DNA from: Oceanospirillales bacterium
GTDB lineage: Bacteria > Pseudomonadota > Gammaproteobacteria > Pseudomonadales > Balneatricaceae
DNA length: 64,000 bases
NCBI GenBank assembly: GCA_018223185.1
Contig: JAAEYW010000003.1
Coordinates: 214,074-278,073, forward strand
Direction of reading: 5' to 3'
The notes beneath the pieces were generated by a model, which was given only the letters and a program-made list of their open reading frames with translations, was not told where the DNA came from and searched no databases. The translations under genes and the position numbers were made by a program. Shown one piece after another: positions 1 through 64,000 of the stretch (position 1 is its first letter; each line of letters opens with the position of its first letter).

Positions 1-499
1 CCTGGTCGCTCAGAAGGCGGTAGCACTGTTCAAGATACTCTTTCTGTAATTGCTGATGCTGCATGCCGCTATCACTGAACAGGTCGGTAAAGATCAGATC
101 CGAAGGCGTGCTTTCCTGGCAGAGGTATTCCAGTGCATCGCTAATGGTGATGGTCAGGCGTCGGGTGTCCGGCAACAGAAAATATTCACTGGCGATATCC
201 CGCACCTGTTGTCTGAGTTCAGCAACACAGATCTGTAAACTGTCGGAATAACTCAGCAGTGCATGCACCAGCGATCCGCCGCCCAGACCCAACATCAGCG
301 CCCGCTGCGGATCGGGCTGGTATAATAATCCCAGCAGCATCGCTTGCAGATACTGATAGACAGGGTATTCCGGGCGACTGCGTTCAATACGACTCTGTTC
401 ACCCCCGGAACCAAAACTCATGTAGCGATAGGGGCCATCATCGTAGACGTAGATAGGGCCATATTCATCAAAGTTGCGGGCGATCTCAGTTCCCTGCAT
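1..499 (-). CDS. Spermidine synthase-like protein (partial, C terminus outside window)
   Basis: The frame is open from an ATG at 499 to the window edge, giving the first 166 residues of a Rossmann-fold aminopropyltransferase/methyltransferase-like protein. Visible features are a glycine-rich nucleotide-binding motif I (LMLGLGGGSL, residues 68-77), an acidic residue after the next strand (CVAEL, about 91-95), and a third motif DLIFTDLFSD (134-143). These match polyamine synthase-like proteins of about 240-250 residues, so roughly a third is missing. Many such single-domain homologues lack proven aminopropyltransferase activity, so the substrate is left open. Confidence 0.8.
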   Translation of the reverse strand, partial: MQGTEIARNFDEYGPIYVYDDGPYRYMSFGSGGEQSRIERSRPEYPVYQYLQAMLLGLLYQPDPQRALMLGLGGGSLVHALLSYSDSLQICVAELRQQVRDIASEYFLLPDTRRLTITISDALEYLCQESTPSDLIFTDLFSDSGMQHQQLQKEYLEQCYRLLSDQ

Positions 500-684
500 A
501 TTTAGTGTCCTGGATAGTACTCAAAACATTATCTCCAACACAGGATTCTCTGCATGCGTGTCCGTCATAATGGTGGCAACACAGCTGTGGTAAATTGTGG
601 CTATGTATGTTGCGTTGCAAAATAGATGTTGATCTGGGTCATTATTTGGGGGGCGAAGTGTAAATCTGTTCAATTATTTTCTCA

Positions 685-724
685 TTAGTTGATTCTTTTT
701 CATATCAACTAACTACTTAGTTGA
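685..724. promoter_or_regulatory. Candidate operator: TTAGTTGAT inverted repeat plus third half-site
   Basis: TTAGTTGAT (685-693) and its exact inverse ATCAACTAA (704-712) are separated by 10 bases, and a third TTAGTTGA copy follows at 717-724. The group lies in the 300-base gap between the divergent spermidine-synthase-like gene and the Cys-rich gene, about 75-115 bases before the start of the latter. Three copies of one half-site suggest a dimeric regulator. No regulator gene is adjacent, so the binding protein is unknown. I see no gene in 500-799. Confidence 0.45.
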
Positions 725-799
725 ACGGAAAGAAGAAACAGTTTGATCTATTATTACCTGCCTGCAGTAAGGATAAAAACAAAAAAGTGGGAGAAACTC

Positions 800-1018
800 A
801 TGAAGCAAAGTCAGTTGGTGCTGGCGCATTGTATCGGTTGTGGTTGTGATGATCATCATAGCTGCGACACGGATTATGGTAAGTGTACCTGGATCATTGT
901 TGACCGGGAACTGAATGTCGGCGTGTGCAGTGGTTGTGAAGAGGCGCTGGCTGCCTGGCAGCAGGGGGCTAGAACGGCCGCTGCGGTTCAGGCGCAGGTG
1001 CTGAATCGTCACGGTTAA
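800..1018 (+). CDS. Small Cys-rich, probably zinc-binding protein
   Basis: The ATG at 800 follows a GGGAG ribosome site and gives 72 residues; an upstream in-frame ATG at 743 has no such site. Seven cysteines (residues 11, 14, 16, 22, 29, 43, 46) are arranged as CxxCxC, then single cysteines, then CxxC, with two adjacent histidines at 19-20. This resembles a compact zinc-ribbon-like fold seen in uncharacterised proteobacterial proteins of this size. The last 25 residues are Ala/Gln-rich and probably helical. Function is unknown. A strong terminator follows. Confidence 0.75.
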   Translation: MKQSQLVLAHCIGCGCDDHHSCDTDYGKCTWIIVDRELNVGVCSGCEEALAAWQQGARTAAAVQAQVLNRHG

Positions 1019-1041
1019 CTGTTCAGACTAAAAATAATAAA

Positions 1042-1068
1042 AAAGAAGGAGCCTCGGGCTCCTTCTTT
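1042..1068. terminator. Bidirectional rho-independent terminator
   Basis: A perfect 12-bp stem (1042-1053 with 1057-1068) closes a 3-base loop. It carries A-runs on the left and T-runs on the right, so it can terminate both the Cys-rich gene (+) and the DUF1329 gene (-). Confidence 0.9.
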
Positions 1069-1084
1069 ACATTCTGCAGGCGGA

Positions 1085-2437
1085 TTAACGAATACCCAAC
1101 CGGCGGATCGCCTGTGGCGTAAAGTCACTGTGCTTGAAGCGAGCGTTAAAGTCGAACCCGTCGCCTTCCTCATTGGTCAGGCTGCCCACCAGATAGCGCC
1201 CGGACTGCAGGTCATAGAGTGCCTCAGCGGTTAACCAGGGAACCTGAGCATCCAGATACTGCATCTCATGAGCTTCGCCGACGCGCCATAACTGACCACG
1301 GCCATCATAGTGATCGACAATAGCCGCCTGCCAGGTATCTTCATCAATGTAGAACACCCGTTTAGCATAGATATGACGCGCACCCTCTTTTAGTGTTGCT
1401 TCCACTTTCCATACCCGGTGCAGTTCATAACGCGTGTGGTCCGGGTTCATATGACCCTTCTGCAGGATATCGCTGTATTTCAGGTTGCGGTCAGCCAGCT
1501 TGTAGCTGTTGTAAGGGATGTAGATCTCCTCTTTGCCCGCAAGTGTCCAGTCGTACAGATCGGGCGCGCCGTTAAACATATCCAGATTGTCAGAGGTACG
1601 CTGCCCATCAGACGCCGTGCCCGGGGCATCGTAGGCGATTTGTGGCGCCCGGCGAACCCGGCGTTGCCCGGCATTGTAAATCCATGCCTGACGTGACTTG
1701 GCGACCTGGTTCTGGGCTTCATGAACCAGCAGCACATTGCCGGTCAGTCGGGCAGGTGCCTGAATCTCCTGAATAAAGTAGAACAGGATATTATCATCCT
1801 GTTCGGTACGTCCCACTTTCAGGTAACTGGGCCAGGACATCTTTTCGGTAATTTTCACCGGAACGAAGTTGCCGTTCTCATGCACCGGTACCTGTACGAA
1901 GGTACGCTCAAGTGCACCACCGCGATAACGCGACATATGGTTCCAGATGACCTCGAGACCATTCTGAGGAATCGGAAAGGGGATCCCCTCAAGGGTATTC
2001 GCACTTAACCCGTTACCGTTATCCATCAGTTCTGACTGCAACGCATTTTTCCGGGCATTGTCATACTGGGATGGCGGCAGGGAAGCGCTGCGATGGGTCG
2101 GATAAATATTCATCCGAAAGGAATCTGGATATTTGGCAAACAGCGCCAACTGACCCGGTGTCAGGTGTTGTTTATACTCTGCAGCGTTCGCGGCTGACAG
2201 GGTTACCAGTGGTTGTTCACCGGCATAGGGGTCTTTAAAGCGTTCCCCTCCGGCAGGCAAACCGCCATCCCATGCCGGAATGGTTCCGGCGGCGTTGCCA
2301 GCCATCTCGGCCCCCATCGGGGTTAATGATGCACCCAGCTTGGCGGCTTCGGCATCTGAAACAGCGGCCAGTGTTTGCAGGCTTAAACTTAATCCCAGGG
2401 CTGAGCCAAGGATCAGGGCAGTCGATCTGTAATTCAT
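1085..2437 (-). CDS. DUF1329 envelope protein
   Basis: 450 residues with a Sec signal peptide (cleavage after about residue 25, LQTLAA). Sequence features such as LTPMGAEMAGNAAGTIPAW and the later tryptophan-rich strands match the DUF1329 family, a LolA/LolB-like fold of about 450 residues. These proteins are almost always encoded beside a DUF1302 protein, as here: the DUF1302 stop is 25 bases upstream, so the two are co-transcribed. Family members are linked to outer-membrane traffic of hydrophobic compounds (terpenes, steroids, lipids) in proteobacteria. The substrate cannot be told from sequence. Confidence 0.92.
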   Translation of the reverse strand: MNYRSTALILGSALGLSLSLQTLAAVSDAEAAKLGASLTPMGAEMAGNAAGTIPAWDGGLPAGGERFKDPYAGEQPLVTLSAANAAEYKQHLTPGQLALFAKYPDSFRMNIYPTHRSASLPPSQYDNARKNALQSELMDNGNGLSANTLEGIPFPIPQNGLEVIWNHMSRYRGGALERTFVQVPVHENGNFVPVKITEKMSWPSYLKVGRTEQDDNILFYFIQEIQAPARLTGNVLLVHEAQNQVAKSRQAWIYNAGQRRVRRAPQIAYDAPGTASDGQRTSDNLDMFNGAPDLYDWTLAGKEEIYIPYNSYKLADRNLKYSDILQKGHMNPDHTRYELHRVWKVEATLKEGARHIYAKRVFYIDEDTWQAAIVDHYDGRGQLWRVGEAHEMQYLDAQVPWLTAEALYDLQSGRYLVGSLTNEEGDGFDFNARFKHSDFTPQAIRRLGIR

Positions 2438-2462
2438 AATGTTCTCCTGTAACCCTTAACGC

Positions 2463-4316
2463 TTAGAAAGAAACTGACGCACTGAGTGACAGGAAGTCAC
2501 GGTCATCAATAGCGTTAAAGTCACCCCCATAGAAGTTGGTGTAGCCCAGTTGTACCTGGTATTGGTTCAGGTAATCGGCGGTGAGGCTAATTGTTGCTGT
2601 TTTTTCGCCTTCGTTAAAGGCTGCACCGGGTTGAGGGCCATAGCCCTCAATACCATGTTTAAAGCTGATTTCAGGTTTGAGGTTAACCCCGGCAAAGGCA
2701 TTCGGGTAGGTGAGATTTGCCCGGACAACGTAACCGAAGGAGTCCTGGGTTACAAACCCTTCTGTATCCCCCGGGGTATAACCAAAGATACCGTTCCGGC
2801 CATATTTCAGTGCGGTTGCACTCTCATCAAGGTCGTGTACATGGGTCCAGCCCAGTTCACCAATCAGAGTCATACGGCTGGCCCCCATCACCTGGTCAAC
2901 AAATTTCACAAAGCTGGTTTGTACCTGGGTGATATCAAAAGTACTGTAGCCATGAATATCCTCACCATAGCCAGTTGAAGCAATCAGTGAGTTAGCAGGA
3001 TTGTTGCCTGATACTGCTGGGTTACCCAATGAAAGCATTGCGGTAACCAGCATCGGTCCATTCATCTGTAGAGGGACATCCATCTTATGGCTGATCTCTC
3101 CTGACCAGGCAACATCGCCCAGACTGGTGCTGAAGCTAAGCCCAACCAGTTTGGTATCTTCAGGGTATTCGACAAAATACTGCGACTGGAAAACGCCTAA
3201 CTGGCCCAGCGTACCCAGTGAAACAAGATCGGTTTTAATACCACTGATCAGCGGTAGCCGGCTGTGATATTTCGCCAGATACAGGCCAAACTCAGTACTG
3301 TTTAGCTCCTCGGCAAAATAGCGGAAGGCAACACCAAATTGACCGTTATCATCTGCTTCTCTGATTCCGTCTGCGGCTCTGTTTACTACTAGGTCAGTGT
3401 AAAAAGGAGGGCTGCCATCAAACGTGTTGAAATAAACAGAGTCCGGCGACTTGGTAACAGCCAGTGCAGGGTCTTCACTGAGAACCCGAATACCGTTACA
3501 GCCTTCTGCAGTAAAGTCATTTGTTGAAAAATACGTACCGCAGCCGTCAATGGCGGTTTTTTCCCACTCTAACTGGTAGAAACCTTCAATACTCAGGTTA
3601 TCGGTCAGGCCCAGTGAGGCAAAGGCCATGTTAACCGGTAGCAGCCCTTCTTTTACTTCTGCTCCTGCGCGACGAAATGCACTTACATCGAACGGGTTGA
3701 TAACGTTAATTCCGCCCTGTATGAAAGTGCTTTCTCCCCAGTTCACTACCTGACGGCCGACACGGATGTCGAAAGGTTTATCATTGATATCAAATGAACC
3801 AAAAACATAAGCGTCCAGAATTTCTGCGCCGGAGAATTTGGCATAATCATTAAAGCCGGTGTCATCCAGTGAGGTGTTTGACGCGTATCCATTTGGAATA
3901 TTGCCGTGGTTAGCGTTGCCTTCATTCAGGGCATAGTCGTACCAGTATTTACCGCGGATGAAGACGCCGATGTTGTCCTTGCTCAGCTGGAGATCATGGA
4001 CGCCTTTAAATACAGTTGAGAAGGCATCGCCTTTGGAATAGTTCTGGGTACCATCGTCGGATGAACCTGAGCCTGCACTGGTACCAAAGTTAGCTTCAGA
4101 GATCAGGCCCTCGTTCGGATTGCTTAAGCGCCAGCTCGATCCAAACGACAGTTGTGAATCAAATCGTCCTTCGATCTCTCCGAGGTTGAATTCTACAGCG
4201 GTTGCCGGTCCGGCGATTGAGGCTGTCAGCATTGCCAGGGTAACACTTCGTGCAAGTTTGCTTCGCACAGGAGTGGCACGCCAGGGTTCTGACGTTCGTA
4301 TTGATCTCTTTGCCAT
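2463..4316 (-). CDS. DUF1302 outer-membrane protein
   Basis: 617 residues. A signal peptide of about 40 residues ends in PATA before VEFNLGEIEGRFDSQ. The body is rich in alternating aromatic/polar strands and ends in SLSASVSF with a C-terminal Phe, typical of outer-membrane beta-barrels. The family is DUF1302, about 550-650 residues, whose usual partner DUF1329 is the next gene. It is read away from an AraC regulator at 4588. The pair probably forms an outer-membrane conduit for a hydrophobic substrate; that role is inferred from the family. Confidence 0.92.
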   Translation of the reverse strand: MAKRSIRTSEPWRATPVRSKLARSVTLAMLTASIAGPATAVEFNLGEIEGRFDSQLSFGSSWRLSNPNEGLISEANFGTSAGSGSSDDGTQNYSKGDAFSTVFKGVHDLQLSKDNIGVFIRGKYWYDYALNEGNANHGNIPNGYASNTSLDDTGFNDYAKFSGAEILDAYVFGSFDINDKPFDIRVGRQVVNWGESTFIQGGINVINPFDVSAFRRAGAEVKEGLLPVNMAFASLGLTDNLSIEGFYQLEWEKTAIDGCGTYFSTNDFTAEGCNGIRVLSEDPALAVTKSPDSVYFNTFDGSPPFYTDLVVNRAADGIREADDNGQFGVAFRYFAEELNSTEFGLYLAKYHSRLPLISGIKTDLVSLGTLGQLGVFQSQYFVEYPEDTKLVGLSFSTSLGDVAWSGEISHKMDVPLQMNGPMLVTAMLSLGNPAVSGNNPANSLIASTGYGEDIHGYSTFDITQVQTSFVKFVDQVMGASRMTLIGELGWTHVHDLDESATALKYGRNGIFGYTPGDTEGFVTQDSFGYVVRANLTYPNAFAGVNLKPEISFKHGIEGYGPQPGAAFNEGEKTATISLTADYLNQYQVQLGYTNFYGGDFNAIDDRDFLSLSASVSF

Positions 4317-4464
4317 TCAGTTCACCTTTTCGGTAACTTGTTATTTTTTTGTGTATTCAGTCCGCCTGCCTTAACTTCAGGTTACCAGGCTCGGTGATTG
4401 TAATTTGAAGTTAAAGCAGACTAGATAATCCTTCAGCAGGGGGTGTTTTCTCAATAACAATAGC

Positions 4465-4481
4465 TGTCATTTTCACTGACA
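4465..4481. promoter_or_regulatory. Inverted repeat in the DUF1302/AraC divergent promoter region
   Basis: TGTCA (4465-4469) and TGACA (4477-4481) form a 5-bp inverted repeat in the 271-base gap between the divergent DUF1302 and AraC genes. The region is AT-rich and must hold both promoters. This is a weak candidate operator for the adjacent AraC protein. Confidence 0.25.
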
Positions 4482-4587
4482 AAAAATGTCTGGGCTGTTT
4501 TTTTGGTTTTTCATGATATAAGTTAAAAGTATGTTATACGAATTTCTTTAACTGAACAAAAATAACAACAAAGTTGAGATTAAAAGG

Positions 4588-5655
4588 ATGGAAAAAACCA
4601 TCAACGTTCCAACAGGTTATGTACGTTATCTTCTGTCTCAGGTTGAAAAGCAGGGTTACAATCTTGATGAACTATTGGCTGTTGTCGGGATTGATCCGAC
4701 AGAAATAGAACAGCGAACTGAATTTTCTGCTATCAAATTCGGTCAGCTATATCAGCGGATCATGTGGACTGCGCAGGATGAGTCTTTTGGCATGGTGTCA
4801 GGGGGCCGGGTACCTAATGGTACTTTCCGGATGATGTGCCACGCGATCATTCACTGCCCGACACTGGAGCGGGCGATCTATCGGTGCAGTGCTTTTTATG
4901 AGATCTGTCGCGGCACGAAGGTAAAACCCTATCTGGTGCGCAAAGGGCGTTATGCGAAGCTTTCCTTTGCTCCGGTCAGTACCGTCCCCGGAAAAGAGGT
5001 GCGGGAGATGTTGCAGAATGAAGCGCCTGCGGTTGTGCGTACCGGGTTGTCGATGTGGCATCATTTTATCAGTTGGCTGATTGGTTCCCGGCTGGATTTG
5101 AAAGCGGCCTATTTTACCTTTCCCTGTCAGGAGGACAGTTATCATTATGAGACACTGTTTCAGTCAGAAATAAAGTTTGATCAGCATGATAATGCGATCG
5201 TTTTTCCTGCCCGCTATCTTGATTATCCCATTATCCAGAATGACGAAAGCCTACGGGGATTTTTACAAACAGCCCCTTATCAGTTGATTGTTATGGTGGA
5301 TAACGATCAGAGTCTGCGTTCGCAGGTGAAAGTGATGCTGGGTAAGGATTTTAGTCGTGAACTGCCAGGGGCTGAAGAGGTGGCATTTAAACTGAATATG
5401 TCGGTTTCAACATTGCGCCGTCGTCTTGCAGAGGAGAACAGCTCTTATCAGAAGATTAAGGATGAGTGTCGTAAGAAAGCGGCGATAAACTATATGGACT
5501 CCCCGCAACTGTCGATCAATGACGTGGCAGCCCTGATGGGATTTGATGAGCCCTCCGCATTTTTCCGTTCGTTTAAGAAGTGGACCGGAATGACACCGGG
5601 CGAGTATCGCCGCAGTGAAACCTATGGTGAGAAGTACAGTCTAGGAATGAGCTGA
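4588..5655 (+). CDS. AraC-family transcriptional regulator (arabinose-binding-type N terminus)
   Basis: 355 residues. The N-terminal ~200 residues resemble the AraC arabinose-binding-like domain found in OruR/ArgR-type regulators. The C-terminal ~100 residues carry two helix-turn-helix units; the second contains INDVAALMGFDEPSAFFRSF followed by KKWTGMTPGEYRR, the AraC signature. It is divergent from the DUF1302-DUF1329 operon, which is its most likely target. The tRNA cluster downstream has its own promoter. Confidence 0.93.
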   Translation: MEKTINVPTGYVRYLLSQVEKQGYNLDELLAVVGIDPTEIEQRTEFSAIKFGQLYQRIMWTAQDESFGMVSGGRVPNGTFRMMCHAIIHCPTLERAIYRCSAFYEICRGTKVKPYLVRKGRYAKLSFAPVSTVPGKEVREMLQNEAPAVVRTGLSMWHHFISWLIGSRLDLKAAYFTFPCQEDSYHYETLFQSEIKFDQHDNAIVFPARYLDYPIIQNDESLRGFLQTAPYQLIVMVDNDQSLRSQVKVMLGKDFSRELPGAEEVAFKLNMSVSTLRRRLAEENSSYQKIKDECRKKAAINYMDSPQLSINDVAALMGFDEPSAFFRSFKKWTGMTPGEYRRSETYGEKYSLGMS

Positions 5656-5728
5656 TCGTTCCAGACATTCATCGGTACTCCGATCTGGAAAAAATCTGCA
5701 AAAAATTAATTTTTTGCCTTCTACAGTA

Positions 5729-5756
5729 TTGACACAAACGCGGAATCCTTTAATAT
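5729..5756 (+). promoter_or_regulatory. Sigma-70 promoter of the tRNA cluster
   Basis: A consensus -35 TTGACA (5729-5734) and a -10 TAATAT (5751-5756) are separated by 16 bases. Transcription would start near 5763, a few bases before tRNA-Ser. The three tRNAs follow closely without another promoter. Confidence 0.85.
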
Positions 5757-5769
5757 ACGCCACCTCACT

Positions 5770-5860
5770 GGAGGGGTGGCTGAGTGGTCGAAAGCACTGG
5801 TCTTGAAAACCAGCGAGGGTTGATAGCCCTCCCAGGGTTCGAATCCCTGCCCCTCCGCCA
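5770..5860 (+). tRNA. tRNA-Ser (anticodon TGA)
   Basis: A 91-base class II tRNA with long variable arm. The acceptor GGAGGGG pairs with CCCCTCC before G and an encoded CCA end. The anticodon loop is CTTGAAA, reading UCA codons. Confidence 0.98.
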
Positions 5861-5875
5861 CAGTGAGAACGTTGT

Positions 5876-5951
5876 TCCTCGATAGCTCAGTTGGTAGAGC
5901 AGTAGACTGTTAATCTATTGGTCGCTGGTTCGAGTCCAGCTCGAGGAGCCA
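5876..5951 (+). tRNA. tRNA-Asn (anticodon GTT)
   Basis: 76 bases. The acceptor TCCTCGA pairs with TCGAGGA, followed by G and an encoded CCA. The anticodon loop holds GTT. It begins 15 bases after tRNA-Ser. Confidence 0.98.
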
Positions 5952-5955
5952 CAAC

Positions 5956-6031
5956 GGGTCGTTAGCTCAGTTGGTAGAGCAGTTGGCTTTTAACCAATTG
6001 GTCATAGGTTCGAATCCTATACGACCCACCA
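5956..6031 (+). tRNA. tRNA-Lys (anticodon TTT)
   Basis: 76 bases. The acceptor GGGTCGT pairs with ACGACCC, followed by A and an encoded CCA. The anticodon loop holds TTT. It starts 4 bases after tRNA-Asn. The last 19 bases plus 6 following bases are repeated twice downstream. Confidence 0.98.
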
Positions 6032-6043
6032 CTTCTACTAAAT

Positions 6044-6066
6044 AGCCACCATCGGGTGGTTTTTTT
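6044..6066 (+). terminator. Terminator after tRNA-Lys
   Basis: The stem CCACC/GGTGG (about 6046-6059) is followed by seven Ts. It sits 13 bases after the tRNA-Lys CCA, before the repeat units. Confidence 0.8.
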
Positions 6067-6202
6067 GTGCCTGAAATTTATGGCACATATAGGATGAGAA
6101 CCTATAGGTTCGATTCGAGCCGCTTTTTGGCGAGAAAACATCGGAGCCTGCGACGATGGCCCGAAGGGCGTAGTAATCCTATACGACCCACCACTTCTAA
6201 AT

Positions 6203-6241
6203 TAAGCCGCTACTCTTGATTAGAGATTAGGCGGTTTTTTT
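6203..6241 (+). terminator. Terminator of first tRNA-Lys repeat unit
   Basis: AAGCCGC (6204-6210) pairs with GCGGTTT (6231-6237), enclosing a smaller CTC/GAG hairpin, and a run of Ts follows. It lies just after the tRNA-end copy of repeat unit 1. Confidence 0.65.
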
Positions 6242-6388
6242 ACGTCTGTAGAAAAGTAATACGATGCTGAGCGTATAGGGTGAGAACCGTAAGGTTCGAT
6301 TCGAGCCGTTTTTTGGTGAGAAAACATCGTAGCCTGCGATGATGGCCCGAAGAGCGCAGTAATCCTATACGACCCACCACTTCTACAT

Positions 6389-6427
6389 TAAGCCGCTGCT
6401 CTTGATTAGAGATCAGGCGGTTTTTTT
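6389..6427 (+). terminator. Terminator of second tRNA-Lys repeat unit
   Basis: This has the same structure as the terminator of unit 1, with a few base changes in the loop and the same T-run after GCGG. Confidence 0.65.
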
Positions 6428-6570
6428 ACGTCTGGATTTTATGGCACATAGAAAACCTGTTCTTAAAAAATAGGATTCGATTTCATGCGGTGCTTCTGAG
6501 TCTGGCTGCCCGTACTTTTTCTCTGTGCTCTCAGGGTTCACTGTGGTAAAAATGCTCTCATTATCTCTGG

Positions 6571-6586
6571 CTGCCGGATCCGGCAG
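6571..6586. repeat. 16-base perfect palindrome upstream of greB
   Basis: CTGCCGGATCCGGCAG reads the same on both strands and lies about 70 bases before the greB start. It could be an operator or part of the leader; no regulator is indicated. Confidence 0.4.
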
Positions 6587-6655
6587 CGTAAGCCGTCACT
6601 GAGATGTCAATCCGGGCGTCTGCAGAGATCATTGATGTGAAGGTAGTATTAGCTG

Positions 6656-7132
6656 ATGAGAGCACGATTAATTACCCAGGAAGGCTACGATAAGCTCAAA
6701 GAGGAGCTGGATTTTCTGTGGCGAAAAGAACGCCCTGAGGTCACTCAGAAGGTTACCTGGGCTGCCAGCCTCGGCGATCGCAGTGAGAATGCGGACTATC
6801 AGTATAATAAAAAGCGTTTACGGGAGATTGATCGCCGGGTCAGATACCTGCGTAAATGTATTGATGAGCTGGGCGTTGTTAATTATGCGCCGGAACAGGA
6901 GGGCAGAGTCTTCTTTGGTGCATGGGTTGAGATTGAGAACGATGCCGGTGAGACGAAGCGTTTTCGTATTGTCGGCTATGATGAAATTTTTGAGCGAAAA
7001 GATTACATCTCTATCGATTCGCCTATGGCCCGGGGCTTGCTGAAAAAAGAAGTGGGTGATGAGGTGGTGGTTAAGACTCCGGCCGGTGAAGCGTGCTGGT
7101 ATATTAATGAGATCGAGTACGTTAAGTCTTAA
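6656..7132 (+). CDS. greB: Transcription elongation factor GreB
   Basis: 158 residues, full length. GreB rescues backtracked RNA polymerase by stimulating transcript cleavage through the secondary channel. The N-terminal coiled coil carries the GDRSENADY tip region (about 40-50) with acidic residues, and the C-terminal FKBP-like globular part includes VGDEVVVKTPAGEACWYINEIEY. The basic patch and the length fit GreB rather than GreA. An AAGGT site lies about 11 bases before the ATG. The gene stands alone; yeiH faces it. Confidence 0.96.
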   Translation: MRARLITQEGYDKLKEELDFLWRKERPEVTQKVTWAASLGDRSENADYQYNKKRLREIDRRVRYLRKCIDELGVVNYAPEQEGRVFFGAWVEIENDAGETKRFRIVGYDEIFERKDYISIDSPMARGLLKKEVGDEVVVKTPAGEACWYINEIEYVKS

Positions 7133-7156
7133 CTGTGCTTCTCTTTTGTGTTTCTC

Positions 7157-7192
7157 TGCTTTGATTGCTTTGATTGCTTTGATTGCTTTGAT
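7157..7192. repeat. Four tandem copies of TGCTTTGAT
   Basis: Four exact 9-base units lie between the convergent greB and yeiH genes. This is a short-period repeat prone to slippage, in non-coding DNA. Confidence 0.85.
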
Positions 7193-7216
7193 GGGAGGCT
7201 TTGCCCGGCAGCGTTG

Positions 7217-8221
7217 TTAAGTAAAGTCCCTGAACTGGGCGGTAATCAATAGCAGATTCAGAAAGTATCCGCCGAACATCAGCATCAGAAATAGTATCAG
7301 TGCCAGCAGCAAGGGCTTAGGCCCCGCCTGTTTCATCGTTATCCAGCGGGTTTGCAGGCCCAGTGCTGCCATCGCCAGTGCCAGGCAGAACTGGCTGAAC
7401 AGTTTAAGCAGGTATAGCAACGGTTCGGGAATCGCTAGCAGGCTGTTTAGGGCGGTAGCGGCAATAAAGCCGAACACAAACCAGGGGATCATTATTTTCC
7501 CGCCATGAGTCTTACCTTCATCAGAGCGGTTCAGGCCTGAGCTTAGCAGCAGGATAAAGGGGGCCAGCATCATCACTCTGATGAGTTTAACCACCACTGC
7601 TGTCTGAAGCGTTTCTCCACTGATCGATTCCCCTGCCGCAACCGCCTGCGCCACCTCATGTACTGTGCTGCCGATGTAGATGCCGAATGCCTGCTCGCTC
7701 ATACCGGCAAACTGATAGATTAACGGATAGCTGAACATCGCCAGAGTGCCGAACAATACTACGGTGGCTACTGCAACGGAGACATGCTGTTGTCTGGGCT
7801 TCAGGACTGCTTCGGTGGCAAGCACCGCTGCAGCGCCGCAGATAGCGCTGCCAGCCGAAGTGAGGATGGCCACGTCGCGGTGTAGTCTGAAAAAGCGTAT
7901 GCCAATCCAGGTGCCCATAGTAAAGATGGTGAAGATGGTGACCGCGTCCAGTAACAGGGCCTGCCAGCCGACAGCAAATATCTGCTCCAGACTCAGACTA
8001 AAACCAAACAGAACGATGCCGCCACGCAGTAAGCGCTGCTGGCAGAACAGGGTAAACCGGAGGTCTCTCGTGCTGGGTGTACGATGATCGAAATGTCCCC
8101 GGATCATGCCCAGAATAATCGCCAGCGGTAGTGCGCTGAGGCCCATTTTAGCAATGGGTTCCAGGCTTGCCAGTCCAAGTGCCAGAGCAGCAATAATAGG
8201 AAGCAGGATAATTCTGGGCAT
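7217..8221 (-). CDS. yeiH: YeiH-family (UPF0324) putative sulfate exporter
   Basis: 334 residues, almost entirely hydrophobic with about 9-10 transmembrane segments. Family landmarks are GMIRG near residue 40, the SAGSAICGAAAVLA segment (about 122-135) and GSTVHEVAQAVAAG (about 184-197). The family is annotated as putative sulfate exporters. It is divergent from a LysR regulator of the YeiE type, the usual neighbour of yeiH. Confidence 0.9.
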   Translation of the reverse strand: MPRIILLPIIAALALGLASLEPIAKMGLSALPLAIILGMIRGHFDHRTPSTRDLRFTLFCQQRLLRGGIVLFGFSLSLEQIFAVGWQALLLDAVTIFTIFTMGTWIGIRFFRLHRDVAILTSAGSAICGAAAVLATEAVLKPRQQHVSVAVATVVLFGTLAMFSYPLIYQFAGMSEQAFGIYIGSTVHEVAQAVAAGESISGETLQTAVVVKLIRVMMLAPFILLLSSGLNRSDEGKTHGGKIMIPWFVFGFIAATALNSLLAIPEPLLYLLKLFSQFCLALAMAALGLQTRWITMKQAGPKPLLLALILFLMLMFGGYFLNLLLITAQFRDFT

Positions 8222-8325
8222 GGTTCAGGCTCTGGTTGGTATTGGCTGATACAGGCTATCTTCCAATTTCCATAAGCTTAAGTAAAATGGATGTTTTTAA
8301 CATTAGATATAAGAAAAACCGAATA

Positions 8326-9195
8326 ATGAGTCTGTCACTGAGGCAATTGATAATATTTGAGGCGACCGCTCGCCTGGGGCGCCTGACCGCGGCCGCTGAT
8401 GAGCAGGCGCTGAGTCAGTCGGCGGCCAGTCAGGCGCTGAAAGAGCTGGAAATGACGCTGGGTTACCGGTTGTTCAGTCGTAACAGTCGTGAACTGGTAA
8501 TAACCGGTATGGGGCGGGAGATTCTGCCGCGGGTCCGGGATATTCTGCTAAATGTTGAAAGCCTTAAAGCACCTTATAGTAGTGGCGTCAGTGGTTCGTT
8601 CAGGGTGGCTGCCAGTGTGACTATCGCCAGTTATCTGTTCCCGGGGCTGATGGCGGGCTTCCTGGAGCAGTTCCCAGAGGTGGAACCCGATCTGCAGATC
8701 GCCAATACCCGGCAAGTGATCGCAAGGCTGGAGAAAGGGCAGGCTCATATCGGCCTGATTGAAGGCCCCGCGTCGCATCCTCAGCTGCAGATTATCCCCT
8801 GGCGGAGTGATGAGTTGCAGGTGTTTTGCAGTCATGCGCATGCGCTGGCCCGGGGAGGACGGCTGGACATTGAGCAGATGCCACAGCAGCGCTGGATTCT
8901 CAGGGAACAGGGATCAGGCACCCGTGAAGTTTTCGACCGGGCGCTGCAGCGGGTTGGTGGCAGCGTCTCAACGGTGATGGCGCTGAATCGTCAGGAAGCG
9001 ATTAAGCAATCGGTTAAGGCTGGTCTGGGGATTGGTTGTTTGTCTCGTCTGGCGGTTGCTGAAGAGCTGCGCAGAGGGGAGCTGGTGGTGTTGCAGACTC
9101 CCTTAGAGTTGTCCCGGCAGTTGTCGGTGGTGGTGCCGCCTGAAACCGGCTCCAGTCAGCTGGTGCAGGCGTTTACCCGCTTTCTGAAGCTGTAA
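8326..9195 (+). CDS. yeiE: LysR-family regulator, YeiE-like
   Basis: The start MSLSLRQL at 8326 gives 289 residues, the usual LysR length; an upstream ATG at 8236 would add 30 residues not typical of the family and overlap the promoter region. The winged HTH (about 18-40) reads LTAAADEQALSQSAASQALKE, followed by the effector-binding domain. It is divergent from yeiH. In enterobacteria YeiE responds to sulfite, so sensing of a sulfur oxyanion and control of yeiH is a reasonable inference. Confidence 0.88.
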   Translation: MSLSLRQLIIFEATARLGRLTAAADEQALSQSAASQALKELEMTLGYRLFSRNSRELVITGMGREILPRVRDILLNVESLKAPYSSGVSGSFRVAASVTIASYLFPGLMAGFLEQFPEVEPDLQIANTRQVIARLEKGQAHIGLIEGPASHPQLQIIPWRSDELQVFCSHAHALARGGRLDIEQMPQQRWILREQGSGTREVFDRALQRVGGSVSTVMALNRQEAIKQSVKAGLGIGCLSRLAVAEELRRGELVVLQTPLELSRQLSVVVPPETGSSQLVQAFTRFLKL

Positions 9196-9350
9196 CCTTC
9201 CTGCTGGGATGCTGATCTTTTTCATTAAGGCTCAGTTGGGGGAGGGCTGTATCGCCCGAAATATAATAAGTGTCAGAAAGAACTCAAGAAATCCGGTTTC
9301 AGGCCGAACTATTAGGGACTCCATTTTAACCGGGTTGTTGTGATTTTCTG

Positions 9351-9785
9351 ATGCAGATAGAACGGCTTGAACAGTTAGAGCAGCGAATTGAGGGCTACAC
9401 CTCTTCGTTAACCCATGCGGTTAATGAAGGGCGTGGTGCGCAGTTCTCTATGCTGCTGAGTCTGATCAGTGCCGCAGAGTACCAGACGCAGAAGGGCAGA
9501 GCATCGACTCAGGGGTTTAGTCTGCCTGAGCCCGAATTGCCGGAATACCCCGATCCGGACTCGCTATACAGCGGTGAAGTGGTTAGCCGTTTGAATAGTG
9601 CTGTGCGTGAGAATCATCCTGGAGATTTTGCTTACCTCCTCAGTCATATCTCTGTGCAGGCGAATACGCCGGTCCGCAGCGTTTCCGCCGCAGATGATTT
9701 TGCCCGTATAGGTCTTGCTTCAGCAGGCCGGCTGATGCTGGAAGAGATTGGCCGTTCGGGTCAGCAGTTCAGTGCCCGTGCATGA
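9351..9785 (+). CDS. Hypothetical protein, 144 residues
   Basis: A soluble protein with no signal peptide or membrane segment. The N-terminal ~45 residues (MQIERLEQLEQRIEGYTSSL) are probably helical and the middle is rich in Pro/Glu/Asp. Two segments look like an internal repeat: a helix around 21-45 (HAVNEGRGAQFSMLLSLIS) and one around 84-105 (NSAVRENHPGDFAYLLSHIS). I do not recognise the family. It stands alone, convergent with the dap-rlmA operon. Confidence 0.7.
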   Translation: MQIERLEQLEQRIEGYTSSLTHAVNEGRGAQFSMLLSLISAAEYQTQKGRASTQGFSLPEPELPEYPDPDSLYSGEVVSRLNSAVRENHPGDFAYLLSHISVQANTPVRSVSAADDFARIGLASAGRLMLEEIGRSGQQFSARA

Positions 9786-9897
9786 GCAGGGGCTGATTTC
9801 AGGTTAGACTGTTTATTACCAGCCCTGTTAAAACGCCGCTTCGTTTTTCAGTAGTGCTGGGCTTTGCACAAACTGCTTTCACGGGTTGTCTTCAGAT

Positions 9898-10284
9898 TTA
9901 AGTGCGCCAGTGAATCTTTTCGATTGTGTCCTTTTCAACCCGCCACCATTCATCAGGGTCATCCCCGGTGGTCCAGCCACTGGCGATACAGCGAATCTCG
10001 GTGTCCAGCTCGCGAGCCGCCTGCTCAGCACAGTCCAGGTCTTTGACCCATGGGGTCTGATCTGAGTTAAACCAGATGCTGGTCCAGGCTTTACCTGAAA
10101 CCTTCTCATGGATCATAACCGGGATCTCGCAGTCATCTATGCTACCGATAAAATGATGCACCTGACCCTGCTCAAAGTCCCGTTTGAGCGACTGGCAGAG
10201 GCCCTCTAGCCACTGTGTTATCCGTTCGAGTGAACGGTCTTTAATGTAGATCTCAATATCAGGATGGCGTTGATCTTCAGTCAT
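9898..10284 (-). CDS. Conserved hypothetical protein, 128 residues
   Basis: A soluble acidic protein rich in Trp near the C terminus (DEWWRVEKDTIEKIHW). The start overlaps the end of the upstream membrane-protein gene by 8 bases (ATGACTGA), so the two are translationally coupled. It is the last gene of the dapC-yffB-dapD-dapE-rlmA operon. No recognised domain; function unknown. Confidence 0.8.
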   Translation of the reverse strand: MTEDQRHPDIEIYIKDRSLERITQWLEGLCQSLKRDFEQGQVHHFIGSIDDCEIPVMIHEKVSGKAWTSIWFNSDQTPWVKDLDCAEQAARELDTEIRCIASGWTTGDDPDEWWRVEKDTIEKIHWRT

Positions 10285-10591
10285 GGTGTTTGTCAGATTT
10301 CGGGTCAGGTTGGTGATCGGTTAACAGAAAACGGAAAATCCGTAGAATACTCAGGCTAATATAGCCGAAGGCTGCGGTTATTGCCCCGCAAATTGCGAGA
10401 ATCAGGCCGATCAGCGCGATAATTTCACGTTGCAGGCTTTCTGCCAGCATAAATTGTGCAATCACCAGTGCGATAAAACCGATCATAAATATGCCGGTTC
10501 CGATCAGTAGAATGGTCAGGTTTTGCCTGACGTTATCGGCGCGGCGAATCAGGCGCAAACGCAGGCGTTGTCTGAAGCTGCGGCTGCGCAT
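10277..10591 (-). CDS. Small membrane protein, 104 residues
   Basis: A strongly basic N terminus (RSRSFRQRLRLRLIRR) is followed by two transmembrane segments (about 26-48 and 57-80) and a hydrophilic tail. It begins 3 bases after rlmA and overlaps the next gene by 8 bases. The basic start suggests a cytoplasmic N terminus. Function unknown. Confidence 0.8.
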   Translation of the reverse strand: MRSRSFRQRLRLRLIRRADNVRQNLTILLIGTGIFMIGFIALVIAQFMLAESLQREIIALIGLILAICGAITAAFGYISLSILRIFRFLLTDHQPDPKSDKHHD

Positions 10592-10594
10592 GCT

Positions 10595-11431
10595 TTAGTT
10601 CCGTCTGAAACGTGCCAGGCAGACATCAAGTGTCAGCTCTAACTTGCTCAGTTCTGCCAGCCGCTCGCGGGCGGCCTGATTGATCCGCCAGCCATGGGGT
10701 GTCATTGCCAGTAACTGACTGATCTGGGTCTGGTCGGGCAAGGTGAAACGGTATCTCACCGGTTCAGTGGAGATGTGTTCAAACGGTTCGCTCAGCACTG
10801 TTGCCGGATCAAAGCCAGAGTGGCGTACCTCATCGTAGATCAGGGTTCGCAGTTCAATCAGGTGATCTTCACCCGGATAGGCAATCAGCAGTTCCGCCCC
10901 CGGTTTAAGCGTGCGGCAGAACTCTTCTGCCATCAAACGACTAAACAGTACGGTGATCAGGTCAAGAGAGTTATCAGCCACTGGCATCCGTGCTCCGGAA
11001 GCCACCATCCAGGTAATGGCTTTGCTCTGACTGCAAGCGGCTTTGACCGCATGTTTTGAGATATCCAGACCGGCCAGCTGATATTCGCAGTGGCTTAGTT
11101 CAAGCTGTTGTTGCATCCGGCAGGTGTAATAACCCTCACCGCAGCCCATATCGAGTATGCGGGTTGCTGGCTGCTCAAGGGCTTTTCTGGCCACTCTGGC
11201 TGCGATGGTGTCTGCCAGGGGCTGATAATGCCCGAGCGCGAGAAAGTTGCGTCGTGCCTGCACCATCTCCGTATTGTCACCGGGATCTTTTGAGCGTTTC
11301 TGGTTGGCGAGCAGCAGATTCCAGTAGCCCTGTTTGGCAGCATCAAAACTGTGTCGGTCAGGGCACTCCAGATGCTTACTGTCGCCATTTAATGGTTGCA
11401 GGCAGACAGGACAGTTCAGATCAAAGTTCAT
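10595..11431 (-). CDS. rlmA: 23S rRNA (guanine-745-N1)-methyltransferase RlmA
   Basis: 278 residues. The N-terminal zinc site is visible as C7, C10, C23 and H27 (CPVC then CPDRH). The SAM-binding motif ILDMGCGEGYYT lies at about 91-102. The segment GYWNLLLANQKRSKDPGDN and the following ARRNFLALGHYQPL are diagnostic of RlmA. It methylates helix 35 of 23S rRNA. It begins 5 bases after dapE. Confidence 0.95.
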   Translation of the reverse strand: MNFDLNCPVCLQPLNGDSKHLECPDRHSFDAAKQGYWNLLLANQKRSKDPGDNTEMVQARRNFLALGHYQPLADTIAARVARKALEQPATRILDMGCGEGYYTCRMQQQLELSHCEYQLAGLDISKHAVKAACSQSKAITWMVASGARMPVADNSLDLITVLFSRLMAEEFCRTLKPGAELLIAYPGEDHLIELRTLIYDEVRHSGFDPATVLSEPFEHISTEPVRYRFTLPDQTQISQLLAMTPHGWRINQAARERLAELSKLELTLDVCLARFRRN

Positions 11432-11436
11432 TCCGG

Positions 11437-12576
11437 TTACCGAGTCAGCAGCTTTGCCATAATGTTTTCATATAGCGAAGACAGTGTGTCCAGGTCATCG
11501 GCTTTAACCCGCTCGTTGACCTTATGGATGGTGGCGTTAATCGGCCCCAGCTCAACAACCTGTGCTCCTGTCGGTGCAATAAAGCGTCCGTCTGAAGTCC
11601 CGCCGGAGGTGGATAGTTCAGTGTCTAAGCCTGTGATCGCTTTGATTGAATCGACACAGGCATCGACCAGGTCGCCCCGCTCGGTGATAAAGGGGTTGCC
11701 GCTGAGCGTCCAGTTGATATCGAAATTCAGGCCGTAGCGATTAAGGATCTCATAGGTTCGTTCCTTAATCTGCTCAGCGCTTAATTCGGTGGAAAAGCGC
11801 AGATTAAACTGTACATCGATATGTCCTGGTACCACATTGGTGGCTCCGGTGCCTGCATGAATATTGGAGATCTGAAAACTGGTGGGGGGAAAGAACTCAT
11901 TACCCTCATCCCACAGCTCAGAGGCCAGATCGTTCAACGCGGGAGCGGCCATATGAATTGGATTTTCCACCAGGTGGGGGTAGGCGACATGGCCCTGTAT
12001 CCCGCGGATGGTAAGGTCGCCACTGATTGAGCCACGGCGGCCATTTTTAATAACATCGCCGACTTTAGCTGTGCTGGAGGGTTCGCCAACGATACACCAG
12101 GTGATCTTCTCGTTGCGGGCTTCCAGGTGGTCAATGACCCGTGTCGTGCCATTGACAAAGGGGCCCTCTTCATCGCTGGTGATCAGCAGGGCAATAGAGC
12201 CGTCATGATCGGGGTGGTTTTCTAAAAAGCGCTCCAGTGCCGTGATAAACGCTGCCAGACTGCCTTTCATATCGGCAGCGCCACGACCACAGAGAAAACC
12301 ATCCTCCATAACCGGCTCAAAGGGAGGGTAGTCCCAGTTTGTTTCCGGCCCGGTTGGCACCACATCCGTATGTCCGGCAAAACAGAACAGCGGCCCTTTG
12401 CTGCCGCGGCGAGCCCAGAAGTTGGTCACCTCTTCAAACTGCAGACGTTCGATGTGAAAGCCCAGCGCTTCCAGGCGTTCGATCATCAGCGCCTGGCAGC
12501 CGTCATCTTCCGGGGTTACGGAGCGACGAGAGATCAGTTGCTTGGCAAGTTCGATTGTGGCACTGAATTGAGACAT
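11437..12576 (-). CDS. dapE: Succinyl-diaminopimelate desuccinylase DapE
   Basis: The start [10 protein letters not shown] at 12576 gives 379 residues; the upstream ATG at 12603 adds nine residues not usual for DapE. Zinc ligands and catalytic residues are visible: H69 and D71 ([11 protein letters not shown]), D102 ([10 protein letters not shown]), E136/E137 (TSDEEGPF). The enzyme releases LL-diaminopimelate and succinate in lysine and peptidoglycan synthesis. It is in one operon with dapC and dapD. Confidence 0.97.
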
Positions 12577-12621
12577 TGGGTTTACCTTGATGCCGGGTGG
12601 CAATTGGAGAGGTGGGTATTT

Positions 12622-12644
12622 GGGTGCTGCGTTTCACAGCACCC
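12622..12644 (-). promoter_or_regulatory. Hairpin between dapD and dapE
   Basis: GGGTGCTG and CAGCACCC form a perfect 8-bp stem with a 7-base loop in the 83-base gap after dapD. On the minus strand no U-run follows, so it may stabilise or process the mRNA rather than end it. Confidence 0.5.
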
Positions 12645-12659
12645 TGAGACGTCAGACGC

Positions 12660-13691
12660 TTAGTTGTGCGCGTGCAGCTCTTCGTTAAGCTCAATCGCGG
12701 ACTTATTGGTTTTTACTTCGACGCGACCGGTCTGAGAGTTACGACGGAACAGCAGATCAGGCTTGCCTGCCAGTTCAGCTGCTTTCACGGTGCAAACCTC
12801 GTTGTTTTCGTCATCCAGCACCGTCACTTTGGAGCTGGCAGTAATGTACAGACCTGCTTCGATGGTGCAGCGATCACCCAGTGGCAGACCCAGCCCCGCA
12901 TTGGCGCCCAGCAGACAGTTTTCGCCTACAGAGATCACCACGTTGTTACCCCCGGACAGGGTTCCCATGGTTGAGCAACCACCGCCGAGATCAGAACCGT
13001 TGCCCACAACAACACCTGCAGAGATACGACCCTCTACCATGCTGACGCCCAGTGTTCCGGCGTTAAAGTTGATAAAGCCTTCATGCATAACGGTTGTGCC
13101 TTCGCCAACATGGGCGCCCAGGCGGATGCGGGAAGTAGCCGCCAAACGAGTACCGGCAGGGACAACGTAGTTGGCCATTTTCGGGAATTTATCCACAGAA
13201 TGAACGTCGATAATCCGGCCCTGAGCACGGGCTGTCAGCTGACGTTTAGGCAGGTCTGCCAGTGAGATGGCGCCTTCATTTGTCCAGGCCACGTTGGGCA
13301 GCTTACCGAACATGCCATTCAGGTTCATGCCATGAGGTTTAACCAGACGGTGTGATAGCAGCGTCAGCTTCAGATAAACTTCTGCCGTGGATTCAGGGTC
13401 TGCATCGGTTTCCAGAATGGTCAGAATCATCGGTTGATGAGTGCCTTTGCAGGTCTCAACGATCTCTGCCTGATCTTCTGCATCGATAGCCAGGAAAGCG
13501 GCTTCAAGGTCGTTGAGCTGAGCGGCTGTCAGTTCAATCGCCTGATTGCCGCCGGTATAGCCTGCAATATCCTTAACGGCGGCTACCAGCGTATCGGACG
13601 GATTCAGCAGTGGGCAGTTATAATAAACTTCCAGTAACTCACCGGCTGACGACTTTGTCCCGATACCCAGACCAAATGCAAATATACTCAT
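12660..13691 (-). CDS. dapD: Tetrahydrodipicolinate N-succinyltransferase DapD
   Basis: The start MSIFAFGLGIGTKSSAGE at 13691 gives 343 residues, the long DapD form of pseudomonads and relatives rather than the 274-residue E. coli form. The C-terminal half carries hexapeptide-repeat left-handed beta-helix sequence (GAHVGEGTTVMHEGFINFNAG and so on). It succinylates tetrahydrodipicolinate in the lysine/meso-DAP pathway, upstream of DapC and DapE, both encoded here. Confidence 0.97.
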   Translation of the reverse strand: MSIFAFGLGIGTKSSAGELLEVYYNCPLLNPSDTLVAAVKDIAGYTGGNQAIELTAAQLNDLEAAFLAIDAEDQAEIVETCKGTHQPMILTILETDADPESTAEVYLKLTLLSHRLVKPHGMNLNGMFGKLPNVAWTNEGAISLADLPKRQLTARAQGRIIDVHSVDKFPKMANYVVPAGTRLAATSRIRLGAHVGEGTTVMHEGFINFNAGTLGVSMVEGRISAGVVVGNGSDLGGGCSTMGTLSGGNNVVISVGENCLLGANAGLGLPLGDRCTIEAGLYITASSKVTVLDDENNEVCTVKAAELAGKPDLLFRRNSQTGRVEVKTNKSAIELNEELHAHN

Positions 13692-13720
13692 TGTTTGTAA
13701 CTCCATAGAACTTTAAAAAT

Positions 13721-14065
13721 TTATTTGAACAGAGCGCTATATTCACTCTCTTTGAAACCGACCTGAGCGCGATCGCCCAGACTCAGCACTGGTCGTTTGA
13801 TCAGCGTGGGTGTCGCCAGCATTTCGCGGATGGCGGAGGTTTCATCAATACTGTTTTTTATACTGTCATCCAGGGCGCGCCAGCTGGTGCTGCGTTTGTT
13901 TAACAACGCCTCCCAGCCCAGATGTTCAACCCAATCACGCAGCTGAGCTTCTGTCAGGCCATCCTTGCGGAAATCATGAAAGCTGAAATTAACACCGTTT
14001 GTCGTGAGCCAGCGTTGCGCTTTCTTCACCGTATCGCAGTTTGAGATACCGTATAGAATAGTCAT
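13721..14065 (-). CDS. yffB: ArsC/Spx-family protein YffB
   Basis: 114 residues, thioredoxin-like fold. The N terminus YGISNCDTVKKAQRWL (about 5-20) has the single CxxT-type cysteine C10, and LGWEALLNKRSTSWR matches E. coli YffB closely. YffB is an ArsC homologue without proven arsenate reductase activity, encoded next to dap genes in many gammaproteobacteria. Here it lies between dapC (11 bases upstream) and dapD (29 bases downstream). Confidence 0.92.
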   Translation of the reverse strand: MTILYGISNCDTVKKAQRWLTTNGVNFSFHDFRKDGLTEAQLRDWVEHLGWEALLNKRSTSWRALDDSIKNSIDETSAIREMLATPTLIKRPVLSLGDRAQVGFKESEYSALFK

Positions 14066-14076
14066 TTTTTGCTCCT

Positions 14077-15294
14077 TCAGGCGTTGAGTGACTCAACATA
14101 GCTGCGAATTCGCTTGGCGCCCTCTACACACTCTTCGAGCGTTGCCACGAGAGCCATCCGCACAAAGCCTGCACCCGGAAGATCACCATTCTGGTCCTCT
14201 CTGGAGACGTAGCTGCCTGGCAGTACGGTCAGATTCTGTTGTGCAAACAGCCCCTGAGTAAACTGGTCATCAGGAATCGGAGTCTCTGCCCAGAGGTAAA
14301 AACCGGCATCAGGCATCCTAACATTCATAACAGGCTCAAGAATTTCCAGCACAGCGGCAAATTTTTCCCGATACTTATCGCGATTTTCCAGAACATGGGT
14401 CTCATCATTCCAGGCTGCGATACTGGCCAGCTGGACCGGAATGGACATGGCGCTGCCATGGTAGGTCCGGTAGCTGGTGAAAGGGCCAATAAGGCTGGCA
14501 TCGCCGGCAACAAACCCCGATCTCAGACCCGGCAGATTAGAGCGTTTTGACAGACTGTGGAAAACGATACAGTTTTTGTAGTCATGACGGCCCAGTTGAG
14601 CGCAAACTTCCAGCAGTCCTACGGGCGGTGTGGCTTCATCGAAATAGATCTCTGAGTAGCACTCATCAGACGCGACAATAAAGTCATACTGGTCAGACAA
14701 CGCAATCAGTTTAGCCAGCGTTGCGGCGTCGGTTACCGCTCCGGTAGGGTTGCTCGGAGAGCAAAGGAACAGCAGCTGACAGCGTTTCCAGACAGCTTCG
14801 GGAACCGCATCAAAATCAGGCACAAAATTGTTATCTGCCGTACAGCTCAGATAATAGGGCTCGGCACCGGACAGATAGGCCGCCCCTTCGTAGATCTGAT
14901 AAAATGGGTTGGGCGATAACAGCAGAGGCGTTTCATCAGTGGCGGATGCTCTGTTGATCGCACACTGGGTAAATGCAAAGATCGCTTCCCGGGTACCCAG
15001 CACCGGCAGCACGTTATCGGCGCCGGTCAGGCTGCCAGCCTGCAACTTAAAACGACGGGTTGCCCAGTCGGCGATGGTCTGGCGTAGTTCAATGGTTCCG
15101 GCGGTCGTTGGATAGTTGGCCAGTTTGTCCAGATTCCGGCTCAGTTCATCGATTACAAAAGCAGGAGACGGGTGCTTCGGTTCACCGATAGAAAGCGCGA
15201 TATGTTCAAGTTCGGTTGGAGGGGTTACCCCGGCTTTCAGCTTAGCCAGTTTTTCAAATGGGTATGGCTGAAGCTTCTGCAGATCTGAATTCAT
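14077..15294 (-). CDS. dapC: Succinyldiaminopimelate transaminase DapC
   Basis: 405 residues, fold type I PLP aminotransferase. The PLP lysine is K250 in SLSKRSNLPGLRSG; other landmarks are SPSNPTGAV (about 179-187) and the SDECYSEIYFD segment (209-219). The start of the protein (LQPYPFEKLAKLKAG) is typical of DapC. It transfers the amino group from glutamate to N-succinyl-2-amino-6-ketopimelate. It heads the seven-gene minus-strand operon. Confidence 0.95.
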   Translation of the reverse strand: MNSDLQKLQPYPFEKLAKLKAGVTPPTELEHIALSIGEPKHPSPAFVIDELSRNLDKLANYPTTAGTIELRQTIADWATRRFKLQAGSLTGADNVLPVLGTREAIFAFTQCAINRASATDETPLLLSPNPFYQIYEGAAYLSGAEPYYLSCTADNNFVPDFDAVPEAVWKRCQLLFLCSPSNPTGAVTDAATLAKLIALSDQYDFIVASDECYSEIYFDEATPPVGLLEVCAQLGRHDYKNCIVFHSLSKRSNLPGLRSGFVAGDASLIGPFTSYRTYHGSAMSIPVQLASIAAWNDETHVLENRDKYREKFAAVLEILEPVMNVRMPDAGFYLWAETPIPDDQFTQGLFAQQNLTVLPGSYVSREDQNGDLPGAGFVRMALVATLEECVEGAKRIRSYVESLNA

Positions 15295-15471
15295 TGAAAT
15301 GCCTTGTAATTGCCGCTGACAAAAGAGCGGAAATTATACCGGATGGAAGCCTGCAGGCCAATTAAAGCAACAATCTATTGGCGTTTATCTGAATTGGCCG
15401 GGCACTTAAGTGACATTCAGCGGTTAACGACATAATGTTAGTTAACAGGAATTAGCGGGGAGTGGGTCAGT

Positions 15472-15822
15472 GTGCTTACAGATAGTCGATTACACCCAAG
15501 AGCAGAAGCGGATTTTGAAGTCAGAGTTGGTATTCCCGGAGATAATACCGGTGCCCGGATTACCAATATTAGTCTGGGCGGCATTGCCATCCGGGGCTGT
15601 CAGGCGCTGGAACAGGTTTTAAAAACGGATTATGCCAATACACGAGGTACCCGTGAGCATGTGGTGAGTTTTACCATGCCCGGAGGAGAGCTGAGTGAAG
15701 TGTGCCGGTTAGTCCATGTCCGGCGGCTTTCCCAGAATTGCTTTGAGTTTGGCATGAAGTTTGTCGGGCTGAATTCTCACGACACAGAGATTATCTCAAC
15801 CTATATTGATCAGTCATGTTGA
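15472..15822 (+). CDS. PilZ-domain c-di-GMP-binding protein
   Basis: 116 residues from a GTG start with GGGGAG 9 bases upstream. It is a stand-alone PilZ domain with HPRAEADFEV (an R near the N terminus) and the ITNISLGGIAIRG motif (about 33-45) matching the D/NxSxxG signature. The first motif has HPRAE where RxxxR is usual, so the second arginine is not obvious and binding may be altered. The window holds four diguanylate cyclase genes that could supply c-di-GMP. Confidence 0.85.
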   Translation: MLTDSRLHPRAEADFEVRVGIPGDNTGARITNISLGGIAIRGCQALEQVLKTDYANTRGTREHVVSFTMPGGELSEVCRLVHVRRLSQNCFEFGMKFVGLNSHDTEIISTYIDQSC

Positions 15823-15827
15823 CTGAA

Positions 15828-15852
15828 CCGGCAGTCCGATTAACGCTGCCGG
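15828..15852. terminator. Hairpin between PilZ gene and RND transporter gene
   Basis: CCGGCAG and CTGCCGG pair over 7 bp with an 11-base loop, between two convergent genes. There is no strong T-run, so terminator activity is likely but not certain. Confidence 0.45.
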
Positions 15853-15875
15853 GTGTATTATCGCCGCTCTCGCCT

Positions 15876-18800
15876 TCATGAATGTAGTGTGGCCTTGTCG
15901 CGGCTGAAGGTGGATTTGAACAGTGCTTTACCATTTTCCAGGATGACCAGCAGTGCCGGCACTACCAGCAGAATCAGCATGGTGCCGAATGCCAGTCCGA
16001 ATACCAGGGAGGTTGCCATGGGGATCAGGAACTGGGCCTGCAGTGAGGTCTCAAACAGTATTGGCGTCAGGCCGGCAATGGTGGTCAGTGAGGTGAGCAG
16101 AACCGCTCTCAGACGCTGGCAGGCAGCTTCTACAATCGAGCTGTGAACACTCATCCCCTCTTTACGCAGTTTCTGGAAAAAGGTGATCAGTACGATGGAG
16201 TCATTGATAACGATTCCTGAGAGACCAAAACAGCCAAACAGAGAGAGTATGGTCAGGTTCTGTCCTGTTAACAGGTGCCCTGCTATGGCTCCGGTCAGGC
16301 CCAGTGGAATTGCCAGCATCACCGCCAGTGGCCAGCTGTAGGATGAAAATACCCAGCTGAGAATAATGAAGATCAGTAACAGTGCGATCAGCAGGCCCAT
16401 CTTCATATCGGCCAGGGTTTCCCGCTGATTTTTATTACGCCCTTCAAAACTCGCCTGAACGCCATACTCTGAGGTGATCTGTTGCAGTTTGCCTGCGCGC
16501 AGATCAGCGATGATCTCGTTGGCGTTGGCCACTGATTCATCAAGGTCGGAGGTGATCTTGATCGCCAGCTGGCCATCGACCCGCTGTAACCGGTCAAGGC
16601 CTTGTTTATCGGTAAACTGCACCACATTGGCCAGTGGTGCATTGTCGCCATTGGGCAGCAGTATCGGCAAATTTTCCAGGGCACTAAAACGGTCCCGTTC
16701 ACGGTCCGGTAGTACTACCCTGACCTCAACTTCGTCCTCGCCCTGGTTAAAGATCTGTACCAGCTGGCCATCAAAGGATGATCTGAGCTGGCGGCCAACG
16801 GAGTTGAGGGTCAGGCCGGCGGTTTTACCTGCCGGTGTCAGGTCATAGATCAGCTGGGACTTACCAAAGGGCAGGTCATCATCGACGTTGCTGACACCGT
16901 TGTACTGACTGAGGGCATCCTGAACCGCCAGGGAGGCGGCCTTCAGCTGTTCGACATCTGAACCCACCAGTTTCACTTCGAGCGATTTGCCCGGAGGACC
17001 TGAACGGTTCAGGTCAATGGTGAACTTTTCAATTCCCGCCGGCAGAATGACCTTACTGCGCCACTTTTTAATAATTTCGCCGTTGGTTATTTCGCGGCTG
17101 TCGATTGAGGTGAGCTGTACATACAGCGCGCCAAATTCATCGCCCTGACCGGAACCCTCGCTGGTCCGGCTGCTATTGGTTTTACGATGAATCTGCAGTG
17201 CCATCTTAATCAGATTGCCGCCCAGTTCCTGTTCTGTCTGTCGCAGCGTCTGATCCAGATGTTGCAGGAAGTTATCCACCTGATCGGGGCTGCTGCCGGA
17301 GGTAAACTGAATGTTGGCATTCAGGGTCTCCATCTCAACCGCCGGGAAGAAGGTGAACTTTAACCGGCCACTGCCCACCAGAGCGATGGCAATAATAAAC
17401 GCAGCCAGGGCGATAGTAACCGTTACCCAGCGGAACTTGATGGCGTTTTCTACCCAGCTGCGGAACCGGCCGTTCTTAAAGTTATTGAATGCGTTATCTA
17501 GTCTGATACGGGTTTCAGACGGGTGCAGGTCAGCGGTTTTATGCAGGCTGTGATGCAGGTGGCCAGGTAGAATCAGAAAACACTCCACCACCGATGCCAT
17601 GATGACGCAGATAACCACCGTGGGAATATCGATCAGAATATTGCCGATAGTACCGCCGATTAAGAGTAGCGGCAGAAACGCTGCGACAGTGGTGAGTGAG
17701 GACGCCATGACCGGTGCCAGCATCCGGTGAGCACCACCGATGGCTGCCTGAAGCCCCGGTTCTCCCATCTGCAGGTGAGTAAGGGTGTCTTCACCGACCA
17801 CAATGGCATCATCGACAATAATACCCAGAGCCATGATCATGCCGAACAGACTGATCATGTTGATACTGCCGCCGATCCCGTAAAGCACTGCCAGGGTTGC
17901 CATAAAAGAGACCGGAATGCCGACCGTGACCCAGAAAGCGACCCGCGCATTGAGGAACAGGAATAGCGTTGCGATCACCAGAATCAGTCCGCCCACGCCG
18001 TTCTTGATCAGCAAATTAATACGATCCTGAATCGCCTCATAGCTCTCATCAAAGGCAATCAGCTGAATATCCGGAGGCAGTGTGGCTTGCCGCTCGCTGA
18101 GCCAGTCGCGCATAATTCTGGCGGCTTGCAGAGTGTCTTCATGTTCTGTGCGGCGTAACTGTAACTGGATCGCGGGCTGGCCCCGGTAGGTGAGGTAGGT
18201 CTGGTTATCCTGATTGCGCCAGTCGACGTCGGCAACATCGCCCAGGCGTAACAACCGCCCATCCTTTGTCGTAATTAACGGTAACTGACTGAAACCCTCG
18301 ACATCACGCTGCTGACTCAGACTGCGTATCTGGCGTGAGCCGTCTCCCTGTGCGGCGGTACCCGCCGGCAGGTCAACACTGCGCTGGTTGATAATCTGGG
18401 CAACGTCGCTGAGGCTCAGCCCCAGCTCATGCAGACGGCTGGAGGGGATCTGAATGGCGATCTCCTGTTCCGGCAAGCCGACAAAGTCGATTTTCCGGAT
18501 ACCCCGTTGTAGCAGTTCGCGTTCATACTGCCGCGCCAGAATCCGCAGTTCCTGCGCGGTAGCGCTATTGCTGGTAATAAGAATTCTGGCGATATCGTCA
18601 TAACGGATCACCCGCTGAACGATCGGTTTTTCAGCATCCGCCGGCAGATTGGTGATACCGTCGACTTTCTGTTTTACCTCGTCGAGGATATACGCGACAT
18701 CACTGTTCTCCACCAGCTCCAGACGTATCGATGCAGCCCCCTGAGTGGCAGTCGAATAGATGGCATCAATACCGTTTACTGATTTGAGTTCCCGTTCAAC

Positions 18801-19022
18801 CGGCAGGATGATGGAGCTCTCCACATCTTCAGCGGCCGCGCCGCTCCAGGGAACCGCAATGGTGATAATATCCAGCTCAAAGGTTGGGAAAAACTGGGTG
18901 TTGAGTTTTTTTAACCCCCATATGCCGGCCAGAATCATCAGCATCATCAGCAGATTGGCGGCAACGCGGTGCTCGGTGAACAGCGTGATCAGGTTTTTTA
19001 ACGGTCCATGATTCATCGCCAT
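15876..19022 (-). CDS. RND efflux pump, inner-membrane transporter (HAE1/AcrB-like)
   Basis: 1048 residues. The expected RND layout is present: TM1 near residues 20-40, a large periplasmic loop, TM2-6 at about 340-490 and the second half mirrored. TM4 carries GIIVDDAIVVGED (about 400-412) with the two adjacent aspartates of the proton relay. It begins 3 bases after the adaptor gene. Substrates cannot be assigned; no outer-membrane factor gene is adjacent, so a TolC-like protein encoded elsewhere would be required. Confidence 0.94.
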   Translation of the reverse strand: MAMNHGPLKNLITLFTEHRVAANLLMMLMILAGIWGLKKLNTQFFPTFELDIITIAVPWSGAAAEDVESSIILPVERELKSVNGIDAIYSTATQGAASIRLELVENSDVAYILDEVKQKVDGITNLPADAEKPIVQRVIRYDDIARILITSNSATAQELRILARQYERELLQRGIRKIDFVGLPEQEIAIQIPSSRLHELGLSLSDVAQIINQRSVDLPAGTAAQGDGSRQIRSLSQQRDVEGFSQLPLITTKDGRLLRLGDVADVDWRNQDNQTYLTYRGQPAIQLQLRRTEHEDTLQAARIMRDWLSERQATLPPDIQLIAFDESYEAIQDRINLLIKNGVGGLILVIATLFLFLNARVAFWVTVGIPVSFMATLAVLYGIGGSINMISLFGMIMALGIIVDDAIVVGEDTLTHLQMGEPGLQAAIGGAHRMLAPVMASSLTTVAAFLPLLLIGGTIGNILIDIPTVVICVIMASVVECFLILPGHLHHSLHKTADLHPSETRIRLDNAFNNFKNGRFRSWVENAIKFRWVTVTIALAAFIIAIALVGSGRLKFTFFPAVEMETLNANIQFTSGSSPDQVDNFLQHLDQTLRQTEQELGGNLIKMALQIHRKTNSSRTSEGSGQGDEFGALYVQLTSIDSREITNGEIIKKWRSKVILPAGIEKFTIDLNRSGPPGKSLEVKLVGSDVEQLKAASLAVQDALSQYNGVSNVDDDLPFGKSQLIYDLTPAGKTAGLTLNSVGRQLRSSFDGQLVQIFNQGEDEVEVRVVLPDRERDRFSALENLPILLPNGDNAPLANVVQFTDKQGLDRLQRVDGQLAIKITSDLDESVANANEIIADLRAGKLQQITSEYGVQASFEGRNKNQRETLADMKMGLLIALLLIFIILSWVFSSYSWPLAVMLAIPLGLTGAIAGHLLTGQNLTILSLFGCFGLSGIVINDSIVLITFFQKLRKEGMSVHSSIVEAACQRLRAVLLTSLTTIAGLTPILFETSLQAQFLIPMATSLVFGLAFGTMLILLVVPALLVILENGKALFKSTFSRDKATLHS

Positions 19023-19025
19023 GAC

Positions 19026-20348
19026 TTACTCCGCCCTGGCCGCAGCTGAGGCGGGCTTTGTGGCCGGGGGTGAGTCTGGCTGACTGCCTGACACTCCGAC
19101 CAGCAGACCGGTCATTGCGTTCGGTAACTGGGTGGACAGAATCAGCTCGCCAGGCTGGATTGAGGTGCTGCGAACTAACACTTTTGACTCGCCATTACTG
19201 TCACGTATATCGCCAATCCGTTCGATAGTGCGGCCCTGAAGCCGGTTTTCTTTAACAATGTAGATTCGGTCGGTGCCGAAAATAGCCTGTGGTGGCAGTG
19301 CCAGCAGCCTGCTCTGTTCCGGCATCGTCAGATCCAGTGACACAGAGCGCCCCGGTTCGCCGCGATAATCATCTGAAGCGATACGGAACAGCGCATCAAC
19401 GCCGGCATTTCCACTACTCACGGTAGCGGCAAAGCGTTCCAGGGTCAGAGCGAGAGGCTGACCATCGAGAGTGGCGGTGGCGATGATTTTTTTGCCACTG
19501 TTCAGCTGTTGACGCAGCTGGGGCAGGTAGCGGCTGGGAATCTGTGAACGCACCTCAAGCGCCTGGGTATCATACACGGTTAGCAGTGCATCACCGCTGC
19601 GAACCCGCTCACCGGCGGCGATACTGACTTCAGCTATACGGCCGCTGAAGGGCGCGATGATCTGACTGCGTTCCAGGTCGAGGACGGCACTGTCTCGCTG
19701 AGCAGTTGCCTGCGTTAGCTGGGCCTCCAGTTGGGCCAGTTGATTCGGGTGGTCATTGATGGACTGTTGCCGGCTGTTGAGGGAGAGTGCCTGTTGCTGT
19801 CTGGTTTTGCGGGCCTCATCAAGCTGATTCTGGCTGGCCAGGCTACGGCTGCTGAGGTCCTGATAGCGCTCCAGTGTGCGCTGGGTGAGGGAGACCAGCT
19901 CCTGCTCGATTTTCAAGGCTTTTATGTTTGCCTGATAGCGCACTTTTTCGGCGGCAATCAGTGCTTCAATTCTGTCAATTTCGGCCTGTTTCTGGGACAG
20001 CACTAACGAGGCATCACGGTTATCCAGCTGAATCAATAGCTGTCCCGCCTCGACATACTCGCCCTCTGACGTGAGGCGCTTTTCAACATAGGCGTTGATC
20101 GATGAAGAGAGGGTGCTGCTCGACGGTGACTCTATCTGTCCATACAGTGACAGCTGAGGGGAATAGGCTGCAGGTTCGGCTTTGATAACCTTAACGGTCC
20201 AGACTTTCTCTTTGGCCGGGCGGGAGGGGGCCGTTGGCTGAGTGGCTATCAGAGCCACAAATATCAACGCTGCACCCAGCAAAATCAGTATAGGCAGCAA
20301 CCAGTGTTTATGTTTCTGATAAAAAGATTTTGCTTGCTGTTCAGCCAT
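19026..20348 (-). CDS. RND efflux periplasmic adaptor (membrane fusion protein)
   Basis: 440 residues. One N-terminal membrane segment (about 15-33, HWLLPILILLGAALIFVALI) anchors it. A lipoyl-like half motif around residues 65-110 (LYGQIESPSS, AGQLLIQLDNRDA), a long coiled coil (about 115-215), the second lipoyl half (APFSGRIAEVSIAAGERVRSG) and beta-barrel domains follow. It heads the efflux operon. No repressor gene is adjacent. Confidence 0.92.
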   Translation of the reverse strand: MAEQQAKSFYQKHKHWLLPILILLGAALIFVALIATQPTAPSRPAKEKVWTVKVIKAEPAAYSPQLSLYGQIESPSSSTLSSSINAYVEKRLTSEGEYVEAGQLLIQLDNRDASLVLSQKQAEIDRIEALIAAEKVRYQANIKALKIEQELVSLTQRTLERYQDLSSRSLASQNQLDEARKTRQQQALSLNSRQQSINDHPNQLAQLEAQLTQATAQRDSAVLDLERSQIIAPFSGRIAEVSIAAGERVRSGDALLTVYDTQALEVRSQIPSRYLPQLRQQLNSGKKIIATATLDGQPLALTLERFAATVSSGNAGVDALFRIASDDYRGEPGRSVSLDLTMPEQSRLLALPPQAIFGTDRIYIVKENRLQGRTIERIGDIRDSNGESKVLVRSTSIQPGELILSTQLPNAMTGLLVGVSGSQPDSPPATKPASAAARAE

Positions 20349-20498
20349 TACCTGTCCATTTGTAAGCCGTGGTTATTAGATTAGCAAATCATAATACATA
20401 TATGCTGATCAGTAAGCAGGTTTGTTCCGCTCTTTACAATTCTTTACCAGATGTTAGCTTTACGTAATCGGCAGCGTTTCAGATGACAGGAGAGAGTT

Positions 20499-21368
20499 AT
20501 GCGAACCCGATCAGTAATGGCGCTTGACCCTGTGGGGTTTCATCGGGTGGTGTATCACGAGTGGGGCAGTGCGGATAATGACCGGGTGCTGGTGTGTGTT
20601 CATGGGCTGGCGCGTAACAGTCGTGATTTTGATGAGCTGGCCCGGGCACTATCGCGGGATTACCGGGTGGTTTGCCCGGATATGCCGGGACGAGGTGAAA
20701 GTGACTGGCTCCCCCCGGGGGTAAATTACGATATTCCCCGTTATATAAGTGATATGGCGACCTTGCTGGCCCGGCTGGATGTCGATCAGGTTGACTGGGT
20801 TGGCACCTCCATGGGCGGTATTATTGGCACCTGTCTGGCGGCACTGCCAAACTCTCCGATCCGCTCACTGGTTTTGAATGATGTTGGTTGTTTTATCGGC
20901 AAGAACGCGCTGCAGCGGATTTCACAGTATCTGGGGGACCATCGTTTCAGTTCTGTGGCTGAGGTAGAACAGTATATGCGTACCACCTATACCGCGTATA
21001 AGGGGTTGAGTGACCGGCAGTGGAAGCATCTGGTTAAGTATGGTCACCGGACGGTGTCTGACGATCAGTACGGGTTACACTATGACCCCCGCATCGCTGA
21101 TCAGAGTCGCGAGATTCAGGATCAGGATATCGATCTGGAGCCTGTCTGGAGTCAGGTCAGCTGTCCACAGATGCTGATCTGGGGTGATCAGTCGGATGTA
21201 CTGACCGCTGACACAGTGGCCCGGATGCAGCAGTTGCGTCCGGAGCTGAGTCTCTGCCGGATAGAGGGTATGACCCATGCGCCATCACTGATGGAAACCG
21301 AACAGATTAACGCAATACAGCAGTGGTTGCGGGACAACCGGATTAAGAATCAGGGAACAACATTATGA
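20499..21368 (+). CDS. Alpha/beta hydrolase
   Basis: 289 residues. Oxyanion-hole HG at 35-36, the strand motif PDMPGRGESDW (60-70), and the nucleophile S104 in VGTSMGG are clear; the Asp is probably in IWGDQSDVL and the His in GMTHAPSL near the C terminus. The substrate is unknown. Its stop overlaps the start of the next gene by 4 bases (ATGA), so it is co-translated with the glycerate-kinase-like gene. Confidence 0.9.
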   Translation: MRTRSVMALDPVGFHRVVYHEWGSADNDRVLVCVHGLARNSRDFDELARALSRDYRVVCPDMPGRGESDWLPPGVNYDIPRYISDMATLLARLDVDQVDWVGTSMGGIIGTCLAALPNSPIRSLVLNDVGCFIGKNALQRISQYLGDHRFSSVAEVEQYMRTTYTAYKGLSDRQWKHLVKYGHRTVSDDQYGLHYDPRIADQSREIQDQDIDLEPVWSQVSCPQMLIWGDQSDVLTADTVARMQQLRPELSLCRIEGMTHAPSLMETEQINAIQQWLRDNRIKNQGTTL

Positions 21369-22363
21369 GTTCATTGTGTACATGGCCATCTGATCAGCTG
21401 TGTCTGACCAAAGAGGCCCGCGAGCAGGCGGTACGCCGGGTCGAAAAAGCGTTTGCCTCGACACTTGAATCGCTCAAAGTTGATATTGGTCTGGTCGAAC
21501 TGCTGGAATCAATTTATGTTCCTCTGGGCGCCTGGCTGGTGGCCCGTAAAAATCAGCAGCAGGGCCCGCTGGTGGTGGGTATCAATGGCGCTCAGGGTGC
21601 AGGTAAATCGACACTGTTTAATCTTCTTGAAGTGATTCTTGAAGAGGGGTTTGATCTTAAAGTTGTTGGGTTATCGATCGATGACCTCTATAAAACCCGC
21701 GAGGATCGTGAAAAACTGGCGCACTCGGTTCATCCATTGCTTAAAACCCGCGGGGTGCCCGGTACTCACGATGTCGAGTTAGGTATTGAACTGATCCGTG
21801 GCCTGAAGGGGGAGTTTGGCGAAGAGGGGCGCAATGTTAAGATTCCGGTATTTGATAAATCGATAGATGACCGCTGCCCGACTGCTTTATGGCAGGAGTG
21901 GCATGGTGAGGCTGATGTGATTGTGCTGGAGGGCTGGTGTGTGGGTGCTACCGCTCAGCCGCAAAGTGAACTGGCCGAACCGGTTAATGATCTGGAACGC
22001 AGTGAAGACCCGCTGGGGTTCTGGCGGGGCTATGTCAATCAGCAGCTGGACAGTCGTTATAAAGAGCTGTTTGACATGATTGATGTGCTGATTATGCTAA
22101 AGGTGCCAAGTATGGAAGCGGTGTTCGAGTGGCGCTCGCAACAGGAGATAAAACTGGCGGAAAGGGTGCGGTATTTCTACGACACTCAGCAGCCCACCCA
22201 GCACCTGCGGATTATGAACGAACGGGAGATCCGGCGTTTTATCCAGCATTATGAGCGCTTAACCCGCACTATGCTGGAAGAGATGCCGACCCGGGCGGAT
22301 GTCTGTCTGGAGCTGAATCAGAACCATAAAATCGGTAATATCCGTATTAATAAACCGCTTTAA
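21365..22363 (+). CDS. P-loop kinase, D-glycerate 3-kinase-like
   Basis: 332 residues. A Walker A motif GAQGAGKST (75-83, K81) opens a phosphoribulokinase/uridine-kinase-type fold, followed by GLSIDDLYKTREDREKLA and VPGTHDVELG, which match D-glycerate 3-kinases of the plant GLYK/yeast Tda10 group. DVIVLEGWCVGA is the Walker-B-like strand. It would phosphorylate glycerate or a similar small molecule. Its neighbours are the hydrolase (4-base overlap) and a DUF2959 lipoprotein. Confidence 0.85.
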   Translation: MSSLCTWPSDQLCLTKEAREQAVRRVEKAFASTLESLKVDIGLVELLESIYVPLGAWLVARKNQQQGPLVVGINGAQGAGKSTLFNLLEVILEEGFDLKVVGLSIDDLYKTREDREKLAHSVHPLLKTRGVPGTHDVELGIELIRGLKGEFGEEGRNVKIPVFDKSIDDRCPTALWQEWHGEADVIVLEGWCVGATAQPQSELAEPVNDLERSEDPLGFWRGYVNQQLDSRYKELFDMIDVLIMLKVPSMEAVFEWRSQQEIKLAERVRYFYDTQQPTQHLRIMNEREIRRFIQHYERLTRTMLEEMPTRADVCLELNQNHKIGNIRINKPL

Positions 22364-22383
22364 GACAGATTTAAGGGAATCAG

Positions 22384-23031
22384 ATGAAACGTATTGTACT
22401 GGCCTGTGTGTTGGCCCTGCCTCCGCTCCTTATGAGTGGCTGTCAGAGCGCTTACTATTCGGCAATGGAAAAGGTGGGTGTTCATAAACGGGATATTCTG
22501 GTTGACCGGGTTGAAGATACCCGTGCAGCTCAGGATGAGGCTCAGGAGGAGTTTGCGTCCGCACTGGAGCAGTTTCGCACCGTAGTGAACTTTGACGGAG
22601 GCGAACTGGAGTCGGTCTACAACGATATGCAATCGGCCTATGACGACAGCGAAGCTGCTGCGGAATCAGTGAGTGAAAATATTCGCAAGGTTGAGGATGT
22701 CGCTGAAGCTCTGTTTGACGAGTGGCAAGATGAGCTGGGGCAATACACCAATACCAAACTTCGCAGTCAGAGTGCACAGACCCTGAAAGAGACAAAATCC
22801 CGTTATAAGGCACTGCATATCAGTCTGAAACGGGCTGAGGCGAAGATGCAGCCGGTCTTGTCGGCTCTGAAGGATAATACCCTGTTTCTCAAGCATAACC
22901 TGAATGCCCGGGCGATCGGTTCGCTGAAAGGTGAATTTGGCGGTATTAAACGCGATATCGACCGTTTACTGGCGGAGATGCAGCGCTCGATTAAAGCATC
23001 GGATCAGTTTATTAAAGAGATGCAGCAATAA
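22384..23031 (+). CDS. DUF2959 lipoprotein
   Basis: 215 residues. A type II signal peptide ends at LLMSGC with lipidated C20. The mature part is almost all helical with heptad patterns over about 45-215 (coiled coil). The spacing AYYSAMEKVGVHKRDILVDR just after the lipobox is typical of DUF2959. It starts 20 bases after the kinase gene. Function unknown; probably periplasmic-facing. Confidence 0.9.
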   Translation: MKRIVLACVLALPPLLMSGCQSAYYSAMEKVGVHKRDILVDRVEDTRAAQDEAQEEFASALEQFRTVVNFDGGELESVYNDMQSAYDDSEAAAESVSENIRKVEDVAEALFDEWQDELGQYTNTKLRSQSAQTLKETKSRYKALHISLKRAEAKMQPVLSALKDNTLFLKHNLNARAIGSLKGEFGGIKRDIDRLLAEMQRSIKASDQFIKEMQQ

Positions 23032-23050
23032 AGGCCGATTTTCGTGGTTC

Positions 23051-23069
23051 GAGGGTCACAGACACGTGA
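23051..23069. terminator. Hairpin after DUF2959 gene within a repeat-like segment
   Basis: GGTCAC pairs with GTGACC around a 6-base loop. The flanking words TTCGTGG...CGAG and TGTTCGTTGTTCGAAA resemble the dispersed repeat family of 47-62 kb, so this may be a stray copy lying between two convergent genes. Confidence 0.4.
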
Positions 23070-23114
23070 CCTGTTCGTTGTTCGAAAGAGCAATGGCTCT
23101 GTTTGAAATTACCA

Positions 23115-23816
23115 TCAGATTGGCAGGAAGGTCATTGAGGCGGCGCTTTGTACAACCCGGGTGATGTTGCGGTTGGTGGTGTCTGCGATCAGCATCGCCA
23201 TCATATCCTGCAGACTGATCAGTTTGCCAAACAGACGCTCATAACTGAGATTGCGGATGCCGCTCTCTGAAACACCGTTGCTGAGAATATAGCGTTCACC
23301 GCTGTTGTCTCTGCGGTTATTCAGTTGCCAGGCAACCGTTTCCAGATTCCGGGCGCTGTTATACAGCTTCTGCTGATCAATATCGTCGAGTATGAAAAAC
23401 TCATCCTGATAGTTATATGCTGCAAACAGCATACTGCTGATCCCGGCCATCAGGGCGAATACCCGGTCCCCTTCATACTGCTCACTGAAACTGAGGGTGA
23501 TAGCGGCTGTGCCTTTGGCGCCCCCGAGTTCGGAAAATCCGTGGATACGCTGAGTGCTGAAGATCTGCGCTAAGCGTTTTTTTTCCGTCGTGCCGGGAGG
23601 GGCTTTTGCCAGCTCCCGGGGATTGCGCTTATACAGTTTAATAGCCAGCTCGCGACAGAGTTTGCGAATCTCTTTGATATGCATATCGGTGACACTGTCG
23701 ATGTCACTTTTAGCCAGGTTGCTGAGTTTAAAATTGCTGGCAGAGTTGGCTGCACAGCCTGTTTGTAACAGCAGTGTGGCCACCAGACAGACCTGCAGCA
23801 GTGAGGTGAGCCTCAC
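23115..23816 (-). CDS. Unrecognised lipoprotein coupled to LetB
   Basis: 233 residues with a type II signal peptide ending LLLQTGC (lipidated C21). The mature protein is mixed alpha/beta with a hydrophobic patch around residues 120-135 (VFALMAGISSMLFAAY). I do not see the DUF330/PqiC pattern. The start overlaps the letB stop by 4 bases (ATGA), so it is translated from the letA-letB mRNA and probably works with that envelope lipid-transport machine, perhaps as an outer-membrane partner. That role is inferred from position only. Confidence 0.8.
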   Translation of the reverse strand: MRLTSLLQVCLVATLLLQTGCAANSASNFKLSNLAKSDIDSVTDMHIKEIRKLCRELAIKLYKRNPRELAKAPPGTTEKKRLAQIFSTQRIHGFSELGGAKGTAAITLSFSEQYEGDRVFALMAGISSMLFAAYNYQDEFFILDDIDQQKLYNSARNLETVAWQLNNRRDNSGERYILSNGVSESGIRNLSYERLFGKLISLQDMMAMLIADTTNRNITRVVQSAASMTFLPI

Positions 23817-26458
23817 GTGTCCGGTTCCTGCTCTAACAGTTCAAACTGATAGCCGGCCCCGACCGGTTGAGTGTCACCCGGCGGCGTGCTGAACGCGATA
23901 CCACCCTGAACAAGACTTTCCAGATTTGTCGTTTCCACTTTTAATCCTTTAAACAGGCCGAACTCTGCATCAATTCCACCAATATTCCAGAACGTGCTGG
24001 AGCGGGTCACCAGCTTGCTGTAGCGGGCTTTAATATTTACAAATAGTTTCACCCTGTGGTTATCATCACTCAGCTCATAACCGGAGACATAACCGACCGG
24101 CATGCCCCGATAGTAGATATTACTATTGATATCAATTGCGCCGAGTTGTTCCGTTTGCAAGACAATATTCAGTCCGGGCAGGTTACGGTCAGCCGGACTC
24201 TCGGGCAGGCCTGCGAAACTGAGTTGTCGCTCGCCATTTCCCGGCAGTGCCTCGATATGGTTTCCGGTGATCAGCGTTTCCGGGTAATCCACGCCGGACA
24301 GGTTTATTTTTGGTGCGGCGATCCAGAAACGGGTGCCGTTACGGGCCAGCAACTGCCCCTCATCGCTCAGAGCGATCTGAGTTTCTGCACTGCCCTGGCT
24401 ATCCAGTAACCGGACCCGTTCGACCTGGCCCATAACAACACCTTTGAAGTAGACATTCGCACCCGAGATTATATTGGGGCCCGGAGGGAAGGTTACGATG
24501 ATATCCGGCCCCTTCTGCAGCGCTTTGCTCTGTGTTTTGTAGAGTCTGAACAACTGACGGGGGGCGGCGGCTTTGCCATTACTGCTGAGGTTGTCAAAGG
24601 CTATACCACCCCGCAGCAGCGCCTGAAACGACTCGCTGTGAATCTTAACTCCGCTTCGGCTCAGGCTGGCATCCACGCCACTGGCATTCCAGAAGCGGCT
24701 CTGCCCGGTGATCAGGTGGCGGTAGGGTTTATCGATCAGCAGGTGAATAATGACGCTGTCATCATCTGCCAGCGCATAGTGGCTGATTGTGCCTACGGGC
24801 AGTTGTTTATACAGCACCGGCGCGCCGCTGGTGAGGGAGCCCAGAGTATCGGCTTTCACCCGGATGGGCAGCTTATCTGCATTTTCCTTGTATAGCAGCT
24901 GTCCCTGTTTGCTGGCATTGTCAAAGTTATGGAACAGATGGAATTTATGTTCCTGTTCGACGCTTTTCTGGTCTCGGGTATCGGGTGTGAAAAATCCGAT
25001 GCCGCCATTGATAAGGTTGCTCAGAGACGCGCTTTCAAAATCAACACCGTCAACATCAGCTTTCAGTTTGATACCGCTCTCTTCCCAGAATCGACTGTTG
25101 TGTTTAACCAGATCTGCATACTGTTCTTTGATGGTGGCATAGATCTGCACTTTTGTACCATCGGCGCTCAGTTCATAGCCACTGACCTCGCCGACCGGAA
25201 TCTGGCGATACATCACCGGTGAGCCGTAATCGAGAGAACCTAACCGGTCGCTTTCCAGACTAATATTGAGGCCTGAAATTCCCGGACGATGGGCGGGTGG
25301 GGTGTTGAGGGCGGTAAAGTTAAACTCAGGCTCACCGCTTCCCGGCTGCAGGACGATTGCTGATCCCTGAATCAGGTCACCAATGTTTTGTAACCGGGTG
25401 AGTGACAGTTTTGGCTTGGGCAGCCAGAACTGACTGCCTGAACGCAGTAACGGTCTGGCTCTGGGGTCTATCAGCAGTCTGGCATTGAGCGTTGTCAGAT
25501 CTTCACTCAGTTGCAGGCTCTGAACCCGGCCAATTTGAATCCCTTCGCTGATCACCCGGGTTCCTTCATGCACACTGGTGCGCGCAGGAAACTTAACCAT
25601 GACGACAATACCATCCTCTGCTGCTTCAAAGTCGGCAAACAGGGGGAACTCATGGCCGGGGGTCAGAACACTTTCATCGTCGGGCGGAGTATAGAAACTG
25701 ATGCCCCCGGCGATAATGGCCGCCAGAGAACCAAAACGCAGATCGACTCTGGACAGGTTAGCCTTCAGGCTGATACCGCTGGCATTCCAGAAACGGGTGC
25801 TATCCGTGATCAGGTGGCTGTAAGCGGGTTCGATAAACAGTTCGATACGGATCTGTTCGGCATTGCCGGTGAGACCGAAGTTAATGACTTCGCCCACCTC
25901 GATCTGACGGTAATAGACCTTAGCACCCCGCTGTATCGACTGGGCTGAATCAGCTAACAGAGAGAGATAGAGTCCCTGCCGGTCTTTAAGTGGCGGTGCG
26001 GGTTCATTATCTGCCACGAAGCTGAAACGTTCATCCCCCTGGCCCGGCTGCAGTTCGATGTAATAGCCGGACAGCAGGGTGTCCAGACCTTTTACTCCGC
26101 TGAGCGAGATCTGCGGTTTGACCAGCCAGAAACGGGTACCGTCGACCAGAATCTCGGAGGCTTCCTTCTCCATCTCGATCATCGCAGTAACGCTTTTGAG
26201 GTCCTCATTGAGTTTCAGACTTTTAATCTTGCCGGTCGGCAGACCCCGGTACATCACTTTGGTGACACCGGCCTCAAGACCCTCTGCGGTTTCAAACTGC
26301 ACTTCGATCATGATGCCTGCATCCTGGTAATTTTTAATCACCAGCCAGCCGGCAATGATGGCAGCCAGAAACGGCAGCAGCCAGACCACTGAAGGGCCGC
26401 GATGGCGCTTAATTGATGGTCTGCTTGCAGGCGCATTATCAGCTTGAGGGGTACTCAT
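23813..26458 (-). CDS. letB: LetB-like MCE protein (seven MCE domains)
   Basis: 881 residues, close to E. coli LetB/YebT (877). One N-terminal membrane segment (about 27-45) is followed by seven MCE domains, each with a recognisable strand and a G.....V.Y(R/K)G/Q...G segment, for example VMYRGLPTGKIKSL, VYYRQIEVGEV, VMYRQIPVGEVSGY, VLYKQLPVGTISHY and IYYRGMPVGYVSGY. LetB forms a stacked-ring tunnel across the periplasm for lipid transport between the membranes. Upstream letA-like genes and a downstream lipoprotein are all coupled by short overlaps. Confidence 0.93.
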   Translation of the reverse strand: MSTPQADNAPASRPSIKRHRGPSVVWLLPFLAAIIAGWLVIKNYQDAGIMIEVQFETAEGLEAGVTKVMYRGLPTGKIKSLKLNEDLKSVTAMIEMEKEASEILVDGTRFWLVKPQISLSGVKGLDTLLSGYYIELQPGQGDERFSFVADNEPAPPLKDRQGLYLSLLADSAQSIQRGAKVYYRQIEVGEVINFGLTGNAEQIRIELFIEPAYSHLITDSTRFWNASGISLKANLSRVDLRFGSLAAIIAGGISFYTPPDDESVLTPGHEFPLFADFEAAEDGIVVMVKFPARTSVHEGTRVISEGIQIGRVQSLQLSEDLTTLNARLLIDPRARPLLRSGSQFWLPKPKLSLTRLQNIGDLIQGSAIVLQPGSGEPEFNFTALNTPPAHRPGISGLNISLESDRLGSLDYGSPVMYRQIPVGEVSGYELSADGTKVQIYATIKEQYADLVKHNSRFWEESGIKLKADVDGVDFESASLSNLINGGIGFFTPDTRDQKSVEQEHKFHLFHNFDNASKQGQLLYKENADKLPIRVKADTLGSLTSGAPVLYKQLPVGTISHYALADDDSVIIHLLIDKPYRHLITGQSRFWNASGVDASLSRSGVKIHSESFQALLRGGIAFDNLSSNGKAAAPRQLFRLYKTQSKALQKGPDIIVTFPPGPNIISGANVYFKGVVMGQVERVRLLDSQGSAETQIALSDEGQLLARNGTRFWIAAPKINLSGVDYPETLITGNHIEALPGNGERQLSFAGLPESPADRNLPGLNIVLQTEQLGAIDINSNIYYRGMPVGYVSGYELSDDNHRVKLFVNIKARYSKLVTRSSTFWNIGGIDAEFGLFKGLKVETTNLESLVQGGIAFSTPPGDTQPVGAGYQFELLEQEPDT

Positions 26459-27120
26459 TGTTCATCCTTTTTATCAGTCATTCCGGGTGGTAATTCCGGC
26501 GCCCTTTTATCCCATATCAGTCGTGTATCGAAAGACAGCGCAGAAAACATCGTCAGCAGTACTACGATTGCAAAGGCCGTTGCGCCACTGTTGCCTTCAA
26601 TATGGGCAATATTACCTAATTGCACCAGAGCGACCAGTATACCGATAACAAAAATATCCAGCATCGACCAGCGGCCAATCCACTCCACAATGCGAAACAT
26701 TATGGTTTTCTGGCGCAGATTGGTCTGCAGCCGGAACTGGACAGTGCAGAGCAGGATTATCATGGCGATAATCTTTAACACCGGCACCACAATACTGGCG
26801 ATTAAAACCACCATTCCGATCATCAGCATATCCTGTTCCAGCAGATGGAGTATACCGCCCAGAATGGTGCTGGGTTCTCCCTGACCAAAGGATTTGAAGG
26901 TCATGATTGGCAGCAGATTAGCCGGCAGAAAAAGCAGTATGGCGGCCAGCAGGCTTGCCCAGCTGTGGTTCATTGAGTTAGGCATGCGGCTGTGCAGACG
27001 GGCACCGCAGCGATCACAGTGCTGTCCCTCCTGACTGATAGTATGTAATTTATCGCAATCGATGCAGAGCAGATAGCCGCTCTGCCGGGCTGACCGATAC
27101 CGGGGTGAGTGCTCAGTCAT
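26455..27120 (-). CDS. PqiA/LetA-like protein, second half
   Basis: The ATG at 27120 (MTEHSPRYRS) gives 221 residues and an 8-base overlap (ATGACTGA) with the preceding gene; a farther ATG at 27156 is less likely. A zinc ribbon with C19, C22, C35 and C38 (CIDC, CDRC) precedes four membrane segments of the PqiA domain. E. coli LetA/YebS fuses two such units in about 427 residues; here they are separate polypeptides. It overlaps letB by 4 bases. Inner-membrane partner of LetB. Confidence 0.9.
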   Translation of the reverse strand: MTEHSPRYRSARQSGYLLCIDCDKLHTISQEGQHCDRCGARLHSRMPNSMNHSWASLLAAILLFLPANLLPIMTFKSFGQGEPSTILGGILHLLEQDMLMIGMVVLIASIVVPVLKIIAMIILLCTVQFRLQTNLRQKTIMFRIVEWIGRWSMLDIFVIGILVALVQLGNIAHIEGNSGATAFAIVVLLTMFSALSFDTRLIWDKRAPELPPGMTDKKDEQ

Positions 27121-27763
27121 CAGAAAAACTCCGTTGCCGGTGCTGGTGGATCTCATCCCAGATCTGGTGGGGATTAAAAAAGATACTGCTCAGGGTTGTA
27201 ATCACGATCAGAGCGGCCAGGCTATAGAGACCCAGTCCGATCTCAAGATCAGCAATATCTTTCAGTTTGACAATCGATATCAACACCCCGAGCAGGAATA
27301 TCTCCAGCATCCCCCAGCCTCGCAGGTGCTGGTAACTGTGCATCGCCTGTCTTAACAGGCGTCCCTCAAGCTGATAATGAAGGGTGCAGCTGATATAGAA
27401 CAGCGCACATAACTGAAACAATGGCACCACTACCGCGAACAACAGAATCAGCAGGGCAACCAGTGGCAGCCCGCCTTCGTAGAGGGACATTGCACTCTGA
27501 AGAATAATCTCGCTCTGGCTCTGGCCAAATATCCGCAGGCTGAGAATGGGAAACAGGTTAGCCGGAAGAAACAGAATGAGACCCGCGACCGACAGTGCCA
27601 GCAGACGTTCAATGCAGTTGATGGTGGTGTAATATAGGCGTGCATGACAGCGGGGACAGATAACATCCTCGCCGGGCTTACTTGCGACCCGTTCCATCAG
27701 CAGATCACATTCGTGACAAGCGATCAGTTGTTCAGGTGTGCCATGCATAGAGGTATAGACCAT
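27113..27763 (-). CDS. PqiA/LetA-like protein, first half
   Basis: 216 residues. A zinc ribbon with C16, C19, C36 and C39 (CHEC, CPRC) is followed by four membrane segments of a PqiA domain (ANLFPILSLRIFGQSQSEI is typical). It corresponds to the N-terminal half of fused LetA. The internal ATG at 27748 is an alternative start. The divergent fructosamine-kinase start is only about 20 bases away, so its promoter must lie partly inside the other gene. Confidence 0.9.
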   Translation of the reverse strand: MVYTSMHGTPEQLIACHECDLLMERVASKPGEDVICPRCHARLYYTTINCIERLLALSVAGLILFLPANLFPILSLRIFGQSQSEIILQSAMSLYEGGLPLVALLILLFAVVVPLFQLCALFYISCTLHYQLEGRLLRQAMHSYQHLRGWGMLEIFLLGVLISIVKLKDIADLEIGLGLYSLAALIVITTLSSIFFNPHQIWDEIHQHRQRSFSDD

Positions 27764-27783
27764 TGCTAAACAGAACTCAGAGT

Positions 27784-28668
27784 ATGCCAGATTTATTCCC
27801 TGAACCCATAGCCAAATGGATTGGGCAGCAATCGTTGCAGCTTATCGCATCGACACCGCTGAGTGGTGGTTGTATTGCACAGGTCCGGCAACTTACGCTG
27901 CAAACTAAACAGGGGAACCGCATTCAACTGGTTCTCAAACAGATGCCCGGCAGAGCTGCTGAACAGCTTACTGCAGAGATGTGTGGTCTGCAGGCTCTGC
28001 ATTTGTCAGAACCGCATGCACTCAGAGTGCCGCAAGTGGTAATGCAGGAGGGAGACTGTTTACTGCTGGAGTATCTCTCGCCATCACCACCGGCCGATGA
28101 TTTTGATACTCAGCTGGGTATTGGTCTGGCATTGCAGCATTGTTCTGAGAGTGACTGCGGCCAGTTTGGTTTTGACACTGATACCTTTTGTGGCGGCACC
28201 CGGCAACCTAACCAGTGGCAGACGGATGGTGCTGTCTTTTATGCCCGGCAACGCTATCAGGTGCTGGCAACGCAGAGTCTTCAGCTCAACCTCATTACTG
28301 CCGGGGTGTTTGATCAAATCTTACGGTTATGCGACAAGTTACCTGAACTGCTGCCCGGTCAGCCTGCCGTGCTGCTGCATGGTGATCTCTGGTCCGGTAA
28401 TGTGATCTGCGGTCCGCAGGGACAGCCTGCGCTGATCGATCCGGCTGTTTATTATGGCTGGGCAGAGGCTGAACTGGCGATGACGCAGATGTTTGGAGGA
28501 TTCAGTCACCGCTTTTATCAGGTCTATGAAGCAAACAGTAATATTCTGCCGGGCTGGCGGGATCGCGCTGATCTGTATAATCTCTATCACTACCTGAATC
28601 ATCTGCTGCTGTTTGGTGGTGCGTATCACCGTGATGTTGAACGCATTGTGAAGTACTATAGCGGCTAA
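27784..28668 (+). CDS. Fructosamine kinase family protein
   Basis: The ATG at 27784 (MPDLFPEP) gives 294 residues; a TTG at 27763 is possible but would abut the divergent letA start. It shows the aminoglycoside-phosphotransferase-like kinase fold with LLHGDLWSGNV (catalytic Asp) and the metal-binding ALIDPAVYYGWAEAELAMT. The family phosphorylates ketosamines to repair glycated proteins. About 290 residues is normal. Confidence 0.93.
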   Translation: MPDLFPEPIAKWIGQQSLQLIASTPLSGGCIAQVRQLTLQTKQGNRIQLVLKQMPGRAAEQLTAEMCGLQALHLSEPHALRVPQVVMQEGDCLLLEYLSPSPPADDFDTQLGIGLALQHCSESDCGQFGFDTDTFCGGTRQPNQWQTDGAVFYARQRYQVLATQSLQLNLITAGVFDQILRLCDKLPELLPGQPAVLLHGDLWSGNVICGPQGQPALIDPAVYYGWAEAELAMTQMFGGFSHRFYQVYEANSNILPGWRDRADLYNLYHYLNHLLLFGGAYHRDVERIVKYYSG

Positions 28669-28750
28669 AGAGCTTGTAGCTGGCCGCGGGAAATCCGGGG
28701 CCAGATAATAGGTTATCAAACGACAGTGAATTAATTTTTCAGGTTATCTA

Positions 28751-29404
28751 ATGAGTCAATCCGATCAGGGTGATTTCAAAGCCCTGCGCCGAGAATATGA
28801 GGCGCACCCCCTTAACCGGTCAGATCTGGCTGCCGATCCGGTGCAGCAGTTTGCTGACTGGATGCAGACTGCAACTGACTACCGTCCCGATGATGCCACA
28901 TCGATGACCCTGGCGACCGCCAGCGCTTCAGGGATGCCATCAGCACGGATTGTGCTGCTGAAGCATTTTGATGCAGACGGTTTTGCCTGGTATACCGATT
29001 ATCGAAGCCGCAAAGGTCAGGAACTGGCTGAAAATCCGCAGGCTGAGCTGATGTTCTACTGGTATGGCCTTGAGCGCCAGGTACGGATTCAGGGACGGGT
29101 TGAGAAACTTTCAGCTGAGCAGGGGCGCAAGTACTTTAATGAGCGCCCCGTGGGCAGTCGGCTGAGTGCGGCAATTTCGCATCAGAGTTCGGTTGTCGAC
29201 AGTCGTGAAACCCTTGAGCAGGCAGTGGCTGAACTGCAGCAACAGCATCCGGATGGTGATATTCCTTATCCTGAGTTCTGGGGTGGCTATCGTCTGATAC
29301 CGAGCCATTTTGAATTCTGGCAGGGACGGGCGAGTCGTCTCCATGACCGCTTCAGCTATACCCTGGTCGATGGCCAGTGGCAGATCGACCGGCTTTCTCC
29401 CTGA
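28751..29404 (+). CDS. pdxH: Pyridoxamine 5'-phosphate oxidase PdxH
   Basis: 217 residues, full length. FMN/PLP-binding signatures are visible: ARIVLLKHFDADGFAWYTDY, RSRKGQEL, and the C-terminal block FEFWQGRASRLHDRF. It oxidises pyridoxine/pyridoxamine 5'-phosphate to PLP. It is followed 21 bases later by an esterase and then a PPIase gene. Confidence 0.97.
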   Translation: MSQSDQGDFKALRREYEAHPLNRSDLAADPVQQFADWMQTATDYRPDDATSMTLATASASGMPSARIVLLKHFDADGFAWYTDYRSRKGQELAENPQAELMFYWYGLERQVRIQGRVEKLSAEQGRKYFNERPVGSRLSAAISHQSSVVDSRETLEQAVAELQQQHPDGDIPYPEFWGGYRLIPSHFEFWQGRASRLHDRFSYTLVDGQWQIDRLSP

Positions 29405-29425
29405 CCTGTAGCGGAACTGAAAATA

Positions 29426-30109
29426 ATGACTGACCAACTTTTACCTTGTGTCGAAGTCGAACCGTCGCAGCCTGCGATTGCCAGCGTGATCTGGTTGCAT
29501 GGGCTGGGTGCTGACGGGCATGATTTCGAGCCGGTGGTGCCTGCCTTGAATCTGCCGGATACCTTGCCGGTGCGCTTTGTATTCCCCAATGCTCCGGTGC
29601 AGCCGGTCACCGTAAATGGTGGCTGGGTGATGCCAGCATGGTACGACATTCTGGAAATGAAGCTTGAACGTAAAATTGATGTGGCTGGCTTGCTCCGTTC
29701 AGTCAGCCAGATTGAGGCGCTGATCGAACGCGAAATCTCCCGGGGTGTGCCTTCTGAGAGGATTATTCTGGCCGGTTTTTCTCAGGGAGGCGCGGTGGCG
29801 TATCATACTGCGTTATGCTGCTCCAAACCGCTGGGCGGTCTGTTGACCCTGTCTACCTATGTGGCCACTGCAGAACTGATTACACAGCATCGTAGCGATG
29901 TTAACCAGTCTATACCGATAGCGATTCACCATGGCAGAGAAGATGATGTGGTGTCAATGACGCTGGGTGTACAGGCCTGTGAACTGCTGCAACAGCTGGG
30001 CTATCAGCCCGAATGGCATTGCTGGTCGGTCGACCATGGTCTCTGCCTGCCTGAGGTCGAAGCGATAGGTCTTTGGCTGACAAGAATATTAACGATGGAA
30101 ACTAATTAA
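29426..30109 (+). CDS. Carboxylesterase (alpha/beta hydrolase, lysophospholipase/EstB type)
   Basis: 227 residues. LHGLGADGHDFEP (24-36), PNAPVQPVTVNGGW (54-67), the nucleophile S119 in AGFSQGG, and REDDVVS plus VDHGLCLPE for Asp and His give the complete triad. This matches the small bacterial carboxylesterase family. Its stop is immediately followed by the ATG of the PPIase gene (TAAATG), so they are co-transcribed. Confidence 0.93.
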   Translation: MTDQLLPCVEVEPSQPAIASVIWLHGLGADGHDFEPVVPALNLPDTLPVRFVFPNAPVQPVTVNGGWVMPAWYDILEMKLERKIDVAGLLRSVSQIEALIEREISRGVPSERIILAGFSQGGAVAYHTALCCSKPLGGLLTLSTYVATAELITQHRSDVNQSIPIAIHHGREDDVVSMTLGVQACELLQQLGYQPEWHCWSVDHGLCLPEVEAIGLWLTRILTMETN

Positions 30110-30580
30110 ATGAATATCAGCAATAATTGCTATGTCGAAATCCACTATGCCCTCTATAACGAGGCTAAAGAGGAAGTTGATGGTTCGCGGGATGGTGAGC
30201 CGCTACCCTATATCCATGGCAGGAAGAATATTATTCCCGGCCTGGAACAGGCACTGGAAGGCCGTGTTGCAGGGGATAAATTCAGTGTTACTATCGAGCC
30301 AGAGCTGGGCTATGGCGAACGGGACGAGGAAAAAATCAGTATTATTGATGCTGAATCTTTTGCGGGTTTTGATGCCATTACAGAGGGATTGATGTGCCAG
30401 ATTGAAGGGGCAGATGGTCAGCCTCAGTTGGTGACGATAACTCATATTGATGATGAAGAGGGTGAAGTGACGATCGATGCTAACCACCCATTTGCCGGCC
30501 AGACGCTGAATTTTGAGGTCGAAGTGATCAGTGTACGTGAAGCCTCAGAAGCAGAGTTGCGCGACGGGCTTACCGGCTAA
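30110..30580 (+). CDS. slyD: FKBP-type peptidyl-prolyl isomerase, SlyD-like
   Basis: 156 residues with the SlyD layout: an FKBP part split by an inserted chaperone flap. DGEPLPYIHGRKNIIPGLEQAL (about 28-49) and VTIEPELGYGERDEEKI are diagnostic, and NHPFAGQTLNFEVEVISVREAS closes the fold. The His/Cys-rich metal-binding tail of E. coli SlyD is absent: the protein ends in LRDGLTG, so it is probably not a nickel chaperone. Confidence 0.92.
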   Translation: MNISNNCYVEIHYALYNEAKEEVDGSRDGEPLPYIHGRKNIIPGLEQALEGRVAGDKFSVTIEPELGYGERDEEKISIIDAESFAGFDAITEGLMCQIEGADGQPQLVTITHIDDEEGEVTIDANHPFAGQTLNFEVEVISVREASEAELRDGLTG

Positions 30581-30619
30581 AATTACCGGTGCAAACCTAT
30601 AGAAAAAGGAGAATTAATC

Positions 30620-30811
30620 ATGCGATTGTTGTTAGCACTGCTGCTACCCTGGCTGCAGTTTTTCACCATTGGACGGCCCTTTGCGGGCATCATCTGTCTG
30701 CTTCTTCAGCTGACGCTGGTTGGCTGGTTGCCTGCTGCAATCTGGTCGGTATACGCCCTGAGTCAGTATAACACCGATAAAAAAATAGAATCCGCACTCG
30801 GAAACAAGTAA
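30620..30811 (+). CDS. Small membrane protein, YqaE/Pmp3-like
   Basis: 63 residues after a clear AAGGAG site. Two hydrophobic segments (about 2-14 and 20-44) with GIICLLLQLTLVGWLPAAIW resemble the YqaE/Pmp3 (UPF0057) proteolipid family, though the N-terminal half is less typical. Such proteins influence membrane potential under stress in other organisms. It stands alone 40 bases after slyD. Confidence 0.7.
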   Translation: MRLLLALLLPWLQFFTIGRPFAGIICLLLQLTLVGWLPAAIWSVYALSQYNTDKKIESALGNK

Positions 30812-30848
30812 CGCTGTTGCGGAACGCCCCTCGGTTTTCTGACCCGGG

Positions 30849-30887
30849 CCGGTACCTCTTTATATCTCATTATTATTGAGGTACCGG
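30849..30887. repeat. Long inverted repeat
   Basis: CCGGTACCTC (30849-30858) and GAGGTACCGG (30878-30887) form a perfect 10-bp stem with a 19-base AT-rich loop, between the YqaE-like gene (+) and the 85-residue gene (-). No T-run follows, so it is not a clear terminator. Confidence 0.6.
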
Positions 30888-31038
30888 GCCTCGCGCAGCC
30901 CTCCGGATATCCCCTTTCCCTGTTTTATCCACCGACAGACCTGCCTTACAGATCAGTGTGCTTGTAAACAGCGCGGCCTTAGCCGTTACCGGAGACTGCA
31001 GATCTCTCAACTGCCAGTGAAAATAACGGTGCAGGTTG

Positions 31039-31296
31039 TTAAACCTTCTCCTGCCATTCCATCTCGCCAATCTGAACGTTTAGCCACTCAAATCCAATAC
31101 GTTTCGCAACAGCGGCCGCGCCATCCAGACTCTTGAACTCCCGCTCCTTTCTTGAACGTTGCAGATCAAGGGTCAGCACCTCGTTCTGCTTTGTTATGAA
31201 TTTCAGGCGCCAGCCCCGGGCAATAGAGACCGGTGCTGCCTGGCAGGAATCAAACACTCCGGCTTTAAACAGGAGCTTAATTTCTCTCTCTTGCAT
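31039..31296 (-). CDS. Hypothetical protein, 85 residues
   Basis: The ATG at 31296 (MQEREIKLLF) has AAAGG 8 bases upstream. The protein is basic and soluble with an alternating pattern GWRLKFITKQNEVLTLDLQRS then REFKSLDGAAAVAKRIGF, suggesting a small alpha/beta nucleic-acid-associated fold; this is inference. I do not recognise the family. It is read out of a 590-base AT-rich stretch. Confidence 0.65.
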   Translation of the reverse strand: MQEREIKLLFKAGVFDSCQAAPVSIARGWRLKFITKQNEVLTLDLQRSRKEREFKSLDGAAAVAKRIGFEWLNVQIGEMEWQEKV

Positions 31297-31302
31297 AATC
31301 AA

Positions 31303-31893
31303 TACCTTTTAAATGAAGGTTCTTAAAGTTATTAAGATGATTATATAACAAATATTGATTAATCAAAAGTTATTTGCACTGTTTTTGATCTTGTAACTTG
31401 TTGTTTATAAAGGTTTTCTTAATTATTTTTCCTGGTTATTTAATCTTATGTGTTAAATTTTTTAAGTTACTGATAATAAAGGTTTTTTTGAGGTTGTTGT
31501 TTGTGTGTCAGAGATTGTATTTTTCTATTTACAAGATGTCATTTCTGTATAAATAACTATCAAAAATTAGTTTTTGATTAATCTAAAAGATGTTATGAGA
31601 ATGGATGATTCGGATAGGAAGCGTTTTCGGTATTTCAGAGACTGGCCAGCCTGAAAAGTTGGGTTTTTTTAATGTGCGCTCTGGCAGTGTTTGTAGCAGA
31701 CCAGGCGACTGAGTCTGGTTGGATAGAGTGATTCCGGTCGGGTGGGCAGGAGAGGGTAGCGGAACGGAACGATCGTGACGGTTTTACCAAAGAAAAGGGT
31801 TAATCAATCTACTTATTGAGTTATATCAATATTCGCTAATGTCATCAGGGGTAGTATTAGTATCAAGTTTGAAACACAAAAAAGGTAACTGTT
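31303..31893. other. AT-rich gene-free stretch with two TTGATTAATC palindromes
   Basis: About 590 bases without a credible gene, very AT-rich between 31310 and 31600. A perfect palindrome TTGATTAATCAA (31355-31366) is repeated almost exactly as TTGATTAATCTA (31574-31585). The right part holds the promoter of the 40-residue gene. The stretch might be transferred DNA or a binding region for nucleoid proteins. Confidence 0.6.
31816..31857 (+). promoter_or_regulatory. FNR/ANR-like class II promoter
   Basis: TTGAGTTATATCAA (31816-31829) differs from the FNR/ANR consensus TTGAT-N4-ATCAA at one base. A -10-like TAGTAT lies at 31852-31857, putting the transcription start near 31864 and the box centre at about -41.5, the exact class II FNR position. 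The next gene starts at 31894. Confidence 0.65.
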
Positions 31894-32016
31894 ATGGATC
31901 CGTATCTGTTCGAAACGCTGTGGCCTAGTCTGCTGGGTGTTGCCGCAATGTCTGGCGCTATGATTTGGGCGTTTATCAAAATTCGCAAGCTGATGAGCGA
32001 AGACGGTAAGAAGTAA
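31894..32016 (+). CDS. Small single-pass membrane protein, 40 residues
   Basis: The ATG at 31894 follows an AAAAAGG site. The peptide starts MDPYLFETLWPSLLGVAAM, has one transmembrane helix (about 12-30) with Trp at 10 and 25, then a basic, charged tail (KIRKLMSEDGKK). A terminator at 32040 closes a single-gene transcript. The size resembles small respiratory-complex subunits such as CcoQ or CydX, but I see no specific match. An FNR-like promoter suggests expression at low oxygen. Confidence 0.75.
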   Translation: MDPYLFETLWPSLLGVAAMSGAMIWAFIKIRKLMSEDGKK

Positions 32017-32039
32017 TTCGCTGCATCGACTGTTAAAGA

Positions 32040-32060
32040 GGCCGCCAAAGCGGCCCTTTT
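32040..32060 (+). terminator. Terminator after the 40-residue gene
   Basis: GGCCGC pairs with GCGGCC around a CAAA loop and is followed by CTTTT. It ends 44 bases after the stop codon of the small gene. Confidence 0.85.
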
Positions 32061-32306
32061 CATATCTGACGTCCAGATCTGTTACGGTGCACACCGAGCA
32101 CAGTAACAGACCTTTTCTCTGGTTATGCAGATGTCGCAGTCAGCAGCTTTGACCGGGTTATCCGGACTTTGCCGTGCTGCTGTTCATCCTTTATGTACAC
32201 CGCTATTCCTGACAGAAGGGCTGGCAATGGTCTGTGTGACGGATATGCTGTCCTGAAGGTCAGTGACAGGTGGCGGCCACCGCTAAACGGCTGTTGCATA
32301 GGGTTA

Positions 32307-32849
32307 TTACACAAATGCAGCAAAACGCCCATCTATCGGGGTGTCGGCCAGGTGATTGATATAGTTGCTCATCACTTTCTGAGCCAGTCCGAGGATAATT
32401 TCCAGCAGGTGTTTCTGGCTATAACCTGCCGCATAAAAAGCAGCAATATCATCCTCGGACACCTTTCCGCGATTGCGCACGATCAGTAGTGTTGTATCGT
32501 GCAGCGCCTGCAGCTGTGCGCTGGGCATCGGCAGGTGTTTCCGCAGAGCGGTGGTCAGTGCATCATCCACTTTCATCATTCTGGCGATTGCCGCATGGGC
32601 GGGAATACAATAGTGGCAATCATGTTCAACGTTTATCGTCTGCCAGACGACCGTCAGCTCTTCAGCGTTAAAAGAGCTTGCCTGAAACCATTTATGTAAC
32701 ATCTGATAGGCTTCAAGGACCACCGGTGATTCTGCCATCACACCGTGAAGGCTTGGAATCTCGCCAAAGTTTCTGATCGAGTTCTGCAACAGGGTTTTGC
32801 TGGCTTCGGGTGCTGTTTCCAGCGTATGTATTGTTAAATTATTCATCAT
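32307..32849 (-). CDS. Carboxymuconolactone decarboxylase-family protein (AhpD-like)
   Basis: 180 residues, all-helical. The redox/catalytic motif is visible as EHDCHYCIPAH with C78, C81 and H85, as in AhpD-like peroxidase-reducing proteins. It is divergent from a TetR regulator, and the gap holds two copies of a palindromic site. It probably acts in oxidative or electrophile stress; the exact reaction is not determined. Confidence 0.9.
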   Translation of the reverse strand: MMNNLTIHTLETAPEASKTLLQNSIRNFGEIPSLHGVMAESPVVLEAYQMLHKWFQASSFNAEELTVVWQTINVEHDCHYCIPAHAAIARMMKVDDALTTALRKHLPMPSAQLQALHDTTLLIVRNRGKVSEDDIAAFYAAGYSQKHLLEIILGLAQKVMSNYINHLADTPIDGRFAAFV

Positions 32850-32877
32850 TGGCGCCTGTTTAGTCGTGATTTTATTC

Positions 32878-32929
32878 TTGAGCGACTGCTCAATAAGAGC
32901 AGGTTATTTGATGTTGAGCGATTGTTCAA
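32878..32929. promoter_or_regulatory. Double palindromic operator for the adjacent TetR protein
   Basis: TTGAGCGACTGCTCAA (32878-32893) and TTGAGCGATTGTTCAA (32914-32929) are two copies of one palindrome, 36 bases apart centre to centre, in the gap between the divergent CMD and TetR genes. The layout fits autoregulation by the TetR protein and control of the CMD gene. Confidence 0.75.
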
Positions 32930-32967
32930 GGTAGAATTTGTGCTGTAGTTCAAAAAAAGGTTCTGAA

Positions 32968-33555
32968 ATGGCAAATATTGCTAAATTTGATCGTGACGAT
33001 GTGATTCATAAAGCGATGTTGTTGTTCTGGGAGAAGGGCTTTAACGGCACTTCAACCCGTGATCTGCAACAGACAATCGATATGCGGCCAGGCAGTATTT
33101 ATGCCGCGTTTGGCAGTAAAGAGCAGCTCTATAGTGAAGCGCTTGAGTGCTATTCACGAGAGGTGGCTGCAATACTGGAGCAGAGCGTCGCAGATGAGGG
33201 GTCGCCTCTGGCTGGGCTCGAGTCATTTTTCCGTAATGTGGTGATCGACCGGCGTGACACCAATCCCAGTGAGATCTGTATGCTGGTGAAAACCCTGTCA
33301 GAGGTCCGGAATGATCAGCCCGGGCTGATGCATCTGTGTCGTGAGTTACTAAAACGTACTGAATGCCGCTTCGCCGGAATTCTTCAGCAGGCGATAAAAA
33401 AGGGTGAAATTGCGGAGCATTCTGACCCCCGTCTTCTCGCAAAGCACCTACAGGTGCAGATGATCGGTTTGCGAATCTATATGAAAACCAGTCTGAACAC
33501 TGAAGCAGTGGGTGAATTAATTAAGAGTGTTTTCGATAGCATTAAAGCGCATTAG
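32968..33555 (+). CDS. TetR-family transcriptional regulator
   Basis: The start MANIAKFDRDDV at 32968, after AAAAAAGG, gives 195 residues. The N-terminal HTH is clear: KAMLLFWEKGFNGTSTRDLQ followed by MRPGSIYAAFGSKEQLYSEAL. The C-terminal ligand domain resembles regulators of stress-linked oxidoreductases. It is divergent from the CMD gene, with two matching palindromes between them. Confidence 0.92.
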   Translation: MANIAKFDRDDVIHKAMLLFWEKGFNGTSTRDLQQTIDMRPGSIYAAFGSKEQLYSEALECYSREVAAILEQSVADEGSPLAGLESFFRNVVIDRRDTNPSEICMLVKTLSEVRNDQPGLMHLCRELLKRTECRFAGILQQAIKKGEIAEHSDPRLLAKHLQVQMIGLRIYMKTSLNTEAVGELIKSVFDSIKAH

Positions 33556-33716
33556 GATAATTACCCAAGTTGGGTAGTGGTCGTTGCGACGTCTGTTTCC
33601 GCATAACAGATTAAGCGTATAGTGTGCTCAGGAGTCTGAAGATGAAAGGAGCCCTCGGGGGTTGCATACCCTCATAAATTTTTCGTTATTACTGCGTTTA
33701 AATCAGAGGTTTATCT

Positions 33717-34223
33717 ATGAAACCTGTCAACAGGCTATTGGCTATCGTTATTCCGGTTCTGCTTATCTGTTTGTCAGGTGCTGCTCTTACCGGCTGTGAT
33801 AACGGCGCATCTGATGCAGCCCCGGTTGTCAGTATTCAGCAGATTGACCCTTCGAATCAACAGGAGTTTGTTCGCCAGATGGTGGGCAAATATCTGCTAT
33901 TAAGCACTCACTTGCAAAATCAATATCAGGCATTCAAGGCTGCAGACGATGCCGATGGGTTCGTTGACTATCGTAATTCCAGTTGGACCCCTGAATATAT
34001 TGCCACCAAGAACGCCTATGAAAAGGTGTTTTATAATCAGAAAGCCTACATCTACCGCAATCAGCTGGATGGATTGTTTGATCTTTTTTTTGCATTGCAT
34101 AAGCTTTCGGTTCATCTGAAACACAGTATGCTTCAAAAAGACTGGGCGCTGGAGCAGCAAGCGTTGCAAAAACTGGCGCAGAATCAGGCCGAAGTGAACG
34201 CGTATCTGCTATTAGCGCCTTAA
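33717..34223 (+). CDS. Hypothetical lipoprotein, 168 residues
   Basis: A type II signal peptide ends at AALTGC (lipidated Cys at about 27). The mature part is helical and aromatic-rich (KNAYEKVFYNQKAYIYRNQLD). No recognised domain. It is flanked by 160- and 217-base gaps, so it is probably monocistronic. Function unknown. Confidence 0.75.
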   Translation: MKPVNRLLAIVIPVLLICLSGAALTGCDNGASDAAPVVSIQQIDPSNQQEFVRQMVGKYLLLSTHLQNQYQAFKAADDADGFVDYRNSSWTPEYIATKNAYEKVFYNQKAYIYRNQLDGLFDLFFALHKLSVHLKHSMLQKDWALEQQALQKLAQNQAEVNAYLLLAP

Positions 34224-34440
34224 ATGAGGCGCAGGCTAAACTCTGCTACAAACCGGGATTGCGCTTTTTTACGATTGACTTTATAGCACTTCATAATTAC
34301 CTTGATTTTATGCGGCTATTTCCGGGTGCTAACTTAGATGACACCTATGATTGATCGCTCCTATATGCTGGTGGGTCATTGATAACTATTCCTGCGGGCT
34401 AAAAGCAACCCAACCATGTCGTTAATGGTCTGGAGTTCCG

Positions 34441-35559
34441 ATGTATGTGAATGATGGTGTTAAGCAGCTATTCCAGAGTCAGGATCCTTCGGCGCAAACT
34501 GATTTCCATCGTTTACAGCTTATCCTTTTTATCGCGCCCATCGCCGCGCTGGTGCATTTTTTACTGATTCCTTTTTTTTATTACACCGGTGTTGCTGTGC
34601 TGGCCATTTTAAATGTCTTCAGTGTACTGATATGGGTGTATGGGATCTGGCTGAGTAAGCACAACAGAATTAATCTGGCGATACAGCTGTTCAGCTGTGA
34701 AGTATTGCTGCATTCGGTGGTGGTATCTTATTACGTGGGGCCTGATCCGGGTTTCCAGTATTATCTATGGGCGATGTCATCCTTTGCGGTAATGGACACC
34801 GGCAGTAGCCGGTTCCGGGTGTTTATCTCGGCCGTCATGCTGGTGCTGATTTTTGCCCTGCTTAACGTTGGCTTGTTCGAGCCGGCCTATGAGCTCACGC
34901 TGAGTGAATATCTGCCCTATATTAAACTGGCTAATATGGTGATTGCCGGAATCCTGTCTATTTTCGCTATTATGATTATGCGCGGGTTTCATCTGCGTCA
35001 GCAAGCTGAGCTTAAAGAGCTGGCAACCCTCGATAGTCTGACCGGGTTAATTAACCGCAGGCAGGGGCGGGTGCTTCTGAAACAGGCATATCTGCTGGCA
35101 CTCAGGAACCGGCACCCTCTCACCGTCGTCATGGCGGATATAGATTGCTTTAAGCAGATTAATGATCGTTATGGTCACAGTGTCGGTGATACTGTGTTGT
35201 GTCAGGTAGCGAAAACACTGCAAAGCAGTATCCGAAAAAGCGATGTACTGATTCGCTGGGGTGGGGAGGAGTTTCTGATACTTCTTTCTGATGCATCAGA
35301 CCTGGATGCTGAAAAGCTGTTAGCTAAGGTTAGCCCCCGGCTTGAGCAGTTATACGCGGATGATGAAATACTCGAGTCTCCTGTAACACTAAGCTTTGGT
35401 ATCGCACAGTGGCACCCTGATGAATCGATTGAACAAACCATCATATATGCAGATAACGCTCTGTATATCAGCAAACAGAAAGGGCGAAACCGGATTACCC
35501 GGGCTGAGACTCCGGCCGCTGAGAATATGTACGATATGCAGCCCGTTGAGAGTAGGTAA
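34441..35559 (+). CDS. Membrane diguanylate cyclase (GGDEF)
   Basis: 372 residues. Six hydrophobic segments in residues 25-185 form a membrane sensor. The GGDEF domain starts with LATLDSLTGLINRR (about 197-210); the active site is WGGEEF, with the RxxD I-site (RKSD) five residues upstream. An active, product-inhibited c-di-GMP synthase is expected. The GGAG site lies just before the ATG. Confidence 0.95.
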   Translation: MYVNDGVKQLFQSQDPSAQTDFHRLQLILFIAPIAALVHFLLIPFFYYTGVAVLAILNVFSVLIWVYGIWLSKHNRINLAIQLFSCEVLLHSVVVSYYVGPDPGFQYYLWAMSSFAVMDTGSSRFRVFISAVMLVLIFALLNVGLFEPAYELTLSEYLPYIKLANMVIAGILSIFAIMIMRGFHLRQQAELKELATLDSLTGLINRRQGRVLLKQAYLLALRNRHPLTVVMADIDCFKQINDRYGHSVGDTVLCQVAKTLQSSIRKSDVLIRWGGEEFLILLSDASDLDAEKLLAKVSPRLEQLYADDEILESPVTLSFGIAQWHPDESIEQTIIYADNALYISKQKGRNRITRAETPAAENMYDMQPVESR

Positions 35560-35627
35560 ATTGCGTAGATTACGCCGGAGAAGCTGCTAGACTGGCGTAA
35601 CTAAGGGCGTTTTAAATTTAAGGAAGA

Positions 35628-36551
35628 ATGACCATGTACGGATTTGAAATTTCAATTATTGTGATTGTCTTTTTTGCGCTGGCGCTGGTTTTTGCCGGTG
35701 TAAAAATGGTGCCGCAGGGGTATTGCTGGACGGTGGAGCGGTTTGGCCGCTATACCCGGGCATTGCATCCTGGGTTGCATCTGCTGGTGCCGATTATTGA
35801 TCGCATCGGTTCTAAACAAAACATGATGGAGCAGGTTCTGGATGTGCCGCCTCAGGAGGTTATCAGTTCTGATAACGCGATGGTGACCACCGATGCGGTA
35901 TGTTTCTTTCAGGTGTTGGATGCGGGTAAAGCCGCTTATGAAGTGAATGATCTGCCGCGGGCGATGCGTAATCTGGTGATGACGAATATACGTGCGGTAT
36001 TGGGCTCAATGGAACTGGATGAGATGTTATCCAACCGGGATGCTATCAATATCAAACTGCTGGGTAAGGTGGATGAAGCGACCGATCCCTGGGGTATTAA
36101 AGTCACCCGGATCGAGATCCGTGATATATCTCCGCCTCAGGACCTGGTTAACTCAATGGGTAACCAGATGAAAGCCGAGCGGGATAAGCGGGCGACAATA
36201 CTGGTTGCAGAGGGACAGCGTGAAGCGGCGATTAAAGTTGCCGAAGGACAGAAACAGGCTGAAATTCTGCGGGCAGAAGGTGCCTTGCAAGCCGCGATTC
36301 TGAATGCTGAAGCCCGGGAACGTCAGGCTCAGGCGGAAGCACTGGCTACGAAGGTTGTTTCTGAAGCCATCACCGAGGGAGATCCCCAGGCGCTTAATTA
36401 CTTTGTGGCGCAGAAATACACCGAAGCGCTGCAATCTATTGGTGCGGGAGAAAATAGTAAAGTGGTGATGATGCCGTTGGAAGCCAGCAGTCTGATCGGT
36501 TCTATTGGCGGTATTTCTGAACTGTTTAACAACACCCGGGCGAAAGACTGA
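35628..36551 (+). CDS. qmcA: SPFH/band-7 protein QmcA
   Basis: 307 residues. An N-terminal membrane anchor (about 5-25) is followed by the SPFH/prohibitin domain ([24 protein letters not shown]) and a long Glu/Ala-rich coiled coil (about 185-260: [20 protein letters not shown]). It matches E. coli QmcA/YbbK, a FtsH-associated stomatin-like protein. An nfeD gene follows after 3 bases, the classical pairing. Confidence 0.95.
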
Positions 36552-36554
36552 TAT

Positions 36555-37013
36555 ATGGCTGACTGGTTTAATACTCTAACCCTCTGGCACTGGCTTATTC
36601 TGGGAGTCCTGTTACTTATTCTGGAAATACTCGGGGCATCGGGCTTTTTAATCGGGCTGGCAGTGGCCAGCCTGGTTGTTGCCGCTATCGTAGCACTGGA
36701 GTTAATTGTCAGCTGGCCGTTTCAGCTGCTTACATTTGCGTTGCTGGGGATTATTTTCACCGTACTTTACTGGCGTATTTTCCGCTCCTTTAACCGCCAT
36801 TCTGATGAGCCGCTGATGAATGACCGGGCCGCTCAGCTGATTGGCCGTAAATTCCTGCTTGAGCAGGAGCTGGAAAACGGTCAGGGAAGGGTGCAGGTAG
36901 GTGATACTCTGTGGAAGGCTGAAGCTGAAACGCCACTGGCCGCGGGAACCCGGGTTGAAGTGTATGCCAGCGAAGGGATGGTGATTAAAATCAGAGCGTT
37001 ACCGGATAGCTGA
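36555..37013 (+). CDS. NfeD family membrane protein
   Basis: 152 residues. Two to three membrane segments (about 10-75) precede a C-terminal OB-fold beta domain (about 85-150: GRVQVGDTLWKAEAETPLAAGTRVEV). This is the short NfeD type without the protease domain, matching E. coli YbbJ, which pairs with QmcA. Partner of the preceding SPFH gene. Confidence 0.94.
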   Translation: MADWFNTLTLWHWLILGVLLLILEILGASGFLIGLAVASLVVAAIVALELIVSWPFQLLTFALLGIIFTVLYWRIFRSFNRHSDEPLMNDRAAQLIGRKFLLEQELENGQGRVQVGDTLWKAEAETPLAAGTRVEVYASEGMVIKIRALPDS

Positions 37014-37033
37014 ATATTTTTGATGCTATTACT

Positions 37034-37066
37034 CACCGTTACCCGGCTCTGGTTCGGGTAACGGTG
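37034..37066. terminator. Strong hairpin between nfeD and bufC
   Basis: CACCGTTACCCG and CGGGTAACGGTG form a perfect 12-bp stem with a 9-base loop between convergent genes. A T-tract is weak on both strands, yet the position and stability favour bidirectional termination. Confidence 0.7.
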
Positions 37067-37074
37067 ATATCAAC

Positions 37075-37893
37075 TCAAACGATGTTCAGTTGCGGAGGCG
37101 TTGTTTCGTCATACAGCTGGTGTATCCAGCCCAGATCAAGCCAGCGGCATAATGTGCTAAGCAGTTCCGGGGCTGCGGCCTCTTCACCGACTTCTGCGAC
37201 CGTTATCTCTGCCGCTGTGGAAAAGGTTTCTCCCTGAAAGAAACAGTGAATTAAACCCTGTTCCAGTCGCGTCACTGAGCGAAATTCTGTCAGTCTTTCT
37301 GCGTTGCGCCAGATGGCCCAGCATGCCGGTTGCCTGACAAGGTCAGGGGGTGTCTGTTTACCTTTGAGCGCTTGCCAGATCCCGACAGCATTATACTGAC
37401 TGCTAAATAGCTGCAGGCTGGGATGAAACCGCAACTGCATCTGCGGCCACTTTTCTGGCGGTATCTGTTGTAGTGTTTCAGTTGATGCGGTATTCCGGTC
37501 CGGCGCATCAAAAGATGACAACAAACATCGCTCAAATCGGGCCAGTTCTGAAATGTGTGGGTGCTGGCTGAAAAACGCATCGCTTTTGAGATAATCCGGC
37601 AACGGATCACAATAGTGACGCAGGGAGCGATATTGACTCGGTACCGCTTCGATATACCCGTTCACCATCTGCTCAAACAGATCATCACCCAGATAGCTGC
37701 CCAGCACCGGGTGATCGTTATCGATCACCTCCCGAAGGCGCAGCCGGTAGCCACTCTGATAGATCGACAGGCGTTGCTGTGCAGTGAGGTTGAGATCGCC
37801 CGCGATATGATCGGTAATCGCCGTGTTTCCTGTCAGTAGTGCCGACATCATCTGTCGCTGGCGCAGATGCAGCGTGGCCTTTGAATGACTCAT
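37075..37893 (-). CDS. bufC: BufC/HvfC-type DUF2063 partner of MNIO enzyme
   Basis: 272 residues. The N-terminal part (RQRQMMSALLTGNTAITDHI, LSIYQSGYRLRLREVIDNDHP) is the DUF2063 domain, and the C-terminal part is a second alpha domain. Such proteins present the precursor peptide to the MNIO enzyme. The start overlaps the bufB stop by 4 bases (ATGA). Confidence 0.9.
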   Translation of the reverse strand: MSHSKATLHLRQRQMMSALLTGNTAITDHIAGDLNLTAQQRLSIYQSGYRLRLREVIDNDHPVLGSYLGDDLFEQMVNGYIEAVPSQYRSLRHYCDPLPDYLKSDAFFSQHPHISELARFERCLLSSFDAPDRNTASTETLQQIPPEKWPQMQLRFHPSLQLFSSQYNAVGIWQALKGKQTPPDLVRQPACWAIWRNAERLTEFRSVTRLEQGLIHCFFQGETFSTAAEITVAEVGEEAAAPELLSTLCRWLDLGWIHQLYDETTPPQLNIV

Positions 37894-38753
37894 CTGACCT
37901 CCAGCCCCGGGGCCTGCTTGCCGGGGTGTTGAAAAGGTAGTATGCCGGCGGCAATATCACGGGCGATCTGCAGCTCAGCCACTAACTGATTCAGTGGTGG
38001 GATATTATCATCGCGTTCAATCATCGTGCTGACGGCACCAAAGCGGAGCAGTGCCTGGCGATAAAGGTCCCAGACCGGATCGCATATGTCATGATCATGG
38101 GTATCAATGACATGGGTGCCATAATCGCTGTGACCCGCCAGATGAAACTGGCGAACCCGCTCCGGTTTAACCGTGTTCAGGTAGGCTTGCGGGTCAAAGT
38201 TGTGATTACGTGAACTGACATAGATGTTGTTGATATCTAACAGCATCAGGCAGTCAGCCCTTTCAACCACTGCATTGTAAAACGCCCACTCGGACATAGC
38301 CGATTCTGTATAGCTGATATAACTGGAAACATTTTCCAGGAGTAACTGCCTGCCCAGTGTGTCCTGAACCTGCATTATCCGTCCGGCGACATGGTTGATT
38401 GCCTCTTCGGTATAGGGCATCGGCAGCAGGTCATGACTATTGATACCATCCAGCCCGGTCCAGCACAGATGGTCAGAGATCCAGCGGGGCTGCACCTCCG
38501 TGGCCAGCCGTTTCAGGCGTTGCAGGTAATCTTTATCCAGCGGGTCGGTGGAGCCGATCGACAGCGACACGCCATGCATTACCATCGGGTATTGCTCACG
38601 AATGGCATGCAGGTAGTATTTGGGTTTACCTCCGGCAACCATGAAGTTTTCTGAGATAATCTCAAACCAGTCGACATCCGGACGGTTTTCCAGCACATCA
38701 TTAAAGTGCTGGGTTCTCAGCCCCAGGCCAAAGCCCAGAAAGTGGTCGTTCAT
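37890..38753 (-). CDS. bufB: BufB-type DUF692 multinuclear iron oxidase (MNIO)
   Basis: 287 residues. TIM-barrel DUF692 family. Metal ligands are seen in HGVSLSIGS, WISDHLCW, EDVSSYI-like ENVSSYISY, DINNIYVSS, HLAGHSDYG and DTHDHDICDPVW. MNIO enzymes oxidise cysteines of a precursor peptide to thio-oxazolone-type groups that bind copper. It is followed by bufC with a 4-base overlap and preceded by the bufA2 precursor gene. Confidence 0.93.
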   Translation of the reverse strand: MNDHFLGFGLGLRTQHFNDVLENRPDVDWFEIISENFMVAGGKPKYYLHAIREQYPMVMHGVSLSIGSTDPLDKDYLQRLKRLATEVQPRWISDHLCWTGLDGINSHDLLPMPYTEEAINHVAGRIMQVQDTLGRQLLLENVSSYISYTESAMSEWAFYNAVVERADCLMLLDINNIYVSSRNHNFDPQAYLNTVKPERVRQFHLAGHSDYGTHVIDTHDHDICDPVWDLYRQALLRFGAVSTMIERDDNIPPLNQLVAELQIARDIAAGILPFQHPGKQAPGLEVR

Positions 38754-38812
38754 GGCAGCTCCAGTTGAATGAGAGGTAAATGTATATGTACAATGTATCG
38801 TAAGCGGATAAC

Positions 38813-38836
38813 AGCGCCCTTTTTTAGCAGGGCGCT
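38813..38836 (-). promoter_or_regulatory. Hairpin in the bufA2-bufB gap
   Basis: A GCGCCC/GGGCGC stem with one extra A-T pair and an 11-base loop lies in the 129-base gap between the precursor and enzyme genes. No U-run follows on the minus strand. It may protect the bufA2 transcript or reduce read-through so that the precursor is made in excess. Confidence 0.5.
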
Positions 38837-38882
38837 TAGCGGAGCGCTTTTGGAAGGGGCGCTCACGGGCAGACTAAACAGC

Positions 38883-39347
38883 TTAACTGTTCGTCTTACC
38901 GCCAATATCCGCACAGGATTTTGCGGTGGTCATAACAAAACCGGTGCCTTTGCAAGCGCCGTGACCGGCACAGGCATTATCGGCTGTTTTACAGTCGTTA
39001 TGGCCTTTACACACATTCACACCAAAGCACTGGGTCAGTTCTGCTTTAGCAATCTGATCCCGCCAGTCATCCCGCACCTGGCCGCCGGCATCAGTACAGG
39101 CTTTCGTTGGCATCGTAACAAAACCCTGTCCTTTACAGGATCCCATTCCTTTACAGGCATTATTTGCTGTTTTGCAGTCATTATGACCCTTGCAGCTGTT
39201 TACCCCATAGCAATGTCCAAGCTCTACAGTATCGGTTGGTGCGGCGGTGGATGAACTGGCGGCGTTAGCGCCCACGCATCCAGCGAGACCCGCTGCAGCC
39301 ATTGCGATAGCGGCCCCGGAAAGTTTGGTTTTCATGTTTGTTATCAT
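38883..39347 (-). CDS. bufA2: BufA2-like bufferin precursor with duplicated Cys domain
   Basis: 154 residues; the ATG at 39347 has GGAAG 7 bases upstream. The signal peptide contains LAGC at 21-24, a possible lipobox. Two repeats of one unit follow: cysteines 46, 52, 58, 65, 71, 84 and 107, 113, 119, 126, 132, 145, with identical spacing (6, 6, 7, 6, 13) and the shared core [10 protein letters not shown]. Family members are periplasmic peptides modified by DUF692 enzymes into copper-binding metallophores. Confidence 0.88.
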
Positions 39348-39709
39348 TGTTATTCTTCCTTTGGTTGTGTGGTGGCCTCCAGCCTTTTCAGGCAGATCAG
39401 CAGTTGATCATGGAGGCCGGTAAAATGCCCCTGAAGGGGGCGAATCCGGGAATCTTTAATGGATGGGGAATCAGTATTCATGATCAACTTGAAATGAAAC
39501 TGAAAATTCGGGGTCGAACTTTTTATTTATGAATTTTTAAGAAAGGAAGGGCTGTTTTTGGTATCTTAAGTCGCTACAGCACTCAGTCCGTCAATCAGTA
39601 AACCGAAGCATGTATTTGTAACGATCAGTACGTAAGCTGATTCCGCAGCCAGAGTCCGGGACGTCTGCAAACGTTCCTTGTTCCAGTGCAATCTAAATTT
39701 CAGGGCACT
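39348..39709. other. 362-base gap between bufA2 and a divergent membrane protein
   Basis: No credible gene is seen; a 64-codon open frame on the plus strand lacks a ribosome site. The gap must hold promoters for both divergent genes. I could not identify a known metal-responsive or ECF-sigma site by eye. Confidence 0.5.
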
Positions 39710-40672
39710 ATGCAACCGTCAGAATTAAACAAGCAGATAGCACTCCAGGAGGATATTCAGCGGGCCGTTACCGCAGGTATCCGCACTTATTTTCAAAGTT
39801 GTCGGGGCCGGATTCCCGGTTTTATAAAAAGGCATTTCAGTTATCCCGCCGCTTTAACGACCAACCGGGTGGCGTTTGGTTTTGATATTTTACGGGCACC
39901 GGTCAATCTGTTCTGGGCCCCCCTGTTTGCACTGGTGTGTATGATCCGGTTCTTTGTTGGGAAGTCTTCACGGCTGGGATGGCTGTATCGCTGGTTAGGC
40001 CGTTTTCCGGCGGGTTTTACCACCCGGGTGCAGACCCATATCAGTGAGTTGGTACTCAGCGATCTGTTACAGCATAACCAGTCCCATGCTTCACTGAGCT
40101 GGTTTATTGCCGAAGAACTGAGAGTTCTGTATCAGGAAAATGAAGAAAACAGCGTCGACCTGGAATATTTTCATGACCGAACCGAACCTGTTATCGAGGA
40201 AGCACTGGCTCAGTACCGGGTCACCCGCACCGCTTCAGCTGATATAACCAATACACTTTCCTGTACCGTATTAGGTGCGTTTGCCTTTCAGAAGTTTACC
40301 CCGGGAGGCATCGGTATTGCGCTGATGCTGGCGACGATTATCAGCACTGAACTGGCGGCCAGTGAGTTTATTCTGGGGGAAACCTTAGGTCATGTTTATT
40401 ACAGCCTCTTCCCGCCATCGCTTTCTGCCGGGGTTACTGTCGCCACCGTTGCCGGCGTGCTGTCCCTGTTATCGGCATTTGCTGCCCTGTCCGGGGGTAT
40501 TTCTGACCCGGTACAGGCCGTTACCGGGCTGCATCGCTATCGTCTTAATAAGATGCTCAATCATCTGGAGCAGGATCTGCTGCGTCAGAGTGGCAACAGC
40601 TTCCGCCCGAAAGATCAGTATGTTGCCCGGATCATGGAGTGTTTCGATCTGATTCGCGCCGGGATGTTATGA
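39710..40672 (+). CDS. Hypothetical membrane protein, 320 residues
   Basis: The ATG at 39710 is preferred over a GTG at 39686. Hydrophobic segments lie near residues 60-80, 190-225 and 255-280, separated by soluble helical parts. Notable strings are NRVAFGFDILRAPVNLFWAP and SLSAGVTVATVAGVLSLLSAF. I do not recognise the family. It is divergent from the buf operon and convergent with the GGDEF-EAL gene. Confidence 0.75.
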   Translation: MQPSELNKQIALQEDIQRAVTAGIRTYFQSCRGRIPGFIKRHFSYPAALTTNRVAFGFDILRAPVNLFWAPLFALVCMIRFFVGKSSRLGWLYRWLGRFPAGFTTRVQTHISELVLSDLLQHNQSHASLSWFIAEELRVLYQENEENSVDLEYFHDRTEPVIEEALAQYRVTRTASADITNTLSCTVLGAFAFQKFTPGGIGIALMLATIISTELAASEFILGETLGHVYYSLFPPSLSAGVTVATVAGVLSLLSAFAALSGGISDPVQAVTGLHRYRLNKMLNHLEQDLLRQSGNSFRPKDQYVARIMECFDLIRAGML

Positions 40673-40681
40673 ATCGTTCAT

Positions 40682-43102
40682 TCAGACGGTTGAAGTTTTA
40701 CTGGAGACCACTAATTTCTGGTAGAACAGCTTTGCATTAACAGGCTTGGAAAACAGGTAGCCCTGGAAGCAGTTGCAGCCCAGTTCCATCAATGCGCTTC
40801 TTTCATTCAGGGTTTCAACCCCTTCAGCGATAACGGTAAGGTTAAGCCGGTCAGCTGTGGCGATGATCACGGCGACAATGGCCGCCAGTTCTGAGGAGGG
40901 ACGCAGACCGGTGACAAACGAGCGATCAATCTTGAGTACATCCAGAGGCAGATAGTGCAGGTATCTAAGCGATGAATAGCCGGTGCCAAAGTCGTCAATA
41001 GCAAAAGAGATGCCCCGTTTTTTTAGCAGTTTCATCTTATTGCTGGCAATTTCAAAGTTATTCAGCAACAGATTTTCAGTGATCTCTAATTCAATCAGTA
41101 GCCCCGGAATACCCGTCTGGTCGAGCATGTCCAGTACGCGCTCAACAAAATCGACCTGCATAAACTGTAACGGACTAATGTTGATAGCCAGGCGTTTGAA
41201 GGATTTTGGTAGTCCCTGTTCGCGCCAGGCTGCCAGTTGTTTCAACGCCAGCAGCAAAATCCAGTTGCCAATCTCAACAATCTGGCCGCTCTCTTCCGCT
41301 ATCTGAATAAAACTCCCCGGCATAATAATGCCTTTATCAGGGTGCCTCCATCTTAGCAGTGCTTCGGCTCCAAGAATCTTATCATCGCTGCTCACCTGCG
41401 GCTGAAACCACAGCTCAAATTCACTGTTTTTAAGTGCCTGATGGAGCCCTTTTTCAACCTCAAGCCTTTCCTGTGCCGAGGATTGCATCTCCGGATCAAA
41501 AAACTGGAAACTGTTACGACCCAGGGTTTTTACCCGATAGAGTGCCGTGTCGGCATGGCGCAGGGTTTCCATGGCACTGTGTTTTTTATCTGGAAAAGTC
41601 GCAATGCCGATGCTGGTGCTACAGAAGAGCTGATGGCTATCCACTTCAAACGGGATTACCAGCTCTTCCAGAATTTGCAGGGCGTGGTTGGCGGCAACTT
41701 CAGCACAGAGTTCTGCTGACTTTCCGGTGTCAGGCAGCAGCGCGACAAACTCATCTCCACCAAACCGGGCACAGGTCGCGTTTTCCGGTAATATCCGGGT
41801 CAGTCGCTTTGCGACCTCGCAGAGGATAGCATCGCCAATCGAGTGCCCCAGTGAGTCATTAATGGTTTTAAAACGATCAAGATCCATATACAACACCGCC
41901 CCGTAGTGTTGATTGTCCTGATGGGACTGCATCGCGGTATTCAAACGGTCGATAAAAAGTCTGCGGTTGGCCAGCCCGGTCAGGGTATCAAAAAATGCCA
42001 GTTCGAAAATTTGCTGTTCAGCTTCTTTGCGTACTGAGATATCCCGGGCCAGAATCAGAATATAATCTTTATCATTCAGGCACATCCGAATGCAACGGGC
42101 CTCAACCGGAACAAGCTCCCCCAGAGTGTTGATCTGAATATCTTCCAGTGTACAGGGCTGCTTGTCACTAATGGTTGCAAACAGCTCTTGCAGTGTTTTG
42201 GCTGTGAAGTTCTTACTGAATTTCGCCAGTGACTGACCGATAAATGAATCTTCATCGGTTTTGAGTGAATCGGCAGCCTGGTGATTGGTCCGGATAATGG
42301 TGCTGTCCGGCAGGCAGAGAAACATCGCATCGCCGGCGTTATCCATCAGCGAGCGGGAGAAGTGCTCGCTTTTAGACAGGCGGTTAATGGTTTCGTTAAG
42401 CTGATCTGTTTTCTCTTTTCTTTCCTCCCATAGACGGGCAAACCCGGCTGCCAGGTCCCCCAGCTCATCGGGTTTGTTATAGGGCAGAGGCGGACAAACG
42501 TCACTCTGGCGCAACTGATTGACCCAGTTAGCGATATCCAGAATGGGTTGAGACAGATAACGATAGATCAGCAACAGAAATATAGTTGCCAGGATTACAC
42601 TCGAAATAAGCGCCATAAAGAGGCTGGCTATCGCGCGGTGAACATAGGTATTGGCAATATGAGCTGTATCCAGATCAATAATAAGCCGGGCGTTATTCTG
42701 GTTAGGCGGGGTAACGATGAGCGCTTCTTCAATGTGGCTGTTGAACTGAAAGAAATGACTTCCCAGGGATGCTAACCATGTTTTGTCTGCGGGTTCTCTG
42801 CGGCTTTCAGCAAGATTGTCGCCGAAATCATCGATAATGGTGGCGTGGTGGATGATGGGACTAAGAATGAGCGCTGCGGTAATCTCTTCTCCCTGCAGGG
42901 TATCCAGATTATAAACGGTACGGGCGGCTGTATCCTGATGCAGGTTGATTATTCGGGCAACGGTTTGTTTTATCCTCTGTTTCTCCAGATCAATATCCAT
43001 ATAGATCTGCCAGCTGGCAGAGATAAAACCCAGCAACACGGAGATCAGCAAAACAGATCGGGCCTGTTTAAAGGCGATACGATGAATAAATTTAAAACTC
43101 AA
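40682..43102 (-). CDS. Membrane sensor with HAMP-like, PAS, GGDEF and EAL domains
   Basis: 806 residues. TM helices at about 15-33 and 155-178 bracket a periplasmic sensor; a HAMP-like linker, a PAS domain (about 235-350), GGDEF (about 365-530) and EAL (about 545-800) follow. GGDEF is intact (RFGGDEF) but the RxxD I-site is missing. EAL motifs are present: AEALLRW, ITENLL, DDFGTGYSSL. Either cyclase, phosphodiesterase or both may be active. It lies 54 bases after a solute-binding-protein gene. Confidence 0.93.
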   Translation of the reverse strand: MSFKFIHRIAFKQARSVLLISVLLGFISASWQIYMDIDLEKQRIKQTVARIINLHQDTAARTVYNLDTLQGEEITAALILSPIIHHATIIDDFGDNLAESRREPADKTWLASLGSHFFQFNSHIEEALIVTPPNQNNARLIIDLDTAHIANTYVHRAIASLFMALISSVILATIFLLLIYRYLSQPILDIANWVNQLRQSDVCPPLPYNKPDELGDLAAGFARLWEERKEKTDQLNETINRLSKSEHFSRSLMDNAGDAMFLCLPDSTIIRTNHQAADSLKTDEDSFIGQSLAKFSKNFTAKTLQELFATISDKQPCTLEDIQINTLGELVPVEARCIRMCLNDKDYILILARDISVRKEAEQQIFELAFFDTLTGLANRRLFIDRLNTAMQSHQDNQHYGAVLYMDLDRFKTINDSLGHSIGDAILCEVAKRLTRILPENATCARFGGDEFVALLPDTGKSAELCAEVAANHALQILEELVIPFEVDSHQLFCSTSIGIATFPDKKHSAMETLRHADTALYRVKTLGRNSFQFFDPEMQSSAQERLEVEKGLHQALKNSEFELWFQPQVSSDDKILGAEALLRWRHPDKGIIMPGSFIQIAEESGQIVEIGNWILLLALKQLAAWREQGLPKSFKRLAINISPLQFMQVDFVERVLDMLDQTGIPGLLIELEITENLLLNNFEIASNKMKLLKKRGISFAIDDFGTGYSSLRYLHYLPLDVLKIDRSFVTGLRPSSELAAIVAVIIATADRLNLTVIAEGVETLNERSALMELGCNCFQGYLFSKPVNAKLFYQKLVVSSKTSTV

Positions 43103-43156
43103 CGTTACATCCTCTGTTTTACGTTGGACGAAATTGCCAATCCGTTTGCTAACTGA

Positions 43157-43903
43157 TTATAAATATTTTTTATAGATCGCATCAAACTCTCCCGAATTCT
43201 TAATCTTTTCGAGTCCGGTATTGAATTGTTTAATCCGTTCTTGATTGCCGGGGTAGTGTTTGCTCAGGCACAGATGAAATGGCGTGCTGTCTTTATCTTT
43301 AAGCCGATGGGCTTTAATTCTGTTTTGCAGATCAAGCTGCCGGGCACGATAAAGGGTTGCCAGTTCGCTGTTGTAAAAAATATCGATGTTTCTGAACACA
43401 ACCGAACGGATACCACTATCAGTATCAGGGGTTTTTGTATGCTTAATATTCTGATCGGTCAGCTCGCGTTCGACACCCCATTTTTCAACGGTAGTCACCC
43501 GATAGTTATGCAGGTCTGACAGGGTCGAAAGTTTTTTTGCATCGAACTCTTTCAGCGTAAAGGCGACATGGTTGTCTTCACTTAATGGCTGACTGAACAG
43601 AATGAAAGATTCTCTGCCCGGTTGTTTTGAACAGGAGATAGTGCCGGCTATCTGGCCATGCTGCATATTCTTGATGATTCGTTTCCAGGGAGCGGATGAA
43701 ACGATTGCTTTGATGTCAACCGCGGCAAAGGCGGCCTGAGTAACCTCAACATCGACCCCCGTGATGGTATTGTGCGGGTCAATGATGGCGTAAGGCGGAA
43801 AGTCGACAACGAAAAGTTCAATCTGATTTTCGTCTGCCGTGGCAAAGCAACTCAGCGTTGTCAGTAATATAGATAAAGCCGGTTTGTTAAAAAACGAAAA
43901 CAT
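43157..43903 (-). CDS. Periplasmic solute-binding protein (family 3), possible sensor subunit
   Basis: 248 residues with a signal peptide ending near FATA. The SBP_bac_3 fold is shown by FVVDFPPYAIIDPHNTITGVDVEV and the C-terminal FNTGLEKIKNSGEFDAIYKKYL. No ABC permease or ATPase gene is nearby; instead a GGDEF-EAL membrane protein follows in the same orientation. It may deliver a ligand signal to that protein's periplasmic domain; this is inferred from position. Confidence 0.85.
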   Translation of the reverse strand: MFSFFNKPALSILLTTLSCFATADENQIELFVVDFPPYAIIDPHNTITGVDVEVTQAAFAAVDIKAIVSSAPWKRIIKNMQHGQIAGTISCSKQPGRESFILFSQPLSEDNHVAFTLKEFDAKKLSTLSDLHNYRVTTVEKWGVERELTDQNIKHTKTPDTDSGIRSVVFRNIDIFYNSELATLYRARQLDLQNRIKAHRLKDKDSTPFHLCLSKHYPGNQERIKQFNTGLEKIKNSGEFDAIYKKYL

Positions 43904-44132
43904 AAGATCCCTCTTAAATGTATATGGCTCTGTTACGTTATTCCCTTGAACGTTTATCTACTCTGGATCTTTTGGTATATAAAACAATATTGTTTTGGTT
44001 GCAAAGAGATCCGGATGGACTGTTTGCTGTGCATAGATAAGCTTGTGTGCGAATAACCAAACTTTGAGGACCAGACTTTGAGGATAGTCTCATAAGTTAT
44101 TTTTCGCGAGTGGCTAAGCCCGTATAGGACAT

Positions 44133-44148
44133 ATTAATTTAAATTAAT
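44133..44148. repeat. 16-base AT palindrome
   Basis: ATTAATTTAAATTAAT is a perfect palindrome between the SBP gene's upstream region and yacL. Low complexity makes chance occurrence possible. Confidence 0.3.
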
Positions 44149-44177
44149 GAATGATAGTTAGCCAATACAGTCAGAGT

Positions 44178-44549
44178 TTACAGCGTTGAAGTAAACTGCT
44201 GCCAGCCTTCAAGAATTTCGATAAAGTCATCCAGGCCACAACTCGCCGTTGACTCCTGATCATAGAACACCAGGTTATCTTCCGGTTGCTCCTCTTCAAA
44301 CTCGGAATCCAGGGCGTGGGCCCGCACGACGGCTTCATCCCTATTAAGCATCAGGTTATATTCCGACCCTTCCATCAGATAGTCCATCCGCTGATGTTGA
44401 CGGAGTTCTGAAATAATCGTCAGCAGTTGCTGAATAACAGCCTGGCGGCTTCTCAATTCATAGGTCAGCCAATAACCTATCGCCTCATGGCCCATGGAGA
44501 ATTCAGCCCGGAATGCACCGTATATATCGTGGGTGAAGTCGTAGTCCAC
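44178..44549 (-). CDS. yacL: YacL (UPF0231) family protein
   Basis: 123 residues. MDYDFTHDIYGAFRAEFSMGHEAIGYW aligns with the start of E. coli YacL, and NLVFYDQESTASCGLDDFIEIL matches its end. Acidic cytoplasmic protein of unknown function conserved in gammaproteobacteria. Single-gene unit. Confidence 0.92.
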   Translation of the reverse strand: MDYDFTHDIYGAFRAEFSMGHEAIGYWLTYELRSRQAVIQQLLTIISELRQHQRMDYLMEGSEYNLMLNRDEAVVRAHALDSEFEEEQPEDNLVFYDQESTASCGLDDFIEILEGWQQFTSTL

Positions 44550-44838
44550 AGCATTGCTCTCCTGGGGTGAGTGTTTAAGTTATATGGATGCGGAGCATAG
44601 CACAGCCGCTCTGAATAGAGCAGAGCACTGATTGCTGTTCCGGGACTGCGGTGTTGCTTCAGAGTCATTGTCTTTTATCTGATAAAAGTCCTGATTAAAA
44701 AATAAACAGTTCCCAGTTTAAGTATCTGAGCGAAGCTTCTTACCTGAAGTGAGGTATATTTGAACGTTATTAGCTGTTTTATGTTGGCAGAAGGTGTAAC
44801 AGCACCTCCGGTTCAGGCGTTTCAAGGAGTTTGAAAGC

Positions 44839-45801
44839 GTGATAGATCAAGAAGATGATATTTATAAAACCTTACTCGAATCGACCAAGGCGATTCCCTG
44901 GAAAATAAACTGGGAGACAAAGGCGTTTGAATATATCGGCCCCCAGATCGAGTCATTATTGGGCTGGAGTCAGGATAGCTGGAAAAGTGCACAGGACTGG
45001 ATCGATCGTATTCATGAGGACGAACGGGAGCAAACCGCTCATAACTGTATCAATCTGTGCGATAACGGGATTGATCATGAAGCTGATTACCGTGCCCTGA
45101 CCGCTGATGGCCAATATGTCTGGGTACGTGATGTTGTCCATGTCATTCGCAAGAACGGTGTTACCACTGATCTGGTCGGTTTTATCTTCGATATCTCTGA
45201 GCGTAAAGCGATGGAGGAAGAGTTACAGCGTGCTAATAAAAAGCTGGAAGCACTCTCCTATCTTGACGGACTGACCGGTGTACCCAACCGGAGACTCTAC
45301 GATCAGACACTGGACACTGAGTGGGGGCGCGCGGTGCGGGCCGGAACCTGCCTTTCTCTGATCGCTATCGATATCGATCATTTCAAAGATTACAACGATC
45401 AGTGCGGCCATGTTCAGGGTGATGAATGTTTGAAACTGGTGGCTGAAGCACTACAGGATGTGGCCGTTCGTTCAACCGATTTCTTCGCCCGCTACGGCGG
45501 AGAAGAGTTTGTGCTGCTACTTCCGGACACAGGTCAGGAAGCCGCACGTGATATCGCAGAACGGTGTCGGCGTCGTATTCTGGAACTGGCGATTGCTCAT
45601 CCGGCATCAACCGCGGGGAACCTGTTAACCATCAGTGCGGGAGTCGCCTGTATGAGGCCAACAAACGATGACCAACAGACCGATCTTTTTGCGGCCGCTG
45701 ATCGTATGTTGTACCAGGCTAAACGCAACGGGCGTAACCGGTTTGCCTGCAGCTGGCCGGCTAAATCCCCGGAAGACACTGGGCGACTGGTGAATAGTTA
45801 G
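44839..45801 (+). CDS. PAS-GGDEF diguanylate cyclase, copy 1
   Basis: 320 residues from a GTG start after AAGGAG. A PAS domain (about 10-125; WKINWETKAFEYIGPQIESLLGW, RDVVHVIRKNG, GFIFDISERKAMEE) precedes GGDEF with RYGGEEF and an intact I-site RSTD. It is soluble, so it senses a cytoplasmic cue. It is a close paralogue of the gene at 46748; the upstream block CGTTTCAAGGAG is shared too. Confidence 0.95.
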   Translation: MIDQEDDIYKTLLESTKAIPWKINWETKAFEYIGPQIESLLGWSQDSWKSAQDWIDRIHEDEREQTAHNCINLCDNGIDHEADYRALTADGQYVWVRDVVHVIRKNGVTTDLVGFIFDISERKAMEEELQRANKKLEALSYLDGLTGVPNRRLYDQTLDTEWGRAVRAGTCLSLIAIDIDHFKDYNDQCGHVQGDECLKLVAEALQDVAVRSTDFFARYGGEEFVLLLPDTGQEAARDIAERCRRRILELAIAHPASTAGNLLTISAGVACMRPTNDDQQTDLFAAADRMLYQAKRNGRNRFACSWPAKSPEDTGRLVNS

Positions 45802-45852
45802 TTCTGTTTATAAACAGGTTCTGGGGTTTATGTCATTGGGGGATACGCAAAG

Positions 45853-46662
45853 ATGACTCCGCATGATAAGAGTCTGCTGGAGCAGACGATCGTTAACAGT
45901 GTGCAGCTTACACGCTATGCAGTAAAAGAGGGTGAGCCGGATAAAAGTGACGTTGTAATGAGCACTGAGGGGGAGGTCGCCTTTGTCGACAAGGGCGTCA
46001 CCATCTGGAAAGTGGATATCGCTTCACAGCAAACCATCGCCCCGGCGCAATCTGAAACACCGTATGTAAAGGTTGCCGCCCGCTGGTATACGTCACAAGA
46101 AGCGTTAGAAGCCGGTATTGAAGTACTTCATGGGTGCAGTGCTAATAGTTTCGGAAGCATGGGAACCCTGCTGGTTCCCGATAATTTCAAGATTCCGACC
46201 GTGACGGCCAGCCGGACGAACGTAAAGTATTATGGTTTGTCACTGGTGGAAACCGGCGAACAGTTTTCGATTTCGTCAGCCAGATATCAGGTAGCCATGA
46301 TGCGTTATGTGTATGGCAGGAATTATAAGAAAGACTTCCTCATGCAAACGCAGGGTGGGGGCGGTATTTTTGTTGAAACCCACGATTTTCCCCATGTGCA
46401 TATTCCGTTATCTGAGGAGTGTGGTGGGTATATCCTGATTGGAAAACCGGTTAAGGATGCGTTTCATTTCACTGCGTTCAGAATTCCCTTTGGTTATGCC
46501 CTTGTTACACCCTCAGGCACTATTCATGGTGATGGTACTCTGGTGGGCGAATACGCGCTGACTGTGGCTGATTCTGCCCTGGCGGGTGCAAATACTGTAC
46601 TGATCTATAACGAAAAAACGCTGAGCATGGCGAAAGGGGTTGTGCCCGACTGGCCCGATTAA
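45853..46662 (+). CDS. Unrecognised protein between two GGDEF paralogues (cupin-like features)
   Basis: 269 residues, no signal peptide or membrane segment. HDFPHVHIPL and the later PSGTIHGDGTLVGEY carry histidines and glycines in a pattern reminiscent of a cupin beta-barrel, with GGYILIGKP between. I do not recognise the family. It starts 51 bases after copy 1 and ends 85 bases before copy 2 of the PAS-GGDEF pair, so the three are likely co-transcribed. Confidence 0.75.
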   Translation: MTPHDKSLLEQTIVNSVQLTRYAVKEGEPDKSDVVMSTEGEVAFVDKGVTIWKVDIASQQTIAPAQSETPYVKVAARWYTSQEALEAGIEVLHGCSANSFGSMGTLLVPDNFKIPTVTASRTNVKYYGLSLVETGEQFSISSARYQVAMMRYVYGRNYKKDFLMQTQGGGGIFVETHDFPHVHIPLSEECGGYILIGKPVKDAFHFTAFRIPFGYALVTPSGTIHGDGTLVGEYALTVADSALAGANTVLIYNEKTLSMAKGVVPDWPD

Positions 46663-46747
46663 CGGGTTTGCAAGCGTTGCTGTCTGATTCTGATAACAGG
46701 GCTACACAGTCTGAAATTTGTCCCCGGACGTTTCAAGGAGATATAAC

Positions 46748-47701
46748 GTGATCGATCGAGAAGCTGAAGATATCTATAAGACATTGTTGGAATCGACCAG
46801 AGCAATTCCCTGGAAGATTAACTGGGAGACAAAAGCTTTTGAATATATCGGTCCGCAGATTGAGGAACTGCTCGGCTGGAGTCAGGATAGCTGGGCCAGC
46901 GCACAGGACTGGATCGACCGGATTCACGAAGATGAGCGGCAAGCGTCAGCGCTCAGCTGCATTGAGTTGAGTGATAAAGGGGTCGACCATGAGATAGATT
47001 ACCGGGCGCTGACGGCCGATGGCAACTATGTCTGGGTGCGGGATGTGATCCACGTGATTCGTGAGAATGGCATGACCAAATCGCTGATTGGGTTTATTTT
47101 CGATATCTCTGAGCGTAAGGCGATGGAAGAGGCGTTGCATCAGGCCAATAAAAAATTAGAGCAACTCTCTTTTCAGGATGGCCTGACCGGGGTGGCTAAC
47201 TGGCGGCTTTATGATCAGACTCTGGGGCGAGAGTGGGCGCACGGGATGCGTAATAATTCTTCTCTGGCTCTGGTCGTTATCGATATCGACAACTTTAAAG
47301 AGTACAACGATCAGTTCGGTCATCTGCTTGGCGATGAAAGTCTCAAAAAAGTCGCCGGTGCACTACAGAAAGTGGTGACCCGCTCAACAGATCTTATCGC
47401 CCGTTATGGCGGGGAAGAGTTTGTTTTGCTACTGCCCGATACCGGCCGCGATGCTGCCCTGGATATCGCCGAACGGTGCCGCCGTGAAATACTTGATCTT
47501 GCTATAGACCATCCGGCCTCCAGCGCGGGAAAGGTGCTGACAATCAGTGCCGGTGTCTGCTGTATGGTACCTGTGGCGAAGCTTAATCGTAAATCACTGT
47601 TCGCCACCGCCGATAAAATGTTATATGAAGCGAAACTCAGCGGGCGTAATAAAGTGGTTTGTAGCTGGCCACAGGGGATGGAGAAGGTTAAGGGGCGGTG
47701 A
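46748..47701 (+). CDS. PAS-GGDEF diguanylate cyclase, copy 2
   Basis: 317 residues from a GTG at 46748, with AAGGAG 7 bases upstream; a farther ATG at 46718 is rejected because the paralogue starts at the equivalent GTG. It has the same PAS then GGDEF layout as copy 1, with RYGGEEF and I-site RSTD intact. The N-terminal PAS half is the most similar part, while the C-terminal tail diverges. Confidence 0.94.
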   Translation: MIDREAEDIYKTLLESTRAIPWKINWETKAFEYIGPQIEELLGWSQDSWASAQDWIDRIHEDERQASALSCIELSDKGVDHEIDYRALTADGNYVWVRDVIHVIRENGMTKSLIGFIFDISERKAMEEALHQANKKLEQLSFQDGLTGVANWRLYDQTLGREWAHGMRNNSSLALVVIDIDNFKEYNDQFGHLLGDESLKKVAGALQKVVTRSTDLIARYGGEEFVLLLPDTGRDAALDIAERCRREILDLAIDHPASSAGKVLTISAGVCCMVPVAKLNRKSLFATADKMLYEAKLSGRNKVVCSWPQGMEKVKGR

Positions 47702-48200
47702 GGGCTGTGTTCAGATTACTTGATTGCGGTTGGTGGCACGAACGTCGCTAGGCGACTTGCTCGTTGCTCGTTGTTCGTTGTTCGTGGCTCGAAAAAGCAA
47801 AAGCAAAAGCAAAATAAAAAGACTGCGAAATTGTTGAGGGATTGGTTGCTTGTGTGGGAGCGACGTCTCGTCGCGATGAAAACATGGGAGAGTCTCTGAA
47901 AAATATACGTTAAATATCAGGAAATCCTGAATCACCACCGGGCTGTTTGTTTTTTCGAGCCCCGGCACGTCGCCTGGCGACCTTCTTAGCACGGCTCTTA
48001 TACTTTGTGATAGGGCGAAAATTGTTTGGTTTACCTCCTGTACTATGATCCCCGTGAGTAACATTAAAGTCGTGTTTTTTGAGCCTCTAGTGCAATTTTA
48101 ATATCCCATCAGAGGGCTAGGATTAAGCCTCCAACTCATTACATAGCTGATGTTGATTCAGCGGTGTAACTCTGAAAATTAAAATAATCTGGAGTTTTTA
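47702..48200. repeat. Gene-free stretch with dispersed-repeat hairpins
   Basis: About 500 bases before the DUF1097 gene. It holds a GTCGC/GCGAC hairpin (near 47740), the words TTGCTCG and TTCGTGGCTCGAAA (47757-47792), a REP-like hairpin GCGACG/CGTCGC after TGTGGGA (47852-47876), and another degenerate hairpin near 47965. A 117-codon minus frame here is only repeat DNA. The last 140 bases must carry the promoter of the next gene. Confidence 0.7.
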
Positions 48201-48728
48201 ATGAAGAATCTTACGGCTTTATCGATCAGTATCAGCCTTCTGGGAGGATTGGCCACCTACCTGGCGATCGGCCCTCTCAATGGCATTTTTCTTATCTGGG
48301 CTGTGTTTGTGGCCTGGGGAGCTTTCTTCGCTGTCGGTGGCACGGCGGATGCGATGAAAAATACAATTGTCTGTGGCATTTTCGGTGTTTTTCTGGCCTG
48401 GAGTGCCGCACTCATTATTATTAATCTGCCGATGGCCGAGTCGCTGGGATTGCCATTGTGGGCCGGTATCGTGGTGGCTGCAACGGTACTGATTCTTTGT
48501 CTGGCGGCGAATATTCCAGCACTGGCAACGATTCCCGCAAGTGTCTTTGGCTATGCGCCGACCTTTGCTTATCTGTTGCAGACATCGGGTACACTCAGTA
48601 ATGACGTGTTGTTGTCGGCTAACCTGAGCAACCCGCTGTTACTGATTTCTGTTTCAATTATCGTAGGTACTTTATTCGGGTTCGCGTCCGGGCAGCTGGG
48701 TGCAAAACTGACAACGGCTGAGGCTTAA
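48201..48728 (+). CDS. DUF1097 membrane protein (YcdZ-like)
   Basis: 175 residues, almost wholly hydrophobic with about five to six membrane segments. The start LSISISLLGGLATYLAIGPLNG and WAVFVAWGAFFAVGGTADAM match DUF1097. Function unknown. A GGAG site lies 7-8 bases before the ATG and a strong terminator follows. Confidence 0.9.
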   Translation: MKNLTALSISISLLGGLATYLAIGPLNGIFLIWAVFVAWGAFFAVGGTADAMKNTIVCGIFGVFLAWSAALIIINLPMAESLGLPLWAGIVVAATVLILCLAANIPALATIPASVFGYAPTFAYLLQTSGTLSNDVLLSANLSNPLLLISVSIIVGTLFGFASGQLGAKLTTAEA

Positions 48729-48750
48729 TCACGATCAGCGTATCATTACC

Positions 48751-48777
48751 AAAGCCCGGCATCATTGCCGGGCTTTT
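48751..48777 (+). terminator. Rho-independent terminator after DUF1097 gene
   Basis: AAAGCCCGGC and GCCGGGCTTT pair perfectly around ATCATT-type loop bases, followed by more Ts. Confidence 0.92.
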
Positions 48778-48896
48778 TGCGTTGTTGAGCGATGAACAGA
48801 AACCGGTTTTTTAATACAGCAACCCCGATCAGGACCGCTCTCTTTCTGAATGCGAATATACTGCTGCACTGAAAAGGCTGGCTCGAAGGAGAGGAG

Positions 48897-49766
48897 ATGA
48901 AAGAACAAAGCGCAGTAAAGCAATATCCGCGCATTAACCGGGTCTGTGATTATATTCATCAGAATCTGGATGCTGAGCTGTCGATAGAACAGCTGAGCGG
49001 TATCGCTTCGTTGTCGAAATATCATTTTCATCGATTGTTTTCAGCGTTTACCGGCGTCAGCGTGATTCGCTTTATTCAGCTGATGCGCTTAAAACGAGCC
49101 TCATTCAGATTAGCATTTGAGCATGAGCTGCGGATTATCGATATCGCATATGAAGCAGGGTTTGACAGCCCTGAAGCATTTTCCCGCGCGTTTAAGCGAA
49201 CCTTTGGACAATCTCCCAGCGGATTCAGGGCATCACCTGAGTGGCCCGAATGGCACTCTAAATTCCAGTTTGATATGCCTGCAGGAGGCGTGCTGAAAAT
49301 GAATGTTGAGATTGTGGATTTTGTAGAAACACCGGTTGCACTGGTGGAACATAAAGGCCCCCGGGAGCAGGTGCTGGATGCGGCAGGGCGGTTTGTGGCC
49401 TGGCGCAAAGCGACCGGGCTATCTCCGGTTAAAACCAGCAAAACCTTTGGCGTCCCCTACAGTGACCCCAATACCACCGCGCCGGAGGATTTCCGCTTCG
49501 ATATTGGTGGCTCTTGTAGCGCAGAGGTTCCGGCGAACGGTTATGGCGTTAAGTCAGGGGTAATTCCGGGTGGTCGTTGTGCTGTGGTACGTCACCGCGG
49601 CAGTCACGATAATATCGATGAGAGTATCTATTATCTGTATCGTAGCTGGTTACCTGGTAGCGGTGAAGAGCTGCGGGACTTTCCCTGTTTTTTTCAGTAT
49701 CTGAACTTTATTCATGAAGTCGATGAATGTGACCTGTTAACCGATATATATCTGCCTCTGAAATAG
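48897..49766 (+). CDS. AraC-family regulator with GyrI-like effector domain
   Basis: 289 residues. The N-terminal ~105 residues hold the AraC double HTH (LSIEQLSGIASLSKYHFHRLF and IIDIAYEAGFDSPEAFSRAF). From about residue 125 a GyrI/SbmC-like ligand domain follows (VEIVDFVETPVALVEHKGP...). The HTH-first layout is like Rob. Such proteins often sense drugs or lipophilic compounds. Flanked by terminators on both sides. Confidence 0.93.
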   Translation: MKEQSAVKQYPRINRVCDYIHQNLDAELSIEQLSGIASLSKYHFHRLFSAFTGVSVIRFIQLMRLKRASFRLAFEHELRIIDIAYEAGFDSPEAFSRAFKRTFGQSPSGFRASPEWPEWHSKFQFDMPAGGVLKMNVEIVDFVETPVALVEHKGPREQVLDAAGRFVAWRKATGLSPVKTSKTFGVPYSDPNTTAPEDFRFDIGGSCSAEVPANGYGVKSGVIPGGRCAVVRHRGSHDNIDESIYYLYRSWLPGSGEELRDFPCFFQYLNFIHEVDECDLLTDIYLPLK

Positions 49767-49790
49767 ACGAATAGGAATGTATCAGTATAA

Positions 49791-49816
49791 AAAGCCCGGT
49801 TACAGAACCGGGCTTT
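49791..49816. terminator. Rho-independent terminator after AraC-GyrI gene
   Basis: AAAGCCCGGTT pairs with AACCGGGCTTT (11 bp) around ACAG. It lies 25 bases after the stop codon. Confidence 0.9.
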
Positions 49817-50091
49817 GATAAACGGGCCCTTCACATTAACGGAGATCACGACCCGTTCTACTACTGCCCGGACATCACCCCGGACAATAGCCCCTTCAAA
49901 CCGAGTCTTCTGCGTTGCCTATATAGCTCAGGCCTGTTGCAACGAGTTTTTTGAACTCACAAGATGTTCTGTCATTTTCCTGATTTATCACCGTGTGAAA
50001 ACAGTGCCGGCTATATGCTTTTTCTAGCCACTGGCAAGCGGCGAAGCCGCGTCTGGTAAGCCGCGTAGCGACGATCTGGCCACTGTTCTTA
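49817..50091. repeat. Gene-free stretch ending in reverse-oriented hairpin repeats
   Basis: No gene is seen. The right end (50023-50090) carries the dispersed repeat in reverse orientation: a stem GCGGC/GCCGC with GAA loop (TTC on the other strand) framed by CTAGCCACTGGCAA and GTCTGG, then a degenerate second copy. It abuts the stop of the CBS gene. Confidence 0.65.
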
Positions 50092-50679
50092 TCAAGTATC
50101 CCGTCCGGAAAACAGTACATCCACAACTTCACGAAAACTGGATGCCCGTTTGGAAATTTCCACCGGCACCTTCAGGCGGCGGGCGATATCACTGGAGGAG
50201 ATTACGCCACGAATTTCGTGATTCAGAGGGTTTACAACCAGCATATGGGGAGTGCCGGCATGCTGTAATGTGCGCAACAGGTCACCGATGCTGGCATGGG
50301 TTATCTCTGAAAGGGGGATCGCATGCAGTTTATCACGGGGCGTCATCACCTCTTTAATCGAGATATCGTGACGCTTGAGGCCCGCAGACGTTGCAATACT
50401 CATTGCTGCGCGGCTTTCAAGATCTGCAATGGTCAGCAGACCGCGAAAGTTTTCATCCTTATCAATCACCAGCACGGAACGCACATGTACCTTGCGCATC
50501 ATCTGCCGGGCTTCATCGATGGATACGTCCTGTTCCATCATCAGCGGCTGAACCTTTTCAAAGTCGGTCATCACTTCGATGGCCGGTGTATCCAGCGTGT
50601 ATTCGAGAAGTTCCTCGGGGCGGGCGATATGATCGGAGGCATCCAGAAGAATAGTTTTCAGTTCGTTATAGTTATTCAT
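50092..50679 (-). CDS. CBS-domain protein
   Basis: The ATG at 50679 (MNNYNELKTILLD) with AGGAT upstream gives 195 residues; the ATG at 50712 is less likely. Two CBS domains lie at about 45-105 and 110-180 (LVIDKDENFRGLLTIADLES; VMTPRDKLHAIPLSE; MLVVNPLNHEIRGVISSSDIARRL). It is soluble and stand-alone, probably an adenosine-nucleotide sensor. The C terminus reaches the repeat block. Confidence 0.93.
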   Translation of the reverse strand: MNNYNELKTILLDASDHIARPEELLEYTLDTPAIEVMTDFEKVQPLMMEQDVSIDEARQMMRKVHVRSVLVIDKDENFRGLLTIADLESRAAMSIATSAGLKRHDISIKEVMTPRDKLHAIPLSEITHASIGDLLRTLQHAGTPHMLVVNPLNHEIRGVISSSDIARRLKVPVEISKRASSFREVVDVLFSGRDT

Positions 50680-50736
50680 AGCATAATCCTGTCTTAGAAA
50701 AAGACCTGTCATCAGGTATATAAAAAATGCTGGATA

Positions 50737-51084
50737 TTAGCTAAAAGCAGGTGGCGCTCTGGTTAATGGGATTCTCCAGCGTGAACAGGAAGGGCGCGAC
50801 TGATCAGCATAGGTTATTTCAAAGCTGGAAGGTTGCAGGGCCAGACCGGCCGCGTTTGAAAGGATTAGATTGAAGGGTGGATTATCATTATCAACAGGAT
50901 CGATGAGAAGCTGTTGCTCTGAAACATTGCTTTCGTTAACCGGGAAGAGCTGTTTAGCCAGCGGCTCAAAGGGGAGTATAGGGGATTGCAGCGCCACCAG
51001 AACCAGTAAAAGCAGTAACCCAGGCCACCACTGATTCTGGCGGTATGTTGTTCCGGGTGATGTGATACTCACGGCATGCTTCAT
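50737..51084 (-). CDS. Hypothetical small membrane-anchored protein, 115 residues
   Basis: One hydrophobic segment (about 20-38, WWPGLLLLLVLVALQSPIL) followed by a polar domain with SCSRWRIPL near the end. No family recognised. It lies 57 bases upstream of the CBS gene in the same orientation. Its 5' side borders the large repeat region. Moderately likely to be real. Confidence 0.55.
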   Translation of the reverse strand: MKHAVSITSPGTTYRQNQWWPGLLLLLVLVALQSPILPFEPLAKQLFPVNESNVSEQQLLIDPVDNDNPPFNLILSNAAGLALQPSSFEITYADQSRPSCSRWRIPLTRAPPAFS

Positions 51085-51139
51085 AAATCTCAGTGTAGGC
51101 TAAAACGAAGGTTGGTGAAATCCCGGAACGAAAAAATTA

Positions 51140-51370
51140 TAGAGCGACGACTCGCACAAAGCGCGAGAGTGGCTAGAACGGAAACTTCGTTTCCTGCTAG
51201 TGGTTAGACGCGACTGCGTCGCTTGCTAGGAAAGAGCCGTTTTTCGAACGTCGCTGCGCGACTTGCTTGTTGTTCGTGGCTCGAAAGGGCAAGAGCCTGC
51301 AGAGTTGTTGAGGTGTTGGTTGGTTGTGTGGGAGCGGCGTCTCGCCGCGATGGGAAAACGTGAGCCGCAG
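51140..51370. repeat. Composite hairpin block, copy A
   Basis: Successive modules: CTCGC/GCGAG-type hairpin (51148-51168), a CTAGAACG-framed hairpin GGAAAC-TTC-GTTTCC ending TGCTAG (51173-51200), a TTAGACG-framed hairpin GCGAC-TGC-GTCGC ending TTGCTAG (51204-51229), a CGAACG-framed GTCGC-TGC-GCGAC hairpin, then a REP-like GCGGCG/CGCCGC hairpin after TGTGGGA (about 51327-51352). The same order recurs near 53.1 and 53.9 kb. Confidence 0.85.
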
Positions 51371-52253
51371 CTCGAACGTCGCTGCGCTACTTGCTCGTTG
51401 TTCGTCGCTCGAAAAGGCATAAGCCTGCGGAGTTGTTGAGGTGTTTGTTAGTTATGTGGGAGCGGCGTCTCGCCGCGATGGAAAACGGCAGCCGCAGCTC
51501 GAACGTCGCTGCGCTACTTGCTCGTTGTTCGTCGCTCGAAAAGGCATAAGCCTGCGGAGTTGTTGAGGTGTTTGTTAGTTATGTGGGAGCGGCGTCTCGC
51601 CGCGATGGAAAACGGCAGCCGCAGCTCGAACGTCGCTGCGCTACTTGCTCGTTGTTCGTCGCTCGAAAAGGCATAAGCCTGCGGAGTTGTTGAGGTGTTT
51701 GTTAGTTATGTGGGAGCGGCGTCTCGCCGCGATGGAAAACGGCAGCCGCAGCTCGAACGTCGCTGCGCTACTTGCTCGTTGTTCGTCGCTCGAAAAGGCA
51801 TAAGCCTGCGGAGTTGTTGAGGTGTTTGTTAGTTATGTGGGAGCGGCGTCTCGCCGCGATGGAAAACGGCAGCCGCAGCTCGAACGTCGCTGCGCTACTT
51901 GCTCGTTGTTCGTCGCTCGAAAAGGCATAAGCCTGCGGAGTTGTTGAGGTGTTTGTTAGTTATGTGGGAGCGGCGTCTCGCCGCGATGGAAAACGGCAGC
52001 CGCAGCTCGAACGTCGCTGCGCTACTTGCTCGTTGTTCGTCGCTCGAAAAGGCATAAGCCTGCGGAGTTGTTGAGGTGTTTGTTAGTTATGTGGGAGCGG
52101 CGTCTCGCCGCGATGGAAAACGGCAGCCGCAGCTCGAACGTCGCTGCGCTACTTGCTCGTTGTTCGTCGCTCGAAAAGGCATAAGCCTGCGGAGTTGTTG
52201 AGGTGTTTGTTAGTTATGTGGGAGCGGCGTCTCGCCGCGATGGAAAACGGCAG
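51371..52253. repeat. 127-bp tandem array, about seven nearly identical copies
   Basis: The word CTCGAACGTCGCTGCG recurs at 51371, 51498, 51625, 51752, 51879, 52006 and 52133, exactly 127 bases apart, and the units appear identical when read across. Each unit joins a CGAACG-framed hairpin, the words TTCGTCGCTCGAAAAGGC and GAGTTGTTGAGG, and a REP-like hairpin. Degenerate units flank the array. There are no unique spacers, so it is not CRISPR. The gap 51085-52419 has no gene. Confidence 0.95.
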
Positions 52254-52419
52254 AGTAGTTGCGCGTTGTTCGTCGCTCGAAAGGGCAAGAGCCTGCAGAA
52301 TTGTTGGGTGTTGATTGGTTGTGTGGGAGGCACGCCCTCGTGCCGATGATTTAATATAAGAGCCGTAGCTTGAACATCGCTGCGAGGCTAGGCAAAAGCC
52401 TGCCGCGTTGTTGTGGGAG
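52254..52419. repeat. Degenerate last unit of the tandem array
   Basis: A diverged unit follows the array; its REP-like hairpin has the changed stem GGCACG/CGTGCC after TGTGGGA (about 52322-52345), a compensatory change from GCGGCG/CGCCGC. It abuts the stop codon of the esterase gene. Confidence 0.7.
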
Positions 52420-53049
52420 TTAGATCACTTTGTCAATGAAGTCTGTCATCAGCGGATACATCGCCTGGGTGATGGTGTGTGGGGTGTCTGGCATCAGGTG
52501 GAGTTCACTGTCGATTCCAAGTTCTGATAATCGCTGGTGGCTCTGTTGTGATTCGAAAACACTGATAACCGGGTCGGCTTCGCCATGAATCAGGCATACC
52601 GGGGTAGCGCTGGCAGGTGTCTGTTGTGGCAGTTCGGCGAAGCGGCCGGCGATGCCGATAATACCGGCCACAGCATCACTGCTTTGTTTCAGCCATTCCA
52701 GTGACATAATCGTGCCCTGTGAAAAGCCCAGTAACACGACTTTGTCGAGCGACACTCCCGCTGATTCCGCCTGTTGCCGAATCAACTGATCAAATACAGG
52801 CATCACCTGCTGCACTCTGGCTGGCCGGTTCTCTTCCGTCACGCCGATCACATCAAACCACTGAAACCCCTGTTGAGAGATTGTAGAGGGAGAGAATCCG
52901 GCAGGAATACGGATCTCCAGATCAGGGTTACAGCGGTGCAGAATCTCAGCCAGCGGCCTCAGTGATTCAGGGCTGGCACCCACACCGTGAAACATCAATA
53001 TAAGGGCTTCAGGAGTGGAATTCTGAGAGGTGAACTGGATAGCGGGCAT
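52420..53049 (-). CDS. ypfH: Esterase YpfH-like (alpha/beta hydrolase)
   Basis: 209 residues. MFHGVGASPESLRPLAEIL (about 19-37), the nucleophile in LLGFSQGT (about 106-113), IHGEADPVISVFES and PDTPHTIT supply the triad. Length and motifs match E. coli YpfH and related carboxylesterases. It is distinct from the esterase at 29426. Its 3' end touches the tandem array and its 5' side another repeat block. Confidence 0.88.
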   Translation of the reverse strand: MPAIQFTSQNSTPEALILMFHGVGASPESLRPLAEILHRCNPDLEIRIPAGFSPSTISQQGFQWFDVIGVTEENRPARVQQVMPVFDQLIRQQAESAGVSLDKVVLLGFSQGTIMSLEWLKQSSDAVAGIIGIAGRFAELPQQTPASATPVCLIHGEADPVISVFESQQSHQRLSELGIDSELHLMPDTPHTITQAMYPLMTDFIDKVI

Positions 53050-53452
53050 CGAATGGCACTGAATAGATTAATGAACAGGGCCGGTATTCTTGCACTAAGG
53101 GAGGGGAGGGGCAAGTAGCTCAACGTCGCTGCGCAGGCTCGCAAAGAGCGCGAGAGCGCTAGTACTCGCAAAAAACGCGAGAGTGGCTAGAACGGAAACT
53201 TCGTTTCCTGCTAGTGGTTAGACGCGACTGCGTCGCTTGCTAGGGAAGAGGAAGAGCCGTTTCTCGAACGTCGCTTCGCGACTTGCTCGTTGTTCGTGGC
53301 TCGAAAAGGCACAAGCCTGTGGAGTTGTTGGATGTTTGTTCGTTGTGTGGAAGCGACGTCCCGTCGCGATGGACAAACGGCAGAGTGGCTTGAACATCGC
53401 TGTGCGACTTGTTCTTTGTTCGTCGCTCAAAAAAACAAAAGTAAGAGCTGAA
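53050..53452. repeat. Composite hairpin block, copy B
   Basis: No gene. Modules from about 53110: CGAACG-like GTCGC-TGC-GCAGG, two CTCGC-AAA..-GCGAG hairpins, the GGAAAC/GTTTCC and GCGAC/GTCGC hairpins in CTAG frames (53189-53244), a CGAACG-framed GTCGC-TTC-GCGAC hairpin (53266-53290), and a REP-like GCGACG/CGTCGC hairpin (about 53350-53370). The order equals copy A. A 70-codon minus frame here is repeat DNA. Confidence 0.85.
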
Positions 53453-53758
53453 TCATGCGGTTAGTTTTTCAATTCCTGCATATTTCTCTGCATCAACGCC
53501 TTCTTGTTCAGATTCCCAGACATCCAGTGCTGTTTGCATGTTCAGCCAGCTTTCCATGCTTGTGCCGGTGGCTTTGCCCAGACGGGTTGCCATATCTCTG
53601 GAACAGGGGATATGACCATTGATGAACAGTGACAGGTGTTTACGAGAAACCCCAAGTTTACGGGCGGCATCACTGATGCTGGTTTTCAGTGGAACCAACA
53701 CATCATTCAGGAACACCTGACCCGGATGGGTGGGTTTACGATTGCGTACTCTACTCAT
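53453..53758 (-). CDS. higA: HigA-type antitoxin (orphan)
   Basis: The ATG at 53758 (MSRVRNRKPTHPGQVF) gives 101 residues. KPTHPGQVFLNDVL is the classic HigA/VapI start, followed by an HTH (SISDAARKLGVSRKHLSLFINGH) and a C-terminal tail. The upstream toxin gene survives only as a 3' remnant, so the antitoxin is an orphan. The longer open frame reaching 53959 is the remnant read in the wrong frame. Confidence 0.92.
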   Translation of the reverse strand: MSRVRNRKPTHPGQVFLNDVLVPLKTSISDAARKLGVSRKHLSLFINGHIPCSRDMATRLGKATGTSMESWLNMQTALDVWESEQEGVDAEKYAGIEKLTA

Positions 53759-53769
53759 TCCTTTGCGCC

Positions 53770-53895
53770 TTAATGATATTGTTGGTAGTCGACGATGACG
53801 GCGTTTGTGCCTTCGAGTTTGAATGTTAGCCGCCATGCCCCGGAAACATTGATCGCCATTACGAATCCCTGTAACCAATCTGGTAACAAGTGTAG
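53770..53895 (-). pseudogene. higB: HigB toxin remnant (C-terminal end only)
   Basis: In the frame ending with TAA at 53770-53772, the minus strand reads MAINVSGAWRLTFKLEG then TNAVIVDYQQYH, the standard C terminus of RelE/HigB toxins. Upstream the similarity fades (HLLPDWLQGFV) and a stop occurs near 53890, just before the hairpin block. The first half of the toxin is gone, so it cannot be functional. Confidence 0.85.
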
Positions 53896-54467
53896 GTGGT
53901 GTTTTTAATGTCTGCAACCTAAAGCTCGCAGAGAGCGTGAGAGTGGCTAGTACTCGCAAAAAACGCGAGAGTGGCTAGAACGGAAACTTCGTTTCCTGCT
54001 AGTGGTTAGACGCGACTGCGTCGCTTGCTAGGGAAGAGCCGTTGCTCGTTGTTCGTCGCTCGAAAGGGCAAGAGCCTGACGAGTTGTTGGATGTTTGTTG
54101 GTTATGTGGGAGCGACGTCTCGTCGCGATTGAAAAAGAAAGAGTAGCGGGGACGGTCGCTTCGCGGGCTCGCAAAGGGCGCGAGAGTGGCTAGACGTCAC
54201 TGCGTGACTTGCTAGTGATTAGACGCGACTGCGTCGCTTGCCAGAAGAGCCGTAGCTCGTTGTTCGTGGTTTGAAAAAGCTTAAAGCCAGCTCGTTTTGC
54301 AGGGCTGGGATGGTTTTGTTGGCTTTCGGGGTTGAGCGGAGTGCTGTCTGGGAGTACATTCAGGTAATAACTTTTAGTTCGTTACCAGATTGCGACAGCA
54401 ATCATGCAGTTGGTCATGAAGACCCGGGGATCGGAGACGCAGCGCGTCTCACTGAAATGGATGTAAC
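53896..54467. repeat. Composite hairpin block, copy C, and partial copy D
   Basis: Copy C (53925-54135) repeats the module order of A and B: CTCGC hairpins, GGAAAC/GTTTCC, GCGAC/GTCGC, a TTCG...CGAA module and REP-like GCGACG/CGTCGC. Partial copy D (54160-54260) has GTCAC-TGC-GTGAC (54196-54208), another covarying stem, then GCGAC/GTCGC. Further right, GAGACGC/GCGTCTC (54434-54450) forms a 7-bp hairpin with AGC loop. I see no gene. Confidence 0.8.
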
Positions 54468-55094
54468 ATGGATGCTTCTTTTAAGAGCCGTTGTTCGTGG
54501 CTCGTTGTTTGTTGCTCGAAAAAACTGACACAGCAGGTTACTGCATATTCTACGCTTCAGTGCCTGATAGCCATTCTGACAGTGTCCCCGTTTATATCTA
54601 TAAGCGTACAAGCTAATCCTCTGATCGATACCTACGTAAAGTTTAACCAGAATCTGACCTACGCCATTATGAAGCCGATGCGCGATAGCATGGGGGTGGC
54701 CCTTGAGTCTGTTAACGTCGAGTACCGCAATCAACCCGTGAGCTTCCAGTATCAGATGTGGCGGCTGCGCCCCAACAGCGTGTGTCAGCCACAGAAATAC
54801 AGCCTGTTAAAGTATTCATCCTGTACTGAAGCGGCCAGCCAGTTCTTCCGGGAAACCTGCCAGACACTACAGCAGAACCCCACCGACTTACTGCTCTACC
54901 CAAACTACAAACGACTCTACTGTAACGCCGCCGCCAGCTATCAGCCCGTTATCGCCAAAGTCCGCCGCTCAGAACCGATGGATGAACGCACCCAACAGCG
55001 CCAGCAGTGCTCAATGCTGACCATAAAAGCCGCCCGCACCCGTAAAACGATAGACATCTACGAACGCGATAAGGCATGTGGAGGAGACACATAA
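54468..55094 (+). CDS. Hypothetical secreted protein
   Basis: 208 residues as read from the ATG at 54468, which lies at the edge of repeat DNA; the true start is uncertain. A hydrophobic stretch (about 30-48, CLIAILTVSPFISISV) ending QANP looks like a late signal peptide. The mature part has six to seven cysteines (VCQPQ, SCTEA, ETCQTL, YCNAA, QCSML, KACGG), suggesting disulfides. Its stop lies 1-2 bases before the next ATG, so it is coupled to the DUF2726 gene. Confidence 0.7.
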   Translation: MDASFKSRCSWLVVCCSKKLTQQVTAYSTLQCLIAILTVSPFISISVQANPLIDTYVKFNQNLTYAIMKPMRDSMGVALESVNVEYRNQPVSFQYQMWRLRPNSVCQPQKYSLLKYSSCTEAASQFFRETCQTLQQNPTDLLLYPNYKRLYCNAAASYQPVIAKVRRSEPMDERTQQRQQCSMLTIKAARTRKTIDIYERDKACGGDT

Positions 55095-55095
55095 T

Positions 55096-55671
55096 ATGGA
55101 TGCTTTCATCTTCCCGCTGCTACTGCTTATCGCGGTGGTTATTCTTGCCGGTTTTCTTAAAAATCTGAAAGGCTCCGGCACATCCACTAAAGAAGACGGC
55201 TCGTCTTTAGGTTATCGGAAAAAAGGCCCGTTATTCACCCCTGCGGAACGTTCATTCTACGGTGTACTTCTACAAGCGATCGACACAGACAAATACCAGG
55301 TGTTCGGCAAGGTCCGCGTCGCGGACCTGCTGGAACCCCAGCCCAGCCGCAACCGTAGCCAGTGGCAGAAAGCCTTTAACGGCATCAGCGCCAAACACTT
55401 CGACTTCGTCATCTGCAAAACCGACGACCTGACCCCCGTCGCCGCCATCGAACTCGACGACAAAACCCACAACCAGAAACACCGCCAAAAACGCGACGAA
55501 CTCCTGAAAAACATCTGCCAACAATCACAACTCCAGCTCCTGAGAGTACCCGCACAATACGCCTATAAAACAGAAGTGCTGAAAATGATGCTGGCGAAAG
55601 AGTTGGAAGAAAAAACGGGTGCAGAGCCGTCTGAAATAGAGCTTGGTGATTTGAGAAGGGGAATTGGCTGA
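55096..55671 (+). CDS. DUF2726 membrane-anchored nuclease-like protein
   Basis: The ATG at 55096 follows GGAGGAG and gives 191 residues. One N-terminal membrane segment (about 3-22) is followed by the DUF2726 domain: FTPAERSFYGVLLQAI, then FDFVICKTDDLTPVAAIELDDKTH, whose D and E/D residues resemble a PD-(D/E)XK nuclease core, then LLRVPAQYAY. Biochemical activity is not established for this family. It overlaps none but is coupled to the secreted protein gene. Confidence 0.85.
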   Translation: MDAFIFPLLLLIAVVILAGFLKNLKGSGTSTKEDGSSLGYRKKGPLFTPAERSFYGVLLQAIDTDKYQVFGKVRVADLLEPQPSRNRSQWQKAFNGISAKHFDFVICKTDDLTPVAAIELDDKTHNQKHRQKRDELLKNICQQSQLQLLRVPAQYAYKTEVLKMMLAKELEEKTGAEPSEIELGDLRRGIG

Positions 55672-55731
55672 AAAGCTTCTACTCGTATCTCCATTATTCG
55701 TAATAAATTAAACTGTGCTATGGAAATCAGT

Positions 55732-57570
55732 ATGAAATTAAGTCAAGTACTATCCCAAATCAATCAAGTTGAACGATCAAAATTTGTTAGTTGCTTAGAT
55801 AAAGTACGCACTGAGGCCATCAAAACAGATTCTGATCTAGAGCACCAGTTGACGACAGAAGGGCAGCTTAAAAGCGCATCGGGTAGTGAAATTACTGAAT
55901 TATTCAAAGTTGTAGCGAATCATTTTTGTGATTATATCCGCGAGCAAATAGCTTTAGGTGGCCCGCAGATTTCTCTTCTAATAAATATTCTTTCTCGTGA
56001 TGGTAATAGTATTGCTCGTCAGTCATGGATTGAATCATTATATGTTGAAGAGCATGGTCGTCTTAGTGAACTTGCAATCGATATTTCAAAAGAGATTGAA
56101 GAAGCAGAAACTGCTGACGGATATAATCGAGGACAGCGATTTTCTATATATCGAGATTGTTTTAAAATCGCTTATGAAAATGATCTTCGCTTAAATCGCG
56201 AAGCTAAAGTCACGGATGATGAGCGCACAATCTTGAATGTCTTATCTGATCGTCTGGGAATGTCTAAAGATGAGGCTTTTGCTATTGAACACATTCAGGT
56301 TCCTGTGCCAATCAGTAATATTCAAGAAGCATTAAGTAGCCTTAGGGAACTTGGAGTTATTTTTATAGATAAGCGGAAGTCTGAAGTATTGGTTGCCGAT
56401 GAAATTGTTGAATTGCTTCGAGTAATTCAAAATAAAGTAATTGCTGATAAATATACAACTCGAGTACTTCGTTCACTTTCAGATGCTGAGTTATCTGTAA
56501 TTTTACGTAAGCATGGTGAAAAGTCGAGAGGGACTTCTCGGCAGGATAAAATAAAGTGGATTTCTCACTCAGGTGTTTCTATTAAAAATATCTTGGCTAG
56601 AGATATTTTTACTGATGAAAAAATAAGCGAAAGAAAAGATCGAATAAAGATTTTAATTGAAGATTTAAATCTATCAGTTGATAAGTTGGGCGCTAAACTG
56701 GATGAAAGAATTAATTTGCTAATCTCTGCATTTAAGAATAACTCTGATGCTGAATTTAACTTATTAAGTGCGAGTGGTTTTAGTGAATTAATAACTGCAT
56801 TGAAAGAAACGAAGCCAAGCGCTCTTGAACGTATTCGTGAGGAGTTTGAAATTGAGTCAACGGAGTCTCTAGACCCTGAACGTCTTCGTTCTTTAGGTGT
56901 ATCTCCTTTAGATATTTTATATCTTTACTCGAATGATGAGGTCAGAGCTATACGCGATAGTATGGGCCTTTCTAAACGAGGAAATGCCCGTGTAGTTATT
57001 TTGGAAAGCTATGCTAGCGCAAATGATAAATTGATTGAACACTATGAATTATTGGCTTCTCGTGATCTTGCTGGCTTATCATTAGTTAATATTGATATAA
57101 AAGAGGCGGAGTTGGGTCTTAAGTTTGAAGAAGTTACGAGAACAATGTTTGAAATTCTGGGCTTAGTTGTTGATGAGGAATTACGAAAGCAAATTAATAC
57201 TGCCAAAGATAGGGCTGATATTATTGTATCCCTTGGCGGTGATGATGTAATTGTGTGCGAAGTTAAGTCACATAAGAATGGTGATTTTTCTAAGTATTCT
57301 ACAACGTCTCGGCAAGTGAAAGCGTATGTGAACCGTTGTGAATCAAATGGCAAGAGAGTCGCTCAAGTTTTGATTGTAGCGCCCAGTTTTTCTGATGACT
57401 TCGTGTTAGCTGCCGAGTTGGATACGGATGTCAATATTTCACTGTTAGAGGCGAAAGGGTTAAAGGCAATTGTTACCGCCTATAAAGCAAAAAGGCATCC
57501 AAATTTCTCGGAAAAATTACTCACTAAGGGTGGATTACTCAAAGCTGATTTAATAGCTAAAACTATTTAA
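55732..57570 (+). CDS. AT-rich large protein with C-terminal PD-(D/E)XK-like domain
   Basis: 612 residues from ATG 55732 (another ATG at 55720 adds four). The first ~450 residues are helical with no recognised domain. The C-terminal ~150 show a nuclease-like core: E466 in LKFEEV, DRADIIV (493-499), VCEVKS with E510 and K512, and RQVKAYV, the pattern of Mrr-like restriction enzymes. Codon use is clearly more AT-rich than in neighbours, so transfer is likely. Possible defence gene; no partner methylase is present. Confidence 0.75.
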   Translation: MKLSQVLSQINQVERSKFVSCLDKVRTEAIKTDSDLEHQLTTEGQLKSASGSEITELFKVVANHFCDYIREQIALGGPQISLLINILSRDGNSIARQSWIESLYVEEHGRLSELAIDISKEIEEAETADGYNRGQRFSIYRDCFKIAYENDLRLNREAKVTDDERTILNVLSDRLGMSKDEAFAIEHIQVPVPISNIQEALSSLRELGVIFIDKRKSEVLVADEIVELLRVIQNKVIADKYTTRVLRSLSDAELSVILRKHGEKSRGTSRQDKIKWISHSGVSIKNILARDIFTDEKISERKDRIKILIEDLNLSVDKLGAKLDERINLLISAFKNNSDAEFNLLSASGFSELITALKETKPSALERIREEFEIESTESLDPERLRSLGVSPLDILYLYSNDEVRAIRDSMGLSKRGNARVVILESYASANDKLIEHYELLASRDLAGLSLVNIDIKEAELGLKFEEVTRTMFEILGLVVDEELRKQINTAKDRADIIVSLGGDDVIVCEVKSHKNGDFSKYSTTSRQVKAYVNRCESNGKRVAQVLIVAPSFSDDFVLAAELDTDVNISLLEAKGLKAIVTAYKAKRHPNFSEKLLTKGGLLKADLIAKTI

Positions 57571-57585
57571 ATTAAAGGATAATCC

Positions 57586-57625
57586 CGTTTCAATCGCCGC
57601 GAGGGCGCGCCTCCCACAGAATTGA
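57586..57625 (-). repeat. REP-like hairpin, reverse orientation
   Basis: Read on the minus strand, TGTGGGAGGC is followed by GCGCCCTCGCGGCGAT, a member of the REP-like element with an altered stem. Confidence 0.55.
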
Positions 57626-57650
57626 CATCTATCGCAGTTACCCATGACCA

Positions 57651-57680
57651 AAAAAGCCCAGACAAGTGTCTGGGCTTTTT
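57651..57680. terminator. Bidirectional terminator between the nuclease-like gene and valS
   Basis: A 14-bp perfect stem (57651-57664 with 57667-57680) with a 2-base loop has A-runs and T-runs at the ends. It can serve both converging genes. Confidence 0.93.
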
Positions 57681-57688
57681 AACGTTTT

Positions 57689-57755
57689 TTCTAGCTACTA
57701 GCAAGCGGCGGAGCCGCGTCTAGCGAGGAGCGAAGCGACGTTCTAGCCACTGTTG
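57689..57755 (-). repeat. CTAG-framed hairpins downstream of valS
   Basis: Reverse-oriented copies: stem GCGGC/GCCGC with GGA loop (TCC on the other strand) between CTAGCAA and GTCTAG, then a degenerate CGAAGCG copy framed by CTAG. They lie between the terminator and the valS stop. Confidence 0.75.
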
Positions 57756-60626
57756 CTAAAGCGCCTCTATCTTCGAGAACTGCTCACTCAATTGATCCAG
57801 CGATGCCTTGTACTCCGCCAATTTTGAGCGTTCTTTTAAGACGACCTCCTCCGGCGCATTAGCGACAAACTTGTCATTATTCAGCTTGCCTTCCAGACGT
57901 CCGGCTTCTTTCTGCAGCTTGTCCATCTCTTTCTTCAGACGGGCCAGTTCGGCGTCTTTGTCGATCAGGCCGGCCATGGGCACCAGTACCTGCATATCGC
58001 CGACCAGCTGGACTGCGGACATCGGTGCTTCTTCACCGGCTTCTAGCCAGGTGATTGAGCTCAGAGAGGCCAGTTTAGCCAGGAAGGAGCGGTTGGCGTC
58101 CAGACGGGTTTTATCCTCGGCGGTGCCTTTCTGAATCAGGATATCCAGCCCTTTCGCCGGGGAGATGCCCATCTCGCCGCGGATGTTACGCACACCGGTG
58201 ATGATGCCTTTCAGCCAGTTGATATCGGCTTCGGCGGCGGCATCATGTTTATCTTGATTGGCAACCGGGAAGGGTTGCAGCATGATGGTGTCGCCCTCGA
58301 CACCGGCCAGCTCTTTGATTGACTGCCAGATCTCTTCGGTGATGTACGGCATGATCGGGTGAGTGAGTCGCAGAATCACTTCCAGTGCGCGGACCAGAGT
58401 GCGACGGGTGCCGCGCTTGGCTTCGGCGGAGGCGTTCTCATCCCACAGCACCGGCTTGGACAGTTCCAGATACCAGCCGCAGTATTCGTTCCAGATGAAG
58501 TCATACAGCGTCTGAGAAGCCAGGTCGAAACGGTATTCGTCCAGATGTTTTGTCACTTCGGCTTCGACTTTCTGCAGTTCACTGGCGATCCAGCGGTCGG
58601 CCAGCGACAGCGTCACTTCACCACCGGACTCGCCAGACGTGCCTTGTCCACAGTCTTCGCCTTCGGTGTTCATCTGCACGTAGCGGGCGGCGTTCCAGAT
58701 TTTGTTACAGAAGTTACGGTAACCTTCCAGTCGTTTCACATCCCAGTTGATATCACGGCCGGTTGAGGCCAGTGCTGCCAGGGTGAAGCGCATGGCGTCG
58801 GTGCCGTGGGCGGCGATCCCTTCAGGGAACTGCTTTTCGGTCCGCTTGGCGATCTTCTCTGCCAGTTGTGGCTGCATCATGTTGCCGGTGCGTTTTTCCA
58901 GCAGTTCTGGCAGGCTGATACCGTCGATCATATCCAGCGGGTCGAGTACGTTACCCTTAGACTTGGACATCTTGTCGCCGTTCTCGTCACGGATCAGACC
59001 GGTCACGTAAACGGTTTTGAACGGTACCTGCGGCTTGCCCTCATCATCTTTGATCAGGTGCATGGTCATCATCATCATCCGGGCAACCCAGAAGAAGATG
59101 ATATCGAAACCGGTCACCAGCACATCAGTGGGGTGGAAGGTTTGCAGGCGTTCGGTGTTTTCCGGCCAGCCCAGGGTGCCAAAGGTCCACAGGCCAGAGC
59201 TGAACCAGGTGTCCAGTACGTCATCGTCCTGACGCAGCTCGGTTTGCAGGTCCAGGCCATATTTTTCCCGCGCGGCATCGGCATCCTTGGCAACGTAGAC
59301 ATTGCCCTGATTGTCGTAGAACGCCGGAATCCGGTGGCCCCACCACAGCTGACGGGAGATACACCAGTCCTGAATGTCACGCATCCAGGCGAAGAACATG
59401 TTTTCATACTGCTTGGGTACGAACTTGATGTCGCCGTTCTCAACCGCTTCAATGGCCGGGCCGGAGAGGGTTTTGGCATCGGCAAACCACTGGTCGGTGA
59501 GCATCGGCTCGATTACCACACCGCCACGGTCACCGTAGGGGATGGTCATATCGTTTTCTTCGATCTTCACCAGCAGGCCGGCTGCTTCCATATCCGCTAC
59601 AATCGCCTTACGGGCGGCGAAGCGCTCCATGCCGCGATAGGCTTCCGGCAGGGTTTTATCAATCTCGTGGTTTTCGCTGCCATCGGTGTTGAAGGTTTCC
59701 GCTTCATTGCGGATATCACCGTTGAGTGTGAGGATGTTAATCATCGGCAGCTGGCAACGCTTGCCCACTTCATTATCGTTGAAGTCGTGAGCCGGGGTGA
59801 TCTTCACGCACCCGGAGCCTTTCTCCATATCGGCGTGTTCATCGCCGACAATCGGGATGCGACGGCCAACCAGTGGCAGGATGATCTCTTTGCCGATCAG
59901 GTCTTTATAGCGGTCATCGTCCGGGTTAACCGCCACACCGGTATCACCCAGCATTGTTTCCGGACGGGTGGTGCCGACCACCAGATAGTCTTCACCGGCC
60001 GCGGTTTTAACGCCATCGGCCAGAGGATAACGCAGATACCACATCTTGCCTTTAACGTCGCGGTTTTCCACTTCAAGATCGGAGATCGCAGTGTGCAGTT
60101 TAGGGTCCCAGTTTACCAGGCGCTTACCACGGTAGATCAGGCCTTCATCATAGAGACGGATGAACACTTCCTGCACGGCGTTGTAGAAGCCGGAATCCAT
60201 GGTGAAGCGTTCGGTCGGCCAGTCAACCGAGTCGCCCAGGCGGCGCATCTGGTTGGTGATCATGCCACCGGATTCTGCTTTCCACTCCCAGATCTTTTCG
60301 ATAAAGGCATCGCGGCCCAGATCGTGACGGGTTTTCTGCTCTTCGGCGGCCAGCTTGCGTTCAACCACCATCTGGGTGGCGATACCTGCATGGTCGGTAC
60401 CGACCTGCCACAGGGTGTTTTTACCCTTCATCCGCTGATAGCGGATCAGAGCATCCATGATAGTGTGCTGGAAAGCATGACCCATATGCAGGCTGCCGGT
60501 GACGTTCGGCGGCGGAATCATAATGCTGTAGGCATCGCCTTTACCGGATGGGGCAAAGTAACCTTTTTCTTCCCAGGTTTTGTACCAGGATTTCTCGATC
60601 TCGTGCGGCTGGTAGGTGGTATCCAT
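57756..60626 (-). CDS. valS: Valyl-tRNA synthetase
   Basis: 956 residues, full length class I synthetase. The HIGH box is HMGH (47-50) in [14 protein letters not shown], and KMSKS lies near residues 551-556 (DKMSKSKGN). The CP1 editing domain and a C-terminal coiled coil ([20 protein letters not shown]) are present. It charges tRNA-Val. In E. coli it follows pepA and holC; here about 1.1 kb of repeats and a small gene separate it from holC. Confidence 0.98.
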
Positions 60627-60744
60627 TAATAGACCGTGCTCTCAAAGCTAGAATTAGTGCAAAAAAATAGTCGCATATTATAACGCCCGCAGGGCGGTTA
60701 AGCGAGGGGTAAAAGCCGTGGCGGGGTGCCCGAACCTAATGCCT

Positions 60745-61012
60745 GGCGCTATTAAGTAGCCAGAACGGAAACTTCGTTTCCTGCTAGGCGTTAGACGCGA
60801 CTGCGTCGCTTGCTAGATGTAAGAGCAGTCGCTAGATGTGCTTCGCACTTGCTAGTGGTTAGAACGGAGCCTGCGGCTCCTGCTAGAAAAAGCGCAGATC
60901 AAGAGCATGGTTCTGTAGTATCGACATTCTTCTTTTGCTCTTTGTTTTTTCTAGCGAGCGACGCAGTCGCGTCTAACCACTAGCAAGTCGCGAAGCGACG
61001 TCTAGCGACTTA
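60745..61012. repeat. CTAG-framed hairpin cluster upstream of valS
   Basis: Hairpins with the constant frame and different stems: GGAAAC-TTC-GTTTCC (60766-60780), GCGAC-TGC-GTCGC (about 60797-60809), GTGC-TTC-GCAC (60838-60848), GGAGCC-TGC-GGCTCC (60866-60880), then reverse-oriented GCGAC/GTCGC and GTCGC/GCGAC copies (60955-61010). The valS promoter must lie within or beside this cluster. No gene in 60627-61092. Confidence 0.85.
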
Positions 61013-61092
61013 TTCCCGAATGGTATCACCATTGTGAACTGCGTTTTTTTTGAACTAGACTATTTTTCAGAAACGACAAAAAGGATTTTGTT

Positions 61093-61434
61093 ATGAGTTA
61101 TGAAGATCTTGATGCATGGAAGCGTGCTTGCCGATTGAGTTGTGAGGTGTATACAGTGCTGTCCCGATGCCGGGATTTTGGTTTCAGGGATCAGATTACC
61201 CGCAGTAGTTTGTCGATACCCAGTAATATCGCGGAAGGGTTTGAGCGTGGTTCTTTAAAAGAGAAGCGGCAATTTCTCTATTATGCCAAGGGTTCGCTGG
61301 CTGAACTGAAAACTCAGGTCTATATCGGTCAGAGGATTGGTTACATTCACACCGAGCGAGGCTGTGACTGGCGAAAAGAGTTGGATGAGATTCAAAAAAT
61401 GCTGGCAGCATTAATTAAATCGACGGAATCCTGA
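61093..61434 (+). CDS. Four-helix-bundle protein (23S rRNA IVP type)
   Basis: 113 residues. YEDLDAWKRACRLSCEVY, ITRSSLSIPSNIAEGFERGS and RQFLYYAKGSLAELKTQV are the diagnostic blocks of the four-helix-bundle family, related to the proteins encoded in 23S rRNA intervening sequences and to Avd. No reverse transcriptase or rRNA is nearby. The gene lies alone between two hairpin clusters in the holC-valS gap. Confidence 0.92.
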   Translation: MSYEDLDAWKRACRLSCEVYTVLSRCRDFGFRDQITRSSLSIPSNIAEGFERGSLKEKRQFLYYAKGSLAELKTQVYIGQRIGYIHTERGCDWRKELDEIQKMLAALIKSTES

Positions 61435-61760
61435 AGGCTTTTGTTTTATCTAACTATTAGCAGGAAGCGAAGTTGTGACGAGCAGTCGCTAGACGTGCTT
61501 CGCACTTGCTAGTGGTTAGATGCGACTGCGTCGCTTGCCAGGAAAAGCTAAGACGCAAAAGCGTTTGGTAGTTTGGCCGGGTGTGGGTTTTATTTTTTTC
61601 TGGCTGCTCTCGCGTTTTTTGCGAGTACCTGCAATGTCTGGCCTCTGCTCGTTAAATCGCTGCAGGATGCAGCTCCTACAAGACGTAGTTCGGGCGATTG
61701 CGAGATTTTTGCTTTTTCTAGCGACGAGCAGAAAACGAAGTTTCCGTTCTAGCTACTGCT
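61435..61760. repeat. CTAG-framed hairpin cluster between the bundle gene and holC
   Basis: GTGC-TTC-GCAC (about 61495-61505), GCGAC/GTCGC (61520-61535), CTCGC...GCGAG (61608-61626) and reverse GGAAAC/GTTTTC-type (61722-61750) hairpins. The last overlaps the holC stop codon, whose final residues SSS are read from repeat DNA. Confidence 0.75.
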
Positions 61761-62183
61761 CTTACGCATATCATGCATCTTCGGGGTAATGCCGTGCTCT
61801 TTGTAGAGGGCGTAGTTTTTGCGGGTGGCGGCGAGGATGTCCGGTTGCTGAATAACGATTTCGAGAATCCGGTCGAATTTCAGGGTTTCCTCTGAAGCGT
61901 CCAGCGCCAGGTTGATGTAGACATCCCGGTGCTGAGGAAGCTGATCTCCCCAGCCGATCTGCACCGGGGCATCGGGTTTGCTATTGAGCAGTCCGTGGGG
62001 GATGAAAGCATCGGCGCGATAATCCCACAGCAGCTGATCCAGACGTTCCGCCTCGCCAGCACCGGCGACGTGAATGTAAGCGTTGAGGCCGTGCCCCAGC
62101 ACTTTATCCGCCAGCCGGCAGAGGAAAGCGGTTCGGCTGTCCGGGTCGGCATCGGGCAGAACATAAAAATCAGCTTGGCTCAT
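61749..62183 (-). CDS. holC: DNA polymerase III chi subunit HolC
   Basis: The ATG at 62183 (MSQADFYVLPD) gives 144 residues, as expected for HolC; a farther ATG adds 19 unusual residues. Family landmarks: FLCRLADKVLGHGLNAYIHV, LDQLLWDYRADAFIPHGL and the strand DVYINLALDASEE. Chi links the clamp loader to SSB. The C terminus KMHDMRKSSS has been altered by the adjacent repeat. It follows pepA after 135 bases. Confidence 0.95.
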   Translation of the reverse strand: MSQADFYVLPDADPDSRTAFLCRLADKVLGHGLNAYIHVAGAGEAERLDQLLWDYRADAFIPHGLLNSKPDAPVQIGWGDQLPQHRDVYINLALDASEETLKFDRILEIVIQQPDILAATRKNYALYKEHGITPKMHDMRKSSS

Positions 62184-62318
62184 ATCTATTCTCTGTGAGT
62201 CGGGTTGGTTCACGAGCCAGACGCGGGTATATATTTTCAAAAAGCGCCGCCCGCGTGTGGCCGGGCGAGCCTTTCGAGATGGTTTATACGGCTGTACTGG
62301 CCCGTTCAGGCCCCGGTT

Positions 62319-63815
62319 TTACTCTTCAGTCAGATCATCCACCTGAGCAATCAGATGCTGACACAGCAGGGGTACGCAGCGCCCGGTTGCACCTTTTGTC
62401 TTGCCGTTACTGTTCCAGGCGACGCCGGCGATATCCAGATGTGCCCAGCGATACTTCTTGGTAAAGCGTGACAGGAAGCACGCGGCAGTGATGGTGCCGG
62501 CAGCTGGGCCGCCGATATTGCCCATATCGGCAAAGTTGCTGTCCAGCAGTTCCTGATATTCATCCCATAACGGCAGACGCCATGCCTTGTCGGCGGCGAA
62601 TTCACCCGCGGCGAGAAGATCGTCTGCCAGCAGGTCGTCGTTGGAAAGCAGGCCGGTTGCATGGTTGCCCAGGGCAACGATGCAGGCGCCTGTCAGGGTG
62701 GCAACATCAACCACGGTTTCCGGTTCAAAACGCTCAGCATAGGTAAGCGCATCGCACAGCACCAGTCGGCCCTCTGCATCGGTATTAAGAATCTCAACTG
62801 TCTGGCCTGACATGGTGGTGACAATATCACCCGGCTTAGAGGCATTGCCTGCAGGCATGTTCTCTGCGGCGGCGATAATACCCACAACGTTCAGATCCAG
62901 CCCCAGCTGGGTGAGTGCTTCCATGGTGCCGATAACACTGGCGGCGCCACACATGTCAAACTTCATCTCATCCATCTTGAGACCCGGCTTAAGGCTGATG
63001 CCGCCGGTATCGAAGGTGATCCCTTTACCGACCAGTACGTGGGGCTGCTGGTCCGGTTCGCCGCCTTTATATTCCATTACGATCAGTTTGGAGGGCTCAG
63101 AGCTGCCTTTGCCGACTGACAGCAGGGAGTGCATGCCCAGCTTTTCCATCTCATCTTCATTCAGAATGGTGGTGCTCATATCTTCACAGGCTTCCGCCAG
63201 TGCCAGCGCTTTTTCGGCCAGATAGGATGGCGTGCAGATATTGCCCGGCAGGTTGCCCAGTTCGCGAGCGGTATCAATACCGTTGGCGATTGCCGAACCG
63301 TCGCTGATGGAAAACTCACCCAGCTCGGCATCATCCTGGCTCAGCAGGAAACCGATGCTTTCGAGGCTGATCGGATCTGCTTTTTTGCTCTTGGTTGCGT
63401 CATACTGATACAGCTCAGCGCTGGCCCATTCGGTGTTGTGGCGCAGTTGACGGTAGAGGTCTTTGTCGGCGCTTTCCAGTCCATCCAGAGCGATGACCGC
63501 AGTTTTGCAGCGAATCGCTTTCAGGCTGGCCATGATGCTTTTGATGATTTTGAGCTGATTGCGGTCGCTGCGCTCATCGGCTTTGCCGAGACCCACCAGT
63601 AATACGCGTTTGGCGCTAATGCCAGGAAGCTTGTGCAGCAGCAGGGTTTCACCCGCTTTTCCCTGAAGATCGCCAATCACCTCTTTGAGATAGCCAGCCG
63701 ATGCCTTGTTGATCAGATCAGCAGAGGGGGCAAACTCGCCATCAGGGGCGACGCCGACGATTAAACAGTCAGTTTCAAGGGATTCTACTGAACCGGTAAC
63801 GATTTCAAATTCCAT
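62319..63815 (-). CDS. pepA: Leucyl aminopeptidase PepA
   Basis: The ATG at 63815 ([14 protein letters not shown]) gives 498 residues. The M17 metal site is clear: [19 protein letters not shown] and, near residue 345, [14 protein letters not shown]. It is a dizinc cytoplasmic aminopeptidase; in E. coli PepA is also a DNA-binding protein. It heads the conserved pepA-holC-valS order. The last 185 bases of the window hold its promoter; no other gene is visible there. Confidence 0.97.
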
Positions 63816-64000
63816 GCTTTCTCCACACAAGACATCGTGCTTGGTTTATAAGATAATGACGCTCCGGCGCAACCTGTATCTGTTGGCCGGTTTTTAAATT
63901 GATACCCGGATTTTATCCTAATGCCGCAGAAACAAAACCCCGTTTTCGGTATCAGAGAGAATTCTTTACCTGCAATTACACAGGATATGGCAGTTTGATT

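Follow-up and report, generated by a model that had tools for sequence, protein, structure and literature searches.

Small hairpins set among tandem heptamers are reportedly found in cyanobacteria: the Nostoc SDR4, SDR5 and SDR6 repeats, attributed to Elhai et al. in 2008, are said to be hairpins of ∼21–27 nt that show compensatory changes and lie embedded in tandem heptamers; to our knowledge, no partner gene has been named for them. Insertion of SDR5 is described as precise (PMC4390886). Heptameric repeats as such are known from Xanthomonas (GGGAATC), Nostoc (GGGGA(C/T)T) and Beggiatoaceae (TAACTGA), where they are dispersed and mostly intergenic, in Xanthomonas often as inverted pairs; the available text of these reports names no partner gene and mentions neither a four-helix-bundle nor an S23 protein (PMC4692102, PMC4679880). 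The 23S rRNA intervening sequence (IVS) of Coxiella has a variable number of upstream heptameric repeats and is excised by RNase III, and its S23p protein is reported as probably not expressed; proteins of this type (S23p/IVP, family PF05635) have a solved structure and a function that is not known, and a Xanthomonas relative forms a homopentameric ring (PMC4990558). Avd, a protein of diversity-generating retroelements, is described as homologous to PF05635 (PMC10053308). REPs carry a GTAG or CGTC tag and occur in most families predominantly as head-head dimers, with stems of 8–9 bp and loops of 4–5 nt in the CGTC type (PMC3733652).

We analysed a 64,000-nt stretch of a gammaproteobacterial genome of the genus Amphritea (hereafter the window). 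A strict scan finds 19 framed mini-hairpins with T-N-C loops at 50031–61541, all within the region 47702–61760 in which a first-pass annotation had described such a family, and none in 20 Markov-1 shuffles. The frames, 3-base loops and stems listed in that annotation were recovered: frames seen in the window are CTAG, TTAG, CTCG and CCAG, loops are TTC, TGC or TCC, and stems are GGAAAC, GCGAC, GTCGC, GTCAC, GTGC, GGAGCC and GCGGC. The two orientations and the repeated module order that it noted are also present, GGAAAC preceding GCGAC in four places, with 31 nt from start to start. Each unit consists of A(A/C)C, a stem of 4 to 7 bp around TNC, T and NGCTAG (∼20–26 nt in total), and the units are inserts among degenerate heptamers TNGYTMG. 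Across the Amphritea stretches, 141 of 158 neighbouring hairpin pairs ≤120 nt apart are arranged head to tail; in a set of 534 framed hairpins, which also takes in heptamer runs and chance hairpins, all stems measure 4–7 bp and 388 loops are TNC.

Outside the valS–holC interval, unit pairs lie on the forward strand at 51177–51229 (GGAAAC 51177–51200, GCGAC 51208–51229), 53979–54031 (GGAAAC 53979–54002, GCGAC 54010–54031) and 54194–54244 (GTCAC 54194–54215, GCGAC 54223–54244), and three units at 53191–53289 (GGAAAC 53191–53214, GCGAC 53222–53243 and a TCG-type GTCGC 53267–53289). On the reverse strand are a lone CCAG-framed GCGGC unit found by the strict scan (50031–50052) and two units (57698–57746; a broken GTCGC/GCTCC, then GCGGC at 57698–57719) that begin ∼10 nt past the valS stop, ahead of a terminator-like hairpin. 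At 47738–47791 (forward strand), a TCG-type hairpin (GTCGC TAG GCGAC) is followed by five heptamers (TTGCTCG, TTGCTCG, TTGTTCG, TTGTTCG and TGGCTCG), which form the only lag-7 array at threshold in the window. Strict tandem arrays there number one at lag 7 and 1, 1, 3 and 1 at lags 6, 8, 9 and 11, i.e. no period-7 excess, because the heptamers are degenerate and interrupted by hairpins. A tandem 127-bp block with seven members (51226–52260, forward strand) comprises a TCG-type hairpin, a TTGCTCG TTGTTCG run and a GTGGGAG..GAT REP; the stem in these seven tandem copies is broken, with the form GTCGC/GCTAC in most members. A 112-nt block is present in four copies that are 65–100% alike. Block duplication thus accounts for part of the hairpin copy number.

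A pairing table built from sequences chosen as hairpins is 100% paired by construction. Covariation was assessed with a search on the frame AGAC-N13-TTGCYMG alone, unselected for hairpins. This frame has 57 matches in the window's genome, against 11 for the reversed control; the stem shows 5 of 5 Watson–Crick pairs in 40 matches, four in seven and at most two in 10. The 40 perfect stems represent nine sequences, and 13 of 20 distinct T-N-C cores pair perfectly, compared with an average of 2.3 and a maximum of 7 in 2000 shuffles of the 3′ arm. In other Amphritea, 132 of 153 frame matches are perfect, in 80 of the 100 stretches listed, whose retrieval pattern fixed the outer pair, the inner pair and the loop ends and left the three middle pairs free. 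In ten orthologous pairs both partners of one or more base pairs have changed, and in seven of these two or three base pairs have done so simultaneously. These results confirm that the hairpins are real and that pairing is kept while the letters differ, as the annotation had claimed. Stems at orthologous places change mostly as whole hairpin units, and the covariation comes mostly from whole-unit exchange. The annotation had set covariation against recent block duplication; the stems do covary in the unselected set, but part of the copies are block duplications and stems are exchanged as units.

The covariance model that it had suggested recovers the family genome-wide, with at least 131 matches at E ≤ 1 among the 150 candidates scored in the window's genome, training copies included. 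Framed hairpins were found in Amphritea only, among the matches listed in the searches made, and viral contigs gave no exact match to the hairpin pattern. Four relatives have no hairpin match, and presence at orthologous sites is labile. An empty-site search returned a clean junction for 37 of 434 queries, many of them confounded by adjacent units, and we rely on the two cleanest: a 26-nt presence/absence difference between loci L114 and L134 (the 240-nt flank fully aligned, 88%) and one of 22 nt between L023 and L078 (169 of 240 flank nt aligned, 94%). Hairpin clusters lie within an ORF in only 2 of 140 cases, and 47 of 98 clusters begin ≤60 nt past a same-strand stop codon, compared with 6 at the mirrored place.

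The valS–holC interval holds a gene among these arrays. Its 113-aa product (61093–61434, forward strand) matches the four-helix-bundle families PF05635 ('23S rRNA intervening-sequence protein'; E = 4.1e-33, 114.2 bits, curated cut-off 33.8) and TIGR02436 (1.6e-32), and the solved structure 2gsc_A by sequence (E = 1.3e-16). The Avd model scores 1.9e-5 and 24.9 bits, under its cut-off of 80; as judged from these profile matches, the protein is related to the retroelement protein Avd. The gene lies within two nested inverted repeats, which delimit a proposed cassette at 60755–61757: an outer pair (60755–60795 with 61717–61757; 41 nt, 88%) and an inner pair (60939–60988 with 61504–61553; 50 nt, 88%). 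The left outer array (60764–60886, forward strand) comprises GGAAAC (60764–60787), GCGAC (60795–60816), GTGC (60836–60855) and GGAGCC (60863–60886) units, and the left inner array (60951–61001), with GCGAC (60951–60972) and GTCGC (60980–61001), has the opposite orientation (reverse strand). On the right are an inner array (61493–61541, forward strand; GTGC 61493–61512 and GCGAC 61520–61541) and a single outer unit (61725–61751, reverse strand; GGAAAC/GTTTTC with one G-T pair), whose TAG supplies the stop codon of holC (61749–62240).

Compared with the described systems, the window's hairpins resemble the Nostoc SDRs in being small covarying hairpins inside tandem heptamers, but they are gammaproteobacterial and not cyanobacterial. 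Like 23S rRNA IVSs, the cassette has a PF05635-type ORF within inverted repeats; in contrast to an IVS in an rRNA gene, its neighbours are valS and holC, and copies of its repeats are scattered over the genome. At Rfam gathering thresholds, the window contains no rRNA match, only three tRNAs and two RtT matches. With GTAG and CGTC REPs (REPINs) the hairpins share small size, palindromy, an intergenic and mostly gene-downstream position and a non-autonomous nature, whereas the GTAG tag is absent, the loops are TNC triloops, the order is head to tail and no RAYT gene adjoins.

Within Amphritea, a PF05635 gene occurs in all 10 genomes with at least nine hairpins (counts are lower bounds, with 150 candidates scored per genome) and in one of the remaining seven. 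Matches to a heptamer triple, overlaps counted, number 11–158 in nine of the 11 gene-bearing genomes, 1 and 0 in the other two, and 0 in all six genomes without the gene; the reversed heptamer pattern is no independent control, as it matched the same runs (117 in G011, 29 in G009 and 0–14 in the others). The phyletic match amounts to two independent changes, with significance out of reach: hairpins agree with the locus-1 gene in both changes and with any PF05635 gene in one. The valS–holC interval is without the gene in G001, G002, G003, G006, G010 and G012; in G014 a contig ends inside the interval and PF05635 was found at another locus only. Genome G007 combines a weak gene copy and 18 hairpins with absence of the heptamer triple, and G014 has one hairpin and one triple. 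Of 14 Amphritea gene loci read by eye, 12 are flanked by repeats left and right and one on a single side; the remaining locus is truncated where its contig stops. Inverted words ≥10 nt are shared by near flanks at 8 of 14 loci and by far ends at 6 of 14 (at ≥13 nt, 6 against 0), and direct matches often exceed inverted ones in length, so the inverted-flank test is weak within the genus.

We then examined 38 PF05635 loci outside Amphritea, from 22 genomes of the window's class and 16 plasmids, counting an array where ≥12 of 14 positions match no more than 160 nt from the gene, on either side or both. Lag-7 arrays are present at 30 of 38 loci (19 of 22 genomes and 11 of 16 plasmids), in Gammaproteobacteria, Cyanobacteria and one member of the Bacteroidota; lag 8 occurs at three loci, lag 11 at one, and lags 4–6, 9, 10 and 12 at none. 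At 740–900 nt from the genes only three upstream and three downstream lag-7 arrays are left. Eight loci, including the single alphaproteobacterial and the single gemmatimonad locus, fall under the 7-mer threshold, two of the eight with 8-mers. A stricter test of the 22 loci from genomes gives lag 7 upstream at 13 and downstream at 10, with none at lags 4–6 and 8–11; it finds lag 7 at 0 of 44 far ends (lag 10 once) and at 0 of 19 and 0 of 19 on the flanks of Amphritea Y1 loci. Near flanks share inverted words ≥10 nt at 27 of 38 loci, whereas swapped pairs do so in 70 of 1406 cases and far pairs in 3 of 38; the other 11 loci lack such words. Whole-flank RNA duplex energies (averages −86.9 near, −78.0 far and −67.0 with other loci; the locus's own partner ranked first at 11 of 38) were dropped in favour of these shared-word counts, base composition dominating them. 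In the 4.0-Mb genome G172, all 13 heptamer-triple matches lie at its own PF05635 gene. In Nostoc ATCC 53789, the gene and its repeats are inserted between genes that lie 3 bp apart on another plasmid, twice and reciprocally, which shows that they were inserted as one block; the insertion at these sites may have been the work of the PF05635 protein or of another agent. Period 7 thus goes with PF05635 genes in several phyla, and the association is strong. One paper reports heptamers at one IVS (PMC4990558, available text), and we found no general PF05635–heptamer link in the literature searched. Phage records gave no match to the protein, and a scan of viral contigs, sensitive to close relatives alone, hit 10 stretches, of which none was confirmed.

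The reading that we favour, with a probability of roughly 0.55, is a mobile cassette with heptamer ends and PF05635 as its sole gene, accompanied by dispersed hairpin derivatives. While the association of gene and heptamers is strong, we infer the mechanism. Inverted arrays of short repeats in tandem, with a fixed period of seven bases, would form the ends of the cassette, and the surrounding and dispersed pieces would be non-autonomous bits of the same arrays, i.e. heptamers TNGYTMG carrying hairpin units. The protein, which in a relative of solved structure forms a pentameric ring, may bind the arrays as RNA or single-stranded DNA, with about one repeat per subunit, and on this proposal the period would be fixed while the sequence is free. 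Binding may promote copying or spread of the cassette and the units. Units could enter by insertion after the CTAG that ends a heptamer and drop out through slippage between the heptamers on either side, stems would be replaced as whole units are exchanged, and hairpins might persist because the strand, once folded, either serves as the substrate or enjoys protection.

Ordinary slippage is an unlikely alternative, yet the leading one: microsatellite-like tracts would grow, shrink and be copied by slippage and recombination, with PF05635 cassettes merely landing there. Pure heptamer runs without hairpins, e.g. (CTAGTGG)n, do occur, the one-unit difference between L023 and L078 fits loss between flanking heptamers, and heptamers are common in bacterial genomes, with slippage mentioned as a cause (PMC4679880, PMC4692102). 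However, slippage leaves unexplained why the period-7 signal borders a single gene family and is mostly lost 740 nt away, why the G172 triple occurs at that gene alone and why the Nostoc insertions carry their own repeats. We regard it as improbable that the hairpins are selected 3′-UTR RNA elements that stabilize or end mRNAs, with covariation reflecting RNA function. Their sense orientation past stop codons and the position of the valS units between stop and terminator agree with such a role; lability at orthologous sites, relatives without any match, an A-tract and not a U-tract 3′ of the units in the copies read, stem exchange as units and both orientations in the valS–holC interval argue against it.

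Propagation by way of RNA copies, with a reverse transcriptase acting in trans and the PF05635 protein in the role that Avd has in diversity-generating retroelements, has a similarly low probability. The homology of the two four-helix-bundle proteins and the sense orientation of the hairpins relative to transcripts suit this scenario, but no reverse transcriptase lies beside the window's gene, PF00078 is found in 4 of 17 Amphritea and is absent from several hairpin-rich genomes, and none was matched in G004, G005, G007, G011, G013, G015 and G016. Its presence is uncorrelated in the genus, and it was rejected as genus-wide partner. Least probable are REP/REPIN-like elements moved by a RAYT or other Y1 transposase, although the hairpins are small, intergenic and numerous and occur in pairs, and 12 of 17 Amphritea have Y1 genes. 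The RAYT/TnpREP gene that the annotation had proposed to look for does exist, as a single copy in the window's genome, but it sits in GTAGGAG..GAT REPs, as do 4 of 25 Y1 loci of relatives; the gene inside the hairpin arrays is PF05635. Framed hairpins (3-nt loops, stems ≥5 bp) lie near 1 of 26 Y1 loci (L153), whereas cognate repeats flank RAYT genes in REP systems, and G007 has its 18 hairpins with no Y1 match. Tag and order are unlike those of both REP types, and stem and loop size unlike those of CGTC REPs. RAYT was thus rejected as hairpin partner.

Under the favoured mobile-cassette reading, the heptamer-flanked PF05635 gene suggests a widespread, so far unrecognized kind of mobile element. 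More tentatively, and with odds somewhat against it, PF05635 proteins could be the trans-acting core of a whole class of such elements, with short fixed-period tandem repeats as ends and a ring reading one repeat per subunit; the period (7, sometimes 8) would be kept while the sequence drifts, and the products would include cyanobacterial heptamers and SDRs, Xanthomonas GGGAATC arrays, rRNA IVSs and the Amphritea hairpins. With no other cause at hand, polymerase slippage has been invoked for the bacterial heptamer excess (PMC4692102). Should the PF05635 protein act on the repeats, that excess and the orphan function of S23p/IVP would explain each other, and some mobile repeats that rank among the smallest on record would gain a partner. 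The Amphritea units also form a natural set of covarying 20–26-nt hairpins with presence/absence differences between sister species. When three units were folded as DNA, neither strand was consistently favoured. The near-invariant C-TNC-G might give an extra-stable d(GNA) triloop on the complementary strand, an idea to which folding energies lend no support and which plays no part in the favoured reading. For the GCGAC unit, a second folding register is also available.

The framed mini-hairpins are a feature of the genus to which we assign the host by inference, Amphritea. A strict scan found 19 units in the window, every one within 47702–61760, and none in 20 Markov shuffles; the stem list of the first-pass annotation is correct, and its range contains every unit. 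Each unit has the form ...[CT]TAG - A(A)C - stem - TNC - complementary stem - (T)NGCTAG, or is spelled with TCG in place of TAG at both sides. In the host genome (G000, 4.61 Mb; the window lies on its contig 43), the covariance-model search proposed earlier returned 131 copies at E ≤ 1, a count drawn from 150 scored candidates and including the training copies. The hairpins are also present in same-genus relatives: the stretches with the pattern from named genomes, at least 100, are all from Amphritea, and the model has no match at E ≤ 0.001 in 20 genomes of other genera. Another class of hairpins, which combines TAAA or CAAG loops and longer stems with the same heptamer frame, occurs at L047, L183 (genome G005) and L187 (G007).

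Pairing was examined with a pattern chosen on the frame alone (AGAC-N13-TTGCYMG), so hairpins were not preselected. The host genome has 57 matches, compared with 11 for the reversed pattern. Five Watson–Crick pairs form in 40 of them, four in 7 and at most two in 10, the last being close to chance expectation; nine different perfect stems occur and 46 of the 57 have a T-N-C loop. Thirteen of the 20 distinct T-N-C cores are perfect (2000 shuffles: mean 2.3, maximum 7). The 153 frame matches in 80 of the 100 stretches, which come from other Amphritea, include 132 perfect ones; this is evidence for the three middle pairs only, because the retrieval pattern preset the outer and inner pairs and the loop ends. 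Among aligned hairpin places in Amphritea, 45 are identical, 17 differ in the loop only, 4 differ by a wobble, 7 have broken pairs, 21 have indels and 10 have at least one pair altered on both strands of the stem. Seven of these 10 changed at two or three pairs simultaneously, and seven come from alignments less than 78% identical, where misalignment may account for some of the differences. Within these limits, stem variety arises mostly by exchange of whole units and not by successive compensated point changes. The proposal that structure is kept rather than sequence holds. Block duplication, which had been named as a competing explanation, also produced some copies. A broken hairpin, GTCGC-TTC-GCTCC (57720–57746 and L023), recurs at several loci and in genome G009, and is not explained by a rule that all pairs are kept.

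The frame itself is a heptamer, TNGYTMG. Neighbouring units in Amphritea stretches most commonly start 29 nt (50/158) or 22 nt (25/158) apart, i.e. one unit, alone or with an additional heptamer. Pure runs of heptamers also occur: five copies at 47756–47791 in the window, and (CTAGTGG)n in L042, L070 and L073. Strict tandem arrays in the window number one at 7-nt offset (lag 7) and 1, 1, 3 and 1 at lags 6, 8, 9 and 11; the window thus has no excess at lag 7. Heptamer triples, counted with overlapping matches, number 47 in the host genome, 158 in G011 and none in seven relatives.

Units appear and vanish exactly between Amphritea stretches. A 26-nt unit in L114 is absent from L134 (flanks 88% alike over 240 aligned nt, gap-free round the junction), and a 22-nt unit in L023 is absent from L078 (94% over 169 of 240 nt of flank). 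Between valS and holC, TAAGTAGCTAG runs on uninterrupted in G010 and G014, and is followed immediately by a hairpin unit in G008, G011 and G015. Loss of a hairpin would likely proceed by slippage, because the heptamers on either side of it are direct repeats.

Clusters mostly follow genes in sense orientation. By our own ORF calls for 140 clusters (80 stretches plus the window), two fall inside ORFs of 120 aa or more, and another 40 have no neighbour in their stretch. A same-strand gene precedes 75 of the remaining 98, and 47 begin no more than 60 nt after its stop codon (mirrored position: 6). In the window, one unit provides the holC stop TAG.

Between the arrays at 60764–61001 and 61493–61751, and enclosed by two nested inverted repeats, lies a 113-aa gene (61093–61434, + strand; hereafter IVP gene) that matches PF05635, '23S rRNA-intervening sequence protein' (114.2 bits, cut-off 33.8), and TIGR02436, four helix bundle protein; its match to the model of the retroelement protein Avd falls below cut-off. 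The structure entry of a solved relative, 2gsc, contains five such chains, and the Xanthomonas protein is described as a homopentameric ring (PMC4990558). PF05635 is present in 11 of 17 Amphritea genomes and absent from all 14 control genomes. Each of the 10 Amphritea with nine or more hairpins has it (counts are lower bounds), as does one of the seven with at most one, G014, at another locus. On a valS tree that covers 16 of the 17 genomes (G013 left out), the gene at the valS–holC locus and the hairpins each show two changes and match in both independent pairs, any PF05635 gene matches the hairpins in one of two, and the REP-associated transposase (Y1/RAYT) changes once; with so few changes, none of these comparisons can reach significance. 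By eye, 12 of 14 Amphritea IVP loci have repeats of the local kind on both flanks, one is truncated by the end of its contig and one has a unit on a single side. Inverted words of at least 10 nt join the near flanks in 8/14 and the far ends in 6/14; at 13 nt or more the figures are 6/14 and 0/14. The second Amphritea locus has a different heptamer, CTCGGAC.

The same period recurs outside the genus. PF05635 occurs in 77 of 369 genomes of the class; 29 loci were examined, 22 at full length, and the heptamers adjoining these 22 genes are tandem and unrelated in sequence. At ≥13/14 matches, lag 7 is found upstream in 13/22, downstream in 10/22 and on both sides in 7/22; lags 4–6 and 8–11 are absent from these loci, as is lag 7 from their far ends (0/44) and from Amphritea Y1 control loci (0/19 and 0/19). 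To these we added 16 of 23 plasmid records matching the protein, from cyanobacteria (five Nostoc, two Calothrix, Anabaena, Aulosira, Stanieria, Pseudanabaena, Geminocystis and Picosynechococcus), Riemerella, Azospirillum and Gemmatirosa. Over the 38 loci, a lag-7 array (≥12/14) lies within 160 nt of the gene on one or both sides in 30 (19/22 class, 11/16 plasmid); lag 8 occurs in three, lag 11 in one and lags 4–6, 9, 10 and 12 in none. At 740–900 nt from the gene, lag 7 occurs three times upstream and three times downstream. Given which eight loci miss the threshold (L215, L228, L235, L240, L244, L245, L247 and L253), a 7-mer passes in Pseudomonadota, Cyanobacteriota and, at one locus, Bacteroidota; Gemmatirosa and Picosynechococcus have 8-mers instead. 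The two repeat sides are mostly inverted to each other: 27/38 loci share an inverted word of at least 10 nt (swapped pairs 70/1406, far pairs 3/38), and 7/38 share direct words. In G172 all 13 heptamer-triple matches (three mismatches allowed) sit at the gene; G158 has a similar heptamer scattered genome-wide. Among the arrays listed for G158 contig 1 (at least 17), strand follows one rule, as though set by replication: minus in the first half (5) and plus in the second (12). The 1.5-Mb genome G361 has 11 weak PF05635 matches, seven with equal score.

In Nostoc sp. ATCC 53789, gene and heptamers insert as one block. On pNsp_a they separate a 441-bp gene from a 288-bp gene, and on pNsp_c these two genes are only 3 bp from each other. 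The pNsp_c copy, in turn, separates the 288-bp gene from the gene that follows it, and this pair is 3 bp apart on pNsp_a. Both insertions directly follow a stop codon, and the pNsp_a insert has TTCTA at each end. On three cyanobacterial plasmids, IVP genes lie among CRISPR genes: between cas6 and cas4 in Anabaena 90 (L246) and Pseudanabaena (L248), and between cas10 and a cmr3-family gene in Picosynechococcus (L253).

As an association, the gene–heptamer link is well supported, and it is the surprising part of the finding. As to mechanism, we infer that the IVP protein acts on the repeats; a model in which a protein ring takes one repeat per subunit would explain the fixed period and free sequence. 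A route through RNA by reverse transcriptase finds no support in the genus, where PF00078 occurs in 4 of 17 genomes, three over cut-off. Beyond one intervening sequence with heptameric repeats upstream and RNase III excision (PMC4990558), we recognised no report of a PF05635–heptamer link; most subscription journals lie outside the coverage, and novelty is not proven. Other sources describe Xanthomonas GGGAATC heptamers, many in inverted pairs, and Nostoc heptamers of a role called unknown (PMC4692102), TAACTGA repeats (PMC4679880), REP families (PMC3733652) and the Avd homology of the protein (PMC10053308); passages of PMC8700078, PMC10910872, PMC11270868 and PMC5524665 mention the protein and not heptamers. 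The hairpins as such are a gammaproteobacterial counterpart of the cyanobacterial small dispersed repeats, which citing papers attribute to Elhai et al. 2008.

The intergenic regions with hairpins also hold a distinct RAYT-style REP family, GTGGGAGCGGCGTCTCGCCGCGAT (47860–47874, 51334–52238, 53353–53367, 54112–54126 and 57590–57620). The sole Y1/RAYT gene of the host genome (L009, G000:C17:46847–47161) lies within arrays of GTAGGAGCCCC..GGGGCGAT REPs, with which it forms a clean REPtron. Elsewhere in the window, two RtT RNA matches (6073–6379) follow a tRNA cluster as part of a 161-nt direct repeat, and the neighbouring ORFs at 44839–45801 and 46718–47701, 73–76% identical across 300-nt stretches, are a tandem gene duplication.
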